DNA of 64,000 nucleotides, from assembly GCF_007754425.1 (NCBI RefSeq), contig NZ_CP037452.1, forward strand, positions 3,943,164-4,007,163. The letters are read 5' to 3'. Below are positions 1 to 64,000 of the stretch, piece by piece. Below the pieces are notes generated by a model that was not told the DNA's origin, ran no database searches, and saw nothing but the letters and a program-made list of their open reading frames with translations. Each line of letters begins with the position of its first letter. Positions within the stretch are counted from its first letter, which is position 1. The position numbers and the translations under genes were made by a program. The stretch comes from Gimesia fumaroli (lineage in GTDB: Bacteria; Planctomycetota; Planctomycetia; Planctomycetales; Planctomycetaceae).

Positions 1-1
1 A

Positions 2-3000
2 AAGTCTAACCAGGAAAAGAAGACAGCGTTCCAATACCGTTCTGATTCCCATGCCATTCAACACACAAAGCAACTACGCGATTTGTCGCAGGCAAAGACC
101 GGTTATGTCATCTGCTATGGAGCAGACAATAAACGGTTTTTCGATGCTCTGCTGCAAAATTCAAAACTGAGAATCATCGTTGTTGAAGAGGATGCCGAAA
201 AAGTTCAGAAGCTCAGAACCAGATACGATGCTTTGGGAGTATACGGTTCACGTATTTCGGTTCATCAGGGAACGCCGCATTCCTATCAGCCCCCCCAGCA
301 TATCGCCAGAATTACGTTGCTTAGTCCTTCGTTTTCGCAGTCAGTCACGGTGAGTCAGATCGAACAAATCTATCGTTCTGTTCGCCCTTATGGCGGGGTT
401 ATTTGGATACCAGTCGAGAATCCAACGCAGATTGAACGTACAAAGTCGATGGTCAAACAGGCAAAACTTCCCAAGGCGAAACAGACAAAACAGTCGGATG
501 GAATTCTGATTCAACGTGTGGGGGCATTACCCGATTCGGCCGACTGGACTCACCAGTATGGCGATATAGCCAACACGGTGAAATCGAATGACAAACGAGT
601 CAAACTTCCCTTGGGAGTTCTCTGGTTCGGCGGAAACACACATGATGATATTCTACCTCGCCACGGTCATGGTCCCCCCGAACAAGTTATTGGCGGCAGA
701 ACCTTTCTGGAAGGCATGAACAGTCTCAGTGCACGTGATGTATATACGGGAGAAGTTCTCTGGAGAAGAGAATTTGAAGATCTGGGAACGTTTGGGATTT
801 ACTTTAATACAACTTATGAAGATACACCACTCAGTACAAAATATAACCAGAAGCATATTCCCGGTGCTAACGCACGCGGCACAAACTATATCGCAACATC
901 CGACGAAGTCTATCTCGCCATTGGTTCCGAGTGTAATGTCTTGAATGCCTCGGATGGAACGACCAAGCAAGTGATTAAACTTCCCGATCCTCAGCAGGAT
1001 TGGGCGTTTATCGCGGTGTATGATGATATTCTGCTGGCAGGGAATGGGTATGCTCATTTTGGAAAACGTGTGGATGAGAAACCGGGAAAAGATGGCCCTC
1101 AGGCAACAGACCTTTCCGCCAGTCGCGGATTGATTGCCTATGATCGCCATTCCGGCGAAGAGCTATGGCGTACTCCTGCCATTCATTCTTTCCTGCATAA
1201 TGGAATTGTAGCTGGCGCGGACCGAGTCTATTGCCTGGATAAACTACCCGCAAGTGCCGAGAAGAAACTGTCCCGGCGTGGCCTGGCGGATCCAGCTCAA
1301 TATCGGATCGTTTGTTTTGATATCCATACCGGGAAAGAACTCTGGTCAACCAGCGAAAGCATCTTTGGGTCCTGGTTAGGCTATTCAGAAAAACATGATC
1401 TGTTGCTTCAGGCAGGTGCGCGTGCCAAAGATCGTCTGAGCGATGAAATTGGTCAAGGCATGATTGCCTATCAGGGACAGAACGGCTCCGTCATCTGGCA
1501 CAACAAAGATCGAAAATATACCGGTCCTTGTGTGATCCATAACGATCTCATTATCACATCCGCCAACTCTTACGAAGTTTCAGGCGGTGCATTTAATATT
1601 TTAGATGGTACACCCTACACAATTACAAATCCGATCACACAGCAAAAAGAAGAACTGAAATTCTCGCGTACTTATGGTTGTAATTATGTGATTGCCAGTG
1701 AGAACCTGCTGACGTTTCGCTCGGGAGCGGCCGGGTTTTATGACCTGGAATCAAAAAGCGGGACTGGTAACTTCGGGGGATTCAAATCAAGTTGTACGTC
1801 TAATCTGGTCGTGGCGAATGGTGTGCTCAATGCACCCGATTATACCCGTACCTGTAGCTGTTCCTATCAAAACCAGACGTCACTGGCACTGATCCATATG
1901 CCTGAAATTGAACTTTGGACCAATAGTCAACTGGGCACAGACTCGAAGTCATCAACGACTGTCAAGCAGGCGGGCATCAACTTTGGTGCGCCCGGCGACC
2001 GTCGTGCCCAGAATGGTACATTGTGGCTCGACTTTCCGAGTGTAGGCGGACAGTCACCAGACCTGGAAGTCAGTATTTCCAATCAGGATTATGGTCGTTT
2101 CCGGCATCATGCACTTAAGGTGATAGAGCCTCTGCCTGAGCATGGTTTGAACTGGGTTGCCGCGTCGGGAATCATCGCCCCCGGGAAAATCACGATTGCA
2201 ATCAACCAGCACATAAAACAGAGTCAACCTGAAGGTATTCCGATCACCGGCGTCGAAGATGATGCGGAAGAAGATTCAAAGGGAGAAGTAAAACTGCATA
2301 GCAGTGATCTGGAACTGGGGCTGGATAAAAATGATCCACAAGTAGTCGCACTGCGATTTTCTGATATTCCATTGTCTGCATCTGACGTGTTGGAATCAGC
2401 GACGATTCAATTTACGGTTGATGAAACGGGTAAATCCGCGAGTCATTTGAAAATCGAGGCAGAAGATTCCGCGGATGCAAAACCATTTACTGAAACAAAA
2501 CAAAATCTATCAGCGCGAAAGCGAACCAAAACTTTTGTCGAATGGGCTCCCCCTCCCTGGACAAAGGTGGGAGCCCATAGTTCAGAACAGACAACTCCCG
2601 ATCTGACTTCGATTCTGAAAGAAATTCAGGCAAAGAAAAACTGGAAATCGGGAAATTCGATCTGTTTTCTGATTACGGGGACGGGAACCCGGATTGCAAA
2701 ATCATATAAAGGAGCCAAATCGGGGTCTGCTCGACTCATCCTGAAAACGAAATCTCAAAATGAACAAGGTGAATCGCCATTAACTCAACCAAATGCAAAC
2801 ATTCCTCAAAATCGATATACGATCAAGCTCACGTTTACAGAGCCTGATGAACACGTCAAGCCGGGGCAGCGACAGTTTCAAGTAGCCTTGCAAGGACAAA
2901 CAGTATTAGGAAACCTGGATATCGTTCAGGAAGCAGGACAGTCGATGCGCTGCCTGGTAAAAGAGTTCAAGGGGATTCCTGTCACCGATCAAATCGAACT

Positions 3001-3073
3001 GGAATTCAACTCCACTAAGGGAGCCAAGTATCCACCTGTCATTTCCGGTATTGAAATCATCAGTGAAAACTGA
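2..3073 (+). CDS. PQQ-like beta-propeller protein, 5' end outside window
   Basis: The frame is open to the left edge with no stop before the TTG at 83, so the true start lies outside. Two parts can be seen. The first ~60 visible residues look like a nucleotide- or SAM-binding Rossmann fold (GYVICYGADNKRF followed by an acidic strand end, IIVVEEDAEKV), as in class I methyltransferases. After that come PQQ/BamB-type propeller blades with the usual G-x-x-x-W signature (DVYTGEVLWRREF, HSGEELWRTP, HTGKELWSTS, GQNGSVIWHN). The last ~300 residues match nothing I know. A CSCSY cluster sits near residue 590 counted from 83. Planctomycetes often have long PQQ-propeller proteins interrupted by a methyltransferase-like domain; substrate and location are unknown. 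It converges on recJ with a 21-nt gap. Confidence 0.75.
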   Translation, partial: KSNQEKKTAFQYRSDSHAIQHTKQLRDLSQAKTGYVICYGADNKRFFDALLQNSKLRIIVVEEDAEKVQKLRTRYDALGVYGSRISVHQGTPHSYQPPQHIARITLLSPSFSQSVTVSQIEQIYRSVRPYGGVIWIPVENPTQIERTKSMVKQAKLPKAKQTKQSDGILIQRVGALPDSADWTHQYGDIANTVKSNDKRVKLPLGVLWFGGNTHDDILPRHGHGPPEQVIGGRTFLEGMNSLSARDVYTGEVLWRREFEDLGTFGIYFNTTYEDTPLSTKYNQKHIPGANARGTNYIATSDEVYLAIGSECNVLNASDGTTKQVIKLPDPQQDWAFIAVYDDILLAGNGYAHFGKRVDEKPGKDGPQATDLSASRGLIAYDRHSGEELWRTPAIHSFLHNGIVAGADRVYCLDKLPASAEKKLSRRGLADPAQYRIVCFDIHTGKELWSTSESIFGSWLGYSEKHDLLLQAGARAKDRLSDEIGQGMIAYQGQNGSVIWHNKDRKYTGPCVIHNDLIITSANSYEVSGGAFNILDGTPYTITNPITQQKEELKFSRTYGCNYVIASENLLTFRSGAAGFYDLESKSGTGNFGGFKSSCTSNLVVANGVLNAPDYTRTCSCSYQNQTSLALIHMPEIELWTNSQLGTDSKSSTTVKQAGINFGAPGDRRAQNGTLWLDFPSVGGQSPDLEVSISNQDYGRFRHHALKVIEPLPEHGLNWVAASGIIAPGKITIAINQHIKQSQPEGIPITGVEDDAEEDSKGEVKLHSSDLELGLDKNDPQVVALRFSDIPLSASDVLESATIQFTVDETGKSASHLKIEAEDSADAKPFTETKQNLSARKRTKTFVEWAPPPWTKVGAHSSEQTTPDLTSILKEIQAKKNWKSGNSICFLITGTGTRIAKSYKGAKSGSARLILKTKSQNEQGESPLTQPNANIPQNRYTIKLTFTEPDEHVKPGQRQFQVALQGQTVLGNLDIVQEAGQSMRCLVKEFKGIPVTDQIELEFNSTKGAKYPPVISGIEIISEN

Positions 3074-3094
3074 GGAGATCCTCACACTCTCGGT

Positions 3095-4858
3095 TCAGGA
3101 TGTGACCGGAGTTTTTGATTTTTCAGAGACCCAGTCTTTCAATTGCAGTTGCACACTTTCAAAGCCGCGAAAGCGATTAATCCCCGGTGCAAAACTGATT
3201 GAAAACGGACCACCATCTTCTTCCATCTGACTGGCCCATTCCCCTTTTCCAAATGCGATCGCTCGTATTTTTGTATTGTGTTGTTGAAAGACCAGGGAAA
3301 GATGCCGCCCCCCTTCTCCCATTGTTCGCGGGGGTTCTGCCAGTTCAACACGCGTTGCCACAAATTGAGGCCGGGGATTCTCTTGGCCAAACGGCCCCAG
3401 GCAATCCAGTTCCCGCACGGATTGTTTTGTGATTTCATTCAAGCAAACTTCTGCATCAATGCGTACCTGCAGGTCATGATCAGAGGGTTGGGGCGCACTC
3501 ACAGCATACTCAGCAAATGCCAGCCGAAAGTCGTTGACTTTGTCTTCTTCAATTTTGAGCCCAGCTGCAGCCTGGTGACCACCATAGCGGGTTAAATGCG
3601 CAGCACAGGATGAGAAGCCGGCATGTAGATCAAAGCCGGCAAATGACCGTGCAGACCCCTGACCGGTGCGAGAATTGGCATCCAATGCAATCAACACGGT
3701 CGGTTTTTCAAAGTGTTCTGCCACTCGATTGGCGACAATTCCGATAACTCCCGGATGCCAGTCCTGATGTGCCAGAACTAATGTTGGATGATCGTTCCAT
3801 TCTTCATTCTCTTCCACCATCTCTCTGGCTTGTTTTAATATCCGGCGTTCTACAGTTCTGCGGTTTTTGTTTAATTCATCCAGATAAGCGGCTAACTGTG
3901 TAGCGCGATCCTGATTAGTTGTTGTCAACAGTTCCACAGCCAGTCGGGCCTGCCCTAGTCTTCCCGCTGCATTCAATCGGGGCGCAAGTGCGAAACCAAT
4001 GTCTTCGGTATCAAGCGTTTGGCCAGATTTAATCTCTGCGACTTTCATCAACTCCAGTAATCCCATTGGAGCAAGCTCAGTAAGGGCTCCCAGTCCGTAA
4101 CGGACGAGAATCCGATTCTCGCCCAGTAAAGGAACGACATCAGCAATAGTCCCAATAGCAGCCAGTCCGACGGCACATTTTAAATACTCACGCATTTTGG
4201 GGGATGCCTTCTGACCATCTCCCAATTTTTGACAAACTGCCCAGGCCAGTTTCAAGGCAACCCCTGCACCACATAGATGCGGAAATTCATAACTACTGTC
4301 TGGTAAACGCGGATGAACCAGGCAATCCGCATCCGGAAGTTCGTCCCCCATCTGATGATGGTCGGTAATAATCAGCTCCAGGCCTAATTCTTTGGCAAGT
4401 GCCGCCTCTTTCACACTGGTGATTCCACAATCCACGGTGATCAGTAATCGCTGGGGATCCTCTTCGTATAACTTTTGGACGGCGTCACAGTTTAAACCAT
4501 AACCATCATCCAGACGATTGGGGATAAAGTAGTCACACTGCCCATTCGCCAGAGTGATACATTGGAGTAAAATGCTGGTGGCGGTCATGCCGTCGACGTC
4601 GTAGTCGCCGTAGATGGTAATACGTCGCTTTGCATTGATCGCTGCGATGACTCGATCGGCAGCATCATCGACGCCTGGCATGGAACAGGGATCCAGAAGC
4701 TCACTCATACGGGCATCAATAAAACTCCGTGCAGATAATGCGTCCCGAAGCCCTCGTGCGATCAGGACCTGAGCCAGAAGCGGTGAGATGCGCATTTCAG
4801 AACTGAGGCCGCGTATTTGAGATTCATCGTGGGGAGCAAATCGCCATTTTTGAGTCAT
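3095..4858 (-). CDS. recJ: Single-stranded-DNA-specific exonuclease RecJ
   Basis: RecJ is a 5'-3' single-strand DNA exonuclease acting in recombination, base-excision and mismatch repair. The 587-residue length fits the family. The DHH core is clear: motif I YGDYDVDGMTA at residues 83-93, the DCGI motif near 143-146, the DHH triad at 166-168, and the DHHA1 motif GGHQAAAG near residue 425. These supply the Mn/Mg ligands. A C-terminal OB-like region follows. The ATG at 4858 starts a normal RecJ N-terminus (QKWRFAP). It is monocistronic here and convergent with the PQQ-propeller gene. Confidence 0.95.
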   Translation of the reverse strand: MTQKWRFAPHDESQIRGLSSEMRISPLLAQVLIARGLRDALSARSFIDARMSELLDPCSMPGVDDAADRVIAAINAKRRITIYGDYDVDGMTATSILLQCITLANGQCDYFIPNRLDDGYGLNCDAVQKLYEEDPQRLLITVDCGITSVKEAALAKELGLELIITDHHQMGDELPDADCLVHPRLPDSSYEFPHLCGAGVALKLAWAVCQKLGDGQKASPKMREYLKCAVGLAAIGTIADVVPLLGENRILVRYGLGALTELAPMGLLELMKVAEIKSGQTLDTEDIGFALAPRLNAAGRLGQARLAVELLTTTNQDRATQLAAYLDELNKNRRTVERRILKQAREMVEENEEWNDHPTLVLAHQDWHPGVIGIVANRVAEHFEKPTVLIALDANSRTGQGSARSFAGFDLHAGFSSCAAHLTRYGGHQAAAGLKIEEDKVNDFRLAFAEYAVSAPQPSDHDLQVRIDAEVCLNEITKQSVRELDCLGPFGQENPRPQFVATRVELAEPPRTMGEGGRHLSLVFQQHNTKIRAIAFGKGEWASQMEEDGGPFSISFAPGINRFRGFESVQLQLKDWVSEKSKTPVTS

Positions 4859-5200
4859 CCGTGCTCTCGATCAGATTCGGAAGGTTTGAATTGAGCTAAA
4901 TCGTGTTAAATAATTAAAACAGAGTTGAGCCTGACTGTCAAAAGTTCTGGATTACCTAAATGTACAAAATGAAAGACTCAACCCGATTTCCCACGAAAAC
5001 GAACCTGATCTCTCCGTGAAATGTCACCTCAAACAGCGTGATCGTTGTATAATCGCTCTAACCGACCTGATCATAAGCAGAGCATCCAGAGATATCGGCT
5101 ACGGGACTTGTCTGTGCTTCACTTCGAGACTAGACTGTATGCTTCTATCGCTTTACACGGTACTTAGATTTCTGATTGAATTACAAATTAAGGTTTTGGG
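4859..5200. other. Intergenic region before ilvN with a possible -10 box
   Basis: 342 bp between divergent recJ and ilvN. A perfect TATAAT lies at 5048-5053 on the plus strand, but no good -35 box is at 16-18 nt, so a promoter is only possible. If used, the ilvN leader would be about 140 nt. A 62-codon frame at 5016-5204 ends in a Leu/Ile/Val-rich stretch and overlaps the ilvN start as ATGA; I see no terminator hairpin that would make it an attenuator. Confidence 0.3.
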
Positions 5201-5719
<519 letters not shown>

Positions 5720-5896
5720 TTCCGCTAGAACGAACAGCAAAAAACTGAATCATGGCTGTTTTGTTCTCCCTGAGCAGGAAGTTGCTTCGTAAGTTCACAT
5801 TGAAACAACTGATGGCTGCTCAAGTTCTAACGTTCTAATAGAAGCAGATCAGGTTCTACTTCTTTCAGCCTTACATCAAAACAAGAGATCAGGATT

Positions 5897-6901
5897 ATGG
5901 CAGTTACAATTTATTATGATGATGATGCAGATTTGTCTTTGTTGAAAGACAAGACGATCGCGATTCTTGGCTACGGAAGCCAGGGACACGCGCAAGCTCA
6001 AAACCTTCGCGACAGTGGCTGCAATGTCATTATTGGACAACGCAAAGGTAGTGAAAATTACGATTTGGCTGTCAGCCACGGATTTGAGCCTGTCTCGATT
6101 GCTGAAGCAACAAAACAAGGTGACCTGATCAACATCCTACTGCCTGATGAAGTTCAGGGAGACCTTTACAAAAGCGAAATTCTTCCGAACTTGAGCAAAG
6201 GAAATCTTCTATTATGCTCACACGGGTTTAATATTCACTTCAATCAGGTTGTTCCTCCAGCAGGAGTCGATGCAGCTCTGGTTGCCCCCAAAGGCCCTGG
6301 ACACCTTGTGCGTAGCGAATACGTTAAAGGTGGCGGTGTTCCTTCGCTGATCGCTTTAGTCGATGGAGCTGCAGAAAGCACTCGTCAACTGGCGTTAGCG
6401 TATGCCAAAGGGATCGGCGGAACCCGCGGCGGAGTGATTGAAACCTCGTTTGCCGAAGAAACAGAAACAGACCTGTTTGGCGAGCAGGTTGTGCTTTGTG
6501 GTGGAGTCAGCGAGTTAGTGAAAGCGGGCTACGACACACTGGTTGAAGCTGGATACCAGCCTGAAATGGCTTATTTCGAGTGTATGCATGAATTAAAACT
6601 GATCGTCGACCTTTTCTATGAAGGCGGCTTAAACTACATGCGTTACAGTGTTTCTAACACTGCTGAGTACGGCGATTACTCCAGCGGACCTCGGATCATC
6701 ACTGATGAAACTCGCAAAGAAATGAAGAAGATCCTGACTGAAATCCAGACAGGCGAATTTGCGAGAAACTGGTTACTGGAAAATAAAGCCAATCAGGCCT
6801 CATTCAAAGCAATCCGTCGCTTGAATCGCCAGCATCCAATTGAAACTGTTGGGAAAGAATTACGACGTATGATGAGCTGGATCGATTCAAAAGAAGTCTA
6901 A
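5897..6901 (+). CDS. ilvC: Ketol-acid reductoisomerase
   Basis: Converts acetolactate or acetohydroxybutyrate to the dihydroxy acid with NADPH and Mg2+, the second step of branched-chain amino acid synthesis. At 334 residues it is the short class I enzyme. The Rossmann motif [17 protein letters not shown] is near residues 26-42 and the NADPH-selecting loop contains RKGS. Acidic metal ligands are in the DLFGEQ and [13 protein letters not shown] helices. It shares direction with ilvN and ends at a strong intrinsic terminator, so ilvN-ilvC is probably one unit. Confidence 0.97.
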
Positions 6902-6930
6902 TTCGATTCGACTACTTTGCACATAAGCAT

Positions 6931-6971
6931 AAACGCGGCAAAAACTTACCATTGTTTTTGCCGCGTTTTTT
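6931..6971 (+). terminator. Intrinsic terminator after ilvC
   Basis: Perfect 15-bp inverted repeat (6931-6945 with 6954-6968), loop of 8 nt, GC-rich core GCGGC, followed by a T run at 6966-6971. It begins 30 nt after the ilvC stop. Confidence 0.93.
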
Positions 6972-7105
6972 ATGGCACACCGATTCTCTGCTAATGAGTG
7001 AACTTTTTTGGGATGCGATAACAAATCTGGTACCACTTGTCTTTCAGGGTGAGCAGTCATATAAAATGAGAGAGATTATTACTCCGTCCGATTGGAATTG
7101 AAGCT

Positions 7106-7978
7106 ATGCCATCATCGTCACTCCCCCTGCACTCACAGCATCAGCGAACTTATCATGATAATAAGTTTGTCTATCCGGTACTGTCTCGACGTAGCAAGGG
7201 TATTTCGATTGGCGTTAATTTGAATCCGGACAAGATCTGCAATTTCGACTGTATTTATTGTCAGGTCGATCGCAGGGAAGAATCCGAAACCCGCTTTGTT
7301 GGGCTCGATCAGCTTTTAAATGAGTTGGATCATATGCTGAAATTTGTGCTTAGCGGCGAAATCTATCAAGATGCGAAATTCTCTGAGGTGCCTCAGAAAC
7401 TCAGACGCTTAAACGATATTGCTTTTTCTGGTGATGGAGAGCCTACAACATACCGCAATTTTGACCAGATTGCCCAAAAAGTTGCCGAATTAAAACAGAA
7501 ACATCAGGCTGGCCAGGTCAAAATGGTCTTAATTACCAATGCGAGCATGCTGCATCGAGATAGTACTCAGGCTGCGTTAAAAGTCTTCGACGAAAATCAG
7601 GGAGAGATCTGGGCTAAATTGGATGCCGGAACAGAAAGCTATTTTAAAACCGTCGATCGTACCAAAATTCGTTTTGGACATATTCTGGATAACATAGTTC
7701 TTGCAGCCAGACAGCGACCAATTGTGATCCAAAGCCTGTTTATGCTAATCAATCAGAAGCCACCAAAGGAATCTGAGATCGACGCTTATTGTGTACGATT
7801 GAACGAGGTGCTCAATTCCGGTGGCGAAATCAAGTTGGTTCAGGTTTATACCATCGCACGCAGAACAACCGAAGACTATGTATCTTCGCTCAGTTCAGCA
7901 CAAGTCGATCAGATTGCTCGCAAGGTGGAAGAACAGACGAACCTCAAGACCGAGGTTTTCTACGGAAACGCCGACTGA
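7106..7978 (+). CDS. Radical SAM protein, COG0731-like
   Basis: Radical SAM enzyme with the Fe4S4 motif C-x3-C-x2-C at Cys45, Cys49 and Cys52 (KICNFDCIYCQVDR) and a SAM-binding GDGEPT motif near residue 115. The arrangement and the 290-residue length resemble the COG0731 group, relatives of the archaeal wyosine enzyme TYW1; most bacterial members have no known substrate, and I do not assign one. The gene stands alone between the ilvC terminator and a convergent DUF4912 gene. Its stop codon lies in the stem of a 10-bp hairpin. Confidence 0.8.
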   Translation: MPSSSLPLHSQHQRTYHDNKFVYPVLSRRSKGISIGVNLNPDKICNFDCIYCQVDRREESETRFVGLDQLLNELDHMLKFVLSGEIYQDAKFSEVPQKLRRLNDIAFSGDGEPTTYRNFDQIAQKVAELKQKHQAGQVKMVLITNASMLHRDSTQAALKVFDENQGEIWAKLDAGTESYFKTVDRTKIRFGHILDNIVLAARQRPIVIQSLFMLINQKPPKESEIDAYCVRLNEVLNSGGEIKLVQVYTIARRTTEDYVSSLSSAQVDQIARKVEEQTNLKTEVFYGNAD

Positions 7979-8001
7979 CAGAAAAGCGCACTCTGTCAGT
8001 C
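7973..8001. terminator. Hairpin between convergent genes
   Basis: Perfect 10-bp inverted repeat (7973-7982 with 7992-8001), loop 9 nt. It includes the radical SAM stop codon and lies 26 nt before the end of the convergent DUF4912 gene. No T run follows on the plus strand, so its role as a terminator is uncertain. Confidence 0.45.
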
Positions 8002-8026
8002 ATCTGGCGTTGCGAGCGCATTTTCC

Positions 8027-9145
8027 TTACTCGTCGAGCTGAACTGGTTCCAAGTCTTTCGTATTCCGCTCAATGGCCAGCACAATCGTCTGTTGACGCC
8101 GTTTATTAGACGATGTATTGACTGCGGGAATCACCTGTCGTCCATTTGGCAGACTTAAGCGAAGTGCAAACCGACCTTCTTTACTGACGGGAATTTTTTC
8201 ACCGAGTATTGTCACTTCAGATTGTGGATCAGAACTACCATGAATCAGCAATTCGGTTTCCACGTGGAATTCTTTTTTGGTCTTTTTATTTCGAGATCCG
8301 TTTGAATCTCCATTCGCATCAAGCGTCAGAGGAAGTGCAAGACGAGAAACCGGGGTTCCACCGTTTTCAGAACGAGAGGTGTAACGCCTTGACCGTGTAG
8401 CCGAATAGTTACTGTCAAGAGCACGCTTGGTTTTTCCCCCTTTTTCACATACCTCAGGCATTGGAGGGGTCAGTTTATGGGAATAAACCAAGCCAAAAAA
8501 CTTGTTCTGCGGAGTGACAAAACCAAGCTGCAGCTTATAAGAGCGGGCAGGTTGATCGATTTGTACGTACCACAGCCCAGAATCAATTTTGATCTCTACG
8601 TCTTTGACGTAGGCTTTGCTTGTTCGGCTGTTTTCATTCGTCGTAATATCGTAGACCCGAATCACTGGAACTGCTTGATACCAGTAGGCACCCAATGCTG
8701 CTTTAGCACGGTCCAGACTCCCTTGGGTAATCATCCAGGTGGCTAGTAACCAGTGGGAATCTTTCACCTGAGCGGTTAGTTTCGTCTCAGTTGATTCTGT
8801 CGTCGGGTGGAGTTTTTCGCTATGAGAACTCTGCCCATTTGATTTCAACAATTTTTGAATCCGAGCCTGATGGTCGGTCGGTGTCATATTGGACGAAGTC
8901 TGTGAAGGGAAAGCTGGGACAGCAGCAGGATTGGGAGTCCCAGGAGATGAAGACGACTTTTTGTTTTTAGCAGATACAGAATTCTTACGTTTAGGCTTTG
9001 ATTTCGCCATCTTGATTTTTGCGATGGCTTTAACCAACTCCTGCTTTCTCATGCCATGCCAACCGGCAATTCCATGAGACTTTGCTGTAGCTGCTAAATC
9101 ACGACGAGTTTGGCTCTCGAGGGACTTCAGAATGGTTGGGGACAT
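8027..9145 (-). CDS. DUF4912 protein with Rho-N/SAP-like N-terminus
   Basis: The first ~45 residues form a Rho N-terminal/SAP-like helical motif (RRDLAATAKSHGIAGWHGMR, then KQELVKAI), followed by a basic Ser/Lys/Pro linker and a DUF4912 domain (residues ~130-230; WYQAVPVIRVYDIT, SGLWYVQI). A C-terminal region with FHVETELLIHGSS and IPAVNTSS follows. The function is unknown; Rho-N/SAP motifs suggest nucleic-acid binding. A longer frame starts with TTG at 9172, but the ATG at 9145 has GGGAG nine to ten nt upstream while the TTG has no Shine-Dalgarno, so I chose the ATG (372 residues). Confidence 0.75.
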   Translation of the reverse strand: MSPTILKSLESQTRRDLAATAKSHGIAGWHGMRKQELVKAIAKIKMAKSKPKRKNSVSAKNKKSSSSPGTPNPAAVPAFPSQTSSNMTPTDHQARIQKLLKSNGQSSHSEKLHPTTESTETKLTAQVKDSHWLLATWMITQGSLDRAKAALGAYWYQAVPVIRVYDITTNENSRTSKAYVKDVEIKIDSGLWYVQIDQPARSYKLQLGFVTPQNKFFGLVYSHKLTPPMPEVCEKGGKTKRALDSNYSATRSRRYTSRSENGGTPVSRLALPLTLDANGDSNGSRNKKTKKEFHVETELLIHGSSDPQSEVTILGEKIPVSKEGRFALRLSLPNGRQVIPAVNTSSNKRRQQTIVLAIERNTKDLEPVQLDE

Positions 9146-9937
9146 TAGGAATGGCTCCCAGATATCAATCAAGACAATGGTCGGTGTCTCAATAATGCCT
9201 TAGTCTTCCATGACATTCAGGATAAGTTTTAGCACATCTGCCCCGTTCCAACACATATAACTGATCGCAGAAAACTGAACTCCTTTATTTCACACGATCA
9301 TAATGCAGTGAACAATATGTAAACGTCAAATCAATATTTCGACCAGGACGCTACTCTCCCCAGAACAGAAAGCCACTAGTTTTAATTCTCATATTCAGGA
9401 ACCGACGCTGGTAATAAAAAACCAGAGACTGTCATTCCCTTCATGAAATATACACATTCAAACAGGTGCTTTTCGCTGGCTCAGCATCACTGGCTGTGTG
9501 CCCTAAACAGCTTCGGCCCTGAGACCCATACTCCCTAGCAAAGGCTCTGACATATGAATCATTTTTGAAACGTGAAACTACTTTTACCATGAGATGAAAC
9601 AAAAATCAACTATTGCGGCGTTCTGATTTCATCCAATACACACCACGCAATGTCTCATCTCCTTACTGTTATTGCGCTTATAATTTTAGCCTCATCAAAA
9701 TTTCATTGAACTCTTCTGGATGGATCAAAACGGCAATTATCGAAAAGCGGTCAGTATCAAATGTGGTTTTGCTACTGACCACTTAGAATCTGGTTTATTC
9801 CATTCAAACATAAAGTGATCCCGTTTTATTCTCTACCACTTACCCTTGAACGGATTTCTTAACACAAATAGGACATGAACCTACTGAATTTCATTTTTGA
9901 GAATAATTGGTTTCGCCTGATTCGAACGGTAGATACT
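9146..9937. other. Long intergenic region before the atp operon
   Basis: About 790 bp between divergent genes with no convincing coding frame and no recognised RNA. Its one notable structure is the inverted repeat at 9749-9780. The 3' edge carries the atp promoter candidate. Confidence 0.5.
9749..9780. repeat. Inverted repeat (8 bp arms)
   Basis: GGTCAGTA at 9749-9756 pairs with TACTGACC at 9773-9780 over a 16-nt loop; flanking AAG/CTT could extend the stem past one mismatch. On the minus strand it is followed by CTTTTC, giving a weak terminator-like look. It could also be a regulator site. Confidence 0.35.
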
Positions 9938-9966
9938 TTGACTCTTTATTAAGTTGTCTTTACAGT
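9938..9966 (+). promoter_or_regulatory. Candidate sigma70 promoter for the atp operon
   Basis: TTGACT at 9938-9943, a 17-nt spacer, and TACAGT at 9961-9966 (5/6 and 4/6 to consensus). It lies about 40 nt before the first atp reading frame. Confidence 0.5.
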
Positions 9967-10003
9967 CTCCTGCAGCTTTGTTTGATTTTAGTCATGCAGG
10001 CTA

Positions 10004-10330
10004 TTGTTTTGTGTTGTTGCTTACTCACTGAAAGCATCTGTCATGCTGCGACCTGATCGGCGGAGTCAATCATCGCTTGTCGAAGCCCATCGTTGGGTAA
10101 GCCGTTTGACAACCGTCAGTCTTGAAATGGCACTCCCCGCTTTTTTAGGGCACTGGCTCGATGGAAAATGGGGTACCTCACCTTGGCTGACTGCTCTGGG
10201 CGCTGTACTCGGATTTGCTGTCGGTATGACACATTTACTGCGAATGGCTAAAGATGCAGAGCTCAAGCAACGAAAGAAAATAGATCAACCATCAAAAAAC
10301 GCTGAAAAGCTTCATGATGACATTGAGTAA
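10004..10330 (+). CDS. atpZ: AtpZ/AtpI-type F0F1 ATPase accessory membrane protein
   Basis: Small membrane protein at the head of the ATP synthase operon, in the place of AtpZ/AtpI, which assist ring assembly or Mg2+ supply in other bacteria. It has the AtpZ pattern: a helix with G-x-x-L-D (FLGHWLDGKWG), then PWLTALGAVLGFAVGMTHLL, a second helix rich in glycine. A charged tail follows. The coordinate given is the TTG start (preceded by CAGG); an ATG at 10043 would give 95 residues and starts just before the conserved part, so the start is open. Confidence 0.7.
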   Translation: MFCVVAYSLKASVMLRPDRRSQSSLVEAHRWVSRLTTVSLEMALPAFLGHWLDGKWGTSPWLTALGAVLGFAVGMTHLLRMAKDAELKQRKKIDQPSKNAEKLHDDIE

Positions 10331-10409
10331 GTAGATCTAAGAAATTAGTTCAGGTTGAGTTGCCTCAGTTGTTTGTCCCGGATTCAATAAATAAAACCGT
10401 TTCGATACC

Positions 10410-10796
10410 ATGCTTACTACCTCGCATTCACAAAGCAAAAATCCCCTTAAGCAATGTGTCATTCTCACAAGTGCTCTGCTGGGGTTATTTCTGATTCTTT
10501 GTGTTCCTGCGTATTTAACAGCGGGAAAGACCTCTGTTGAAGGCCTGGTTTATTCGGCTCTACTCTGTTTAATACCAGGGCTCATTATCCTTCTGATGAC
10601 TGGATACTTCTTTCGAGAAGCGCCTCCGGCATCAGTCATGGCCATATCAACTTTGACACGAATCATGATCGCTGGAGTGGGGGCTTTAATCATTTTCAAC
10701 ATTCGTCCCGACTTTGGGTTAGCTAATTTTTCGATTTGGTTATTGATTTGCTACTTTGCCTCTCTATTGGTTGAAACCTTGTTGATCATTCGGTAA
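10410..10796 (+). CDS. AtpI-like four-helix membrane protein
   Basis: 128 residues with four hydrophobic helices (about 16-38, 44-66, 76-96, 105-127). Between atpZ and atpB this is the slot of AtpI or AtpR, small subunits that are poorly conserved in sequence. Position and topology are the only support; the sequence alone would be a hypothetical membrane protein. It ends 65 nt before atpB and is probably co-transcribed. Confidence 0.6.
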   Translation: MLTTSHSQSKNPLKQCVILTSALLGLFLILCVPAYLTAGKTSVEGLVYSALLCLIPGLIILLMTGYFFREAPPASVMAISTLTRIMIAGVGALIIFNIRPDFGLANFSIWLLICYFASLLVETLLIIR

Positions 10797-10861
10797 TCTG
10801 CCGAAGCTGTTTGTAGTTAACGATGTATTGATTAGAAACAATTTTGAATCGAGCTTAAAAA

Positions 10862-11725
10862 ATGGCCGCCGGTCACGCTGATAAATTTCATCATGTTCGC
10901 GATTTCCCGCATTTCGAACTTCCTGGTCAATTCCACTTGGAATTGCCAGAGTTATTCGGGTTTCAGGTTTCGAAGTTCATGTTATTGCAGCTGGTGGCAG
11001 TCGTCTTCCTTTTTCTCGTCTTTCGTGGGTTAGCCAGACGGGCAGCTGGCGGACAGGTTGTGACAGGACGCTGGTGGAACTTTTGGGAATCAATTGTCAT
11101 TTACATGCGAGACGAAGTTGTTCGGCCAACGATTGGCGAAGGTCATCATCATGATGACGATCATAGCCATGATCACCACCAGGAACAAAAAGTAGGACAT
11201 CCTGCTGACAAATATCTGCCGTTTGTTCTCTCTTGCTTCTTTTATGTCTTGATCTGCAATTTATTAGGTGTTTTTCCTTGGTTAGGGTCCGCAACCGGTG
11301 AATTGAATGTAACGATCGCACTGGCATTCACTACTTTTTGTGCTGTTGTCTTTTTTGGATCTAAAGAGCAAGGTCCTGTTCAATTCTGGTTATCACTGGC
11401 TCCTCCAATGGAATTGCCTCTGGCATTGAAACTGGTCCTTGTGCCAATGATCTGGCTCATTGAGCTTGCTGGTTTTTTAATTAAACATGCTGTGTTGGCA
11501 ATTCGTTTATTTGCCAACATTATGGCAGGTCATACCGTGATCGCAGTCTTTCTGGGATTCATCGCGATGACTGCTGACTCCGGAATGTGGGCCATCGTGA
11601 TGCCATCCAGTATCATTGCCCAGATTTTGGTTGGCTTGCTGGAACTCTTTGTCGCGTTCCTGCAGGCATATGTATTTGCGTTTCTTGCAACTCTGTTTAT
11701 TGGTGCTGCTGTCAACCCTCACTAG
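10862..11725 (+). CDS. atpB: ATP synthase F0 subunit a
   Basis: Membrane stator subunit carrying the two proton half-channels. The essential arginine is Arg215 in LAIRLFANIMAGH, and the last helix has the typical FVAFLQAYVFAFLATLFIG with Gln268. Five to six transmembrane helices are visible in 287 residues. A His/Asp-rich loop lies between the first and second helix: residues 95-106 contain seven His and four Asp around one Ser, which is not part of the common subunit a. The ATG at 10862 follows the atpI-like gene. Confidence 0.95.
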   Translation: MAAGHADKFHHVRDFPHFELPGQFHLELPELFGFQVSKFMLLQLVAVVFLFLVFRGLARRAAGGQVVTGRWWNFWESIVIYMRDEVVRPTIGEGHHHDDDHSHDHHQEQKVGHPADKYLPFVLSCFFYVLICNLLGVFPWLGSATGELNVTIALAFTTFCAVVFFGSKEQGPVQFWLSLAPPMELPLALKLVLVPMIWLIELAGFLIKHAVLAIRLFANIMAGHTVIAVFLGFIAMTADSGMWAIVMPSSIIAQILVGLLELFVAFLQAYVFAFLATLFIGAAVNPH

Positions 11726-11772
11726 AGAAACAGCCAGTATCGTATCAGACTTGCTTAGTATATTTTGTTTGA

Positions 11773-12132
<360 letters not shown>

Positions 12133-12221
12133 TGTGGGTGTGCTTCTCTAAGAAGCCTTCACATACTATGAGTTCGAATTTCATTCCAGTTATTCTGATT
12201 ACGATGTGAGAATATTTGATC

Positions 12222-12848
12222 ATGTTTAAAAGTCTTTTTACAAGCCGATGCATCATCATGCTGATTATTTTCAGTGGTATGATCTTGGGAAGTGGGCTGA
12301 TTGGTTCCGAAGCATCCTTGTATGCTGCTGACGGCGCTGCACACCCTGAAGGGGCGCCATTGCAGTGGAAAACCGACTTGGCATTATGGTCATTTATTGT
12401 TTTCATTGTATTTGTGATTGTTCTCAAATCAGTTGCCTGGGGCCCTCTAATCAAAGCTCTTGACGAGCGGGAATTAAGAGTCGTCACTGCAATTGAGGAA
12501 GCAGAATCGAAACAAAAAGAATCAGAAGAACTGGTCAAAGAGCACACTCGTAAAATTGAGGCTGCTCAGGATGAAATTCAGGCGATGATGGTGGAAGCCC
12601 GTTCTGATGCAGATCGGATCCGGCAAGACATTCTCGAACAGGCTCGTACTGAAGCAGAGTCCATTAAGGCCCATGCCATTGACGAAATTGATCGAGCTCG
12701 TGAGCTTGCCTTGAAAGATCTGTTTGACCAGATGAACGGGCGGGTTGTCGATGCTACAGAGCATGTCCTGGGACGCGCTCTTAATGAATCAGACCGCGAA
12801 CGACTGATTGAAGAGGCTTTGTCTCAGATTTCCAGCAGTTCAAATTAA
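12222..12848 (+). CDS. atpF: ATP synthase F0 subunit b
   Basis: Peripheral stalk subunit: a membrane helix (residues ~55-75, ALWSFIVFIVFVIVLKSVAW) then GPLIKALDERE and a long charged coiled coil to residue ~170. Like subunit c, it has an N-terminal hydrophobic extension before the normal membrane anchor (residues ~8-30, ending near SEASLYAADG) that resembles a signal peptide. I chose ATG 12222 over a TTG two codons upstream; the difference is two residues. Confidence 0.9.
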   Translation: MFKSLFTSRCIIMLIIFSGMILGSGLIGSEASLYAADGAAHPEGAPLQWKTDLALWSFIVFIVFVIVLKSVAWGPLIKALDERELRVVTAIEEAESKQKESEELVKEHTRKIEAAQDEIQAMMVEARSDADRIRQDILEQARTEAESIKAHAIDEIDRARELALKDLFDQMNGRVVDATEHVLGRALNESDRERLIEEALSQISSSSN

Positions 12849-12916
12849 TTTAAGATACGACATTTATTCAAACGCAAGTTGTCAAGTTTGAGTTATTTAT
12901 CCTTTAGCTGTGAGTT

Positions 12917-15038
<2,122 letters not shown>

Positions 15039-15085
15039 TTGATTTTTTTGTTTGAATAGCTAATCGAAAACAGGTTCAGGATCTA

Positions 15086-15964
15086 ATGGCCAAAGCACGT
15101 GCCATCGTAAAACGATTAAAAGCGGTAAAAAACATCCGTAAAATTACACGGACCATGGAATTGATCGCCACTGCACGATTCAAGAAAGCCATGGACCGTG
15201 CTTCGGAAGCTGCCGCTTATACAAAAAAGATTTCGGAACTTGTTGCGGATCTATCTCAAGCAAATCTTGAGTTTCATCACCCGCTACTGGAAAAGCATGA
15301 GTCCGAACAAAATTCGGTCCTGTTAATCCTGACATCAAACCGGGGGCTTTGCGGCGGGTATAACTCAGGCGTCTTAAAGCTTGCCTTGAAACGTTACCAG
15401 GAATTAAAAGCCGAGGGACAGAATATTCGTCTGGAAGTTTCGGGGAAACGCGGGATTGGCTTTTTGAAGTTTCAGGATATTGCTGCTGCAGAGACATATA
15501 CCCACTTCGAAGACCGTCCTACATTTGAAGAAGTTGACCAACTGGCAACCCGATTTATTACCGAGTATATTGAGGGGAAAATCGATCGTTTGGATGTCGC
15601 TTATACCGAATTTGTTTCGTCATCCAAACAACAGCCGGTCGTGCAGTCACTTCTTCCGATTGGTGCGTTAGAATCTTCGACTGAAGCATCCGAAACATCA
15701 CAAAAATATGACTACGAGTTTCTGCCTTCTGCTCAGGAAATCCTGGAGGAAATTGTTCCGACTGCGTTTAAAGCACGGTTGTTCAAATGCTTCCTTGATG
15801 CAGCGGTGAGCGAGCAGATTGCTCGTATGGTAGCTATGAAAGGTGCCACAGAAAATGCCAATGAAATGGTGGGCACTCTTTCCGCTCAATATAACCGTGC
15901 ACGACAAACTCAAATTACCTCGGAAATCCTTGAAATCATTGGTGGTGCAGCTGCCTTAGAATAA
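15086..15964 (+). CDS. atpG: ATP synthase F1 subunit gamma
   Basis: Central rotor shaft. The N-terminal helix (AKARAIVKRLKAVKNIRKIT) and the TSNRGLCGGYN motif near residue 90 are typical, as is the C-terminal helix (MVGTLSAQYNRARQTQITSE). 292 residues, normal length. It lies between atpA and atpD in the standard order. Confidence 0.97.
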   Translation: MAKARAIVKRLKAVKNIRKITRTMELIATARFKKAMDRASEAAAYTKKISELVADLSQANLEFHHPLLEKHESEQNSVLLILTSNRGLCGGYNSGVLKLALKRYQELKAEGQNIRLEVSGKRGIGFLKFQDIAAAETYTHFEDRPTFEEVDQLATRFITEYIEGKIDRLDVAYTEFVSSSKQQPVVQSLLPIGALESSTEASETSQKYDYEFLPSAQEILEEIVPTAFKARLFKCFLDAAVSEQIARMVAMKGATENANEMVGTLSAQYNRARQTQITSEILEIIGGAAALE

Positions 15965-16015
15965 TTTCCGCAATGCCTTAACGTAGGCACTTTATGGTTT
16001 TTTACAAATTGATAA

Positions 16016-17494
<1,479 letters not shown>

Positions 17495-17591
17495 AACGTC
17501 ACAAGAGTATCGACTTCATTGTGAATGGACAGAATTTGCTTCGTTCACAAGTTCAATCTGATTTCCTGTTTTAAATGTGGTTAGAGCACCA

Positions 17592-17993
17592 ATGGCTCAA
17601 GAATTTCGCCTCTTATTAGTTACTCCGGAAACGACTCTGTTAGATCAATCGATCCAGAGTCTACGCTGTACTTTATTTGACGGGCAAATTGGAATTCTTC
17701 CCGGACGCATGCCCATGGTCGGGCGTCTGGGGTATGGAGAATTGGCCTTCCGCTCTGAGGGTGGTGTAGAAGTCAGTTATTTCGTCGATGGTGGCTTTCT
17801 CCAGGTTCAAGGAGATGTGATTTCTGTATTAACAGAACAGGCAATTCCTCTCAGCGAGTTAAGCGCTGCAGATGCTGAAAAACTCCTTGCGGAAGCCCTG
17901 GCTCGCCCAGCAATTGGTGATGAACAATGTAATGCGCGTGAACGTGACCAAAGCCGGGCACGTGCCATGCTGATGCTCTCAGACCAAAAATAG
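17592..17993 (+). CDS. atpC: ATP synthase F1 subunit epsilon
   Basis: Rotor subunit that couples the shaft to the c ring and can inhibit ATP hydrolysis. The beta-sandwich domain is clear (FRLLLVTPETTLLDQ, GQIGILPGRMPMVGRLGYGE); the C-terminal helical part (SAADAEKLLAEAL) is present but short. An in-frame GTG at 17577 exists, but the family begins M-A-x-x-F, so the ATG at 17592 (133 residues) is preferred. Last gene of the operon. Confidence 0.95.
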   Translation: MAQEFRLLLVTPETTLLDQSIQSLRCTLFDGQIGILPGRMPMVGRLGYGELAFRSEGGVEVSYFVDGGFLQVQGDVISVLTEQAIPLSELSAADAEKLLAEALARPAIGDEQCNARERDQSRARAMLMLSDQK

Positions 17994-18045
17994 AATCAAT
18001 GATCGCTAAGATCAAAACATCTTGATTTAAATCATAGATTTTCAT

Positions 18046-18087
18046 AAATACGCTGAAATCGCTTCGTGCATTACAGCGTATTTTTTT
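18046..18087 (+). terminator. Intrinsic terminator of the atp operon
   Basis: 10-bp stem (18046-18055 with 18074-18083), 18-nt loop, seven T residues at 18081-18087. It lies about 50 nt after the atpC stop and directly before the next gene. Confidence 0.88.
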
Positions 18088-18099
18088 ATGGAGTCATTT

Positions 18100-18300
18100 A
18101 TGCCTGATCAAGATGCCTCACCAAGCCCCCAGCGGTCATCTGTTGGCGTTCATTTCAAGTGCTGTAACATCTATTCCCAAATCTATGTTAACCATGACGC
18201 AACCGCTTTTTCCGGGCACTGCCCTCGTTGCGCCTGCCCGATTGAAATACCCATTGTCAAAGAAGGTGGCTCGTCCAGTAAGTTCTTCACAGGGTCCTAA
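18100..18300 (+). CDS. Small Cys-rich (zinc-ribbon-like) protein
   Basis: 66-residue protein with two cysteine knuckles: KCC near the centre and HCPRCACP after a YVNHDATAFSG hairpin, as in a small zinc ribbon. I recall short planctomycete proteins with the same FKC-C...CPRC plan and no known function. Its ATG at 18100 has GGAG six nt upstream; an ATG at 18088 would start inside the terminator T run and has no Shine-Dalgarno. Low molecular weight and lack of a signal peptide suggest the cytoplasm. Confidence 0.7.
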   Translation: MPDQDASPSPQRSSVGVHFKCCNIYSQIYVNHDATAFSGHCPRCACPIEIPIVKEGGSSSKFFTGS

Positions 18301-18485
18301 CTCTTTTTCTCTTAATACTTTATACTGCAGGAAATTCTTGTTTTGATCGTAAGAAAATGAATGATCCAGCAAGAATTACCTTGAGCTAAATCCAGTAATA
18401 GTCTAGGATTCGCCCGCTGTCAGCAATCTGGCTTTTCTATTGAACCTGAAATGACGATCTGAATTCCGAATTTGAGTATTTTTAG

Positions 18486-18974
18486 ATGGACTATCATTTA
18501 AAACCTTTGGGAAAATCCTGCTCTTCGACTGGAAAAGAGTTTGTTCCAGGCGAAACGGTTCACTCTGTCATTATCGAACAAAACGGTCAATTGACTCGTC
18601 TCGACTTTTCCCAAGATGGCTGGACAGGACCGCCAGAAGGTTTTGTAGGCGAATGGAAATGCCAGGTTCCAGAACCTGCTGCCCAAGGCACAAAAAAAAT
18701 TGATCCTGATGCACTAATGCAATACTTTGAGCAATTATATGAAGCTCCCAACCAGGTACAGGAAAAATTTCTCTACGTACTTGCCTTGTTCCTGGTTCAA
18801 AAGCGACGGCTTAAACTGGATGGATCCCGTGAGGAAGAGAAAACATCATATCTCCAGTTGTCTGGAACACATGGTGAAGGATCTTTCGAAATCCGTGATC
18901 AGAATCTGGATGAGTCTGAAATCGAACAACTGCAGAACCAACTGAATAACCAATTTTTTGAAGAATGGGACTAA
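18486..18974 (+). CDS. Conserved-looking hypothetical protein, 162 aa
   Basis: I do not recognise the family. It begins with a possible metal-binding or ribbon segment (CSSTGKEFVPGE, with HSVIIEQNGQLTRLDFS), then DGWTGPPEGFVGEWKCQVPEP, an acidic helix, a hydrophobic helix (FLYVLALFLVQKRRLKLDG) and a very acidic C-terminus. There is no signal peptide. It sits 28 nt before a lipoprotein gene on the same strand, so the two may form a unit. Confidence 0.65.
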   Translation: MDYHLKPLGKSCSSTGKEFVPGETVHSVIIEQNGQLTRLDFSQDGWTGPPEGFVGEWKCQVPEPAAQGTKKIDPDALMQYFEQLYEAPNQVQEKFLYVLALFLVQKRRLKLDGSREEEKTSYLQLSGTHGEGSFEIRDQNLDESEIEQLQNQLNNQFFEEWD

Positions 18975-19002
18975 GGGGCTCGCCCCATGATGGGTTGTTA
19001 AT

Positions 19003-20157
19003 ATGTTGCATGTTCATGGAAGAACAACACACAATCACTCCTGCATCAATTTGAACAGGCTCAGTGTCGTCACGAAAGTGACGCTCGTGCTTCTGGTTGC
19101 AATACTGCTGCCTGCGTGCGCTTCTGTTCGAACCTTCCTCCCTCAGCAACCCGCTGTCTGCGTATTACCTCCTAACGCCAGCTATACTCAAATTGTCACT
19201 CATTTGAACTCACAAATTGAAGGCGTTTATGGTTGGCAGTCTTCGAATGTAAAAATCAGGGCACGGCAAAAAGGGGGAATTCCTGTCAGCCTGAACGCCA
19301 TGCTGGCTGTTGAACAACCCAAAAAATTCCGATTACGTGCGAGTTCTCCTCTGGGAGCAGAAGTGGATTTTGGCTCGAACGACGAGCGTTTCTGGTTCTG
19401 GGTCAAGCGAAATGAGCAAAAACGGGTTTTTACCGTTCGCCATGATCAATACCAGGCAATGGGCTCGCAGTTGAATATCCCGTTTGAGCCAGACTGGTTA
19501 CTCGAAGCTTTGCGCGTTGTCCCCTTAAACGAAACAGAGCTTTCTATTCAAAAAGAAGGCCAGAACTCGCCGAATGTGAAGTTGATTTCAGACCGCCTGC
19601 TACCCAATGGGAAACTTGTCCAGAAGATCCTTGTTGTCAACCTCTGCACCGGACATATTATCGAGCAATCATTGTACGATAGCCAGGGACAGCGGATTGC
19701 GACAGCCACACTCGGTGAATATCGTGTTTGCAATAATTCTGGAGCAACACTTCCGCATGTCATTAAGCTGGATTGGCCGCAAGCCGGCATTGTTCTGACG
19801 ATGACGATGGCAAATATCGATGTCAATCCTGTCGGTATCCCTCCCGAAGTTTGGGGACTACCACAAATCCCCGGCTATCCCGTATTAGACTTAGGGGCGT
19901 CTTTCCCGGTTCAGAGAGAAGCTTCTGCAGGCCCACGTCCGACACGCATTGATTCCCGCATTGCAGAACTGGAAGAGCCTGACTGGTCAAATAACACTCC
20001 AAGTGAGGAGCCACAATGGAAGCCAGCACAAATGGGATTTGAAGAATCGGAAACTTTTCCCGCGACTGAAATCCAGCCACAGCCTCGCGACAATCCATTT
20101 CGCCCCCCTGGTTCATTTGACGAACCAGAAGAGGCCCCCGGTCGCGTTAGGTTGTAG
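19003..20157 (+). CDS. Lipoprotein, LolA/LolB-like beta domain (hypothetical)
   Basis: 384 residues. The hydrophobic segment at ~24-36 ends in a lipobox LPAC with Cys39, so it is probably a lipid-anchored envelope protein. The middle (YGWQSSNVKIRARQKGG, KKFRLRASSPLGAEVDFGSN) has the strand pattern of LolA/LolB-type lipid-binding proteins, but the link is weak. The C-terminal ~100 residues are Pro/Glu-rich. Homologues in planctomycetes are usually hypothetical. It follows the 162-residue gene by 28 nt. Confidence 0.65.
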   Translation: MLHVHGRTTHNHSCINLNRLSVVTKVTLVLLVAILLPACASVRTFLPQQPAVCVLPPNASYTQIVTHLNSQIEGVYGWQSSNVKIRARQKGGIPVSLNAMLAVEQPKKFRLRASSPLGAEVDFGSNDERFWFWVKRNEQKRVFTVRHDQYQAMGSQLNIPFEPDWLLEALRVVPLNETELSIQKEGQNSPNVKLISDRLLPNGKLVQKILVVNLCTGHIIEQSLYDSQGQRIATATLGEYRVCNNSGATLPHVIKLDWPQAGIVLTMTMANIDVNPVGIPPEVWGLPQIPGYPVLDLGASFPVQREASAGPRPTRIDSRIAELEEPDWSNNTPSEEPQWKPAQMGFEESETFPATEIQPQPRDNPFRPPGSFDEPEEAPGRVRL

Positions 20158-20539
20158 TTACCAGCCTTCTCTCCTCAAAACGGAACTGATGGGCTCTTGA
20201 TAATTATTCAGAATGAGTTGAGCACCATCATTGATCTGAATCAGCTTCTTTATTGTCGTTGGGTCAATACTATTGGGTAAAAATCTAGCAGCCCCGGCGC
20301 AGAAACCGATGGTGAAGCCTTCCTTGTAAAAGTCCCCAGTTAAGGCAATTCTTTGCCGTCATTGGTAGTGTCCTGCGGTTTCGTCCAAGGGATGTCATTG
20401 CAATTAAGTTGGATGTGCAATCGAAAACATCGCTAAAACTTAAACGACCTTGCAACCCGTTAACAGGTTTTTCATCTACGCTGGGTTTTCCACCAATCGC
20501 CAGAAAATTCTGCTCGACTGTGATTTGAGATCTTACCAA
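20158..20539 (-). pseudogene. Decayed DUF1559-like protein, C-terminal fragment
   Basis: Three pieces of one protein are readable on the minus strand in three frames: LSFSDVFDCTSNLIAM (20539 to ~20390), then PWTKPQDTTNDGKELP (to ~20338), then GDFYKEGFTIGFCAGAARF followed by LPNSIDPTTIKKLIQIND up to a TAA at 20158-20160. The order and motifs match the end of planctomycete DUF1559-type proteins, where D-x-T-D-G-T-S-N and F-x-D-G-S-V-R-F-I are normal. Key residues are changed (DCTSN, AGAARF) and at least two frameshifts are present. No N-terminal half remains upstream. Confidence 0.7.
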
Positions 20540-20596
20540 AGGCAGTATTTATCGTGATAAAGGAATTTCGCCGTTGTTACTAAAGCGACTCAATAC

Positions 20597-21757
20597 TCAA
20601 TTTGAGAGATTTAATACTTCAGCATCTTCATCGCATTCCGTATCATTCACAGTTCCCAGTTGAATCAACTCATGGTCTGCCGGAGTGTAGAGTGGCTCTG
20701 GTATAGATTCAGGTGACTGCACAGGCAAAGGTCTATTTGAATCTTTTGCACCGAAGATCGTCATGGAAACCACTTTCAAAAAGCCCTTCCATGAAGAGAA
20801 TGTCTGATCGACGGCCGTTGGTTCGTGTCCGCAATGGACCATACAGTCACGGCACTTTTCGTTACCACTTTTCCGCCCGTAGCGTTCCCAGCTTGTTGAA
20901 TTCATCAATTCAGAAAAGGAATCAGCATATCCTTCTTCCAACAGGTAGCAGGGTTTCTGCCAGCCGAAGATGTTATAGGTTGGATTGCCCCAGGGAGTGC
21001 ATTCCAGCTCCCAGTTCCCTTTTAGGAACTCAAGAAACAAAGGGGAATGATTAAACTTCCATGCTTTCTTCGGAGTCGCCAGAATCTTGCGAAACTTTTG
21101 TATCGTCTGATTGCGCTTTAGAAAATGTTCCTGGTCAGGCGCCTTTTCGTATTGATATCCGGGCGAGAGCATCATACTTTCAATGCCCAGTTCGGCCAGT
21201 TCATCAAACATTTGCCGGACGCGTTCCGGTTCCGCATTCTCAAACAACGTTGAATTCGTCGTTACACGGTGCCCTGCTTTTACAGCAGCCTTAATTGCAC
21301 TGATTGCCTTGTCGTAAATTCCGTCCCGGCAAACAGCTGCGTCATGATCTACGCGAATCCCGTCCAAATGAATTGAAAACGTGAGATACTTGGATGGTGG
21401 ATAGTTTTCCAGATGCTTTTCCAACAGAATTGCATTGGTGCAGAGATAGATGAATTTCTTTCGTGCAACCAGCCCGGCAACAATCTCCGGCATTTGAGGA
21501 TGCAATAGTGGCTCGCCACCTGGAATTGAAACAATCGGGGCGCCACACTCGTCAACTGCCTGAAAACATTGTTCCGGGCTCAGATGCTGCTTCAGAATAT
21601 GCGAGGGGAACTGGATCTTTCCACAGCCGGCGCAAGCCAGATTACACCGAAACAAGGGCTCAAGCATCAGGACCAGCGGATATCGCTTGATTCCTTTGGC
21701 TCGTTGTGTCAGAACATACTTTGCTACAGTCCACATTTGGGAAAGGGGAACACCCAC
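20597..21757 (-). CDS. hpnH: Adenosyl-hopene transferase HpnH (radical SAM)
   Basis: Radical SAM enzyme that joins the 5'-deoxyadenosyl group of SAM to diploptene, the first step to extended (C35) hopanoids. The Fe-S motif C-x3-C-x2-C is in EPLFRCNLACAGCGK. The PGGEPLLHP SAM motif and the C-terminal DUF3463 cysteines (CRDCMVHCGHEP) are present. The frame is open to an ATG at 21769, but its codons 2-3 form GGAGGAG, which is a good Shine-Dalgarno for the GTG at 21757; that start gives MGVPLSQMWT, as in the family. No other hopanoid gene is nearby. Confidence 0.92.
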   Translation of the reverse strand: MGVPLSQMWTVAKYVLTQRAKGIKRYPLVLMLEPLFRCNLACAGCGKIQFPSHILKQHLSPEQCFQAVDECGAPIVSIPGGEPLLHPQMPEIVAGLVARKKFIYLCTNAILLEKHLENYPPSKYLTFSIHLDGIRVDHDAAVCRDGIYDKAISAIKAAVKAGHRVTTNSTLFENAEPERVRQMFDELAELGIESMMLSPGYQYEKAPDQEHFLKRNQTIQKFRKILATPKKAWKFNHSPLFLEFLKGNWELECTPWGNPTYNIFGWQKPCYLLEEGYADSFSELMNSTSWERYGRKSGNEKCRDCMVHCGHEPTAVDQTFSSWKGFLKVVSMTIFGAKDSNRPLPVQSPESIPEPLYTPADHELIQLGTVNDTECDEDAEVLNLSN

Positions 21758-21895
21758 TATCTCCTCCATATTGCGAAAAATTCTAAATCCATTCAGAATA
21801 GTGCTTTCATAGCATTATTTCGAATGGCTGTCACCCCCAATATGCACGTATGTCATAATCCCGCTTAGAGTTAATGAAGGTAGAAATAAGGCATA

Positions 21896-23092
21896 ATGAG
21901 AATCGCCCAACTTTCGGCGTATCAGGTCCGCGTACCGTTACGACGAAAAATCACCCATGCATCCTTCAGCCGCTCTGAATCGCAGTCGATCGTAGTTCGC
22001 TGTCAGTTAACCAATGGAACCGTAGGCTGGGGTGAATCGGTACCGCGAGAATACGTGACGGGTGAAACCGTTGATTCGGTATTTTCTCAATATGAAAATA
22101 CCAATTTCCAGTCGATGTTAGGGGACAATTGGGATTCTTTCGACGGCTTGATCTCACTCAGCCAGCAAATAAATTTACCCAAACTGACAGATTCCTCTGA
22201 TGAATATTTGCAAAGAGGGTGCTTTGGGAATGCAGCCCGCTGTGCATTGGAAATCAGCCTGTTTGATGCTGGGACGCGTGCAGAAGAGACTTCCTTTTCT
22301 ACAATCTTTCAACATTTGAAGCCGTATCAGAAATTGGTCAAACCACAGCAGATCGTCCGTTACAGTGGTGTGTTGACTTCTATGAAACCCGTCAAACAAT
22401 ACATGCTGGCTCTCGCTTACCGTTTGACAGGATTCCAGCACTGTAAAGTGAAGGTCGGACTCCCGCAGATCAATGATCGGCGTCTTTTACAAAAACTACG
22501 TCGGCTGACGGGGAGCAACATGAGCCTGCGCGTCGATGCGAATGAAGCCTGGACACGTGAAATTCTAGAGGAAAAAGATCGTGAGTTCTCTCCCTTCAAA
22601 ATCAGCTCGATCGAACAACCGGTCTCTCATAATGACATCGCCAGTTTGCGTGATGTTAAGAAACTGATTGAAACACCTGTGATGCTCGATGAGTCTCTTT
22701 GCTGCCAGCAAGACGCCGAACAAGCCATAGCAGAAGGCTACTGTGATTATTTTAATCTCCGTATCTCAAAGCTGGGGGGAATCATCTCTGCTTTACAGTT
22801 GGCCCATCAGGCCCATCAGGCGGGACTCCAGTATCAACTCGGTTGTCAGGTGGGGGAAACCGGCATCCTTTCCGCTGCGGGACGTCACTTCGCATCCTCA
22901 GTCAAAGACATCGCTTTTTTAGAAGGAAGTTTTGACCGGTTCCTGCTTGTACAGAATCTCATCAATGAGGAGATCTCGTTTGGATGGGGGGGGAGCGCGA
23001 CGGCATTAAAGGGCCCTGGACTGGGAATTACGGTGAACGAGCAACGACTCAAGCAATTCACGCAACGAGAACAGCACTGGAAACTCAGCTAA
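21896..23092 (+). CDS. Enolase-superfamily enzyme (muconate cycloisomerase/dipeptide epimerase type)
   Basis: 398 residues with the muconate-lactonizing subgroup layout: K-x-K catalytic motif in CKVKVG near residue 183, metal ligands in DANEAW (~215), SIEQP (~238) and LDES (~265), and the second catalytic lysine in ISKLGG (~292). The substrate cannot be read from sequence; dipeptide epimerase, o-succinylbenzoate synthase and muconate cycloisomerase all share this pattern. AAGG lies 4 nt before the ATG. It ends 5 nt from a convergent lipoprotein gene. Confidence 0.85.
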   Translation: MRIAQLSAYQVRVPLRRKITHASFSRSESQSIVVRCQLTNGTVGWGESVPREYVTGETVDSVFSQYENTNFQSMLGDNWDSFDGLISLSQQINLPKLTDSSDEYLQRGCFGNAARCALEISLFDAGTRAEETSFSTIFQHLKPYQKLVKPQQIVRYSGVLTSMKPVKQYMLALAYRLTGFQHCKVKVGLPQINDRRLLQKLRRLTGSNMSLRVDANEAWTREILEEKDREFSPFKISSIEQPVSHNDIASLRDVKKLIETPVMLDESLCCQQDAEQAIAEGYCDYFNLRISKLGGIISALQLAHQAHQAGLQYQLGCQVGETGILSAAGRHFASSVKDIAFLEGSFDRFLLVQNLINEEISFGWGGSATALKGPGLGITVNEQRLKQFTQREQHWKLS

Positions 23093-23097
23093 TACGA

Positions 23098-24084
23098 TCA
23101 GGGAATCAAGAATACCAGACCGGTAACAGTCAGGCTTTCAAATAAAGCTCCGCGTGCACTGAAAGGAAGCTTTTCCACCTGATAGGGCGGGCAATCACCC
23201 GGTCGAGCATATCCCAACGGGTAACGACATTCATCCATCGGATACGTGCCAATCATATAGGGGAGTGCTGGGATGCGCCCAAAAAAGCGTCCCGCAGAAA
23301 GGAAGGGCTGAAGAGCACCATAATTATAGCCATAGCGTTCCAGGTATGGTTCTTCAAAATACAGTGGATTATAAGCAACTCCAGGAGCTTCCCACTCCAT
23401 TGTACTTAACTCCCAGTTCCGAGTTTCTCCCATCACGACCTGACGCGTCGGAAGTTTCTCTAGTTGTTCTGCAGCCGTATTCTTTGGTAGTTCACCCGCT
23501 GGTGGCCTGGCACTGACTGACATCTGAGTGATTGGCTTTAGCCCCAGTTCCACCAGATGTGGTGATTTCGCAGCCGGGGCTGTCTCCTGCTCTGCCTGGA
23601 AAGCGAGATTGTTTTTACTGAGTACCACTTCAGTAGTGTTCGTTGGTGGGAGTTCCATAGCGAAGACAGGTTGTACCTCCGGTTTTTGTGCTTCCACAGG
23701 AGGATCGAGATTATCTGGCTGGGATGTTCCTGTCTCTATTAACGCAATCGAGTGAAAATCGTTAAGCTCATCGAATTGCAGTATGGACTCACTTGGTTTT
23801 ACGGTTTCTGGTAGAGCCGTTAGTGACTCGAGCTGTTGTTTTCGGTTCTGCATTGTTTGCTTATTGAACCCGGTAACCCTTATTTGGTCAGATTTTACGC
23901 TTTCATCCGTCTTGGTCTTGGTAGTCTGGTTACGGACTGCAGCAGACTTGGAGATCGCGTTAATTTTGTGTTGATCAAATTCAGGAGCGATCGAAAAGTG
24001 CGCAATCTGTTTTGATGCACAGCCATGAAACATCAGGCAGCACAGACAGGCAATGATCCAGGAATGAGCAGTTAGCAACCTCAT
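23098..24084 (-). CDS. Hypothetical lipoprotein, Pro-rich
   Basis: The signal peptide ends in a lipobox FHGC (CLCCLMFHGCASK), so this is a predicted lipoprotein. The body is low-complexity with many Gln, Glu and Pro, and ends in a Pro/Tyr-rich part (LPYMIGTYPMDECRYPLGYA). No family recognised. The frame is open to an ATG at 24120; the ATG at 24084 starts a normal short signal peptide and has GGAG about 12 nt upstream, so it is preferred (328 residues). Confidence 0.65.
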   Translation of the reverse strand: MRLLTAHSWIIACLCCLMFHGCASKQIAHFSIAPEFDQHKINAISKSAAVRNQTTKTKTDESVKSDQIRVTGFNKQTMQNRKQQLESLTALPETVKPSESILQFDELNDFHSIALIETGTSQPDNLDPPVEAQKPEVQPVFAMELPPTNTTEVVLSKNNLAFQAEQETAPAAKSPHLVELGLKPITQMSVSARPPAGELPKNTAAEQLEKLPTRQVVMGETRNWELSTMEWEAPGVAYNPLYFEEPYLERYGYNYGALQPFLSAGRFFGRIPALPYMIGTYPMDECRYPLGYARPGDCPPYQVEKLPFSARGALFESLTVTGLVFLIP

Positions 24085-24542
24085 AAGTTCAGGCGCTCCA
24101 GTGAGATAGATTGCCTGCATTGGTCAACAGGCGGCAGTCAGCATTTTTGATATCGTTTGATCAGAAGGACTCATAATCATATATCGGCAGAGGTTATGAC
24201 GGCAGCACATCTTCGACATACTAAACAGCAAGGTCTTTGTAATACCCCTATCTATCCGGCTTGCAAAATTTAAATAGTCATTACCATCAAAGAGTGTACG
24301 GAATTACAGTTATGTGGGTCGAAATTTTCGATTTCCTGTTTTATTGAGCGGATTATTGAAATGACAAGGAACTTGATTCGTTATTTAGATGTATGTCAGC
24401 GTAGGAGAGTTGCAATGATTGTAGGGACAACGGGATGGTTATGTTCACGACAGTAGGAATCGGATTAGTTAGAACGGGTATGACGTTTGTGTAACCGCAA
24501 GCTTTACATTTTTAGCAGATGTTTGTCCCACGTTAAAAATGA
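24085..24542. other. Intergenic region between divergent genes
   Basis: No gene seen. A 13-bp palindrome (TCGAAA-T-TTTCGA, 24319-24331) is the only notable element. The divergent layout suggests control regions for both the lipoprotein and the giant gene. Confidence 0.4.
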
Positions 24543-24572
24543 TTGACATACCTTTTAGAGAGCAAGGATAAT
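24543..24572 (+). promoter_or_regulatory. Strong sigma70-type promoter for the giant gene
   Basis: TTGACA at 24543-24548 (perfect), 18-nt spacer, GATAAT at 24567-24572 (5/6). It lies about 200 nt before the GTG of the giant gene and predicts a leader of some 190 nt. Confidence 0.65.
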
Positions 24573-24769
24573 ATGGAGGGATTTTCAGCAAGACTGCCCC
24601 TGTACCATTATGTATACCGGTTTGATGGTCGTGGATCGCTTGAAAGGATGTCGGTACGTAGTCAACCCATCATGATCTCTTCACACGTTTTGCTGCACAA
24701 GAGTCGTCCCATATTTTTATGCCATTTGAAGTTTAGAGCATTTCAAGAAACTCGAAGGAGCTTCTCAAC

Positions 24770-27700
24770 GTGAGATTATTAAAATGGCTGAATCGATGCT
24801 TCGGCAAAACAGACTCATCGCCTAATCTTAAGTACAAAAACTTTCGAGAGGACAGCAACGCGAGCCTGGAATTGATTCGACTGGAAGATCGAATTGTGCT
24901 CAACGTCAGTGCCGCTATAGGTGGTACTACCAGTGATGTGCTCCAACTCAACCTCGATGCCGCAAACGATGAAGCTACTGTCTCTGTCGTAGACAGTGGT
25001 GCCACAATTCAAGTTGATGACGGGCTTGGCTTACCCGGCAGCATTTTACAATTTGATGCCAGTCAAATCTCTTCAATTCTGGTCACGGGCACTGATCCTT
25101 CGCAGACTGTTCAGTTTCTTGGTCAACAGGATTTGGTCATCAATGGTCCAGTTGACCTCACCGGCTTTACGGGTGAGGTTAATATCGGAATCGAACTTCA
25201 AATCGGCATGGGAGAGCCGCCGCAATTTAATCCGGCCTCCACAGTGACCTATCTGGGGCAATTCGAACTGACGGGCGATCAACTGAATGTAGTATTGCCC
25301 AATGAGCTGAATGCCGACGACGCCTTTGTGATTCAGATCAATGGTCCCAACCTCGAAATTCTCGATCCGGATCGCGCGAATCCCCTGCTCTTCTCGGCTC
25401 CTGCAGCAGGTCTGAATTCAATCCATGTCACAGGTGCCGATGGAGAAACGGATCTCCTGACGCTAAATTACGCAACGCCTGGCTTAAATGATATTGCGAT
25501 TTCATTTGAAGGCGGTATTGGTGGCAATGACGCTCTCGAATTTACGAATGGCACTTTTGACACTCTGACGCATAACTTAACCGGACCGGGAACGGGGGCG
25601 ATTGATTTCAGCGGCAATGGCATAACGGAAATCAGCTATACCGGTTTGGAACCTGTGTTTGGTGGGACCAGTACGGCCAACAACGTCATCATCAATCTTC
25701 CCACGTCAACTTTTGATGCCGTTCTGGAAAATCCAACGATTCCAGGTGAAATGCAAATCCGCAGCTTGAGTGCCGCATTTGAGTTTACCACGTTTGCTAT
25801 TCCCACGGATTCGCTCACTATTAACACATCCGGCGGCAACTCAGCAGTTGCGCTGGATTCATTCGATGCTGCGTTTGCTCCCACTGATTTGATCATCAGC
25901 GGAAAACCCGGAGACACCTACCAGTTGACTGGAAATGATCTGTTGGCAGATTCGGTCTCGTTGACGTTATCCGGAGGCGCGACACTCGATCTGGGCACGT
26001 TCAACGAAACGATCAACGGATTTGTCCTCGAAGACGGCACTGTGATCGCTACCAGCGGCGTTCTCTCTGCCCAGTCTGATCTGGATCTACGCTCGGGCGC
26101 TGTCAAAGCCCAATTAAACGGAAACAACTTAATCAAAAATGGTACGGGCACAGTCATTCTCGACGCGGCCAATGGTTATACAGGCCAGACGATCATCAAT
26201 GATGGTCTCCTGCAACTCGCACAATCCTTCGCCATTCCCAATACGTCCAGTGTCTATTTAACATCCGTCACAAGCGTGCTCGACCTGAATGGCTTTGAAG
26301 CCTCGCTCACTTCACTCACCGGGACCGGCAAGGTGCTCTTAGGTGGCGCGACCGGCATGCTTGATGTGAACCAGGCCGCTGCTACGTCATCCATTTTCGC
26401 AGGCAGCATCAGCGGCGATGGCAGCCTGACCAAATCAGGGACCGGTGAGTTTACACTCTCCGGTAGCAGTTCCTTCACTGGTTCGACGACGGTTCAAGAT
26501 GGTTTACTTGAAGTAGAAGGAACACTCAAAACATCAGACGTAATCGTTTCCAATGGAGCGACGCTTGGAGGCTCTGGTAATATAGATGCCCCAGTGACCA
26601 TTAATTCCGGTGGCATTCTGAGCCCGGGGTCGAGCCCCGGAATCCTCAGTACAGGAGATCTGACATTCATAGCCGGTTCAACCCTGAACGTCGAAATTGA
26701 CGGCACCGTAGCAGGGACCGAGTACGACCAGATTCAAGTTACCGGCACTGTTGATCTCACAGGAGCCACACTCAATCTGATCAGCTCATTTACCGCTGCT
26801 GCCGGCGATGAGTTCCTGTTGATTGATAACGATGATGTTGACGCCATCGCTGGTACATTCGCCGGCCTCACAGAAGGCACTCTGCTGACCTTCAATGGCA
26901 ATCAGGTCTATATCACTTATCAAGGAGGCGACGGTAACGATGTTGCGTTGACTGTCAATACTCCGCCTGCTGCAACCAACCAGAATTTCAATGTCGACGA
27001 AAACACCGTTAACACGACGTCTGTGGGAATGATCGTTTCAACAGACCCTGACGTTCCCGCAGACAGCTTGACTTTCAGCGTTACTGGTGGAACCGGACAA
27101 ACCGCCTTCAACGTCAGTTCGGTGGGCGAAATTACTGTCGCCGATCAAAGCCAGCTTGATTATGAAACAACGACCTCGTTTGATCTAGAGATTCTCGTTA
27201 CCGATAGTGCCGGTGCGACCGATACCGCGACAATCACCATCGACATCAATCCGTTAAACGACAATGACCCGGTCATTGCGGACCAGATTCGCGATGTTGA
27301 TGAAAACGCGGCGAATGGTACTTCTGTCGGAGCCGTTATTGTTGCCACCGATGATGATCAACCCGGTGATACACTCACCTTTACCGAACTCGGGGGAACC
27401 GGAGCAGCCGCATTCGACATTACCACGGGAGGCCAGATTGTGGTGGCCAACCAGGGGCTGCTGAACTTCGAAACCAATCCGACCTATACTCTAGATATTA
27501 CCGTCGACGACAACGCCGGCGGTACAGCCACTGCAACGGTGACGATCAACTTGAATGATCTCGTCGAAACGATGGTCGTAGAGGCGGGCGACTGGTCTGC
27601 CAATGTTATCACAATTGTCAGAGACGGGACTCAGCTTCGTATTCTCGAAACAGGGTCGCTGAATGAAATCGTCTATTCACATAACTTCGCCAATGTCTCG

Positions 27701-30700
27701 AGCGTGATGATTACCGGTACCGGATTTGACAATACACTTCGTCTCGATACCAGTGGTGGTGCTATCACTCCCGCAGGGGGAATCAGCTTTGATGGAGGTG
27801 CCGGTTCAAACACACTAGTCGCAGCAGATCAGAGTAATGAGTGGTTGATCGATGGTGTGAATAGCGGCAGCCTGATGTCTGGGTCAGTCACATTCAGCAA
27901 TATCGAAGACCTAGAAGGAAATGATTCTGCAGACACCTTTATCCTGCTGGATGGAGGCCAGATTGACGGCACACTGTCTGGCGGCAACGGATTTGACACG
28001 ATCGATTTCTCCGCCGTCACCAGTGTCGTCACCGTCAACGGCAATGACGCGAGTGCGACCGGCGTTAATCGCGGCATCGGAATTGAGAAAATTATCGGTG
28101 ACAATACTCAGGACCGAATCACGGGAGCTAATGCCGGCACAAACTACCTGATTAATGGTGTGAATCAGGGAGTTATCTCTGGTATCGAATTTGAAGGATT
28201 TACGCATCTCATCGGAAATGTCGGAACAGATACGTTTCAGTTCAGTGGAAGCGGGCAGCTTACGGGCAGCATCGATGGTCTGACAGGAAACGACATCCTC
28301 GATTATTCGGCTTCCTCAGTCTCACTTGACCTGATTTTGGCTGCAACTGGCTCTGATAATGGATTTTCAGGAGCAGAAGCGGCTACCGTCGCCTCGTTTG
28401 ATAACATCAATACAATCATCGGCAGCAGCAATCCCGATTCACTGACCGGCATGAATGACACGGCAGCCTGGTCCATTGACGGTTCGAATCAATACACAAC
28501 AACAAATACGCTTGGTTTCAGTGGTTTCGAGAACCTGAATGGTGGAACCGGCATTGACACGTTCACAATCACGGGAAACCAGACTCATAATTTGTCCGGT
28601 CATTCCGGAAATGACATCTTCCGTTTTCAGGACGGTGCAACACTCACAGGGACAATTGATGGGGAATTAGGAGCTGACGAACTTGATTACGCTCTCTATT
28701 CAACATCCATTGATGTGGTTCTGATTGATAACGGCACGTCTGGCGGATTCCAGGGAACAGAAACGGCAATCATCGGCGGTTTTGATAATATCAATCGCAT
28801 CTCCGCAGGCAGTGGTTTGGTCGATCAACTGACTGGTCGGAACGCGGCTGCCACTTGGAGCATCCAACCTTCCAGTTTTTATGGGAGTGTTACCTCACTA
28901 GGCTTCTCTGATTTTGAACTTCTACAGGGCGGCAGCGATGTTGACATCTTTAATATCAGCGGAACACATTCTCTCAATCTGCAAGGCGGACTGGGTAATG
29001 ACCTCTTCCAGTTCAACAATAACGGTTCTACTATTAATGGAACCATTGATGGCGAAGAAGGCTCTGACCACCTCAATTTAACGAATTATACCACTGACCT
29101 GAGTGTCAGTTTAACGGGAACCGGAGGGGGCGATGGCTTCGACGGAACTGAATCAGCCCAATCTGTCATATTCAAGAATATCGACCAACTAACAGGAGGA
29201 ACGGGAACCAACTCTCTGACGGGAATCGATAGTGTCGCTAACTGGACACTCAACGGAATGAACACTTACCAAAGTACGAATTCACTGGGATTCAGTAACT
29301 TTGTGAATCTCAATGGCGGCAACGATGCAGACAGTTTTGATGTCACACCTGATTCAGAAGCATTTCAGATCACAGGCGGCAATCCCGCCTCGAACCCGGG
29401 GGGCGATACACTCAACGTAGATACCTCAGCAGCCGGGACCGCTCTGGTTTCCAACAGCAGCAACGTTTCGGGCAGTGTCACAGGAACATTCCCTACTATT
29501 ACTTACAGCGAGATAGAAAACTTCGCAATATCGGGTCTCGTCGATATTCAATTGGAAGGAACAACCGGCGACGATGCCATCGAAGTTCTTGTTGTCGGTC
29601 CCAACATCGAATATCGTCTGGGAGGAACGCTGATCGGCACCAGTTCGCTGACTGACACCAATAGTGTTACGGTCAATGCCGGAAATGGAGACGACAGTTT
29701 GACCGTCGATAGTGCCCTCGCCGCAGAAGGTATTACTGTTGACTATGACGGCGAAGGGAACAACTCCACAAACCCGGGAGATGTATTGAATCTGCTGGGG
29801 ACAACGACTTCTGTTGAATATTATTTCACCGACAGCAGTTCCGGCTCTATTCGCATCGACGGCGCGATGAGCGATTTCATCACCTATACTGGCCTGGAAC
29901 CAATCACATCAACGATCAACGCAGTAGATGTCACTCTTTATTATAGTGGTGTTGCTGAAACGATTACCATCACCGATGCGGGCGGCGGCCAGACCATGAT
30001 TACCTCCACCGCCGGTGAAACACTGACATTCACGAACCCGACCGGCACGGTCACCATCAATACCGGTGATGGCGCTGACGTGATCAATCTCAATTCGCTG
30101 GCGACCAGTTTTTGGGCATCCCTGGTAATTAATGGCGATGGTGACGTAGATACCCTGAATTCCAACGGTAGTATTTCTCTGGATACTGGGAAGATGCTGG
30201 AATGGAACGTTGAGACGATCAACGTCGCCAAGAGCATTACTCTGACTGCGGCAGGGATCGCATTTAATGCAAACGAAGTGAATCTGGACGGCGATCTTGT
30301 TTCCACGAACGTATCGGGCGATGCGACGACAGTGAATGTGCTCGGTTCGGCTGGCGGTGCCGATATTCAGGACGCCGTTGATATTGCCGGGACCGGCGGC
30401 ATCATTAATGTTGCAGCGGGAAACTACCTCACTACAGGGACTCTCGACATTGACGAATCCGTTTCGATTCTGGGAGCAGGCAAAGACGTCGTCGAAATTC
30501 GCAAATCGGGAGCGCCGACAAACAATTTTGACATTGCCGTTAATATTTCCGCCAGTGATGTGACCATAACCGGCGCCCAACTCGGCTGGGAGACACACAC
30601 ATCCGCCACCGATTACCAGGGCTATGTCGTCTACACAACATCCGATAACACCACACTTAATAACCTGTTGTTTGGTGATAATTATCGCAGCGCCGTCGTT

Positions 30701-33700
30701 TTGGAAGGTGCCAACAATCTCGAAGTATCTGATTCGATCTTTGAAGGAAAGTTCGGTCGTGCTGCCATCCGAGATGGAGATAACGGTAGTGGCGAAAATT
30801 TCCTGATCACCCGCAACGAATTCCGCGCCGACCATTTCCGCTGGGGGCCGATCGCCATTGGTCCCCAAGGCACATTTGGCGATCCTAACAATTTCGCCTT
30901 CAGTGGTGAAATTTCCTATAACTATTTCGGCAACGGTCTTGAAGCAGGCTCGTTCCAGGAAGCCGGCGATCAGAATTATACGGTCACGATTACGAATGGC
31001 GGTATGACTGCCGACGGGCTGGATATCATCCACAACACCTTCGACTGGCAGGATTCCTCTACAACCAACGGCAACGGCATCTATGCCCAGCCTGGTGGCG
31101 TTTACTTTGATCCATCGCTCTCAGTGGCTGTAGGCACCGTCAACATCACCGACAATATTTTCAACGGCTTTACTTACGAAGGTCCTCAGCCGACGACAGA
31201 ACCACTCTGGAATCCAACCGGTGGTGTCTTTGGTGGAGCACTAGAATTTGATGGTGTCGACGATTTTGGGTTGTTTCAGGATGCCAACTTCGATGTCGGT
31301 GAATCCGGCACACTCAGTTTCTGGGTGAATATGGACGACCAGGGACGTCGCAATCAGTTCTTTGAAGGCCCGAATAATGGCGGTATGGAATTCCAATACC
31401 GGACCAACGGCGGCGGTCAGTTTTTCGGCAGCCCGAACCGTAATGACGGCAACGGAAACACCTATGTCATCCAAGACGGCTCTGCTGGCGGCACGACCGG
31501 CGTCTGGCAAAATATTCAATATACGTGGGATTTCAACGGTGGTGTGAATCCCGAAATGCACCTGTATATCGATGGCGTCGAAGTTGGCTATTTCAGCACT
31601 ACTTACGACTCTGATCTCTCACAGTGGACCGCCACGGTCAGCACCGTCAATGAGCTGATGAATGTTGGCCGCGATCCCGGAAACGGTCGTTTCTTTGATG
31701 GATTGATGGACGATGTGGGCTGGTTTGATCAGGCTCTGAACCAGACTGACCTGGATACGATTCGAGCAACGGGGATCGCGACTCTGTCCGCTGATGCCCG
31801 CCTCGTGGCCCACTGGGACTTCGATCAGGCCTCCGGTAATATCGCCGTCGACAACGTCAACGGCATTCAAATGTTCCTTGCAACAGACGGCATCGTCCCC
31901 TTCGGTCCGGAATTCCAGACAACAGCCGGTCAGTTCGGCGGCGCGCTGGAATTCGACGGTCTCGATGATTTCGCCACTTTCCAGGACGCTAGTTTCGATG
32001 TCGGCCGTAAAGGGACATTGAACTTCTGGGTCAATATGGATGATGTCGGCAGACGCAATCAGTTCTTCGAAGGCCCTGATAACGGTGGCCTGGAATTCCA
32101 GTATCGTACCAACGGTGGCGGACAATTCTACGGTCGAACGCAAGATGGTTCTGACTTCACAATCCAGCAGGGTGGCCAGGCTGGTGTTGCGGGCATCTGG
32201 ACCAACATCCAATATACGTGGGACGCCGACACCGGCGAAATGCATATTTACATTAATGGTTCCGAGGAACCCTACCTTTCCTCATTCGATGAAAACCTTG
32301 CTGGTTTCGACAGTACTCACTTTACTGATACGATCAATGGCTTAATGAACGTTGGACGCGATCCGGGTGATGCAGGACGGTATTTTGACGGGCTGATGGA
32401 CGACATCGGCTGGTTTAACGATGTCTTAAGTGTCTCCGAGCGGGCTGACATCATGAACAATGGTGTCGCCGCCATGACCGGCGATGCACGCCTTGTTGCA
32501 CACTGGGATCTGGACGATGCCGCTGGCACTACCATTGTGTCAGGCGACAGTGGCACCAATATTACCCTCTATCTGCAGGCGGTACCTCCCCTGCCCCCCA
32601 TTCAAGGCTTTGGCGTTATCGCACCGTTGAATGCCAACGTCACCTACAATGCCTTTAATGGCAACGATCTCGATTCCAATGTGACCTTAGATTCGACCAA
32701 TGTATTCGGCGACCCGTTGTTCGCTTATGCCAACGATCCTCTGTTTGTCAGTACCGACTCTCTGGAAGAGCAGTGCACGATCGGCTTCGGTTCTTCGGCC
32801 GCCTACACTTCATCTGAATTCGCCAGCGATACGAATACCACAACGCCGCATATTGGAGCATACCAAAATCCTCCTAGTCTGTATCCGGGCCTATATGGTA
32901 CCGGTGATATCGTCATCTTTGGAACCGGTGAAGACGACCAGCTCGAATTGACTCTCACTGGTGAAGACACCGCCACGTTTGTACTGACACGCGATATCGG
33001 TGGCGTTGGTGAGACGATTCTGGGAACGGTTGCCATCACTGACATCACTTCGATCACCTTCAACGGACTGGGGGGCGATGATGTCTTGATTATCAACCAA
33101 CCCGACAACCTGTTCTTTAATGCGGAAAACGGAATCATCTTTAACGGTGGTTCACAGAATAACGACGGTAATTCGCTGGGAATTGCGGGTGTTGACGGCG
33201 ATACACTGGTCATCAATCACAGTACGCCGCTCGAAGCCGACTCCGTCGCTTACGTCTTTACCCCCGACAGTGTTCCCGCCGAAGGGGAAGACGGCGTCAT
33301 TACAATTTCCGATGCCACCCTGAGTGACGGTTCAACCACGATCACGTTTACTGGTCTGGAACCAATCATCGACAACTTGCTTGTCGCTAATCGTGATTTT
33401 GATTTCACCGATGCCACCGAAACAATTTCCCTCTCAGACGATGGCGTTGCCGGCGACAATTATTCGTATATTGACTCCACATTCAGCGAATCAGTGCTCT
33501 TCCTCGATCCGACGAGTTCGATCACGATTCGTACTGACAGTGCAGGAACACCAACCGGCATCGATACGATTCTGATTGACAGTCTCGACAGTTCCTTCAA
33601 CGCCAGCTTGACAATCCTGGCCGGCAGCGATGATAGCGTGACATTTCAGACAGCAACAAACCTGGTCACAGGCGATCTGTTCGTCACTGCAGAAACCGTT

Positions 33701-36700
33701 GACATTCTGGCCAACATTGATGCGGCCTCAGTTGAGATCAGCTCTTCCGGCGTCACCAGCACCACATTCAACGGGGGAACGGTGACAACCACCGGTTCAC
33801 AACTTTATCACGATGCGGTCAACTTTGTCACAAATTCGACACTCATCAGCACTGGTGGCAGCAATATTGAATTCGAATCAACCATTGATGGTGCCATCGA
33901 TCTGGTCATTGACACGATCGGCAATACCATTTTGGGAAGTGCTGTTGGTACGTCAGCACCTCTGTCCAGTCTGACAACCACTGCCGGCGGTACTACTCAA
34001 ATCAATGGCGGCAGAATCAATACGACGGGTGCTCAGATTTTTAATGACGATGTCACTCTGGGAATGAATACCATTCTCACAAGTTCCGGTAGCGGGGCCA
34101 TTACATTTGACCAGACGTTAAACGGTGCATTTTCACTCGGTCTTAACACGGATGGCACAACCAATTTTAATGGCTTCGTGGGCAATACAGATGCTTTAAC
34201 CGGTCTTGCCACTGACGCCAACGGGTCTACTAACATTAATGGTGGCAGTATCGCAACGACTGGATCGCAAATATTTAACAATGCAGTTCTGCTTGGGGCA
34301 GATGCGATTCTCAGTAGTACTGCGAGCGGCGATATCGCATTGATGTCGACGCTAAACGGGGCTTTTGCGCTCAACGTCAATACAGGCGGAACAACCACAT
34401 TCAACAATCAGGTGGGAAATACAGCAGAACTAGCCAGCCTGACCACCGATGCTGCTGGGACCACTGAGATCAACGGCGGCAACGTCACTACTTCCGGAAG
34501 TCAGACATTCCAGGATGCAGTCTCTCTGGGAGTAACGACGTCCTTTTCAGCCACCACAGCAGGTGATCTCACCTTTGACTCAACACTGACTGGTGGCGCT
34601 GGGATTTTGATTACTGCCAAAGCGACCAACGATATCATATTCAACGATGCCGTCTCTACCGACGGCAATGTGACCGTCCAGGCGGACTCCGATACCTCCG
34701 GTGTCGGTGATTTCACCATGCAATCCGGCTCCAGCCTGGATGCCGGCACGGGAACAATTGACATTGATGGTGCCAACGTTACCGCGCGTTCTTTGAGTAC
34801 AACCAATGCTTCTGCAACCTCTGTCACTATTGACGCAAATAACGGGGATGTGACCACCAGTGATACCGGCGTGAATTCACTCGGTGATATAACGATCAAT
34901 GCCACCGGAACCATCACTCTCGAAGATGGCGGCATCAATACCGGCGAAGGGGGAAGTGTTCTAGTTCAGGCTCAAAGTGATGTCTTATCCACCGGCACTG
35001 GAATCGATACTACGCTCGGTGCAGCCTCTGGTGGTACGATTACGGTCAAATCCAGTCTGGGCAAAGTCGATATTTCAAACGGCAGCCTGCTTACGGGTGA
35101 TGGGGGAAATATTGATATTGATTCCCTTACCGAATTCACTGCCTTAAACAGCAGCTTCAGAACGACCTCAGGTACGGGCGGCGGAAATGTAGACATCAAC
35201 ACGTCCGCTGGCAGCAGTTTTATTACCGATGGCGGAATCAGTGTCAACGGCGCGGGAAACATCATGGTAGTAGTGAAAGGCGCTACTTCGGACGTCCTGA
35301 TTTCTTCAGAACTAACCAGCTTGGATGGCAGTATCACAGTTCTGGCTGACAACGATATCACACTAACATCCACGGCAAAGATCATCAGCCAGGCCAGCGG
35401 TTCCATCACGTTAACAGCAGATAATGACGGCTCCAACGCAGGTAGCATCACCATGGATTCCGGAAGCACCGTCGAATCACAGAGTGGACTCGTCCAACTC
35501 TCTGCATACGACAATATTGCTGTCTCTTCCATCACGACCACCGGCGGTCGTGTCGATCTAACATCCACCAATGGTAGTATCACAGACAATGACATAACGC
35601 CGGCCAAAAATGTGACTGCAAATCAGTTGGTCATTAATGCCAACATGGGAATAGGACAACTGGCGGATGCCATCGACACCGCGATCTCGTACCTGGAAGC
35701 CGACGCTGGCACAGGCGGACTCTTCCTGGACAACATGGGCGACCTGACGGTTGGTGGTATCACGGCTCAGGTCGGTCTCGATGCCGACCTGGAGATCCTG
35801 GTAAATGTCATGGGGACGCTTGACATTACCGAAGACGTTCAATCGACGACTGGCTCCGTCACGTTTGACGCCACTGACACACTGACTGTTGATCTTGCGA
35901 CAACAATCACCACTTTCGGTACCGGTGCCCTGCTGCTTACATCCACTCGAAATATTAAACTCAATAGCGGCAGCAACCTGAAAACGGTTAATGGCGGAAT
36001 CACACTTCTTGCGAACAATGGCGGCATCACAACTGGTGATTTCACTGGCATCGAAGCCGACAACGCGGTTATTCAGACTTCGGGCACTGGAAATATTTCG
36101 ATCACAGGCTTTGGTGGAACAGATGCCCTGACAGGCAGTCATCAAGGCGTTCACCTGCATACCGGGACGACCGTCATTTCAACTGATACGGGCGTCTCAG
36201 CCGGTACCATCACCATTAATGGCACTGGTGGGACCGGATTGGATACAAACCAGGGAGTCCTGATTGAAGGGGCATCGACCAATGTGACTTCCACCGATGG
36301 GGACATTGATATCACTGGTAATGCCAGTGCCGGCCCTGGATTCCAACTGCTTGATCAGGCAACGATTCTTTCCAATGGAACCGGTGCCAACGCAGCAACG
36401 ATCACCATTAATGGTACGACCACATCCGACCATACTGGAGTCAGGATTCAAAGCCTGGTGCAATCAACGGACGGAAGTATTACAGTCACGGGAGCATCAA
36501 CTGGCGGTAGTTCTGCTTCAACAGGAACATCAATTCAAACATCCGCCGGGCAAGTGATTTCGACCAACGGCGATATTTCGATCAATGGTACTTCAAACGG
36601 CGATGATGGAATCGATATTTCAAACATGTCTGGTGTCTCTGCTTCCGGCACTGGTAACATCGAACTGATCGGTGAGTCCACAGGTTCAGGTAGTGGTATT

Positions 36701-39700
36701 AACCTGGACACGACCATCAAGAGTCAGACCGGAACCGTCAGTCTCATAGCGGAAGATGACATTCTGCTGGGAAGCGTCGCGTTGATTGACTCCACTTCCG
36801 GGACAATCACTTTAACCGCTGACAATGCGGCAGGAAATAACGGTGATTCAATCACAATGACCGATGGATCTTTGATTGATGCCGGAACCGGTGACATTGG
36901 CCTCACAGCTGATGGAGATGTCCTTTTAGGTGGCCTGCTGACAACAGGTACCGTCAACATTGATTCTCTCTCAGCTTCAATCAGTGATAACGGAGACAGT
37001 TATACAGACATTGTGGCTACAACGGCAGTTCTTAATGCCGTGACCGGGATCGGCGATGGAAATCCACTGGAAACAGAAATCAGTACGCTCTCTGCTACGA
37101 TATCCGGCATTGGCAGCCTCTTCTTAGAAAATACGGGGACCGTTGAACTGCTTGATCTCTCCACCTTTGATGGTGAAATCAGCGTCAACGCCACAGGCAG
37201 CATCACGGCAACCTCAGTTGTCTCGACAAACAACTCAGCTAACGACGATCACGATATATCACTGACGGCGACAGGAACCAGTAGTGATATTCTAGTGACT
37301 ACAATTACTGCTGTTGGCAATGCAGATGTCACACTGACTGCCGATGACGGTATTCTCGATACCAATGGCGCCGATTTAAACTGGATTACCGCTGACAATT
37401 TGATGCTAACATCCAGCAGTGCAGATGGTACTCAGGATGGAATCGACGTCGACACCGATGTCAACTTACTCACCGCTAACGTGAATACAAACGCCGGTGG
37501 AATTCACATTGATGAAGTGGACGGCATTACCCTTTCGCAACTGATGACATTCGATGGATTTATTACCGTTTATGCTGCCGGTACCATAGAAGTCCTCGAC
37601 GTCAATTCCACGAACAACTCCGCTTCCGATATCAACAACGGTATCACACTGACTGCAACCGGCGCTGATAGCGACATCAATGTCACAACCTTAACAGCCC
37701 AGAACACCGCCGATATCACTTTGAATTCCGATCGTGATGTACTCGATTCTGACAGCACCGACATAAATATCACGACCGGCGATCAATTGACGATTGTTGC
37801 CGGACGTAATATCGGTGGCATCACCAGTATCTTTACCGAAGCTGGTTTTGATCCACTGCAGACAACAGTAGATCATCTCGACCTGACCAGTGGTAACAGC
37901 ATCGCCATCCACAATACAGGTACCTCGCCTGAATTGATCAATCTGGACGCAGGCACGGGCTCAGTGGGAACCACATTCATCAAAGTAACAGGTGGCGCAC
38001 TGGATGTCTCACTCACAACGGGAATTCACAATACACAGGACACCATCGGTTTTGTCTCCGATGTTTCGATCACTGTACCAACCGGATTGCAAACAGCAAA
38101 CCTGCGTCTGGATGCGCCTGATATCATCGATGCCGGCGGGGGAGACCTTGATATTAACGCCGTTGATGCAATTCTGTTTCAGTCAATGTCTGCAGAAACC
38201 GTTACGATCACAGCACAGCAGTTTGATGGTACCGCTACTGGCAGTGATTTTATTATTACCAACGACTCCCCTGCCCTGGAACTCGTCGACCTGAATACCG
38301 ATTCGATGGCTTTGACGGGAGGCACAGACACAAACATCTCGCTGACATCCGCCGGCGGTGTGACTGTTACGAATCTGGTACAGACATTGGGAACCGGTAC
38401 TCTATTCATCGAAACGACAAACACCGACGCCTACCTGATTCTGAATCAGAACATCCAAAGCGAGACAGGCAGTGTTACGATTGAAACCGCCGATGACATT
38501 GCCTTTAATGGTTCGAGTCACCTGACCAGCACTTCAGGTGATATTAAGTTGACTGCAGATGCCGACAATGGTGCCGGGGGACTGTTCGGTGGGGTTACAA
38601 TGGCCGATGGCACAGTCATCAATGCCGGTGATGGTACAGTCACACTGACAGCAACAGATGACATTACTATTGGCCAGGTCATCACAACTAACGCCACCGA
38701 CTTCGCGATTCATCTGGAAACGGAAGGGAGCGTAACCGACGCCGGAGACAATGCCGGCGAAGATCTAATCGCCAATGTGTCCGGCGCCCGGGTCACGATC
38801 ATTGCTGCTCTGGGAGCCGGTAAGGTCGCTGATTTGAATGGGGAAATCGAAACACAGGTCGATCAGATCAATATCACCAACCAGACCTCAGGCGAGATCC
38901 GAATCATTGAAACAGATGATGTGATCATTCACGATATCCTACAGACATCTGCGGGTGACATTCATGTTTTCGCCGGCGGCAACATCCTGTTGTCCGGTCT
39001 GATTGAAACAGCCGCCGACCATGTGCTGCTCGACTCCCAAGCTGCGATCACTGATCAAAACGACGGTATTCCGGGGCAGCTTAATATAAATGCGATGAGC
39101 CTGGGTCTGAACGCAGTTACTGGAATCGGCGTGGGAGACACTCTCGAGCTGAGTGTCGAATCTTTCTCAGCTGACACCACCGACGGCGACATCCTGCTTC
39201 ACAACACCGCCGGTAATTCTGTCACCGCCACCAGTATTACCACCGGAACCGGTAGTATTGCGCTGGCACAGATCGGCGACGAAGCATTAACCATCGACCT
39301 GGCAACCACTCAGGATGGAACTATTACCATTTCGAACGAAGGGGATGCGCACTCCGATATTCTGGAGCTGACCTCAATCTCGGCTGGTGGCGCGACTCCG
39401 GAAATCAATGTCTCTACCATTAACTTCGGAAACATTCTGCTCGGAGATCTCGCCGCGTTGGATGGAGTTATCTCGGTTATTTCAGCAGGAGATATCAATG
39501 ACGCGTTCAACGATCAGATGACTCCGGAAATCGATCTAAACGCCGCTTCCGGTTCGATTACACTGCAGGCAGTCAACGGAATCGGTAATAACCAGGCGGT
39601 AGAACTGGCCGGCGGAACCCTTTCCATTGATTCCGGAACAGGCAATATTGATGTTTCCAACACATCTTCAGCGGCAACGGGCTCTGTGCGGATCACACAA

Positions 39701-41845
39701 TTAACCACCGGCACCGGCTCAATTGACTATTTACAAACCGGCGGAGAAGAAGCCGCATTCGAAGAAATCACCACAACAGGCTCCGACATCACCGTTCAGA
39801 CAGATGGCGAAACACTCTTTGAAAACCTTGGTGTATTGACAAATGTTGTTTCTACCGATGGTGTCGGAACGATTCAAGTAACAGCTACCGGCGTGAATTC
39901 ATCGATTGAGATCAACGACGGCTTCAGCACAGCCGGTGGTACCATTGACTTCACCGCACAAAATAGTCTGATTTTTGGTGGCAATGGTGATGTCAATTCC
40001 TCGAATGGTAAGATCACCCTGCTCGCCGATTCGGCCTCTATGGGAATCGGCGGTGGTGGTATCACCATGTCGGACGGCACAATCTTCGATGCTGGTACTG
40101 GAATCCTCGATTTACAGGCCGGTGATGATATCACCATCGGCCAGTTATTCACGACTACGTTTACCAGACTGACCAGCACCGACGGCGGTGTCGTCGATGC
40201 CGGTGATACTGGGGGCAGAGACATCACATCTGACGAACTCGTCATCCGTACTGCAGCCGGCGCCGGTTCTGCTGATTCACTGGAAACAGCAGTTTCGCTG
40301 CTTGCCGCTTTGAATACGGATTCCGGCAGCATTCAAATCGACAATGATCTGGGAGGTGCCCTGTTAACCATCGGTACCGTGGATGGTATTGTTGGTATCA
40401 CAAATTCAGCCGGAGTCGCCGGCGATATTATCATTACGAATGCGAGCCCGCTCACTGTTAACTCTGCCGTCACAAATAGTTCGGGGGGTAACATTGGCTT
40501 GGAATCGACGGGACCTGGCGACTTGATTTTGAATGCTTCCGTTCGTGCCTTCGGTGGCAATGGAAATATTAACGTCGAAGCAGGAGACGGGATTCTCGAC
40601 ATCAATGATACAGGAACCGCATCCGATCATAGTGTCGCAGGCACAGGGGTCTTCTCGGGGCATGGCACGAGTGGCGTATTAATCGACACTGATGCAACAC
40701 TGACATCAGAAACAGGCGCCATTGCAGGGGTTCCTCCTCAGTTACAAAATATCTTAACACCACAGATCTCTGCAACCGGGGATGCAACCGTAACAGGAGA
40801 CTTCGGTCGCTTTTCAGAACAAAATTTCTTCATCACCATAGACTGGGGTGATGGAACCGTGGAGACCTTTAATTTTGCCGATCCGGGATCGTTTGTGTTT
40901 GAGCATACCTATGCCGCGAACCCGAATGTACAAAACCCGGCAGCCGATATCCCCATTCTGGTTACGATGCAGGGAGACTTGCAATTCACCTTTTCTGATG
41001 GGAACGGGAGTCTGGACTTCACCAGTGAAGCCGGGGTACTGGAGACTCCCGGGGAAGGATTGGCCAACGTTGCCATCGATACGACTCCCCAGGTTCCTCA
41101 GTTATTGTTCCCTGAAACCGAAGTCATTCTGGATGCGACATCCAATCAGCAGAGTATCTTCACGACAAAAGACACTCTGTCCATTGAATCAGCCATCGAA
41201 GAAGCGAATAAAAATGTCGAGCGACTTGTGTTCCTTAGAATCCTGGCACCCAATGGAAATGTGATCGAAGATGTACCGCTGGATGAGTCAGATCTGGATA
41301 ATCTGCCACAGTTATTCAAAACGCTGCCTGATGGACGATATCAGATTTATCTGAAAGAAGCCGGCGAAGAACGAATCCGACTTTTGATGGACGTTGACAT
41401 TCGCAATGGTAAAGCCAGCGATGTCACCGAGGAACAGGCAAACCCTCCCACATCAAATGATGCGCAGGACACCTCAGGACAAGACAGTACAACCTTGTTA
41501 GAAGAAAGTAAAGAAGCAGACTCTCTTTCGACAGTCATTCTCACGGAATCTGATTTCAAAGAATTTCTATCAGAGCCAGTTTTCTTAGAAGAAATTTTGT
41601 TTGATTATCCAGCGGATGTCATTCCGGTCATATCCGAAAACGCAAAAATAAATACGAATTCAAACAGTGATCCAGACACATCTCTGGAAAAAGCATGGAG
41701 CAGTACCGCATTACTTTCGGGGTATTACCATGGAAAATCATTACTCAAAAAACCGGTTACTGCTGAGGAATGTGAATCAGCCATCGAAAAATATGGGAAC
41801 CGTCTGTTGAATCGCCATTACAATCTTTACCGAAAAAACCAATAA
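24770..41845 (+). CDS. Giant LEDR-motif (LEPR-XLL-type) repeat surface protein, 5,691 aa
   Basis: GTG start with AAGGAG nine nt upstream. Residues 33-47 hold the planctomycete N-terminal motif (LELIRLEDRIVLNVSA). Then, in order: two autotransporter-associated beta-strand repeats (~456-484, ~557-584) and a PGSSPG segment (~620); two cadherin-like domains (~732-829, ~834-931; VDENTVNTTSVG, VDENAANGTSVG); four ~130-residue repeats (~1111-1527); a right-handed beta-helix region (~1850-2140); two LamG-like domains (~2150-2590); four 78-residue haemagglutinin-type repeats (~2998-3300); a long beta-solenoid with a dispersed ~45-residue motif near 3543, 4010, 4588 and 5079; a PKD-like piece (IDWGDGTVETF, ~5355); an acidic, repeat-free C-terminus (~5440-5691). 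No classical signal peptide, membrane anchor, beta-barrel or PEP-CTERM is seen. Probably an adhesin or envelope protein; its export route is unknown. Confidence 0.85.
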   Translation: MRLLKWLNRCFGKTDSSPNLKYKNFREDSNASLELIRLEDRIVLNVSAAIGGTTSDVLQLNLDAANDEATVSVVDSGATIQVDDGLGLPGSILQFDASQISSILVTGTDPSQTVQFLGQQDLVINGPVDLTGFTGEVNIGIELQIGMGEPPQFNPASTVTYLGQFELTGDQLNVVLPNELNADDAFVIQINGPNLEILDPDRANPLLFSAPAAGLNSIHVTGADGETDLLTLNYATPGLNDIAISFEGGIGGNDALEFTNGTFDTLTHNLTGPGTGAIDFSGNGITEISYTGLEPVFGGTSTANNVIINLPTSTFDAVLENPTIPGEMQIRSLSAAFEFTTFAIPTDSLTINTSGGNSAVALDSFDAAFAPTDLIISGKPGDTYQLTGNDLLADSVSLTLSGGATLDLGTFNETINGFVLEDGTVIATSGVLSAQSDLDLRSGAVKAQLNGNNLIKNGTGTVILDAANGYTGQTIINDGLLQLAQSFAIPNTSSVYLTSVTSVLDLNGFEASLTSLTGTGKVLLGGATGMLDVNQAAATSSIFAGSISGDGSLTKSGTGEFTLSGSSSFTGSTTVQDGLLEVEGTLKTSDVIVSNGATLGGSGNIDAPVTINSGGILSPGSSPGILSTGDLTFIAGSTLNVEIDGTVAGTEYDQIQVTGTVDLTGATLNLISSFTAAAGDEFLLIDNDDVDAIAGTFAGLTEGTLLTFNGNQVYITYQGGDGNDVALTVNTPPAATNQNFNVDENTVNTTSVGMIVSTDPDVPADSLTFSVTGGTGQTAFNVSSVGEITVADQSQLDYETTTSFDLEILVTDSAGATDTATITIDINPLNDNDPVIADQIRDVDENAANGTSVGAVIVATDDDQPGDTLTFTELGGTGAAAFDITTGGQIVVANQGLLNFETNPTYTLDITVDDNAGGTATATVTINLNDLVETMVVEAGDWSANVITIVRDGTQLRILETGSLNEIVYSHNFANVSSVMITGTGFDNTLRLDTSGGAITPAGGISFDGGAGSNTLVAADQSNEWLIDGVNSGSLMSGSVTFSNIEDLEGNDSADTFILLDGGQIDGTLSGGNGFDTIDFSAVTSVVTVNGNDASATGVNRGIGIEKIIGDNTQDRITGANAGTNYLINGVNQGVISGIEFEGFTHLIGNVGTDTFQFSGSGQLTGSIDGLTGNDILDYSASSVSLDLILAATGSDNGFSGAEAATVASFDNINTIIGSSNPDSLTGMNDTAAWSIDGSNQYTTTNTLGFSGFENLNGGTGIDTFTITGNQTHNLSGHSGNDIFRFQDGATLTGTIDGELGADELDYALYSTSIDVVLIDNGTSGGFQGTETAIIGGFDNINRISAGSGLVDQLTGRNAAATWSIQPSSFYGSVTSLGFSDFELLQGGSDVDIFNISGTHSLNLQGGLGNDLFQFNNNGSTINGTIDGEEGSDHLNLTNYTTDLSVSLTGTGGGDGFDGTESAQSVIFKNIDQLTGGTGTNSLTGIDSVANWTLNGMNTYQSTNSLGFSNFVNLNGGNDADSFDVTPDSEAFQITGGNPASNPGGDTLNVDTSAAGTALVSNSSNVSGSVTGTFPTITYSEIENFAISGLVDIQLEGTTGDDAIEVLVVGPNIEYRLGGTLIGTSSLTDTNSVTVNAGNGDDSLTVDSALAAEGITVDYDGEGNNSTNPGDVLNLLGTTTSVEYYFTDSSSGSIRIDGAMSDFITYTGLEPITSTINAVDVTLYYSGVAETITITDAGGGQTMITSTAGETLTFTNPTGTVTINTGDGADVINLNSLATSFWASLVINGDGDVDTLNSNGSISLDTGKMLEWNVETINVAKSITLTAAGIAFNANEVNLDGDLVSTNVSGDATTVNVLGSAGGADIQDAVDIAGTGGIINVAAGNYLTTGTLDIDESVSILGAGKDVVEIRKSGAPTNNFDIAVNISASDVTITGAQLGWETHTSATDYQGYVVYTTSDNTTLNNLLFGDNYRSAVVLEGANNLEVSDSIFEGKFGRAAIRDGDNGSGENFLITRNEFRADHFRWGPIAIGPQGTFGDPNNFAFSGEISYNYFGNGLEAGSFQEAGDQNYTVTITNGGMTADGLDIIHNTFDWQDSSTTNGNGIYAQPGGVYFDPSLSVAVGTVNITDNIFNGFTYEGPQPTTEPLWNPTGGVFGGALEFDGVDDFGLFQDANFDVGESGTLSFWVNMDDQGRRNQFFEGPNNGGMEFQYRTNGGGQFFGSPNRNDGNGNTYVIQDGSAGGTTGVWQNIQYTWDFNGGVNPEMHLYIDGVEVGYFSTTYDSDLSQWTATVSTVNELMNVGRDPGNGRFFDGLMDDVGWFDQALNQTDLDTIRATGIATLSADARLVAHWDFDQASGNIAVDNVNGIQMFLATDGIVPFGPEFQTTAGQFGGALEFDGLDDFATFQDASFDVGRKGTLNFWVNMDDVGRRNQFFEGPDNGGLEFQYRTNGGGQFYGRTQDGSDFTIQQGGQAGVAGIWTNIQYTWDADTGEMHIYINGSEEPYLSSFDENLAGFDSTHFTDTINGLMNVGRDPGDAGRYFDGLMDDIGWFNDVLSVSERADIMNNGVAAMTGDARLVAHWDLDDAAGTTIVSGDSGTNITLYLQAVPPLPPIQGFGVIAPLNANVTYNAFNGNDLDSNVTLDSTNVFGDPLFAYANDPLFVSTDSLEEQCTIGFGSSAAYTSSEFASDTNTTTPHIGAYQNPPSLYPGLYGTGDIVIFGTGEDDQLELTLTGEDTATFVLTRDIGGVGETILGTVAITDITSITFNGLGGDDVLIINQPDNLFFNAENGIIFNGGSQNNDGNSLGIAGVDGDTLVINHSTPLEADSVAYVFTPDSVPAEGEDGVITISDATLSDGSTTITFTGLEPIIDNLLVANRDFDFTDATETISLSDDGVAGDNYSYIDSTFSESVLFLDPTSSITIRTDSAGTPTGIDTILIDSLDSSFNASLTILAGSDDSVTFQTATNLVTGDLFVTAETVDILANIDAASVEISSSGVTSTTFNGGTVTTTGSQLYHDAVNFVTNSTLISTGGSNIEFESTIDGAIDLVIDTIGNTILGSAVGTSAPLSSLTTTAGGTTQINGGRINTTGAQIFNDDVTLGMNTILTSSGSGAITFDQTLNGAFSLGLNTDGTTNFNGFVGNTDALTGLATDANGSTNINGGSIATTGSQIFNNAVLLGADAILSSTASGDIALMSTLNGAFALNVNTGGTTTFNNQVGNTAELASLTTDAAGTTEINGGNVTTSGSQTFQDAVSLGVTTSFSATTAGDLTFDSTLTGGAGILITAKATNDIIFNDAVSTDGNVTVQADSDTSGVGDFTMQSGSSLDAGTGTIDIDGANVTARSLSTTNASATSVTIDANNGDVTTSDTGVNSLGDITINATGTITLEDGGINTGEGGSVLVQAQSDVLSTGTGIDTTLGAASGGTITVKSSLGKVDISNGSLLTGDGGNIDIDSLTEFTALNSSFRTTSGTGGGNVDINTSAGSSFITDGGISVNGAGNIMVVVKGATSDVLISSELTSLDGSITVLADNDITLTSTAKIISQASGSITLTADNDGSNAGSITMDSGSTVESQSGLVQLSAYDNIAVSSITTTGGRVDLTSTNGSITDNDITPAKNVTANQLVINANMGIGQLADAIDTAISYLEADAGTGGLFLDNMGDLTVGGITAQVGLDADLEILVNVMGTLDITEDVQSTTGSVTFDATDTLTVDLATTITTFGTGALLLTSTRNIKLNSGSNLKTVNGGITLLANNGGITTGDFTGIEADNAVIQTSGTGNISITGFGGTDALTGSHQGVHLHTGTTVISTDTGVSAGTITINGTGGTGLDTNQGVLIEGASTNVTSTDGDIDITGNASAGPGFQLLDQATILSNGTGANAATITINGTTTSDHTGVRIQSLVQSTDGSITVTGASTGGSSASTGTSIQTSAGQVISTNGDISINGTSNGDDGIDISNMSGVSASGTGNIELIGESTGSGSGINLDTTIKSQTGTVSLIAEDDILLGSVALIDSTSGTITLTADNAAGNNGDSITMTDGSLIDAGTGDIGLTADGDVLLGGLLTTGTVNIDSLSASISDNGDSYTDIVATTAVLNAVTGIGDGNPLETEISTLSATISGIGSLFLENTGTVELLDLSTFDGEISVNATGSITATSVVSTNNSANDDHDISLTATGTSSDILVTTITAVGNADVTLTADDGILDTNGADLNWITADNLMLTSSSADGTQDGIDVDTDVNLLTANVNTNAGGIHIDEVDGITLSQLMTFDGFITVYAAGTIEVLDVNSTNNSASDINNGITLTATGADSDINVTTLTAQNTADITLNSDRDVLDSDSTDINITTGDQLTIVAGRNIGGITSIFTEAGFDPLQTTVDHLDLTSGNSIAIHNTGTSPELINLDAGTGSVGTTFIKVTGGALDVSLTTGIHNTQDTIGFVSDVSITVPTGLQTANLRLDAPDIIDAGGGDLDINAVDAILFQSMSAETVTITAQQFDGTATGSDFIITNDSPALELVDLNTDSMALTGGTDTNISLTSAGGVTVTNLVQTLGTGTLFIETTNTDAYLILNQNIQSETGSVTIETADDIAFNGSSHLTSTSGDIKLTADADNGAGGLFGGVTMADGTVINAGDGTVTLTATDDITIGQVITTNATDFAIHLETEGSVTDAGDNAGEDLIANVSGARVTIIAALGAGKVADLNGEIETQVDQINITNQTSGEIRIIETDDVIIHDILQTSAGDIHVFAGGNILLSGLIETAADHVLLDSQAAITDQNDGIPGQLNINAMSLGLNAVTGIGVGDTLELSVESFSADTTDGDILLHNTAGNSVTATSITTGTGSIALAQIGDEALTIDLATTQDGTITISNEGDAHSDILELTSISAGGATPEINVSTINFGNILLGDLAALDGVISVISAGDINDAFNDQMTPEIDLNAASGSITLQAVNGIGNNQAVELAGGTLSIDSGTGNIDVSNTSSAATGSVRITQLTTGTGSIDYLQTGGEEAAFEEITTTGSDITVQTDGETLFENLGVLTNVVSTDGVGTIQVTATGVNSSIEINDGFSTAGGTIDFTAQNSLIFGGNGDVNSSNGKITLLADSASMGIGGGGITMSDGTIFDAGTGILDLQAGDDITIGQLFTTTFTRLTSTDGGVVDAGDTGGRDITSDELVIRTAAGAGSADSLETAVSLLAALNTDSGSIQIDNDLGGALLTIGTVDGIVGITNSAGVAGDIIITNASPLTVNSAVTNSSGGNIGLESTGPGDLILNASVRAFGGNGNINVEAGDGILDINDTGTASDHSVAGTGVFSGHGTSGVLIDTDATLTSETGAIAGVPPQLQNILTPQISATGDATVTGDFGRFSEQNFFITIDWGDGTVETFNFADPGSFVFEHTYAANPNVQNPAADIPILVTMQGDLQFTFSDGNGSLDFTSEAGVLETPGEGLANVAIDTTPQVPQLLFPETEVILDATSNQQSIFTTKDTLSIESAIEEANKNVERLVFLRILAPNGNVIEDVPLDESDLDNLPQLFKTLPDGRYQIYLKEAGEERIRLLMDVDIRNGKASDVTEEQANPPTSNDAQDTSGQDSTTLLEESKEADSLSTVILTESDFKEFLSEPVFLEEILFDYPADVIPVISENAKINTNSNSDPDTSLEKAWSSTALLSGYYHGKSLLKKPVTAEECESAIEKYGNRLLNRHYNLYRKNQ
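28100..29350 (+). repeat. Four ~130-residue tandem repeats in the giant gene
   Basis: Units begin near 28103, 28433, 28817 and 29207 (period 330-390 nt). Each has LTG-x(6)-W-x-I/L, a Tyr or Asn turn, LGFS-x-FE/V-x-L-x-GG, then D-x-F-x-I/V and an SGNDIF-like strand. Confidence 0.75.
31213..32540 (+). repeat. Duplicated LamG-like domain in the giant gene
   Basis: Two copies of a concanavalin/LamG-like domain, about 31213-31830 and 31924-32540. Both carry GGALEFDG at the start, DVG, FWVNMDD, RRNQFFEGP, EFQYRTNGGGQF and MNVGRDPG; similarity extends over the whole ~205 residues. The copies differ at an insertion before the TYVIQDG/FTIQQGG segment. Confidence 0.85.
33771..34710 (+). repeat. Four 78-residue haemagglutinin-type repeats
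   Basis: Copies start near 33771, 34006, 34240 and 34474, a regular 234-nt period. Consensus opening is I-N-G-G-x-[IV]-x-T-[TS]-G-[SA]-Q-x-[FY]-x-[DN]-x-V, as in filamentous haemagglutinin-like beta-solenoids. Confidence 0.8.
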
Positions 41846-41926
41846 GCTGCCCTACCCGGGCCGCATTCATGATATAACTAAGACACATTTTCAGCTTTAA
41901 TTTATTTTTTAAAATGAAATGAGACC

Positions 41927-41956
41927 GTCGTTAATTTCACATCAGAAATCAACGAC
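41927..41956 (+). promoter_or_regulatory. Hairpin between giant gene and kinase gene
   Basis: GTCGTT at 41927-41932 pairs with AACGAC at 41951-41956; ATTTC (41934-41938) pairs with GAAAT (41945-41949) across one mismatch; loop of six. No T run follows, so it looks more like a partial attenuator, processing site or translational element than a terminator. It is 17 nt before the kinase ATG. Confidence 0.5.
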
Positions 41957-41973
41957 AGCATGCGGGTAACATT

Positions 41974-44900
41974 ATGAACGACATTCCAGACAAAGATCAA
42001 CGAAACGATGAATCGTCTGACGATGAGAATCCTCTCAACGATCAGACGCAATCCGATTTCGAATTTGATTCTGAAGACCACGCACCTGAAAATGATCAGA
42101 CCATCATTTCCGATCAATGGGAGTCTGAAACGATTTCTGCCGATGGGAATGAAATACCGGAAGATTCCAATTCTGAAGACATTTATCAGACCCAAAACGA
42201 TTCCGATTCGGAATTAGGGACCGCAGACGACTTCTCGTTAAACGATCAGACAATTGTCGAAGACAGTGCCTCAGAAGACATCAATGCTACTATCGTCGCC
42301 CCCGCAGCTGTGGACCTTGAGCGAACAATCACCGAGGAAGATCATGCGGAATGGGCCGGCGCGCAAACCATCAGTGAACTCCCTGAAGAAGAACGCCCTG
42401 AATCTGTAAACGACCAGACTCTAGTGCTCGACGAGTCTGAAAACGCTTCCGAGATTGGTGCAACTTTAGTTGAAGACCACAATACACCGCAGGAAATAGA
42501 CGCCACAATTGTCTCTGATGATGTCCCTCCGGAATTGGTGGCCACAATGAATTCGGCCTGGGGTGATGGCATGGCCACGATGCCCGAAGGCCCGGAGATG
42601 ACCATCAAAGCCGATGATATTCCGGGTGAAGATCTGACAAACCAGACATCACTGGTCATTAAAAAACGTGACTTCAGTGATAAAACAAAGTCGGAATATT
42701 TGAATAACGCCGAATACGAGCTCCTGGAAGTGCTTGGCCAGGGTGGTATGGGCGTTGTCTATACTGCACGGCAGACTTCGATCGACCGCCAGGTTGCGGT
42801 CAAAATGCTGAAGAGTAAAACAGCTAAGAATCGAGATCAGCGACACAAATTTCTTGCAGAAGCAGTTGTCACCGGGGAATTGGACCATCCCAATATCGTT
42901 CCCATTTATGACGTGGGTAGCAATAACAGCGGTGCATTGTATTACTCGATGAAAAAGGTTGAAGGCCGCCCGTGGTTGAAGACGATTCGTAAGAATTCAC
43001 TCGCCGAGAATTTAAATATCCTGATGAAAGTCGCTGACGCCGTTGCGTTTGCCCACTCTCGCAGTGTTGTCCACCGCGATTTAAAACCAGAAAACGTAAT
43101 GCTCGGTGAGTTCGGTGAAGTACTGGTAATGGACTGGGGACTGGCCCAGTCAACATCTGGATTTCGCAAGTCCAACAGTATTATCACCACATCCAGCATG
43201 GGGGGCACTCCTGCTTACATGGCGCCGGAAATGGCAACCGGTCCCGTCGATAAAATTTCGCCACTTTCTGATGTGTACCTCTTAGGTGCGATCCTGTACG
43301 AAATCCTTACAGGTCGTCCGCCACACACAGGCAAAACGGCCATGAAATGCCTGATGGCGGCGGCGAAGAATGAAATTGTCCCCACTGGGAAAAAAGGGGA
43401 ACTTGTTGATATCGCCATGAAAGCCATGGCTACACAACAAAAGGACCGCTACCCCAGCGTGCAGGCGTTGCAACAAGCCATCATGGAGTACCAGTCTCAT
43501 TCGGAAAGTATTTCGCTCGCCACAAGAGCACATTCCGATTTAAAAGGAGCAAAAGCAACAGAAAATTATGAACTGTTTTCACGGGCTTTATTTGGGTTCC
43601 AGGAAGCTCTTTCACTTTGGCCTGAAAACCACGCCGCAAAAGCAGGTGCAGAGAAAACAACGCTGAGCTATGCCAGTACGGCCTATTCGAAAGGTGACTT
43701 TGACCTCGGTCTGTCCTTACTTAGTGAAAAAGATCCGGCACACACGGAGCTCATTGAACAAATTCGCTCAGCACAGACAGAACGAGATGCACGACAACAA
43801 AGGCTTCGCACAGCAAAACGGGTCTTCGTCGGTATGTTGGCAACCGTTTTGGTAGTCGTCACTGGAGCCTTCTTCTGGATTCGAGCTGAAGCAAATCGCG
43901 CCTTGAAAGCAGAAGAAGTCGCGGAAACAGAACGCGACACCGCGATTGAGGAACGTAAGAAAGCCGATGCAGCACGGGCTCAGGAATCAATTGCTCTCCA
44001 AAAAGCAGTTGTGTCTGAAAAGAAAGCCATCGCAGAAAAAGAGAAAGCTGAAGAAGCGCAACGACAGGAAGTAGTCGCACGCCAGAAAGAAATAATCGCA
44101 CGCCAAAAAGCTGTTAAATCTGAAAAAGAAGCGATTACTGCCAAAGAAAAAGAAGAATATGAAGCTTATATAGCTCGTATCGGTCTGGCTGCAGCCAAGA
44201 TCGATGAAAATGCATTCGAAAGCGCCATCCAGTTACTCAATGGGTGTCCCGAAGAACTTCGTAACTGGGAATGGGGACGTCTGATGCACCTTTGTTCGCA
44301 AAGTAGCAGGACATTCAATGCAAAAGCGCCGGTTGATGCTTTAGCTGTCTCAAATGATGGATCTCATTTTGTGACGGGGGGGAAAGACGGTTTTGCACGG
44401 CTCTGGGATCGAGCCAGCGGAAAAATGCTTGCCCAGTTTGATCACAACAAAAACCCGGTACTCGCGGTTGCCTTGAGTCCTGATGGTAAAACCCTCGCGA
44501 CAGGCAGCGAAGACCGAAAAGGCTTTATCAAACTTTGGGACCTGGAAACACATTTGCAAATCCAGCGTACCTTTCAGGACCCCCAACAAAAAATGCCATT
44601 TGATAAAGGTCACACCGAAGGCATCTTGAGTATCAGTTATTCAAAAGATGGCACACGGCTGTTAACCAGTTCCTATGATAAAACCGCACGGCTCTGGGAT
44701 GTTGCTTCCGGCCAACAGTTGAGACGATTCTGGGGGCATAACTGGTGGGTCTGGGATGCAAATTTCTCAACGGATGAACGCCGCATCGTTACCGCCAGCC
44801 AGGATGGAACTGCTGTCATCTGGTCCGTAGAAACCGGTAAACAGGGCGCCCCCTTCACCGGTCATCAAGGCCCGGTCTACTCTGCTCACTTCTCTCCTGA

Positions 44901-47127
44901 CGACAACAGCACCCACGTCGTGACCAGTGGCTACGATCGCCGTGTTCTGTTATGGAAACCGGAAGACATCGTTCCATACGATTTTAACAAAATCGTTTCA
45001 GGTAAGAAAAATGAACCGCCCCCGTTTATCGCTTTCGACGGACATCAGGAAAGTGTTCAATCTGCCGAGTTCACGCCCGATGGCACAATGATCATCTCCG
45101 CCAGCCACGATAACACTGTGAAGCTCTGGGACATTGAAACGACAAAAGCCCTGAAAACATTGCGGGGGCATGATAGTTGGGTTCAGGCAGCCACCTTGCT
45201 GAAGGATGGCAAATGGATTCTCTCCGCCAGTCATGATGCCCGGCTAAAATTATGGAACATCGCTGACTATGAAGAAATTCGAACCCTGAAAGGCAGAGTT
45301 CTCGCAAAACATGTCGATGCGATTCTGGACGTTTCCTTTTCGAAAGACGGAACACAACTGGTTACTGCCAGCCGCGATAAAACCGCCATTTCCTGGAATG
45401 TCGCAACCGGTAAGCCTCAAATTGAATTCACCGAAGGGCATGCCTTCCTGGCATCAAACGCGGTCTTTCTACCGGATCATAAGCGTCTGGCAACAGCCGC
45501 CGTCGACAATTCCGTACGCATCTGGGACATTCAGACGGGGACAGAGCACAAGCGATTCGAACACACCGGTCGCAGCGCTGCTATTGATGTCTCTTCTGAT
45601 TCACGTTTCCTGCTGACAGGCAGCGATAAAAAAACAGTCCGCCTCTGGAATATCGAAACGGGAAAATTAATTCGAGAATTGACGGGCCACCGATCTGAAG
45701 TCAGTGCAGTCGCCTTTTCTCCCGATCTGCGTTTCTGTGCCAGCGGAGATGCCCGGGGCCGATGTATGCTCTGGGAAGTTGCTACCGGAAAATTGCTGCA
45801 TCAGCTGGAAGGTCACACTCGAAGAATATCTGTTCTCAAATTTCTCCCCGATAGGAAAACGCTTCTTTCAGCCAGCGGTGATAACACCGTCGGTAACTGG
45901 AATATTACAACTGGTAAAGAAAACCGAAAACAGATCCTGAAACATCCAGATGCGATTCTGTCCATGGATGTATTTGCAAATGGAAAACAGGCCGTCACCA
46001 GCTGTGCCGATGGTTTGGTCAGAATCTGGGATCTTAGCAAACCTGAAGTCGTACAGACCATCAAACCAGCAAATGGCCTAATTAACTCGGTCAGTATTTC
46101 GCACGATAATAAGCGATTACTCACTGCCAACGTTCAACAGCGGGTGATTCAGGTCTGGTCCGTTGATTCGGGAAAAGAGTTGCTGGTCCCCGGTAAAAAC
46201 GGTAAACTAAATCCATTTCTCGATTTCAAAAAACAGGGTGGAATGTTATGGACGGCCATCTTTTCCCCGTATCACGACTCGATCTTAACAGTAGGTGGTC
46301 GGGATGCCCGACTCTGGAACGGCATGACCGCCAAACAGATCATGGCATTCCACCCGCACGGCGTTGTTGCTTCCGCCTCCTTCTCGCCGGACGGAAATTG
46401 GCTCGTCACAGGCAGTTGGGATAACTCTGCAAAAATTTGGAACACGAAAACGGGACATGCAGAAAAGAAACTGGAACAGAAACATCAGGGGTATGTTAAC
46501 ACCGTACGTTATTCCCCCAATGGAAAACAGATTCTAACTGCCAGTGATGATGGAACAGCAAAGCTCTGGGACGCCAACAGTGGCGCGGTTCTATTAACAC
46601 TCGAACTCCCGGATACACATGTCAAAAGCGCCATCTTTTCTCCCGATGGTTCACAGATCGTTACCGCATCCGATGATAAAACACTCGTATTGTGGGATGC
46701 CAAAACAGGTCAGAAAAAGAACACGTTTAAAGGACATGCCTGGCCTGTCCTCGAAGTCGCCTATTCGCATGATGGAAAACATCTGATTTCCGGCTCCGAA
46801 GATAACAGTGCCATCATCTGGGAGATTGCTACTCAAAAGAAAACGGTCCTCGCCGGTCACACGGCACCTGTTGCTTCTGTGGTATTTTCTCCAGACGACA
46901 GTCGCGCATTCACAGCCAGTGAAGATGGTACTGCAAAGCTCTGGGATGCGGAAACAGGGAAAGAAATCCTCACTCTCAGCAGTCACACACAAGGAGTCAC
47001 TTCCGTCGATTTCTCACCCAACGGCCGATACGTTGCGACCGGGAGTCAAGATGGGCAGGCAATTTTATGGCTCACCGTCGACTGGAAAAATAAGAACGCA
47101 GCGCAGATGGCGATCTCAAATCGTTAA
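41974..47127 (+). CDS. Transmembrane Ser/Thr protein kinase with 21 WD40 repeats
   Basis: 1,717 residues. Residues 1-240 are acidic and carry an array of Thr motifs (see findings). The Hanks-type kinase domain is at ~248-510: P-loop GQGGMG 255-260, Lys277 in VAVK, HRD 367-369, DWG 387-389 in place of DFG (seen in some bacterial kinases), and the APE motif in YMAPEMA. A TPR-like stretch follows (~515-600), one membrane helix (~616-637, RVFVGMLATVLVVVTGAFFW), a charged coiled coil (~640-745), the WEWGRL motif common before such propellers (~763), and 21 WD40 units to the end, enough for three seven-bladed propellers. The kinase should be cytoplasmic and the WD40 part on the other side of the membrane. 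It lies 128 nt after the giant gene and its end overlaps the next convergent gene by 4 nt. Confidence 0.93.
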   Translation: MNDIPDKDQRNDESSDDENPLNDQTQSDFEFDSEDHAPENDQTIISDQWESETISADGNEIPEDSNSEDIYQTQNDSDSELGTADDFSLNDQTIVEDSASEDINATIVAPAAVDLERTITEEDHAEWAGAQTISELPEEERPESVNDQTLVLDESENASEIGATLVEDHNTPQEIDATIVSDDVPPELVATMNSAWGDGMATMPEGPEMTIKADDIPGEDLTNQTSLVIKKRDFSDKTKSEYLNNAEYELLEVLGQGGMGVVYTARQTSIDRQVAVKMLKSKTAKNRDQRHKFLAEAVVTGELDHPNIVPIYDVGSNNSGALYYSMKKVEGRPWLKTIRKNSLAENLNILMKVADAVAFAHSRSVVHRDLKPENVMLGEFGEVLVMDWGLAQSTSGFRKSNSIITTSSMGGTPAYMAPEMATGPVDKISPLSDVYLLGAILYEILTGRPPHTGKTAMKCLMAAAKNEIVPTGKKGELVDIAMKAMATQQKDRYPSVQALQQAIMEYQSHSESISLATRAHSDLKGAKATENYELFSRALFGFQEALSLWPENHAAKAGAEKTTLSYASTAYSKGDFDLGLSLLSEKDPAHTELIEQIRSAQTERDARQQRLRTAKRVFVGMLATVLVVVTGAFFWIRAEANRALKAEEVAETERDTAIEERKKADAARAQESIALQKAVVSEKKAIAEKEKAEEAQRQEVVARQKEIIARQKAVKSEKEAITAKEKEEYEAYIARIGLAAAKIDENAFESAIQLLNGCPEELRNWEWGRLMHLCSQSSRTFNAKAPVDALAVSNDGSHFVTGGKDGFARLWDRASGKMLAQFDHNKNPVLAVALSPDGKTLATGSEDRKGFIKLWDLETHLQIQRTFQDPQQKMPFDKGHTEGILSISYSKDGTRLLTSSYDKTARLWDVASGQQLRRFWGHNWWVWDANFSTDERRIVTASQDGTAVIWSVETGKQGAPFTGHQGPVYSAHFSPDDNSTHVVTSGYDRRVLLWKPEDIVPYDFNKIVSGKKNEPPPFIAFDGHQESVQSAEFTPDGTMIISASHDNTVKLWDIETTKALKTLRGHDSWVQAATLLKDGKWILSASHDARLKLWNIADYEEIRTLKGRVLAKHVDAILDVSFSKDGTQLVTASRDKTAISWNVATGKPQIEFTEGHAFLASNAVFLPDHKRLATAAVDNSVRIWDIQTGTEHKRFEHTGRSAAIDVSSDSRFLLTGSDKKTVRLWNIETGKLIRELTGHRSEVSAVAFSPDLRFCASGDARGRCMLWEVATGKLLHQLEGHTRRISVLKFLPDRKTLLSASGDNTVGNWNITTGKENRKQILKHPDAILSMDVFANGKQAVTSCADGLVRIWDLSKPEVVQTIKPANGLINSVSISHDNKRLLTANVQQRVIQVWSVDSGKELLVPGKNGKLNPFLDFKKQGGMLWTAIFSPYHDSILTVGGRDARLWNGMTAKQIMAFHPHGVVASASFSPDGNWLVTGSWDNSAKIWNTKTGHAEKKLEQKHQGYVNTVRYSPNGKQILTASDDGTAKLWDANSGAVLLTLELPDTHVKSAIFSPDGSQIVTASDDKTLVLWDAKTGQKKNTFKGHAWPVLEVAYSHDGKHLISGSEDNSAIIWEIATQKKTVLAGHTAPVASVVFSPDDSRAFTASEDGTAKLWDAETGKEILTLSSHTQGVTSVDFSPNGRYVATGSQDGQAILWLTVDWKNKNAAQMAISNR

Positions 47128-47729
47128 AAGTGAAAATGCCCGTGGATACCTGAATGAGGTCGGACATAACGACGTCGTGGCCGAGGTGTGACATAAACGA
47201 CTGAAGGCTGGGTTACCACCGTCGTCGGTCTCTGCTTCACAACGATTGGCTCAGAAGCAGAGACATAGTTATGTTGTTGCATATACTCAATCAGGGGATC
47301 GCTGATTCCCTGTTGTTTGAGCGAGATGATGGTCTGGGGACTCAGATCAAAGGCACCACCCTGACTGCGAATGGCGCCCATAATTACTGAATCACTCACA
47401 CCACTATGTGACATTTGAAGCACATCGCTATTTTTGATTGCTGCCCGCGCCCTACGCTCATGATTCGCCTGTGCGATAGCAACATCACGTTCTTGACGTG
47501 CATCCTCTGCATTTCCGATCAGACTGCCAGCCAGTCCTCCGGTCGCGGCCCCGATTAAAGCACCCGCCCCTGTATTCCCTGAATGACTGCCGATAATCGC
47601 ACCTGTCACCGCACCTAGGCCAGCCCCATTCGCAGCTCCTGCTTCGGTATGATTCATTGAACTACAACCTACCTGGATTAACCCCAGTAGCAACAGAGAA
47701 AACAGACTTTTATGTGACACACAGTCCAT
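47124..47729 (-). CDS. Glycine-zipper lipoprotein
   Basis: Signal peptide with lipobox VGC (SLLLLGLIQVGCSS), then an Ala/Gly-rich zipper of G-x3-G steps (residues ~33-70, GAGLGAVTGAIIG, GALIGAATGGLAGSLIG) like outer-membrane glycine-zipper lipoproteins. A C-terminal part with MSHSGVSDSVIMGAI and a basic, His-rich tail follows. The ATG at 47729 has AAGGA nine nt upstream; an upstream TTG at 47750 has none. Function unknown; probable envelope structure role. Confidence 0.75.
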   Translation of the reverse strand: MDCVSHKSLFSLLLLGLIQVGCSSMNHTEAGAANGAGLGAVTGAIIGSHSGNTGAGALIGAATGGLAGSLIGNAEDARQERDVAIAQANHERRARAAIKNSDVLQMSHSGVSDSVIMGAIRSQGGAFDLSPQTIISLKQQGISDPLIEYMQQHNYVSASEPIVVKQRPTTVVTQPSVVYVTPRPRRRYVRPHSGIHGHFHF

Positions 47730-48047
47730 TGATGTGAATCCTTCCACCAAACCCTTGCATTTTTTACAATCCCTGGAAGCTCATCCCGAGAAGTCGTCAT
47801 AGACATTAACTACCATTAAATATATCGGGAAAGCAGAACTCAATTATCAGATAATTTAGAAGTTGTATAGATGAATTTTTGGACCAAAATACCCGTGGCT
47901 ATCTAAGTTGACTGCGTAGCACTCATAAGATCTTTTACTGCTGGATTTTACAGGCAAGTTTTGAAAATGCAGAAATCAGACGCCTTAATCTGTTCTATTC
48001 AATACAAACACAGCGATAAGATACTGATGCTCTTAGTGATTTTTTAG
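47730..48047. other. Intergenic region, nothing recognised
   Basis: 318 bp between divergent genes. AT-rich, no clear promoter pair or hairpin seen. Confidence 0.4.
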
Positions 48048-48680
48048 ATGAATGAAATATCGACAACATTTCAGGAAAGCAACCGCTGCATGGAATCAAT
48101 AAATACTGAACCGGTCACGATGCTGGTGACGGCTCATCCCGCTCCCGGAAACGAGGAAGAATGGAAACAGACTCTAACCAGTACCATCCAGGCATCCCTT
48201 AAATTTCCTGGCCATATGGGAACGACCGTTCTCAAACAAAAGTCCAACTCGAAGCCGACCTACCAGATTATCCTGCGTTTTGACAAACAGGAAAACCTCG
48301 ATAACTGGAAGAGCTCACCCGAGCGCGAGCACTGGATTTCTCGTTTGCACGCACTGGAACATTGCCCGCCTGCGATCACGCATAACACAGGCCTGGAAAC
48401 CTGGTTTGAATTCTCCCATCACGACGACCAGCATTCGGCGGTTCATCCTCCCAAATACAAGATAGCAATCATCGTCTGGATTGCTGTTTACGTGTCGATC
48501 ATTCCCATCATTAATGTGATACGTCCCTTCACCAACGAACTGCACTTTCTGATTGGTAGTGCCATCACAACGACGATCACGGTCCCGCTGATGACTTGGG
48601 TGATGATTCCCGCTTTAAGCTGGTTACTGCAAAACTGGCTTTACCCAACGACTGTTAGTAAACCTGAAGACAACAGCTAG
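48048..48680 (+). CDS. ABM-domain membrane protein
   Basis: The N-terminal half (residues ~20-120) is an antibiotic-biosynthesis-monooxygenase-type ferredoxin-like fold (VTMLVTAHPAPGNEEEW, TYQIILRFDKQENLDNW, TWFEF). The C-terminal half has two membrane helices (~140-165, ~172-198; PLMTWVMIPALSWLLQNWL). This resembles COG3224 proteins, which have no proven enzyme activity. The catalytic role is unclear. It is convergent with the sulfur operon with 257 bp between. Confidence 0.7.
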   Translation: MNEISTTFQESNRCMESINTEPVTMLVTAHPAPGNEEEWKQTLTSTIQASLKFPGHMGTTVLKQKSNSKPTYQIILRFDKQENLDNWKSSPEREHWISRLHALEHCPPAITHNTGLETWFEFSHHDDQHSAVHPPKYKIAIIVWIAVYVSIIPIINVIRPFTNELHFLIGSAITTTITVPLMTWVMIPALSWLLQNWLYPTTVSKPEDNS

Positions 48681-48937
48681 TGCTTTGTCAAGCTAGAAAT
48701 TGAGGGTGGGGTGTGTTGTGTTGTTTACGTGCTCCGTTGTCGCACTCTCGTGATATCCATTAACCCAAAATTAAAAAATGACACTCCACTAGTCAGTTCA
48801 AATTCGACGTTAAGCGCTACACCCGTTCTAATCTACCAAGCTAGCGGCCCCAACTCATTCGGGAAATCACACTGATGACTCAAAGTCGCCTTTCACGTAA
48901 AGGAATAATCGAAGCATCAATTACTAGATGGGGATTG

Positions 48938-49759
48938 TTACCATTCATAAACACCCATTCGATCTGATTTTGGTAAGTGGTCCTTCAGCACAAATCGAGG
49001 ACGCGAATGTGAATTGACATAGGCGGCAATATCGAGAGCATCCTGTTCTGTCATATTTGCATCATCTGGAGGCATCGCAACTTTCAGCCAAGCGGCTAAC
49101 TTCTCATTTCGGCTGAAGCCGGCACCCGCGTTATACGATTTCTCTCCCCACACGGGAGGCCCTTCTTCTGTCCCCTCTCCCGTTATTCCATGACAGTCTG
49201 CACATTGGCTTTGATAAAGCCCTTTTCCTCGTGGCGCATTAGCCTGCTCCGGTTTGAGCTTGAGCGGTCGCACGTGGTTAGGACCCAGCGGTTTCAGGGG
49301 ATTCATCTTCAAAAGGCTGCCGGTTGAAAGCCAAGTAATATAGGCACTAATCGCAATGGAAACTTTGCTACCCTTCGGCGGCCGAATTCCATTCTGGCTT
49401 CTCATGAAACAGTTCAAAATGCGATCTTCCAAAGTAATCACCCGTTTCTCTCGCGGCGACCATGCTGGATACGCGGCAGCGGTCCCCAAAAAACTGGCTG
49501 CATAAGGAACCGTACCCGCCATGAGATGACAGGAACTGCAAGACAAAGCATTTCCGACATACGGCTTGGATAACGGATGTGTGTCCGTCTTCTCGACAAG
49601 CTCTCGCCCCAGTTTGATGATTTCCCCCAATTCCCCCGGAGGATACGTCGCAGGAATGGAAGCAACTTTCTTCTGATCCGATTTTTGAGCAGCCAGGTTC
49701 GCAACCAGAATGCCACATACTAAAATACTACCAGCGAAAATGAGCTGTTTGAATCGCAA
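48938..49759 (-). CDS. TsdA-like dihaem cytochrome c (thiosulfate dehydrogenase family)
   Basis: Exported c-type cytochrome with haem motifs CSSCH (Cys74-His78) and CADCH (Cys186-His190). The block PYVGNALSCSSCHLMAGT, then LEDRILNCFMRSQNG, is the TsdA signature, including the Cys (Cys117) that ligates haem 1 in TsdA. TsdA interconverts thiosulfate and tetrathionate in the periplasm; direction here cannot be read. TTG start with AGGAG six nt upstream. Last gene of the six-gene sulfur operon, 41 nt after the DsrE-type gene. Confidence 0.8.
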   Translation of the reverse strand: MRFKQLIFAGSILVCGILVANLAAQKSDQKKVASIPATYPPGELGEIIKLGRELVEKTDTHPLSKPYVGNALSCSSCHLMAGTVPYAASFLGTAAAYPAWSPREKRVITLEDRILNCFMRSQNGIRPPKGSKVSIAISAYITWLSTGSLLKMNPLKPLGPNHVRPLKLKPEQANAPRGKGLYQSQCADCHGITGEGTEEGPPVWGEKSYNAGAGFSRNEKLAAWLKVAMPPDDANMTEQDALDIAAYVNSHSRPRFVLKDHLPKSDRMGVYEW

Positions 49760-49800
49760 TCTTTTCTCCTCGCCTCATCCGGATCGATTTACCTGATTTC

Positions 49801-50826
49801 TTACTTCAACAGAGGAACGTACGCATAACCATCTGTCTGCAGGTTGACGAGCGATGTTAGTGCGGAAACGGCCACGTCCGTAAAGACGACCACTTCTGTC
49901 GGCTTCCCACCTTTACTAACCAATGATTGACCGCAGACATAAATTTCAACACCTGCTTCATGCAGTTCGTGTAATAACTCCAAGTTCGGATTCCCTTCGG
50001 TCTCAAAACGCTGGGAGTAGACATCGTCGTTCAATACACAAAGCGTGGCATCACCATGCAGAACGATCGCAATCTGTACGGTGGCAGGTGATTTGCCGGC
50101 TCCCTGATAGATGTTAAGGTAACGGGCCACTTTCTCAATCCCGGGGTTCAGCTTGTTGGCCTCGCCTCCTTTGGTCAGATCAACACAAATCTTGCTTTCA
50201 TCGCGAGGTTGCTGTGCTGCATCCGGAAGAGGAACGACTTTTCCATATTGTTTAATCACCGGATTGAGGTACTTTATCTTTTCAGCCTGAGACGTCTGCT
50301 TCAAATTAGGAACTGGGTGATTCTTCATGGCTTCCGGAAAACCGCGTTTGACAAATCCGGAGACGGCTTTTGCATGTGCTTTAATCAACTGAGCAACATA
50401 TGGATTGGCAGAAGTTTCTGTCACACGTACCCCATTGGCTGTTTTTTCATACGACATCTTAATCTGATCCGCGTGTTTGAAGAGTTCTGCAAAGAGCGGA
50501 TCACGCATCCGGATTGGCTCTTTCTTTTCAATTCGCTCTTTCATCCAGTACACATGCTCTTTGATTTTCGCAGCGACCTGAGGATCGCTCGATTCAGTAA
50601 GCGTTTTCACGCCATTCGGCAGTTCTTCAACCGTTCGCTTGATTTTCTGATGATTCATCAACAGGAAACGAAAGTCCTGATGGTCTCGATCATGGGCTTG
50701 CCCTTGCCCGTGTCCCCCTCTTCCCCGTCCGGGACCGCGCCCCGGCCCCCGTTGGGCCAGGGCTGTGCCTGCGACCACACAAACGAGAAGCAATACCATT
50801 CCATTTCGTAGAGATCGTACTTTCAT
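49801..50826 (-). CDS. Exported DsrE-family protein with duplicated N-terminal domain
   Basis: Signal peptide (residues 1-24, TALAQ), then a Gly/Arg-rich stretch. Residues ~52-99 and ~112-159 are two copies of one unit: H-x2-I ... NGV-x2-T-x-[TS]-x2-[DN]P-x-VA-x2-IK-x-H, with His59/His91 and His118/His151. The C-terminal half (~195-341) is a DsrE-like fold (IAIVLHGDATLCVL, AGVEIYVCGQSL) with the conserved Cys298. DsrE proteins carry sulfur on this Cys and are normally cytoplasmic; an exported form is unusual. It is flanked by sulfide:quinone oxidoreductase and the TsdA-like cytochrome. Confidence 0.75.
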   Translation of the reverse strand: MKVRSLRNGMVLLLVCVVAGTALAQRGPGRGPGRGRGGHGQGQAHDRDHQDFRFLLMNHQKIKRTVEELPNGVKTLTESSDPQVAAKIKEHVYWMKERIEKKEPIRMRDPLFAELFKHADQIKMSYEKTANGVRVTETSANPYVAQLIKAHAKAVSGFVKRGFPEAMKNHPVPNLKQTSQAEKIKYLNPVIKQYGKVVPLPDAAQQPRDESKICVDLTKGGEANKLNPGIEKVARYLNIYQGAGKSPATVQIAIVLHGDATLCVLNDDVYSQRFETEGNPNLELLHELHEAGVEIYVCGQSLVSKGGKPTEVVVFTDVAVSALTSLVNLQTDGYAYVPLLK

Positions 50827-50892
50827 TTTCTCATTACCTTCACGTTATTTTTATGTTGAGTGATTCTAGTTTCGGTTCTTTAAAGCAATCGT

Positions 50893-52143
50893 TCAGGCAC
50901 GTCCTTTTAACATACCTTTCCAGTAGAGAATGGGTAAAAGATACTTTTTTACAATCCACATGCTCCACCGTTCTTTGGCTTGGCTGAATGGAAAGGTTTC
51001 TGCTGGATTTTTGTCATAGTCAAATTCTGCAAGTACCAGCTTTCCATAACCTGTTACCAGCGGGCATGATGTATAACCGTCATACTTCGCAGTGAGCGGT
51101 TTTCCCGCAATTAATGACTGCAGGTTCTTGACCAATGCAGGTGACTGCTTCCGAATCGCAGCTGCTGTTTTGGACGTCGGCAGATTACTGCTGTCACCCA
51201 GTGCAAATACATTGGAATAACGCACGTGCTGTAGCGTATATTTATCAACATCGACCCAGCCTTTTTCATCCGCCAGAGGGCTCTTCGCAATAAATTCCGG
51301 AGGCCCCATCGGAGGTGTCACATGAATCATGTCATAGTGAATTGAGACTTCGTCACCTGTTTCGGTATTCCGGAAGATCGCTTCCTTCGTGTCGGCACTA
51401 ATGGCAACCAGACTATGATTAAATCGCGTATCAATTTCCTTGCGTTTAATCACACCCTCCAAAACATTCCGATATCGCTCAACGGCAAAGATGGTATTAC
51501 TTCCGGATGCGAAAATGACATGTGTTTTATCCCGCACGCCACTTTTTCGAAAATAGTCGTCGGCCAGATAACAGATTTTCTGTGGTGCACCACCACACTT
51601 AATTCCCGTTACAGGCTGGGTAAAAATGGCCGTTCCTCCTTGGAAGTTTCGGATATTTTCCCATGTACTACCGACAGTCTCAAAAGAGTAATTACTACAG
51701 ACTCCGTCTTTTCCGAGACTGTCCTTCAAGCCAGTGATGGCATCCCAATTGATTTGAATGCCGGCACAAACCACCAGAAAGTCATATTGAATTGTGCGCC
51801 CGTCTCGCGTTTTAACCCGATTTTTCTCTGGATCAAATTCAACGACAGCATCCTGAATCCAGGTTGCATTCTTCGGAATCACAGAAGCTTCATCGCGACG
51901 CGTGGCTTCTTTGCGATAGGTCCCGCCCCCCACCAGGGTCCAGGCAGGTTGATAATAATGATTGTCAGCGGGATCAATAATGGCAACGTCGGTCTCGTTA
52001 AACCAGCCCTTAGTCAATTTCGCTGCCACGGTAATACCCGCGGCTCCTCCCCCCACAATTACCACTTGATGATGCAGTACCGAATCAGGACTTTCTTGAG
52101 CCGGACTGCTTTGAACAGATTGATCGATGGTTTCTGAAATCAT
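50893..52143 (-). CDS. sqr: Sulfide:quinone oxidoreductase, type II-like
   Basis: FAD enzyme that oxidises sulfide to persulfide or polysulfide and passes electrons to quinone. The FAD site is VVIVGGGAAGITVAAKLTK (residues 27-45). The redox cysteines are Cys183 (IKCGGAPQKI) and Cys360 (YTSCPLVTGYG), 177 apart, almost the spacing of mitochondrial SQOR (201/379). The C-terminus (WIVKKYLLPILYWKGMLKG) is a membrane-associating helix as in this type. GGGAG lies seven nt before the ATG, which overlaps the upstream gene's stop as ATGA. Confidence 0.9.
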   Translation of the reverse strand: MISETIDQSVQSSPAQESPDSVLHHQVVIVGGGAAGITVAAKLTKGWFNETDVAIIDPADNHYYQPAWTLVGGGTYRKEATRRDEASVIPKNATWIQDAVVEFDPEKNRVKTRDGRTIQYDFLVVCAGIQINWDAITGLKDSLGKDGVCSNYSFETVGSTWENIRNFQGGTAIFTQPVTGIKCGGAPQKICYLADDYFRKSGVRDKTHVIFASGSNTIFAVERYRNVLEGVIKRKEIDTRFNHSLVAISADTKEAIFRNTETGDEVSIHYDMIHVTPPMGPPEFIAKSPLADEKGWVDVDKYTLQHVRYSNVFALGDSSNLPTSKTAAAIRKQSPALVKNLQSLIAGKPLTAKYDGYTSCPLVTGYGKLVLAEFDYDKNPAETFPFSQAKERWSMWIVKKYLLPILYWKGMLKGRA

Positions 52144-52364
52144 TTGATATCTCCCGTTTGCGAAACGTCCGATCCTGTCATTCCATCAGATTGAACTGAT
52201 TCAAGATCGGAATTCACATTGCAATGATGAGAACGCGACTTGGTATGTGAATCGATGTGACATAGTCCACTCAGGCATGTCTTCATCCCAAACCGAGGCA
52301 GCACCCACACGTTGAGAACGAACCACACTGCCAGTATTGTCAGTAAAACCGTAATGTCAGTCAT
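52140..52364 (-). CDS. Small membrane protein with Cys pair (74 aa)
   Basis: One N-terminal membrane helix (residues 4-22, TDITVLLTILAVWFVLNVW) followed by LPRFGMKTCLSGLCH with Cys30 and Cys35, then a polar tail with a few His. AGGA lies six nt before the ATG. It is coupled by an ATGA overlap to sqr and follows the persulfide dioxygenase gene by 13 nt. No known family; the context suggests a sulfur or redox partner of SQR. Confidence 0.7.
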   Translation of the reverse strand: MTDITVLLTILAVWFVLNVWVLPRFGMKTCLSGLCHIDSHTKSRSHHCNVNSDLESVQSDGMTGSDVSQTGDIK

Positions 52365-52377
52365 GCTTACTTCCTTA

Positions 52378-53823
52378 TCAACACGTTGAATTTCCTGCTA
52401 TTCCGCACGTAACGGTTTCATTCGACGTTGCCGCCAGTCCGGCCTCTTTCCAGACCTGAAAACCGCCTGCCAGATTGATCACATCAAAGCCAGCATTCTG
52501 GAAAATACTAGCTGCAATTGCTGAACGAGCCGAACTTTGGCACTGTACGACCACAGGTAGACTGGTATCGATGTCAGACAATTGATCAAGCAGATGCCCC
52601 AGGAAATGGTGTTCGGCTTGAGGGATGTGGCTGGCATTCCATTCAGAGTCCGATCTCACATCAATCAATCTGACATCCCCTGATTCAATACGCGGAGACA
52701 GTTCCCTGGGGGACTCCGATTTATAACTTTCCGAAGCCAGCCCGGCCGCTCGCACTTTCGTTTTCTCAAATACGCCTTGCACCTGATCAATGCCAATCTT
52801 GTGCAACACGCGCATCGCTTCAGAAAGCTGTGATTCAATGGCAATCAAATAGACAGTCCGCTCATAGTCGACGAGCCAGCCAGCCCATGCAGCCAGCATC
52901 GAAAGGGGAATGTTAATCGTCCCTGGTACATGTGCCTCTGCGAACTCAGCGGAGGGAGAAAGGTCAAGCACCAGACTGTCGTTGACAATCGCGGAAAGTT
53001 GCTCGGTATCAAGGAAGTCAGGCAATTTTGTTTCTCCCAGAACCTGGGGACCTTCTTTGTTGACGCGTTTCATCACAGCAAAATACTTCGGTGCCTCCGG
53101 TTGGTCTGCCAGAATATATTGGACGAACGAACTTTCATCCTCAAACTGTAGGGCTGGGTTAAATCGTTTTTCATAACCCACTGTTGATGAGGGAATCGCT
53201 CCCAGGCCTTTTCCGCAAGCACTTCCTGCTCCGTGTGCAGGCCACACTTGCAGATAATCGGGCAATTGCTTGAAACGTTCAGCCGAGTGATATAGTTGAT
53301 GTGCGCCCGCTTCCGCACTCCCTTGAATCCCGGCCGCTTCTTCCAATAGATCCGGACGACCGATCGAACCAACAAAGACGAAGTCGCCTGTGAAGATTCC
53401 CATTGGCTCGTCTGCCCCGCCCCCTTGATCTGTCAGCAGAAACGAAATACTTTCAGGAGTATGTCCAGGAGTGTGCAAGACTTCGAATTTGATATTTCCG
53501 ATCTCAAACACATCACCCTCTTTGACTAGCTGCGAATCATAATTCGATGCATATTGATACTTCCATTCTGCAGGCCCTTCGTCAGACAGGTACAATTTCG
53601 CACCAACTCGATCTGCCAGTTCGCGTGCACCGGAAACATAGTCGGCATGAATATGAGTCTCTGCTACCGCGGTCAGTTTCAGCCCTTCAAGTTGCGCCAT
53701 TTCCAGGTATTGCTCAACATCTCGGCCGGGGTCAACGATAACTGCTTCCTTTGTTTTCTGACAACCCACCAGGTAGGATGCATGTGCCAGCTTTTGGTCA
53801 TAGAAATATTTCAGCAACATCAT
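52378..53823 (-). CDS. CstB-like persulfide dioxygenase-rhodanese fusion
   Basis: N-terminal beta-lactamase-fold persulfide dioxygenase (1-~245): ETHIHADYVSG with His57, His59, Asp61; HTPGHTPES with His121; Asp147; His197 in PAHGAGSACGKGLG, where Cys203 matches the CstB active-site Cys. Then a rhodanese-homology domain (~283-365) with no catalytic Cys at the expected spot, and an active rhodanese (~375-465) with Cys428 in VQCQSSARS. This order equals Staphylococcus aureus CstB, which turns persulfides to thiosulfate. Substrate range here is inferred from that. Confidence 0.88.
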   Translation of the reverse strand: MMLLKYFYDQKLAHASYLVGCQKTKEAVIVDPGRDVEQYLEMAQLEGLKLTAVAETHIHADYVSGARELADRVGAKLYLSDEGPAEWKYQYASNYDSQLVKEGDVFEIGNIKFEVLHTPGHTPESISFLLTDQGGGADEPMGIFTGDFVFVGSIGRPDLLEEAAGIQGSAEAGAHQLYHSAERFKQLPDYLQVWPAHGAGSACGKGLGAIPSSTVGYEKRFNPALQFEDESSFVQYILADQPEAPKYFAVMKRVNKEGPQVLGETKLPDFLDTEQLSAIVNDSLVLDLSPSAEFAEAHVPGTINIPLSMLAAWAGWLVDYERTVYLIAIESQLSEAMRVLHKIGIDQVQGVFEKTKVRAAGLASESYKSESPRELSPRIESGDVRLIDVRSDSEWNASHIPQAEHHFLGHLLDQLSDIDTSLPVVVQCQSSARSAIAASIFQNAGFDVINLAGGFQVWKEAGLAATSNETVTCGIAGNSTC

Positions 53824-53831
53824 GTTTCCCC

Positions 53832-54695
53832 TTAAATTATGTGTGGACTGATTTTGAAATCAGCATCATTCATTGAATTGACATTTATTTCCGTCACGGT
53901 ATGTGTTTTTGTTGAAACCAGTTTGCTCCCCTCATGAAAAATCACAAAGCCACCGAGCAAAACCAGGAATCCGGCAAAGACGGTCCTTAACACCTGTTGA
54001 TTCATTCGTGCATTAATCTTGCGACCGATGATACTGCCGACAATCCCAACAGAAGTGAAGACCAGAATCGTTTGCCAGTTCACCGTCATTTCATGTGCCA
54101 GCAGAAAATGTTCGTATTTGGCAAAACCGACAGCAGCATTGATAATGATGATCACCAGACTCGTCCCAATGGCCAGCCGCATTGGCAACTTTCCCAAGAT
54201 GACCAGAGCCGGAACGATCAAAAAACCACCACCTACCCCAACAAAACCAGTCACAGTACCCACAACAACCCCTTCGAGCATGACTTGCCAGGCTGGTGCC
54301 CGGTGAATAGGCCCATCAGTGTCCCCTGCAGTAACTCCAGAGCCTTTCGATCGGCGAAACATCACGTAAGCTGCAGCTAATAAAACACTCCCGAACACAA
54401 CAAGCTGTAACGCTTCCGCAGCCAGACCACCCAACCAGGCACCGAAGAATGTTCCCACCATGCCCGGTAGACCAAAACAGGCCACACTCCGCCAGTCAAT
54501 CTGTTTTGCATTTGCATAAGGAACCGCGGCGGCTATAGAAATCAAACCCACAATCGCCATCGATTCTGCAATCGACTCTTTGGCACCGTGCCCTACCAGA
54601 TAGACCAATATTGGCACCGTAATCGCAGACCCACCAGATCCCAGAAGGCCGAGCGTAATACCAATCAGCATTGAACCAATCAAGATCGTTATCAT
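53832..54695 (-). CDS. TauE/SafE-family sulfite/sulfonate exporter
   Basis: 287 residues, about eight membrane helices, with the two duplicated TauE/SafE halves (GLLGSGGSAITVPILVYL at the start; GFVGVGGGFLIVPALVILG in the second half). The family exports sulfite or small sulfonates. First gene of the sulfur operon, 8 nt before the CstB-like gene. It would carry the sulfite made in the oxidation of persulfide out of the cell. Confidence 0.85.
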   Translation of the reverse strand: MITILIGSMLIGITLGLLGSGGSAITVPILVYLVGHGAKESIAESMAIVGLISIAAAVPYANAKQIDWRSVACFGLPGMVGTFFGAWLGGLAAEALQLVVFGSVLLAAAYVMFRRSKGSGVTAGDTDGPIHRAPAWQVMLEGVVVGTVTGFVGVGGGFLIVPALVILGKLPMRLAIGTSLVIIIINAAVGFAKYEHFLLAHEMTVNWQTILVFTSVGIVGSIIGRKINARMNQQVLRTVFAGFLVLLGGFVIFHEGSKLVSTKTHTVTEINVNSMNDADFKISPHII

Positions 54696-54789
54696 TCCGT
54701 TGTTCCACTATATTGAAATACCGAATACCCGCTTCAATCAAAGCCGAGCAATCATTCAAATATTCCTGTGTTTCAGATGTCTCATCCAC

Positions 54790-54817
54790 ATTATATCGCA
54801 ACTTCGCGACATAACAA
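54790..54817 (-). promoter_or_regulatory. Sulfur operon promoter with inverted repeat in the spacer
   Basis: On the minus strand: TTGTTA at 54812-54817, 16-nt spacer, perfect TATAAT at 54790-54795. The spacer holds TCGC-N6-GCGA (plus-strand TATCGC 54794-54799 and GCGACA 54806-54811), a plausible repressor site. About 90 nt upstream of the first gene, the exporter. Confidence 0.65.
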
Positions 54818-54962
54818 TATGTATTTGCATACAAACTTAATTTCAGAAGTTTGGCTGGAACTGAGAAATCAACAATTGAGCAGAACACTCGCCGGAAACG
54901 TCAGGAAGGCGATTCAGAAAACTTGTGTCGCAACAAGTGATAAGTGCATAGACCTATAGAGC

Positions 54963-55787
54963 TTACGGCGAAACTTGTTTCGGAATTCCCATCAAAAGTT
55001 GCTCACTATTGGCATAAGCGGAACGGGAAGCTTTTTGAAACCGGTCCTTTCCAGTGTGACTTTTGAACTCTTTGGACACTTGGATTATCTGTCGATAGGC
55101 CTGCAGAGCTGCTTCAAGATCCTGTTGACGTTCGCAGGCTAAAGCCAGGGTTTTCAAGTTATGTAGCAGCTTGGCGTGGAGTTGAGAGTTTTCATGATCC
55201 CGGTTTGCGAGACTCTGTCGAATTTCGATGCACTGACTGGCGTAGTCACGTGCCTCTTCATTTTTTTCCAGTCTCAAATAGCAGTCAGCCACATGTTGAT
55301 GCCCGAAACTGAGTTCCCATTGCACCTTTTCATTATTCGGGGCATACTTTGCAGATGACTCCGCCAGACTCAGGGATTCCAGATGCAGAGAGAGTGCCCC
55401 GTTAAGGTTTCCCAGCCGTTCAAGTAAGTGTTTCAAGATCACGCAACAAAAGCCCACAAGTACGTGGTCATTTTCGACTTGACTACCTGGTGTCTCTGGA
55501 CATGATGATGCGGAGATAAAGTCGCGCGCGTGAGAGAACACTACTGGTTCAGTTGACGTTTCGGAACCACTATGAAAACCAGCACCATAAAACCCGCTTG
55601 TTTCAGCCACATTTTCAAAACCACTGCTCCCTTGCACCTCAGTTATCAAACGACATCGCATCGCTTCATTCCGCATTCCCAGAACTTGAGAAAGCCATCC
55701 CAGGAGTTCACAAGACGTTTGCTGAGAAAATAAACGACTCTCTATTGACTCAACCACGCTGTTAACAATGATCTTCTTCACAAACAT
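54963..55787 (-). CDS. TPR-containing protein, start uncertain
   Basis: The C-terminal ~150 residues form TPR-like helices (LSFGHQHVADCYLRLEKNEE, ARDYASQCIEIRQSLANRD, LKTLALACERQQDLEAALQA). The N-terminal part has no recognisable domain. The frame is open to 55973; I chose the Met codon at 55787 because the upstream part reads as non-coding, but there is no good Shine-Dalgarno. TPR ends of this kind occur at the C-terminus of planctomycete Ser/Thr kinases, so this may be a remnant. It lies just upstream of the sulfur operon promoter on the same strand. Confidence 0.45.
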   Translation of the reverse strand: MFVKKIIVNSVVESIESRLFSQQTSCELLGWLSQVLGMRNEAMRCRLITEVQGSSGFENVAETSGFYGAGFHSGSETSTEPVVFSHARDFISASSCPETPGSQVENDHVLVGFCCVILKHLLERLGNLNGALSLHLESLSLAESSAKYAPNNEKVQWELSFGHQHVADCYLRLEKNEEARDYASQCIEIRQSLANRDHENSQLHAKLLHNLKTLALACERQQDLEAALQAYRQIIQVSKEFKSHTGKDRFQKASRSAYANSEQLLMGIPKQVSP

Positions 55788-55973
55788 AATTTGATTTCTC
55801 AGACATCTGAGGCAAACGTAGCAAGAAGGAAACAGACAGATTGACGAACGAAAAAACCGGATCAAGAATTCAACCTCCCAATGTAGGACACGGCCCTGCG
55901 TGACCGACCGACTGGCGAAATTCCATTCGAAATCACAGTCCAATGAGGCCAGATTTCCACTCCGAACGAACAC

Positions 55974-56375
55974 ACCGCCCGCAACCTAGAGCGGCTTGAG
56001 CCCGTCATTATTAACTACGTCACATAAATCGTCAGCAAACCGTACCAGATGTCATCCAATCCCCCATAGATAAACATTCCGCACAAGGACACAAACCGGC
56101 ATCCTTAGTAATCACACACATGAGCGGCACGACGCCAGGTCGTGTTTATTGGGTTTGGGTGATTCTCATGAATGTAACCTCACCGAGATCGATCGAAACC
56201 GCGGCTAACGCCGTGCGGCTGATTCGGTTTTTGGTGTTTTTCGATCCGGAATGACTAATTAGCCAAAGGGCGTCAGGCCAGGTTCCTCTCATTTGCAAAG
56301 AAGCTTTCGAAATCAGAAACACCACCAGGCCGCCGTTTTATCAGTGCCTTTTATCTCATAACCTGAATGTATTAT
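55974..56375. other. Intergenic region with REP-like hairpins
   Basis: No gene seen. Contains two hairpins described in the next entry; the right part runs into the MarR control region. Confidence 0.4.
56128..56219. repeat. Two REP-like hairpins
   Basis: CACGAC-gccag-GTCGTG at 56128-56144 and an imperfect GC-rich hairpin from 56199 to 56219 (CCGCGGC-taac-GCCGTGCGG). The second looks like repetitive extragenic palindromes I recall from planctomycete genomes; only one copy of each is in this window. Confidence 0.4.
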
Positions 56376-56391
56376 ATCTTTATATGAAGAT
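56376..56391. promoter_or_regulatory. Palindrome, candidate MarR operator
   Basis: ATCTT-TATATG-AAGAT at 56376-56391, palindromic at 14 of 16 positions, two nt before the -35 box of the MarR gene promoter. MarR regulators commonly bind such palindromes at their own promoters. Confidence 0.5.
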
Positions 56392-56393
56392 TC

Positions 56394-56422
56394 TTGACAT
56401 CGCGGTAGTAGCGGAATATGAT
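56394..56422 (+). promoter_or_regulatory. Promoter of the MarR-VOC unit
   Basis: Perfect TTGACA at 56394-56399, 17-nt spacer, TATGAT at 56417-56422 (5/6). 42 nt before the MarR ATG. Confidence 0.72.
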
Positions 56423-56464
56423 CTCACTACCAAATAGAAAGCCACAGAAACAGGACCAGACTTC

Positions 56465-56971
56465 ATGGACAAGGACTTCATCGACCATTTAATCAGTCAA
56501 TGGAAATCCGAACGACCGGATCTCGACGCCACGCCGATGGCGGTCGTCGGTCGCATTTTGAGGCTGTCAACGCACCTGGATCGACGTGTTAATGAAGTCT
56601 TGAAACCGTTCGGCCTGGCACTATGGGGGTTCGATATTCTGGCAACACTCCGTCGCTCCGGCAGTCCCTACGCCATGACACCTACCGAACTAATGGATGC
56701 CGTGATGCTCTCATCAGGTGCCATGACAAACCGCATTGATCGTCTGGAGCAACTCGATTTCGTTGAACGCAAGCCCTCGCCCAGCGACCGCCGCTCTCTT
56801 CAAGTGAAGCTCACCAAACGGGGACGAAAAATCATCGACGATGCTATAGCGGCTCGCTTTGCGGAAGCAGACCAGGCCCAGACTAGCCTGAAAAAACAGG
56901 ATCGCAAACAGCTCGCGGACCTGTTGCGAACTCTATTACATAATCTGGATCACAAAGACGAAACACCTTAA
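56465..56971 (+). CDS. MarR-family transcriptional regulator
   Basis: 168 residues with the MarR winged helix: MTPTELMDAVMLSSGAMTNR as helix-turn-helix (~80-100), IDRLEQLDFVERKPSPSDRR as recognition and wing (~100-120, with the D-x-R wing motif). MarR proteins repress nearby genes and are released by small phenolic or oxidised ligands. The VOC-family gene follows after 14 nt, and the palindrome upstream suggests auto-regulation. Confidence 0.9.
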   Translation: MDKDFIDHLISQWKSERPDLDATPMAVVGRILRLSTHLDRRVNEVLKPFGLALWGFDILATLRRSGSPYAMTPTELMDAVMLSSGAMTNRIDRLEQLDFVERKPSPSDRRSLQVKLTKRGRKIIDDAIAARFAEADQAQTSLKKQDRKQLADLLRTLLHNLDHKDETP

Positions 56972-56985
56972 ATAGGAGTTAAACT

Positions 56986-57471
56986 ATGAAAACCAGTGGA
57001 AAACGTCTGGGAGAACTGGTACTGCGTTCTGAAAATGTGGAAGCACTGACCGACTTTTATTGCAATATCATTGGCCTGGAGCTCTATGCCCGTTTCGGTA
57101 GTGGCAACTTTCTGAAAATCGCGGACGATTTCGAAGGCCATCCCCAGCTTCTCGCCATCTTCGATCAATCGTGGGAATTCAGCGGCCCGAAAGACATTGA
57201 TCGCGAGCATGCTCAGGCAAAAACCGGCCCCCTGCATCACTTTGCCTTTGCGATGGAACAGCACGAATTTGACCGCGAAAAAAAACGTCTAAAAGACCTG
57301 GGACAGAATCTGCAATTCACAGATCACAAACAATTCGGCTGGCACTCAATCTATCTTCACGACCCGGACGGGAACTCAGTGGAATTCGTCTGTTACGACA
57401 AGACAATTCTCGATGAAGCAGCGAATCAGAGTGTGCGACATCAACCCAATGGGCAGCCAGCAGAGATATGA
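56986..57471 (+). CDS. VOC-superfamily (glyoxalase/dioxygenase-like) protein
   Basis: 161 residues, two beta-alpha-beta-beta-beta modules: GELVLRSENVEALTDFY at the start, HHFAFAMEQHEF in the middle and HDPDGNSVEFVCYD near the end. His and Glu ligands for a metal are in the latter two; the first ligand position holds Glu in place of the usual His, so metal binding is uncertain. AGGAG precedes the ATG. It shares a transcript with marR and is likely the regulated target. Confidence 0.8.
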   Translation: MKTSGKRLGELVLRSENVEALTDFYCNIIGLELYARFGSGNFLKIADDFEGHPQLLAIFDQSWEFSGPKDIDREHAQAKTGPLHHFAFAMEQHEFDREKKRLKDLGQNLQFTDHKQFGWHSIYLHDPDGNSVEFVCYDKTILDEAANQSVRHQPNGQPAEI

Positions 57472-57517
57472 TTCTTTATGCTAAGAATTTTGCTGGAGAT
57501 TCCAATGAACTGTCTCG

Positions 57518-58438
57518 TTATCGTGGTGGAACGCCTGCGATGAGGACCATCTTTTGGCCAGCCCAGGTCAGCTCTCGCCCACCTGCAGAGAGCGTTGCCC
57601 CGCTGCTTCGGCATGTGAGGTGTCGCTTGCCGCCCACAGTATAGAAATACCAGTTAAATGTCGTCCAATAGTCTGGCGTGTAACGCGGCGAATTGACGCG
57701 ATTGTTGGTATAGAAGATAAAGTTTTTGTTATCGGTTGTCTTATAGACGGCCTGCTGTTGCACACGGCTAAACTGAAGCTTCCAGTACTTTCGATTCACC
57801 GGCTTCCCTTTTCCGGTAAGTACATTATCCGGTTTCTCCACAAACGCGACGCGACCAAATTGTGGATCGAGAAAATTCACAATCACCGAACGACCATGAA
57901 ATTCATAGGTCCCAATTTTGCGATCGCCGTCCAGTACAAGATTGTTCGGCGTAAAGTCACACGTCAGCCTGATAAACTTGTTTGTACCAGGAAGAACAGC
58001 CGTAAACTCCCACAAATCGACAATCGAGTCCTTCAGTGCAATGGCTGGTTTCGTGCCAATCAATGATTGTCCTGCCGTTTTCGGCATCAGAACAGGAGTC
58101 ACAAATTCACTCTTAAGTGTGACTCCATTCATTAACACACGCCCGTTAAGGTGCCAGCCACCGATCCAGTTCCCTTTATAAAAAGCCTCCCCTAGACGGG
58201 GCACCGCGCTGCCTTCTCTGCCGAAATCAACTTTATCACGAATTAAGGTCCAGGGAAGCCCCTTACTGGTCTTACCGTCCGACATCAAGATAAGTCGTCC
58301 ATCATCCAGGTGCCCGCGATAGGTCGTAACAACTTCCCAAACCGCGATCTGATCAGCGGCCCCCGCGGTTGCAATTCCGTAGCCCAACAAAATCCCCAAG
58401 ATGAGGATAAACTGTTTCGTCTTTGAAATGATTTCCAT
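57518..58438 (-). CDS. Secreted protein of unknown family, tandem copy 1
   Basis: 306 residues with a cleavable signal peptide (ILLGYGIATAGAADQIAVWE). The rest is beta-rich: MSDGKTSKGLPWTLIRDKVD, GTKPAIALKDSIVDLWEF, FLDPQFGRVAFVEKPDN, PVNRKYWKLQF. No family recognised. It is the paralogue of the gene at 58623-59546; most of the central 200 residues are identical. Differences concentrate at the signal peptide and the last ~45 residues. Confidence 0.75.
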   Translation of the reverse strand: MEIISKTKQFILILGILLGYGIATAGAADQIAVWEVVTTYRGHLDDGRLILMSDGKTSKGLPWTLIRDKVDFGREGSAVPRLGEAFYKGNWIGGWHLNGRVLMNGVTLKSEFVTPVLMPKTAGQSLIGTKPAIALKDSIVDLWEFTAVLPGTNKFIRLTCDFTPNNLVLDGDRKIGTYEFHGRSVIVNFLDPQFGRVAFVEKPDNVLTGKGKPVNRKYWKLQFSRVQQQAVYKTTDNKNFIFYTNNRVNSPRYTPDYWTTFNWYFYTVGGKRHLTCRSSGATLSAGGRELTWAGQKMVLIAGVPPR

Positions 58439-58622
58439 CTTTAGCTCGTACCTCAGTCAGTTTCGTAAGAGAAGTTGGAAATGGAACAGAGCATCCAATC
58501 AAGAAATTTGAGGAGCGACTTTCTATCTTTTGTACCTTGAATGTGTGCTTTGGAAATTTCGGGCTATGCGGATAACTAAACGACAATCACTTTTCGCATT
58601 CGTAATTCCAAATCCAGGTAAT

Positions 58623-59546
58623 TCACCTGGGCGGGACACCAGCGATAAGGACGAGTTTTTCTTTACCCCAGGTAAGACCACGTCCACCAGCGGTCATTTT
58701 TGCCTCGCTACCTCGACACATAAGTCGCCGATTCCCTCCCTTAGTTTCGAAACACCAGTCAAATGTCGTCCATAAATCCGGTGTGTATCGCGGCGAATTG
58801 ACACGATTATTGGTGTAGAGGATAAAGTCTTTATTATCGGTTGTCTTATAGACGGCCTGTCGTTGCACACGGATAAACTGAAGTTTCCAATACTTCCGAT
58901 TCACCGGTTTCCCTTTTCCAGACAAGACATTGTCTGGCTTTTCTACAAACGCGACGCGACCGAATTGCGGATCGAGAAAATTCACAATCACCGAACGGCC
59001 ATGAAATTCGTAGGTCCCAATCTGGCGATCGCCGTCCACCACAAGTTTGTTCGGCGTAAAGTCACAGGTCAGCCGGATAAACTTATTTGTTCCAGGAAGA
59101 ACGGCAATAAACTCCCACAAATCGACAATCGAGTCCTTCAGTGCAATAGCAGGTTTCGTACCGACCATTGATTCTCCCGCAGTTTTCGGCGGCAGAACGG
59201 GAGTGACAATTTTGCTCTTGAGTGTGACCCCATTCATGAGCACACGGCCATGTAGAACCCAGCCACCGACCCAGTTCCCTTTGAAATAAGTACCTCCTGC
59301 ACAAGGCGACGCGCTGCCTTCCCTGCCGAAATCGACTTTGTCACGGATCAAGGTCCAGGGAAGCCCCTTGCTGGTCTTACCATCCGACATCAGGATAAGC
59401 CGTCCATCACCGTCCAGATGCCTGCGGTAGGTCGTAACGACTTCCCAAACCGCGATCTGATCAGCGGCCCCCGCGGTTGCGATTCCAAAGACGAACAAAA
59501 AACCCAGGATAACGCCAAGTCGGTTTGTCTTCAAAATCTTTACCAT
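58623..59546 (-). CDS. Secreted protein of unknown family, tandem copy 2
   Basis: 307 residues, near-identical to the downstream gene at 57518-58438 through residues ~25-260. Signal peptide FLFVFGIATAGAADQIAVWE. The similarity continues into the 5' flank: the string GTACCTCAGTCAG lies just upstream of both start codons, so the duplication included the leader. 184 bp separate the two copies. Unknown function; a polysaccharide lyase gene lies upstream. Confidence 0.75.
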   Translation of the reverse strand: MVKILKTNRLGVILGFLFVFGIATAGAADQIAVWEVVTTYRRHLDGDGRLILMSDGKTSKGLPWTLIRDKVDFGREGSASPCAGGTYFKGNWVGGWVLHGRVLMNGVTLKSKIVTPVLPPKTAGESMVGTKPAIALKDSIVDLWEFIAVLPGTNKFIRLTCDFTPNKLVVDGDRQIGTYEFHGRSVIVNFLDPQFGRVAFVEKPDNVLSGKGKPVNRKYWKLQFIRVQRQAVYKTTDNKDFILYTNNRVNSPRYTPDLWTTFDWCFETKGGNRRLMCRGSEAKMTAGGRGLTWGKEKLVLIAGVPPR

Positions 59547-59753
59547 CTTTAGTTTGTACCTCAGTCAGTCTATTGCAAGAACCAGCAGCATGGCCATACG
59601 ACACCTATATGAACATAACATATCAGCAAATTCCTGGCAATACAACGACCGGCATTTAGACTTTTCAACTCTTGCCTACAAAGATGCCTTTGATAGAGCA
59701 CAATTCAAATAGATGAAAAGCCACGATGAAATGCACTCAAAGAAAGTAACGAA

Positions 59754-60554
59754 TCAGTCCGAACTTTTAACTTGTGTCGAAATGTCACTAAACAGTGTGA
59801 AACAGGGACGTCGAGGAGCCCATGACTTATTACTACCACCATAAAAGGTCTGAAAGAGGATACTGTCAACGGAGAACTCTCTCGTTTGACGCCACTTCAT
59901 GCTCGAGCGACTAATCACATGTCGGAATTTGTGTGTTGAGACATCACCAATCCATACATCCAGAGATCCATCAGCGCGACCGGGTGTATTCATGCCGACT
60001 CTAAGCCGTACCAGAACGGACTGCCCCTGCTGAAATCGAAAGTCGGATGGAAAAGGAAAACGTTCCCCGTATTTTTCAGGTTGATGCATGTGATAAACAT
60101 ACGCTTCACCTCGACCATCCGCACGCCACATGAGTCTGGCGGAAAATCCATTCGTCCCATTTGCGCGATTACCACCAGTGACGGACTCTGGCCCACCGCA
60201 CAACCCAGGCAACTTACCTCCCTTAACCCAGTCAAAGTTCTTGCTGAAGGTGACCTGATATGCCAATTCCACAGTGTCTGCTGGCTGTATCGGCGATCGC
60301 CAGCCTATGCCTCCCTTTTCAGGCCCAATCTCCCCCACCGCATAGTCGACCCGATACGCGGCCCCGTTTTTGGTTTTCACGACCGAAAGATGCCCCTCTC
60401 GGACGCCGTCCTCATATTGACAATCGGGCCAGTCACGTTTCCATTTTTTGACCGTATAGACACCAAAATCAGGACGGATGACGAGTTTCTGAATTTCTTG
60501 CGCAGACAAGCGTTGTGTAAACAGTAACACGAGTAATATTAAGGGAACGCGCAT
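59754..60554 (-). CDS. Polysaccharide lyase family 14-like enzyme
   Basis: 266 residues, signal peptide (LILLVLLFTQRLSAQE). Motifs match PL14 alginate/glucuronan lyases: WVKGGKLPGLCGG near residue 108 with the catalytic Lys region, AYVYHMHQPEKYG near 152, and DSILFQTFYGGSNKSWAP near 233. Beta-jelly-roll fold expected. It would cut uronic-acid polymers outside the cell, common in marine or algal-associated planctomycetes; the exact substrate is inferred. Confidence 0.8.
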   Translation of the reverse strand: MRVPLILLVLLFTQRLSAQEIQKLVIRPDFGVYTVKKWKRDWPDCQYEDGVREGHLSVVKTKNGAAYRVDYAVGEIGPEKGGIGWRSPIQPADTVELAYQVTFSKNFDWVKGGKLPGLCGGPESVTGGNRANGTNGFSARLMWRADGRGEAYVYHMHQPEKYGERFPFPSDFRFQQGQSVLVRLRVGMNTPGRADGSLDVWIGDVSTHKFRHVISRSSMKWRQTREFSVDSILFQTFYGGSNKSWAPRRPCFTLFSDISTQVKSSD

Positions 60555-60645
60555 ATCTGCTCTCTATGGATCATGTCTGAACTCGCCGGTCGACAATGAA
60601 TGTTTTTCAATTCAGCACGGTATGTGACTGCAGAGCACTTGACTG

Positions 60646-61374
60646 TTAGCTGCTTTTATCCATTAAGTCTGTAGCTGCTTGTGCTATTCGATTAACCATT
60701 TCTTTGAATTCATTTGTGGATTTCAAATAACGCTCCGATTTTAGAAACTCACGTTTACTACTTTTCGGGATGCCTGTATCTTCGTATTCGTCATCCTTGT
60801 CTCCTTGCACGCGCCTCATCCAGTTTGAGTTAGCGCGCGAAATCCATGTTTCGTCGTTCAGCTTCCAAAGAGAATCCATCGCGGATTGCCAATCAACTTT
60901 ATACTCGATGAGCTGGCCTTGAAAGACATCGTTTAGCTCGTCAAAAGAATCGCGGGCCAAATCGTAACTACCCAATTCATATCCATCGGTATGTGCCTTC
61001 CATCTGTTTTCTTCATCAGGCGTCATCATTTTTTGATCGGCCGCATAATTGTCGACTATGAAATCGATGTGGTTGCTGTAATATTTCATATTCGCCTGAC
61101 GGAACTTTGTAATCGCCTGAAACTCCTTCGACTCACGCACTGGAGTCTTACTTGTGTTTCCGAGTGCCATTGAAACATAAGCCCAACACACCAACCCCAC
61201 AACAGCGACCGCACCAGTGACAAATATGATTCGGTTAATGATCTTAAAGGCCTGTTCACGAGTCAGTTTAGGAAAAATATTTTTTCGAATGATATCGCGA
61301 AAGACGAACATCAGGACGGCAAGACTAATTCCGCCAACGCCACCGTACATCGCAAATGTCTTTAGGGTTTCCAT
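60646..61374 (-). CDS. Two-TM membrane protein of unknown function
   Basis: 242 residues. Two N-terminal membrane helices (residues ~8-26 and ~48-70; IIFVTGAVAVVGLVCWAYVS), then a soluble, charged, helical domain of ~170 residues with several Trp (SLWKLNDETWISRANSNWMR). GGAG lies four nt before the ATG. No family recognised. Confidence 0.6.
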   Translation of the reverse strand: METLKTFAMYGGVGGISLAVLMFVFRDIIRKNIFPKLTREQAFKIINRIIFVTGAVAVVGLVCWAYVSMALGNTSKTPVRESKEFQAITKFRQANMKYYSNHIDFIVDNYAADQKMMTPDEENRWKAHTDGYELGSYDLARDSFDELNDVFQGQLIEYKVDWQSAMDSLWKLNDETWISRANSNWMRRVQGDKDDEYEDTGIPKSSKREFLKSERYLKSTNEFKEMVNRIAQAATDLMDKSS

Positions 61375-61701
61375 GAGACTCCATGCCTGTTTAATTGCTG
61401 CATGCCCTTTTTCAGATTTTCAAACAAAGACTTGCAGGTGACCCATTTATTTTTGTAAACGACACTTTCATGAGAATTCAGATATATCTTTAACATGATC
61501 TATAATAGCTATCATGAACAGACACACCAAGTGGCGGCTCAGAATTTGTATTGTGCTTCGATTAAGATCAGTAGATCGCTATCAGATTTCGACTAAATGC
61601 ATGGCCTAGTAAAGCTTTTAAGCATTCAAAGATTCGCGGAATCAACATTCTCTTAACGGCGGATTACAAGTGAGAACGATCTGAATCAAACGGTACAAAA
61701 G
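61375..61701. other. Intergenic region, nothing recognised
   Basis: About 330 bp without a convincing frame or motif. Confidence 0.4.
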
Positions 61702-61740
61702 AAAAAGCCGTTGAATTGTCAGTGACAACACAACGGCTTT
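61702..61740 (-). terminator. Intrinsic terminator of tRNA-Ser
   Basis: 10-bp stem (61704-61713 with 61731-61740) topped by a 5-bp inner stem (TTGTC/GACAA). On the minus strand it ends GGCTTTTT, a normal U tail, starting about 10 nt after the tRNA 3' end. Confidence 0.85.
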
Positions 61741-61749
61741 AATCAAAAA

Positions 61750-61834
<85 letters not shown>

Positions 61835-61835
61835 A

Positions 61836-61867
61836 GAAGCCCGAAATTCCTTTAAGGACTGGGCTTC
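61836..61867 (-). promoter_or_regulatory. Leader hairpin before tRNA-Ser
   Basis: GAAGCCC (61836-61842) pairs with GGGCTTC (61861-61867), with an inner CCTT/AAGG. Between the tRNA promoter and the tRNA 5' end, so it is in the precursor leader. Confidence 0.5.
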
Positions 61868-61874
61868 GGACGAG

Positions 61875-61903
61875 AGTATATAGTCTCGTCTCAGGCTTGT
61901 AAA
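61875..61903 (-). promoter_or_regulatory. Promoter of tRNA-Ser
   Basis: On the minus strand: TTTACA at 61898-61903, 17-nt spacer, TATACT at 61875-61880. A 7-bp inverted repeat (GACGAGA/TCTCGTC, 61869-61890) overlaps the -10 box. Confidence 0.65.
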
Positions 61904-62148
61904 GTCTCATAATTACTTGGATTTGTACTTACTTCGGCCATTTTCTGCCTCAATTTCCCCTGAAAACTGACACGAAAGAAAGGTTTTCGAAAAAACAGAC
62001 GCTGGAAACCCGTTCTGTCACTTACCTGCCCCAATTCATTTGCTAAAACTAGCTATCAGCGTCGATACAGTGAGTTCTGACGCTCAGGCTATCTACCTGA
62101 TTCCACAAACACGAATTCAAGAATCATACTAAGGTGAGGAACCCCTTT

Positions 62149-62802
62149 ATGTCGGAACGAGGAAAAGTCCATTTGAATATGATCGTCACCAAAACCGGCG
62201 ATCAGGGGGAAACGTTTCTGAATGACGGCTCGCGGGTTCCGAAAACGTCCCCGCGGATCAAAGCACTTTCACAGATAGAACAAGTCGCCGTGAAGTTGGG
62301 ATATTTTCTCGATGCATGTGACCTGGATGTGCTGCATCTGCCACTACCGGAAGGAATGACATGCCAGATCAACCTGACTCAACTCGCCAACTCATTTCAA
62401 CAGGAAATGTACGATCTGGGCTCCGATATTAGTACCCCGATCACAGAGGAAGAAACCAACCCCCGCTTTCCAACAGAAAAAGTCGAAGAGCTGACAGCTC
62501 TGATTGCAGACCTCACCCCTGCCCTCGAACCACTGGATTCGTTTATCCTGCCACAGGGCAGTCTGCCTGTGGTGATTTCCCACGATATCAGAACCACTGT
62601 GCGTCAGGCTGAAATTCAAGTCTGGGAAATTGAAGAAGCCGTCAACCCGGCTGTTCCCCAATACCTCAATCGGCTCTCGGACTTCTGGTTTGTGTTAGGC
62701 CGGATCTTGCATTTTGATGATCAGCAGTCCGATGAAGCCGAAATCAAAAAATGGGAACCCAATCAGAAACACACCCGTGGGATCCAGTTCCAGAAATCCT
62801 GA
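62149..62802 (+). CDS. Cob(I)alamin adenosyltransferase, PduO type
   Basis: Transfers the adenosyl group of ATP to cob(I)alamin to make adenosylcobalamin. PduO features: VTKTGDQGETFLNDGSRVPK at the start (ATP site), KALSQIEQVAVKLG helix, and the DIRTTVRQAEIQVWEIEEA helix with the Arg and Glu of the active site. The ATG at 62149 has GAGGA eight nt upstream; an in-frame GTG at 62134 is part of that Shine-Dalgarno region and is not preferred. 217 residues. Convergent with metH, 17 nt away. Confidence 0.9.
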   Translation: MSERGKVHLNMIVTKTGDQGETFLNDGSRVPKTSPRIKALSQIEQVAVKLGYFLDACDLDVLHLPLPEGMTCQINLTQLANSFQQEMYDLGSDISTPITEEETNPRFPTEKVEELTALIADLTPALEPLDSFILPQGSLPVVISHDIRTTVRQAEIQVWEIEEAVNPAVPQYLNRLSDFWFVLGRILHFDDQQSDEAEIKKWEPNQKHTRGIQFQKS

Positions 62803-62819
62803 GCATCAGCAAAGGACGA

Positions 62820-64000
62820 TCAATTATCATCTAGCAATACCGGACGTAACCAGCGCGTGATCTCATCCATACTCATTCCCTTGCGTTCGGCCAATGAAGC
62901 CAGTTGGTCTTTATCAATTTTACCCGTATGGAAATACCGTGATTCCGGATAAGAGAAATACCAGCCGGAAACCGCAGCCGTCGGATACATGGCAAAATGC
63001 TCGGTCAACTCGACACCGATTTCACTCTCGGCATTCAACATCTCAAACAGAGTATCTTTCTCCGTATGGTCAGGGCACGCCGGATAACCGGGCGCTGGAC
63101 GGATGCCGCTATACTCTTCCTTGATTAAGGCTTCATTGTCCATTTCTTCCTCGGGCACATAGCCCCAGTACTCTTTTCTGACCCGTTTATGCAGATGCTC
63201 GGCAAACGCTTCTGCCAGCCGATCGGCGAGTGCTTTGACCATGATGCTGTTATAGTCGTCGTGCTCCGCTTCGTAAGCTTTCGCAAGTTCTTCGGCACCG
63301 ATCCCCGCAGTCACCACAAACCCGCCAATATAATCGATCTTTCCGCTCTCTTTGGGAGCAATAAAATCGGCTAGCGACATCAGCGGCTTCTCTTCCTGTC
63401 CCCGCTTGCGAATCTGCTGTCGAATGTGATGTAGTCGAGCGATTACCTTCGTTCGGCTCGTATCCTCATAAACTTCGATATCATCCCCATTCACACGATT
63501 CGCAGGCCAGAAGCCAATCACCGCCCGCGCCGTCAGCAGTTTTTCCTCGATGATTTTCTTGAGCATCGTTTGTGCATTGTCGTACAACTCACGAGCCGCT
63601 TCACCGATGATATCATCTTCCAGAATCTTGGGATATTTTCCGACCAGATCCCAGCTGATAAAGAAGGGAGTCCAGTCAATATAATCGACCAGCTTTTCCA
63701 GCGGATATTGATCGAGCACTTTCGTACCGGTAAAAGTGGGCGCGGGAGGCGTGTAACTCTCCCAGTCAATCTGCACCCCCTGCTTCACCGCGTCCTCGTA
63801 AGGCACGGGAGTTCCCTGTGGTTTGCGATTGGCAACACGTTCGCGTACGGTCACATACTCTTCTTTAATATTTGCGACATAAGCATCATGCTGTTCATCC
63901 GAAATCAACGCAGCCGCAACTCCCACGGCACGCGAGGCATCGGGCACATAAACCACCTGATTCCGCTTGTACTGCGGTTCAATTTTGACTGCCGTATGTG
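62820..64000 (-). CDS. metH: Cobalamin-dependent methionine synthase, C-terminal part
   Basis: The frame is open to the right window edge (in-frame codons upstream of 63956 read [19 protein letters not shown], without a stop), so the N-terminus lies outside. Visible are the end of the cobalamin-binding domain ([13 protein letters not shown]) and the reactivation domain with SAM-binding [14 protein letters not shown] and the C-terminal [17 protein letters not shown]. MetH transfers methyl from methyltetrahydrofolate to homocysteine. Confidence 0.95.

Follow-up and report, generated by a model that had tools for sequence, protein, structure and literature searches.

The 64,000-nucleotide stretch of Gimesia fumaroli DNA analysed here (the window; contig NZ_CP037452.1, positions 3,943,164 to 4,007,163) carries six adjacent genes on its minus strand, from 54695 to 48938, in the order tauE, cstB-like, small ORF, sqr, DsrE fusion and tsdA-like. 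The features of this locus, starting from the upstream side, are the following:

54790..54817, minus strand: promoter-like site (TTGTTA - 16 nt - TATAAT) ahead of tauE, with 10/12 consensus positions
54793..54812, minus strand: operator candidate ATGTCGCGAAGTTGCGATAT (ATRTCG-N8-CGAYAT), filling the spacer between -35 and -10
53832..54695, minus strand: tauE, TauE/SafE-type exporter, which leads the gene order here and in the Gimesia loci (PF01925, 160.6 bits)
52378..53823, minus strand: cstB-like, PDO - pseudo-rhodanese - rhodanese protein of 481 aa, with full-length PDB alignments
52140..52364, minus strand: small ORF of 74 aa, whose stop overlaps the SQR start
50893..52143, minus strand: sqr, human-SQOR-type sulfide:quinone oxidoreductase (430.8 bits to SQOR chains)
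49801..50826, minus strand: exported DsrE fusion, with a signal-peptide-like start, a Gly-rich linker, an N-terminal domain and a C-terminal DsrE domain with C298
50302..50691, minus strand: undescribed N-terminal domain of this fusion (protein residues 46-175), predicted as a tandem alpha-beta-beta-alpha repeat, with H91, M95 and H151 invariant
48938..49759, minus strand: tsdA-like, exported dihaem cytochrome c with a TTG start (PF21342 and PDB alignments)

An earlier note on this DNA had described six same-strand genes with gaps of -4 to 66 nt, and the coordinates bear this out: 8 nt between TauE and CstB, 13 nt between CstB and the small ORF, a 4-nt overlap between the small ORF and SQR, 66 nt between SQR and DsrE, and 41 nt between DsrE and TsdA. 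Its naming of the products as CstB-like, SQR, exported DsrE, TsdA-like and TauE proteins also holds, with family matches throughout and with catalytic residues aligned for CstB, SQR and TsdA.

The CstB-like product matches Lactamase_B and two rhodanese stretches in Pfam, and shows the three-domain architecture of CstB along its full length, aligning to 3tp9 with 487.7 bits (residues 2-463) and to 3r2u, which we take to be CstB from Staphylococcus aureus, with 387.6 bits (residues 2-455). The metal motif H57/H59/D61, the HGAGSxCGK cysteine C203 and the rhodanese cysteine at the catalytic position, C428, are all in place, and the conversion of persulfide to thiosulfate is the predicted activity. 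SQR matches Pyr_redox_2 and aligns with SQOR over the FAD fold and both redox cysteines, C183 and C360. The small ORF encodes a small membrane protein, with a single hydrophobic helix followed by LPRFGxxTC...C, that matches no Pfam or NCBIfam model; its position is constant across the Gimesia loci and its cysteine spacing varies.

The tsdA-like cytochrome matches SoxA-TsdA_cyt-c (PF21342, 51 bits) and, further along, a second haem domain, and aligns to 5lo9 with 137.9 bits and to the TsdA structure 4wqd with 127.4 bits. Both haem motifs of a TsdA are present (CSSCH at 74 and CADCH at 186), and C117 occupies the position of the cysteine haem ligand, with RILNCF opposite the RIGDCF of 4wqd. A thiosulfate/tetrathionate activity would be predicted from these residues.

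The DsrE fusion matches PF02635 above cut-off (57.4 bits), only at residues 220-337, and its AlphaFold model (pLDDT 93.4) retrieves the DsrE-named entries 3mc3 and 2hy5_C and similar folds in Foldseek. A VCGQ-type cysteine, presumably the equivalent of DsrE Cys78, is found in 30/30 fusions. Among PDB sequences, the top match to the fusion protein, ARIH1, aligns to the Gly-rich linker and was discarded as an artefact. A search of plasmids with the fusion gave 76 matching records, none of them over 80% of the query, and the matches listed (20 of 76) cover the DsrE half only.

The N-terminal domain was sought in Pfam, NCBIfam and the PDB, where no sequence relative was found; scattered weak Pfam and NCBIfam matches by single domain members were dropped, and the middling fold-search matches to KEOPS subunits and the ArgR C-terminal domain are not read as relatives. 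Its structure is predicted with a pLDDT of 96.1 and a pTM of 0.88, with one invariant histidine in each alpha-beta-beta-alpha repeat, and H46, M50 and H106 in domain numbering (H91, M95 and H151 of the protein) are invariant in 78/78 rows. PDO, TauE or SQR genes lie within 6 kb of the domain gene in 33/79 loci, on the same strand in 67 of 69 gene hits, and in the remaining 46, some of them on short contigs, none does; after grouping at 85% identity the linkage is seen in 27/67 groups. Conservation and clustering counts cover 77 of the 79 loci, L077 and L101 being omitted for a stop inside the match, and are partly non-independent, since some contig loci duplicate records of the genome set (e.g. 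L035 and G012). Some of the domain loci adjoin what appear by eye to be a sensor kinase and a response regulator, and others a multicopper oxidase, so the domain is not specific to sulfide.

Within the genus, the identical six-gene order is found in 9 of 11 regions taken around the DsrE fusion (in one, L014, the contig start truncates tauE). The other two, L019 and L023, hold the fusion without the other five genes, and the L019 contig stops 0.5 kb upstream of it. SQR (E <= 1e-60), TsdA (E <= 1e-30) and a close CstB ortholog (at least 65% identity) each occur in the identical 12 of 17 Gimesia genomes, two of the 17 being only 74-76% complete, and the set has therefore been gained or lost together. 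SQR, DsrE and TsdA lie within about 5 kb on one contig in 11 of these 12, the exception being G007, where TsdA is on a separate short contig. TsdA is far from SQR in genomes G017, G028 and G037. Gene order and shared inheritance thus support treating the six genes as a putative operon-like unit that is inherited together.

The promoter-like site upstream of tauE is the top-scoring one on the minus strand within 48500-55200. The palindrome in its spacer is conserved in 9/9 aligned Gimesia loci, and the strict form is present in 16/17 Gimesia genomes, with the reversed control at 0 in all 17; since the motif was itself derived from Gimesia, finding it conserved within the genus does not test it independently. 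The G. fumaroli genome has four strict sites (reversed control 0). Two sites found with a looser palindrome, for which base-composition arithmetic gives about two chance occurrences in this genome, C1:3208743 and C1:3972691 (the latter within the window's giant ORF), were both lost under the strict pattern.

These same data bear on whether the cluster is split into two or more transcripts, with tauE, cstB-like, the small ORF and sqr as one unit, and dsrE and tsdA under promoters of their own. The gaps of 66 and 41 nt could accommodate internal promoters, weak promoter-like sites occur within the cluster, and in G004 and G011 the DsrE fusion is retained without SQR or TsdA, with the operator still upstream of it. 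However, the same-strand sites inside the cluster reach at most 9/12 positions, and the only strict operator at the operon is the one ahead of tauE. Separate transcripts are considered quite unlikely.

The earlier note had also stated that no CstR-type regulator gene lies in the window, and none is found among the six genes or the flanking ORFs scanned at 45.5-58.5 kb, where a MarR gene is located near the operon (56465-56971, plus strand). Rather than to a CsoR-type regulator, which was also considered, the operator pointed to an ArsR gene in trans (C1:6998180-6998488), 3 Mb from the operon, which is flanked by two strict palindromes and precedes a rhodanese gene and a second PDO (PDO-rhodanese). 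Further ArsR proteins detected in the genome are 25-37% identical to it. In the 79 domain loci, all 14 ArsR homologs have a palindrome with two mismatches or fewer within 260 nt upstream, exact in 7, with a single mismatch in 3 and with two in 4; such a match occurs in 89/2000 random stretches. Four cysteines are invariant in 26/26 members of this ArsR family. When the motif alone was scanned across the class, strict sites appeared in 33/98 genomes (reversed control 2/98) and were absent from 65. At the operator loci read outside Gimesia, a persulfide gene adjoins the site in 21/22 and an ArsR gene in 19/22, the PDO near the operator often being a paralog rather than CstB.

The stimulus of this regulator would be persulfide, and the alternative, that its cysteines bind a thiophilic metal instead, appears unlikely. 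The protein scores above the cut-off of the NCBIfam model HTH_metalloreg (79.4 bits against 55), which, for its part, is a broad ArsR/SmtB subfamily model. It scores below that of the BigR equivalog (49.8 bits against 155), and lacks the SqrR/BigR-type cysteine pair as judged by alignment to Escherichia coli YgaV alone (29% identity), where the two YgaV cysteine positions are Q34 and F100. One strict site, C1:2586054, precedes an RND efflux pump, as a metal sensor might suggest; this site is at best a weak candidate for the regulon, and no such pump lies beside the site in five other Gimesia loci (up to 1.5 kb each side); in L147, the neighbour of the site is a cytochrome-like lipoprotein gene. 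Against metal sensing, the neighbours of the site outside Gimesia are the persulfide genes counted above, and not metal pumps.

Persulfide sensing fits the reading that we consider fairly probable, an inducible operon for sulfide and persulfide disposal that reaches into the periplasm and is repressed by ArsR in trans. We infer its enzyme activities and their direction, its transport substrate, the ligand of the domain, and how the repressor binds DNA and reacts, as follows. SQR would oxidise sulfide at the membrane, with quinone accepting the electrons and a low-molecular-weight thiol the sulfane sulfur. As to this thiol, the genome gave 0 matches to BshC (bacillithiol) and 3 to GSH-S_ATP, a model that also matches the control Bacillus subtilis, so that these three are not proof of glutathione. 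CstB would convert the persulfide to sulfite, from which its rhodanese would make thiosulfate, and TauE would export sulfite or thiosulfate; a search for sulfite oxidase gave three Oxidored_molyb matches, unsorted. Outside the inner membrane, TsdA would turn thiosulfate into tetrathionate and deliver electrons to cytochrome c, the exported DsrE fusion may carry sulfane or thiosulfonate sulfur on C298, and its histidine-containing N-terminal domain may bind a metal, haem or a partner. ArsR would bind ATRTCG-N8-CGAYAT between -35 and -10, repressing the operon as well as its own gene with the adjacent rhodanese and second PDO, until persulfide, acting on the conserved cysteines, releases it from the DNA. 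The single pathway drawn by the earlier note, from sulfide at the membrane to thiosulfate or sulfite outside, fits the parts as predicted from sequence, and with TsdA exported, tetrathionate may be formed as well.

TsdA enzymes can run in either direction, and in a very unlikely variant the cytochrome would work in reverse, as a tetrathionate reductase, with the exported DsrE taking thiosulfonate from tetrathionate and oxidised sulfur serving as an electron sink. SQR and PDO, an enzyme that uses oxygen, suggest aerobic oxidation by their presence in the same operon. In favour of the reverse direction, PMC13047784 mentions, in its accessible part, a homologue of DsrE involved in thiosulfate trafficking.

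In the oxidative direction, the chances are evenly balanced that the operon serves detoxification and persulfide homeostasis rather than energy conservation, with sulfide coming from the breakdown of cysteine or sulfated polymers, and TsdA and DsrE mopping up periplasmic thiosulfate and polysulfide. In G003, and in G002 as judged from the position of the site, the motif also lies amid persulfide genes (rhodanese, PDO), both genomes being without SQR or TsdA. Electrons pass from SQR to quinone and, as a rule, from TsdA to cytochrome c; energy gain is therefore a likely by-product, which counts against a role in detoxification alone. Among the closest characterised clusters, the cst genes of S. 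aureus are a detoxification system. So is the sulfur-regulated cluster yrkD-yrkEFHIJ-ydfQ-nreBC-sqr-pdo of Bacillus licheniformis, in the accessible part of PMC9918477.

Two things go beyond the earlier note: the undescribed domain that precedes DsrE in the fusion, and a candidate regulator encoded in trans. Tentatively, and with somewhat less than even confidence, a widespread persulfide regulon of Planctomycetes can be proposed, under an undescribed four-cysteine ArsR subfamily with its palindrome in the promoter spacer, which in Gimesia would control a sulfide-oxidation operon with an exported sulfur carrier, composed of DsrE and a new His-containing repeat domain that binds metal or haem and passes periplasmic sulfur or electrons. 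To our knowledge, Planctomycetes, although common as heterotrophs, are seldom listed among the bacteria that oxidise sulfide. With a regulator and an operator to go with a conserved and apparently inducible operon, sulfide metabolism in these bacteria becomes open to direct experiment. The short DNA motif also locates persulfide genes elsewhere in the class, and the searches made here returned no description of either the exported domain family or the ArsR subfamily.

The cst genes of S. aureus comprise tauE, cstR, cstA, cstB and sqr. The Gimesia operon likewise brings together TauE, a CstB-type PDO-rhodanese and SQR, probably also under sulfur-responsive repression; in contrast, it has an ArsR in trans in place of a CsoR-type CstR, lacks the CstA fusion, exports a DsrE fused to a new domain, and adds TsdA. 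PMC9918477, in its accessible part, covers part of the S. aureus cst gene set, and describes in B. licheniformis a comparable clustering of DsrE, rhodanese, PDO, TauE and SQR genes, whereas the regulators there are the CstR-like YrkD and NreBC, and YrkE (DsrE) accompanies rhodanese and TusA homologs, with no mention of TsdA in that part. The earlier note had taken the combination of genes to be undescribed; the literature search found no recognisable description of a planctomycete operon with CstB, a periplasmic DsrE and TsdA, although enzymes of this class are already reported for the phylum, as PDO-rhodanese genes in Planctomycetes bins (PMC7887784), the accessible text mentioning no operon, domain or regulator. 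With SqrR, BigR, SoxR, sHdrR and YgaV, as far as PMC12423496 and PMC10451225 are accessible, the Gimesia ArsR shares the family, sulfur-gene targets and presumed repression; it differs in the lack of cysteines at the two YgaV positions, in four other invariant cysteines and in its score below the BigR cut-off. The cytochrome resembles the TsdA and TsdBA thiosulfate dehydrogenases (4wqd, 5lo9) in its two haem motifs, its first-haem cysteine ligand and an SxRxxRxxTLExRI stretch, whereas its gene, of predicted activity only, lies inside an SQR-CstB operon adjoining an exported DsrE. The DsrE fusion shares PF02635, the Foldseek fold and the VCGQ-type cysteine with the DsrE/DsrF family and, unlike that family, is an exported protein with an undescribed domain at its N-terminal side.

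The earlier note's claim of six same-strand genes with short gaps is borne out: the genes run with gaps of 8, 13, -4, 66 and 41 nt, and read as follows together with other genes of the window.

56465-56971, plus strand: MarR-family regulator gene, opposite strand and upstream of the operon, followed by a glyoxalase-like gene
54695-48938, minus strand: the operon, transcribed in the order tauE, CstB-type PDO-rhodanese (PDO, persulfide dioxygenase), 74-aa one-helix protein, sqr (sulfide:quinone oxidoreductase), exported DsrE fusion, TsdA-type dihaem cytochrome
48048-48680, plus strand: ABM-domain protein gene, convergent with tsdA and adjoining it in most operon regions of the genus
41974-47127, plus strand: gene for a 1717-aa protein that has a kinase domain and, by eye, WD40-like repeats
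24770-41845, plus strand: open frame of 5691 aa, the window's largest

CstB aligns over its full length to 3tp9 and 3r2u, retaining the metal motif, C203 and C428; SQR reaches 430.8 bits against chains of human SQOR, and its two redox cysteines align with theirs; and the cytochrome aligns to TsdA, keeping the Cys haem ligand. Read by eye, signal-peptide-like starts are present in the DsrE fusion and TsdA, and absent from SQR and CstB. The operon, with a G+C content of 47-49%, falls inside the range of the window (44-53%), and the genome is a single 7.70-Mb contig.

Within Gimesia, SQR, TsdA and a close ortholog of CstB (at least 65% identical) are found in the same 12 of 17 genomes, and are alike missing from G002, G003, G004, G011 and G016, in a set that includes incomplete genomes (G006, 76%; G016, 74% complete). 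SQR, DsrE and TsdA lie on the same contig within about 5 kb in 11 of these 12, the operon region of the twelfth (G007) being interrupted by contig ends, and all six genes keep an identical order in 9 of the 11 genus regions fetched around the DsrE fusion. The fusion itself is present in 14/17 genomes, namely the 12 plus G004 and G011. Its lone copies in the last two adjoin glycine-zipper and kinase genes also found near the operon in the window, and these shared neighbours suggest a remnant or precursor of the operon. A homolog of the 1717-aa protein is near both lone copies. In G002 and G003, the glycine-zipper and ABM genes are present, side by side, without the operon genes.

The undescribed N-terminal domain of the DsrE fusion was found at 79 loci in one scan of genome contigs. 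Five are non-Planctomycetota by label (L037, Emcibacter; L071 and L082, Acidobacteriota; L109, Proteobacteria; L110, Acidithiobacillus), five more are labelled just 'bacterium', and the remainder are planctomycete by label. Within 6 kb of the domain, PDO-rhodanese occurs at 26 loci, TauE at 26, SQR (50% or more identity) at 15 and TsdA at 5. At least one of PDO, TauE or SQR is this close at 33/79 loci, and 67 of the 69 neighbour matches share the strand of the domain. This linkage holds in 27/67 groups when 77 of the loci are grouped at 85% identity, and in 20 of the 41 loci that have 5 kb or more of sequence on both sides. The other 46 of the 79 have none of the three within 6 kb, and they include apparent kinase/response-regulator contexts (by eye), a multicopper oxidase neighbour and a fusion to a Tll0287-like domain (L097:9001-9858); the domain therefore has a link to sulfur that is not exclusive. 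Judged by eye, genes for an apparent sensor kinase and an apparent response regulator recur alongside stand-alone copies, as does one for an exported protein resembling DUF2202. The kinase and regulator pair accompanies stand-alone copies at L069, L070, L072, L080, L084 and L096 (by eye), most of them also with the exported protein.

Other architectures include Cys-rich tails after the domain (L067, L068 and L095, by eye) and a similar-looking C-terminal region in L062, L064 and L066, for which a Pfam scan of L062 and L064 gave no match. In L110:8019-10699 (labelled Acidithiobacillus ferruginosus), the domain forms a protein of its own, with an MBL-fold (PDO-like) gene on one side and, on the other, a gene for a Pyr_redox_2 flavoprotein of weak similarity to SQR. 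L037, labelled as an Emcibacter sp. MAG, carries TauE, SQR and DsrE-fusion genes 64-78% like those of the window, plus the operator pattern, and is possibly a mislabelled or mixed bin.

The operator candidate is a palindrome upstream of tauE, ATRTCG-N8-CGAYAT, kept in 9/9 aligned genus loci and sitting within the best-scoring promoter-like site of the operon strand. The Gimesia fumaroli genome holds 6 sites of the loose pattern and 4 of the strict form, ATRTCGYRANNTNNCGAYAT, against 0 for the reversed control of each. One strict site belongs to the operon, two flank an ArsR gene encoded in trans, which is followed by a rhodanese and then a second PDO-rhodanese gene, and the fourth lies upstream of genes for an RND efflux adaptor and pump (L128:4055-8684; G000:C1:2586054 onward), a possible further regulon member. 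The strict form occurs in 16/17 genus genomes, with no control match in any, the genome without a site being 74% complete. The operon-less G002 and G003 have strict sites at one locus alone, read in G003 as ArsR-rhodanese-PDO, and in G004 and G011 a strict site stands just before the lone DsrE fusion (L036:8730-9915 and L047:268-1519). Since the motif was drawn from Gimesia, its conservation there is descriptive, and the tests lie outside the genus.

Among 98 genomes of the class, each at least 90% complete, 33 contain the strict pattern (8 Gimesia and 25 others) and 65 lack it, whereas the control occurs in 2 (G045 and G062). One locus was read for each of 22 of the 25 non-Gimesia genomes: a rhodanese, PDO, CstB, TauE or SQR gene adjoins the site at 21/22 and the ArsR at 19/22, with neither beside it at L161. 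The 79 domain loci (1.09 Mb) hold 17 loose sites, in 14 loci, versus 1 control. ArsR homologs, 62-82% identical, are encoded at 14/79, and upstream of these 14, within 260 nt, the loose palindrome is exact in 7, with one mismatch in 3 and two in 4; random stretches of the same loci match as well in 89/2000 cases, real sites included. TTGACA is directly joined to the palindrome at 30/52 distinct strict sites of the loci retrieved, an arrangement in which the operator candidate takes up the -35/-10 spacer.

C20, C50, C67 and C94 are invariant in 26/26 distinct homologs of this ArsR, to which other ArsR proteins found in the same genome are 25-37% identical. Two conserved cysteines are common to published sulfane-sulfur ArsR sensors, according to the parts available of PMC12423496 and PMC10451225. 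The Gimesia protein shares its kind of target with SqrR/BigR; however, membership is not established, because the cysteine positions of the E. coli sulfane-sulfur sensor YgaV are Q34 and F100 here, and the score is below the NCBIfam BigR cut-off. It is probably a new subfamily.

At the level of sequence, the parts, their order and co-inheritance, the operator candidate and the linked regulator are established. In the mechanism that we propose, SQR would make persulfide, CstB would convert it to sulfite and thiosulfate, TauE would act as the exporter step, TsdA would oxidise thiosulfate outside, and the exported DsrE may carry sulfur. From the genes neighbouring the motif we infer that the ArsR senses persulfide, upon which it would release.

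PDO-rhodanese genes had already been noted in Planctomycetes bins (PMC7887784, in the part available). A search of mainly open papers, mostly at title and abstract level, gave no recognisable description of the operon, domain, operator or ArsR; the most interesting parts are the undescribed domain and the probably new ArsR subfamily. The cst genes of S. aureus reportedly have TauE-CstB-SQR as their core, which the Gimesia operon has in common with them. The same three genes resemble a B. licheniformis cluster, as far as the available part of PMC9918477 describes it.
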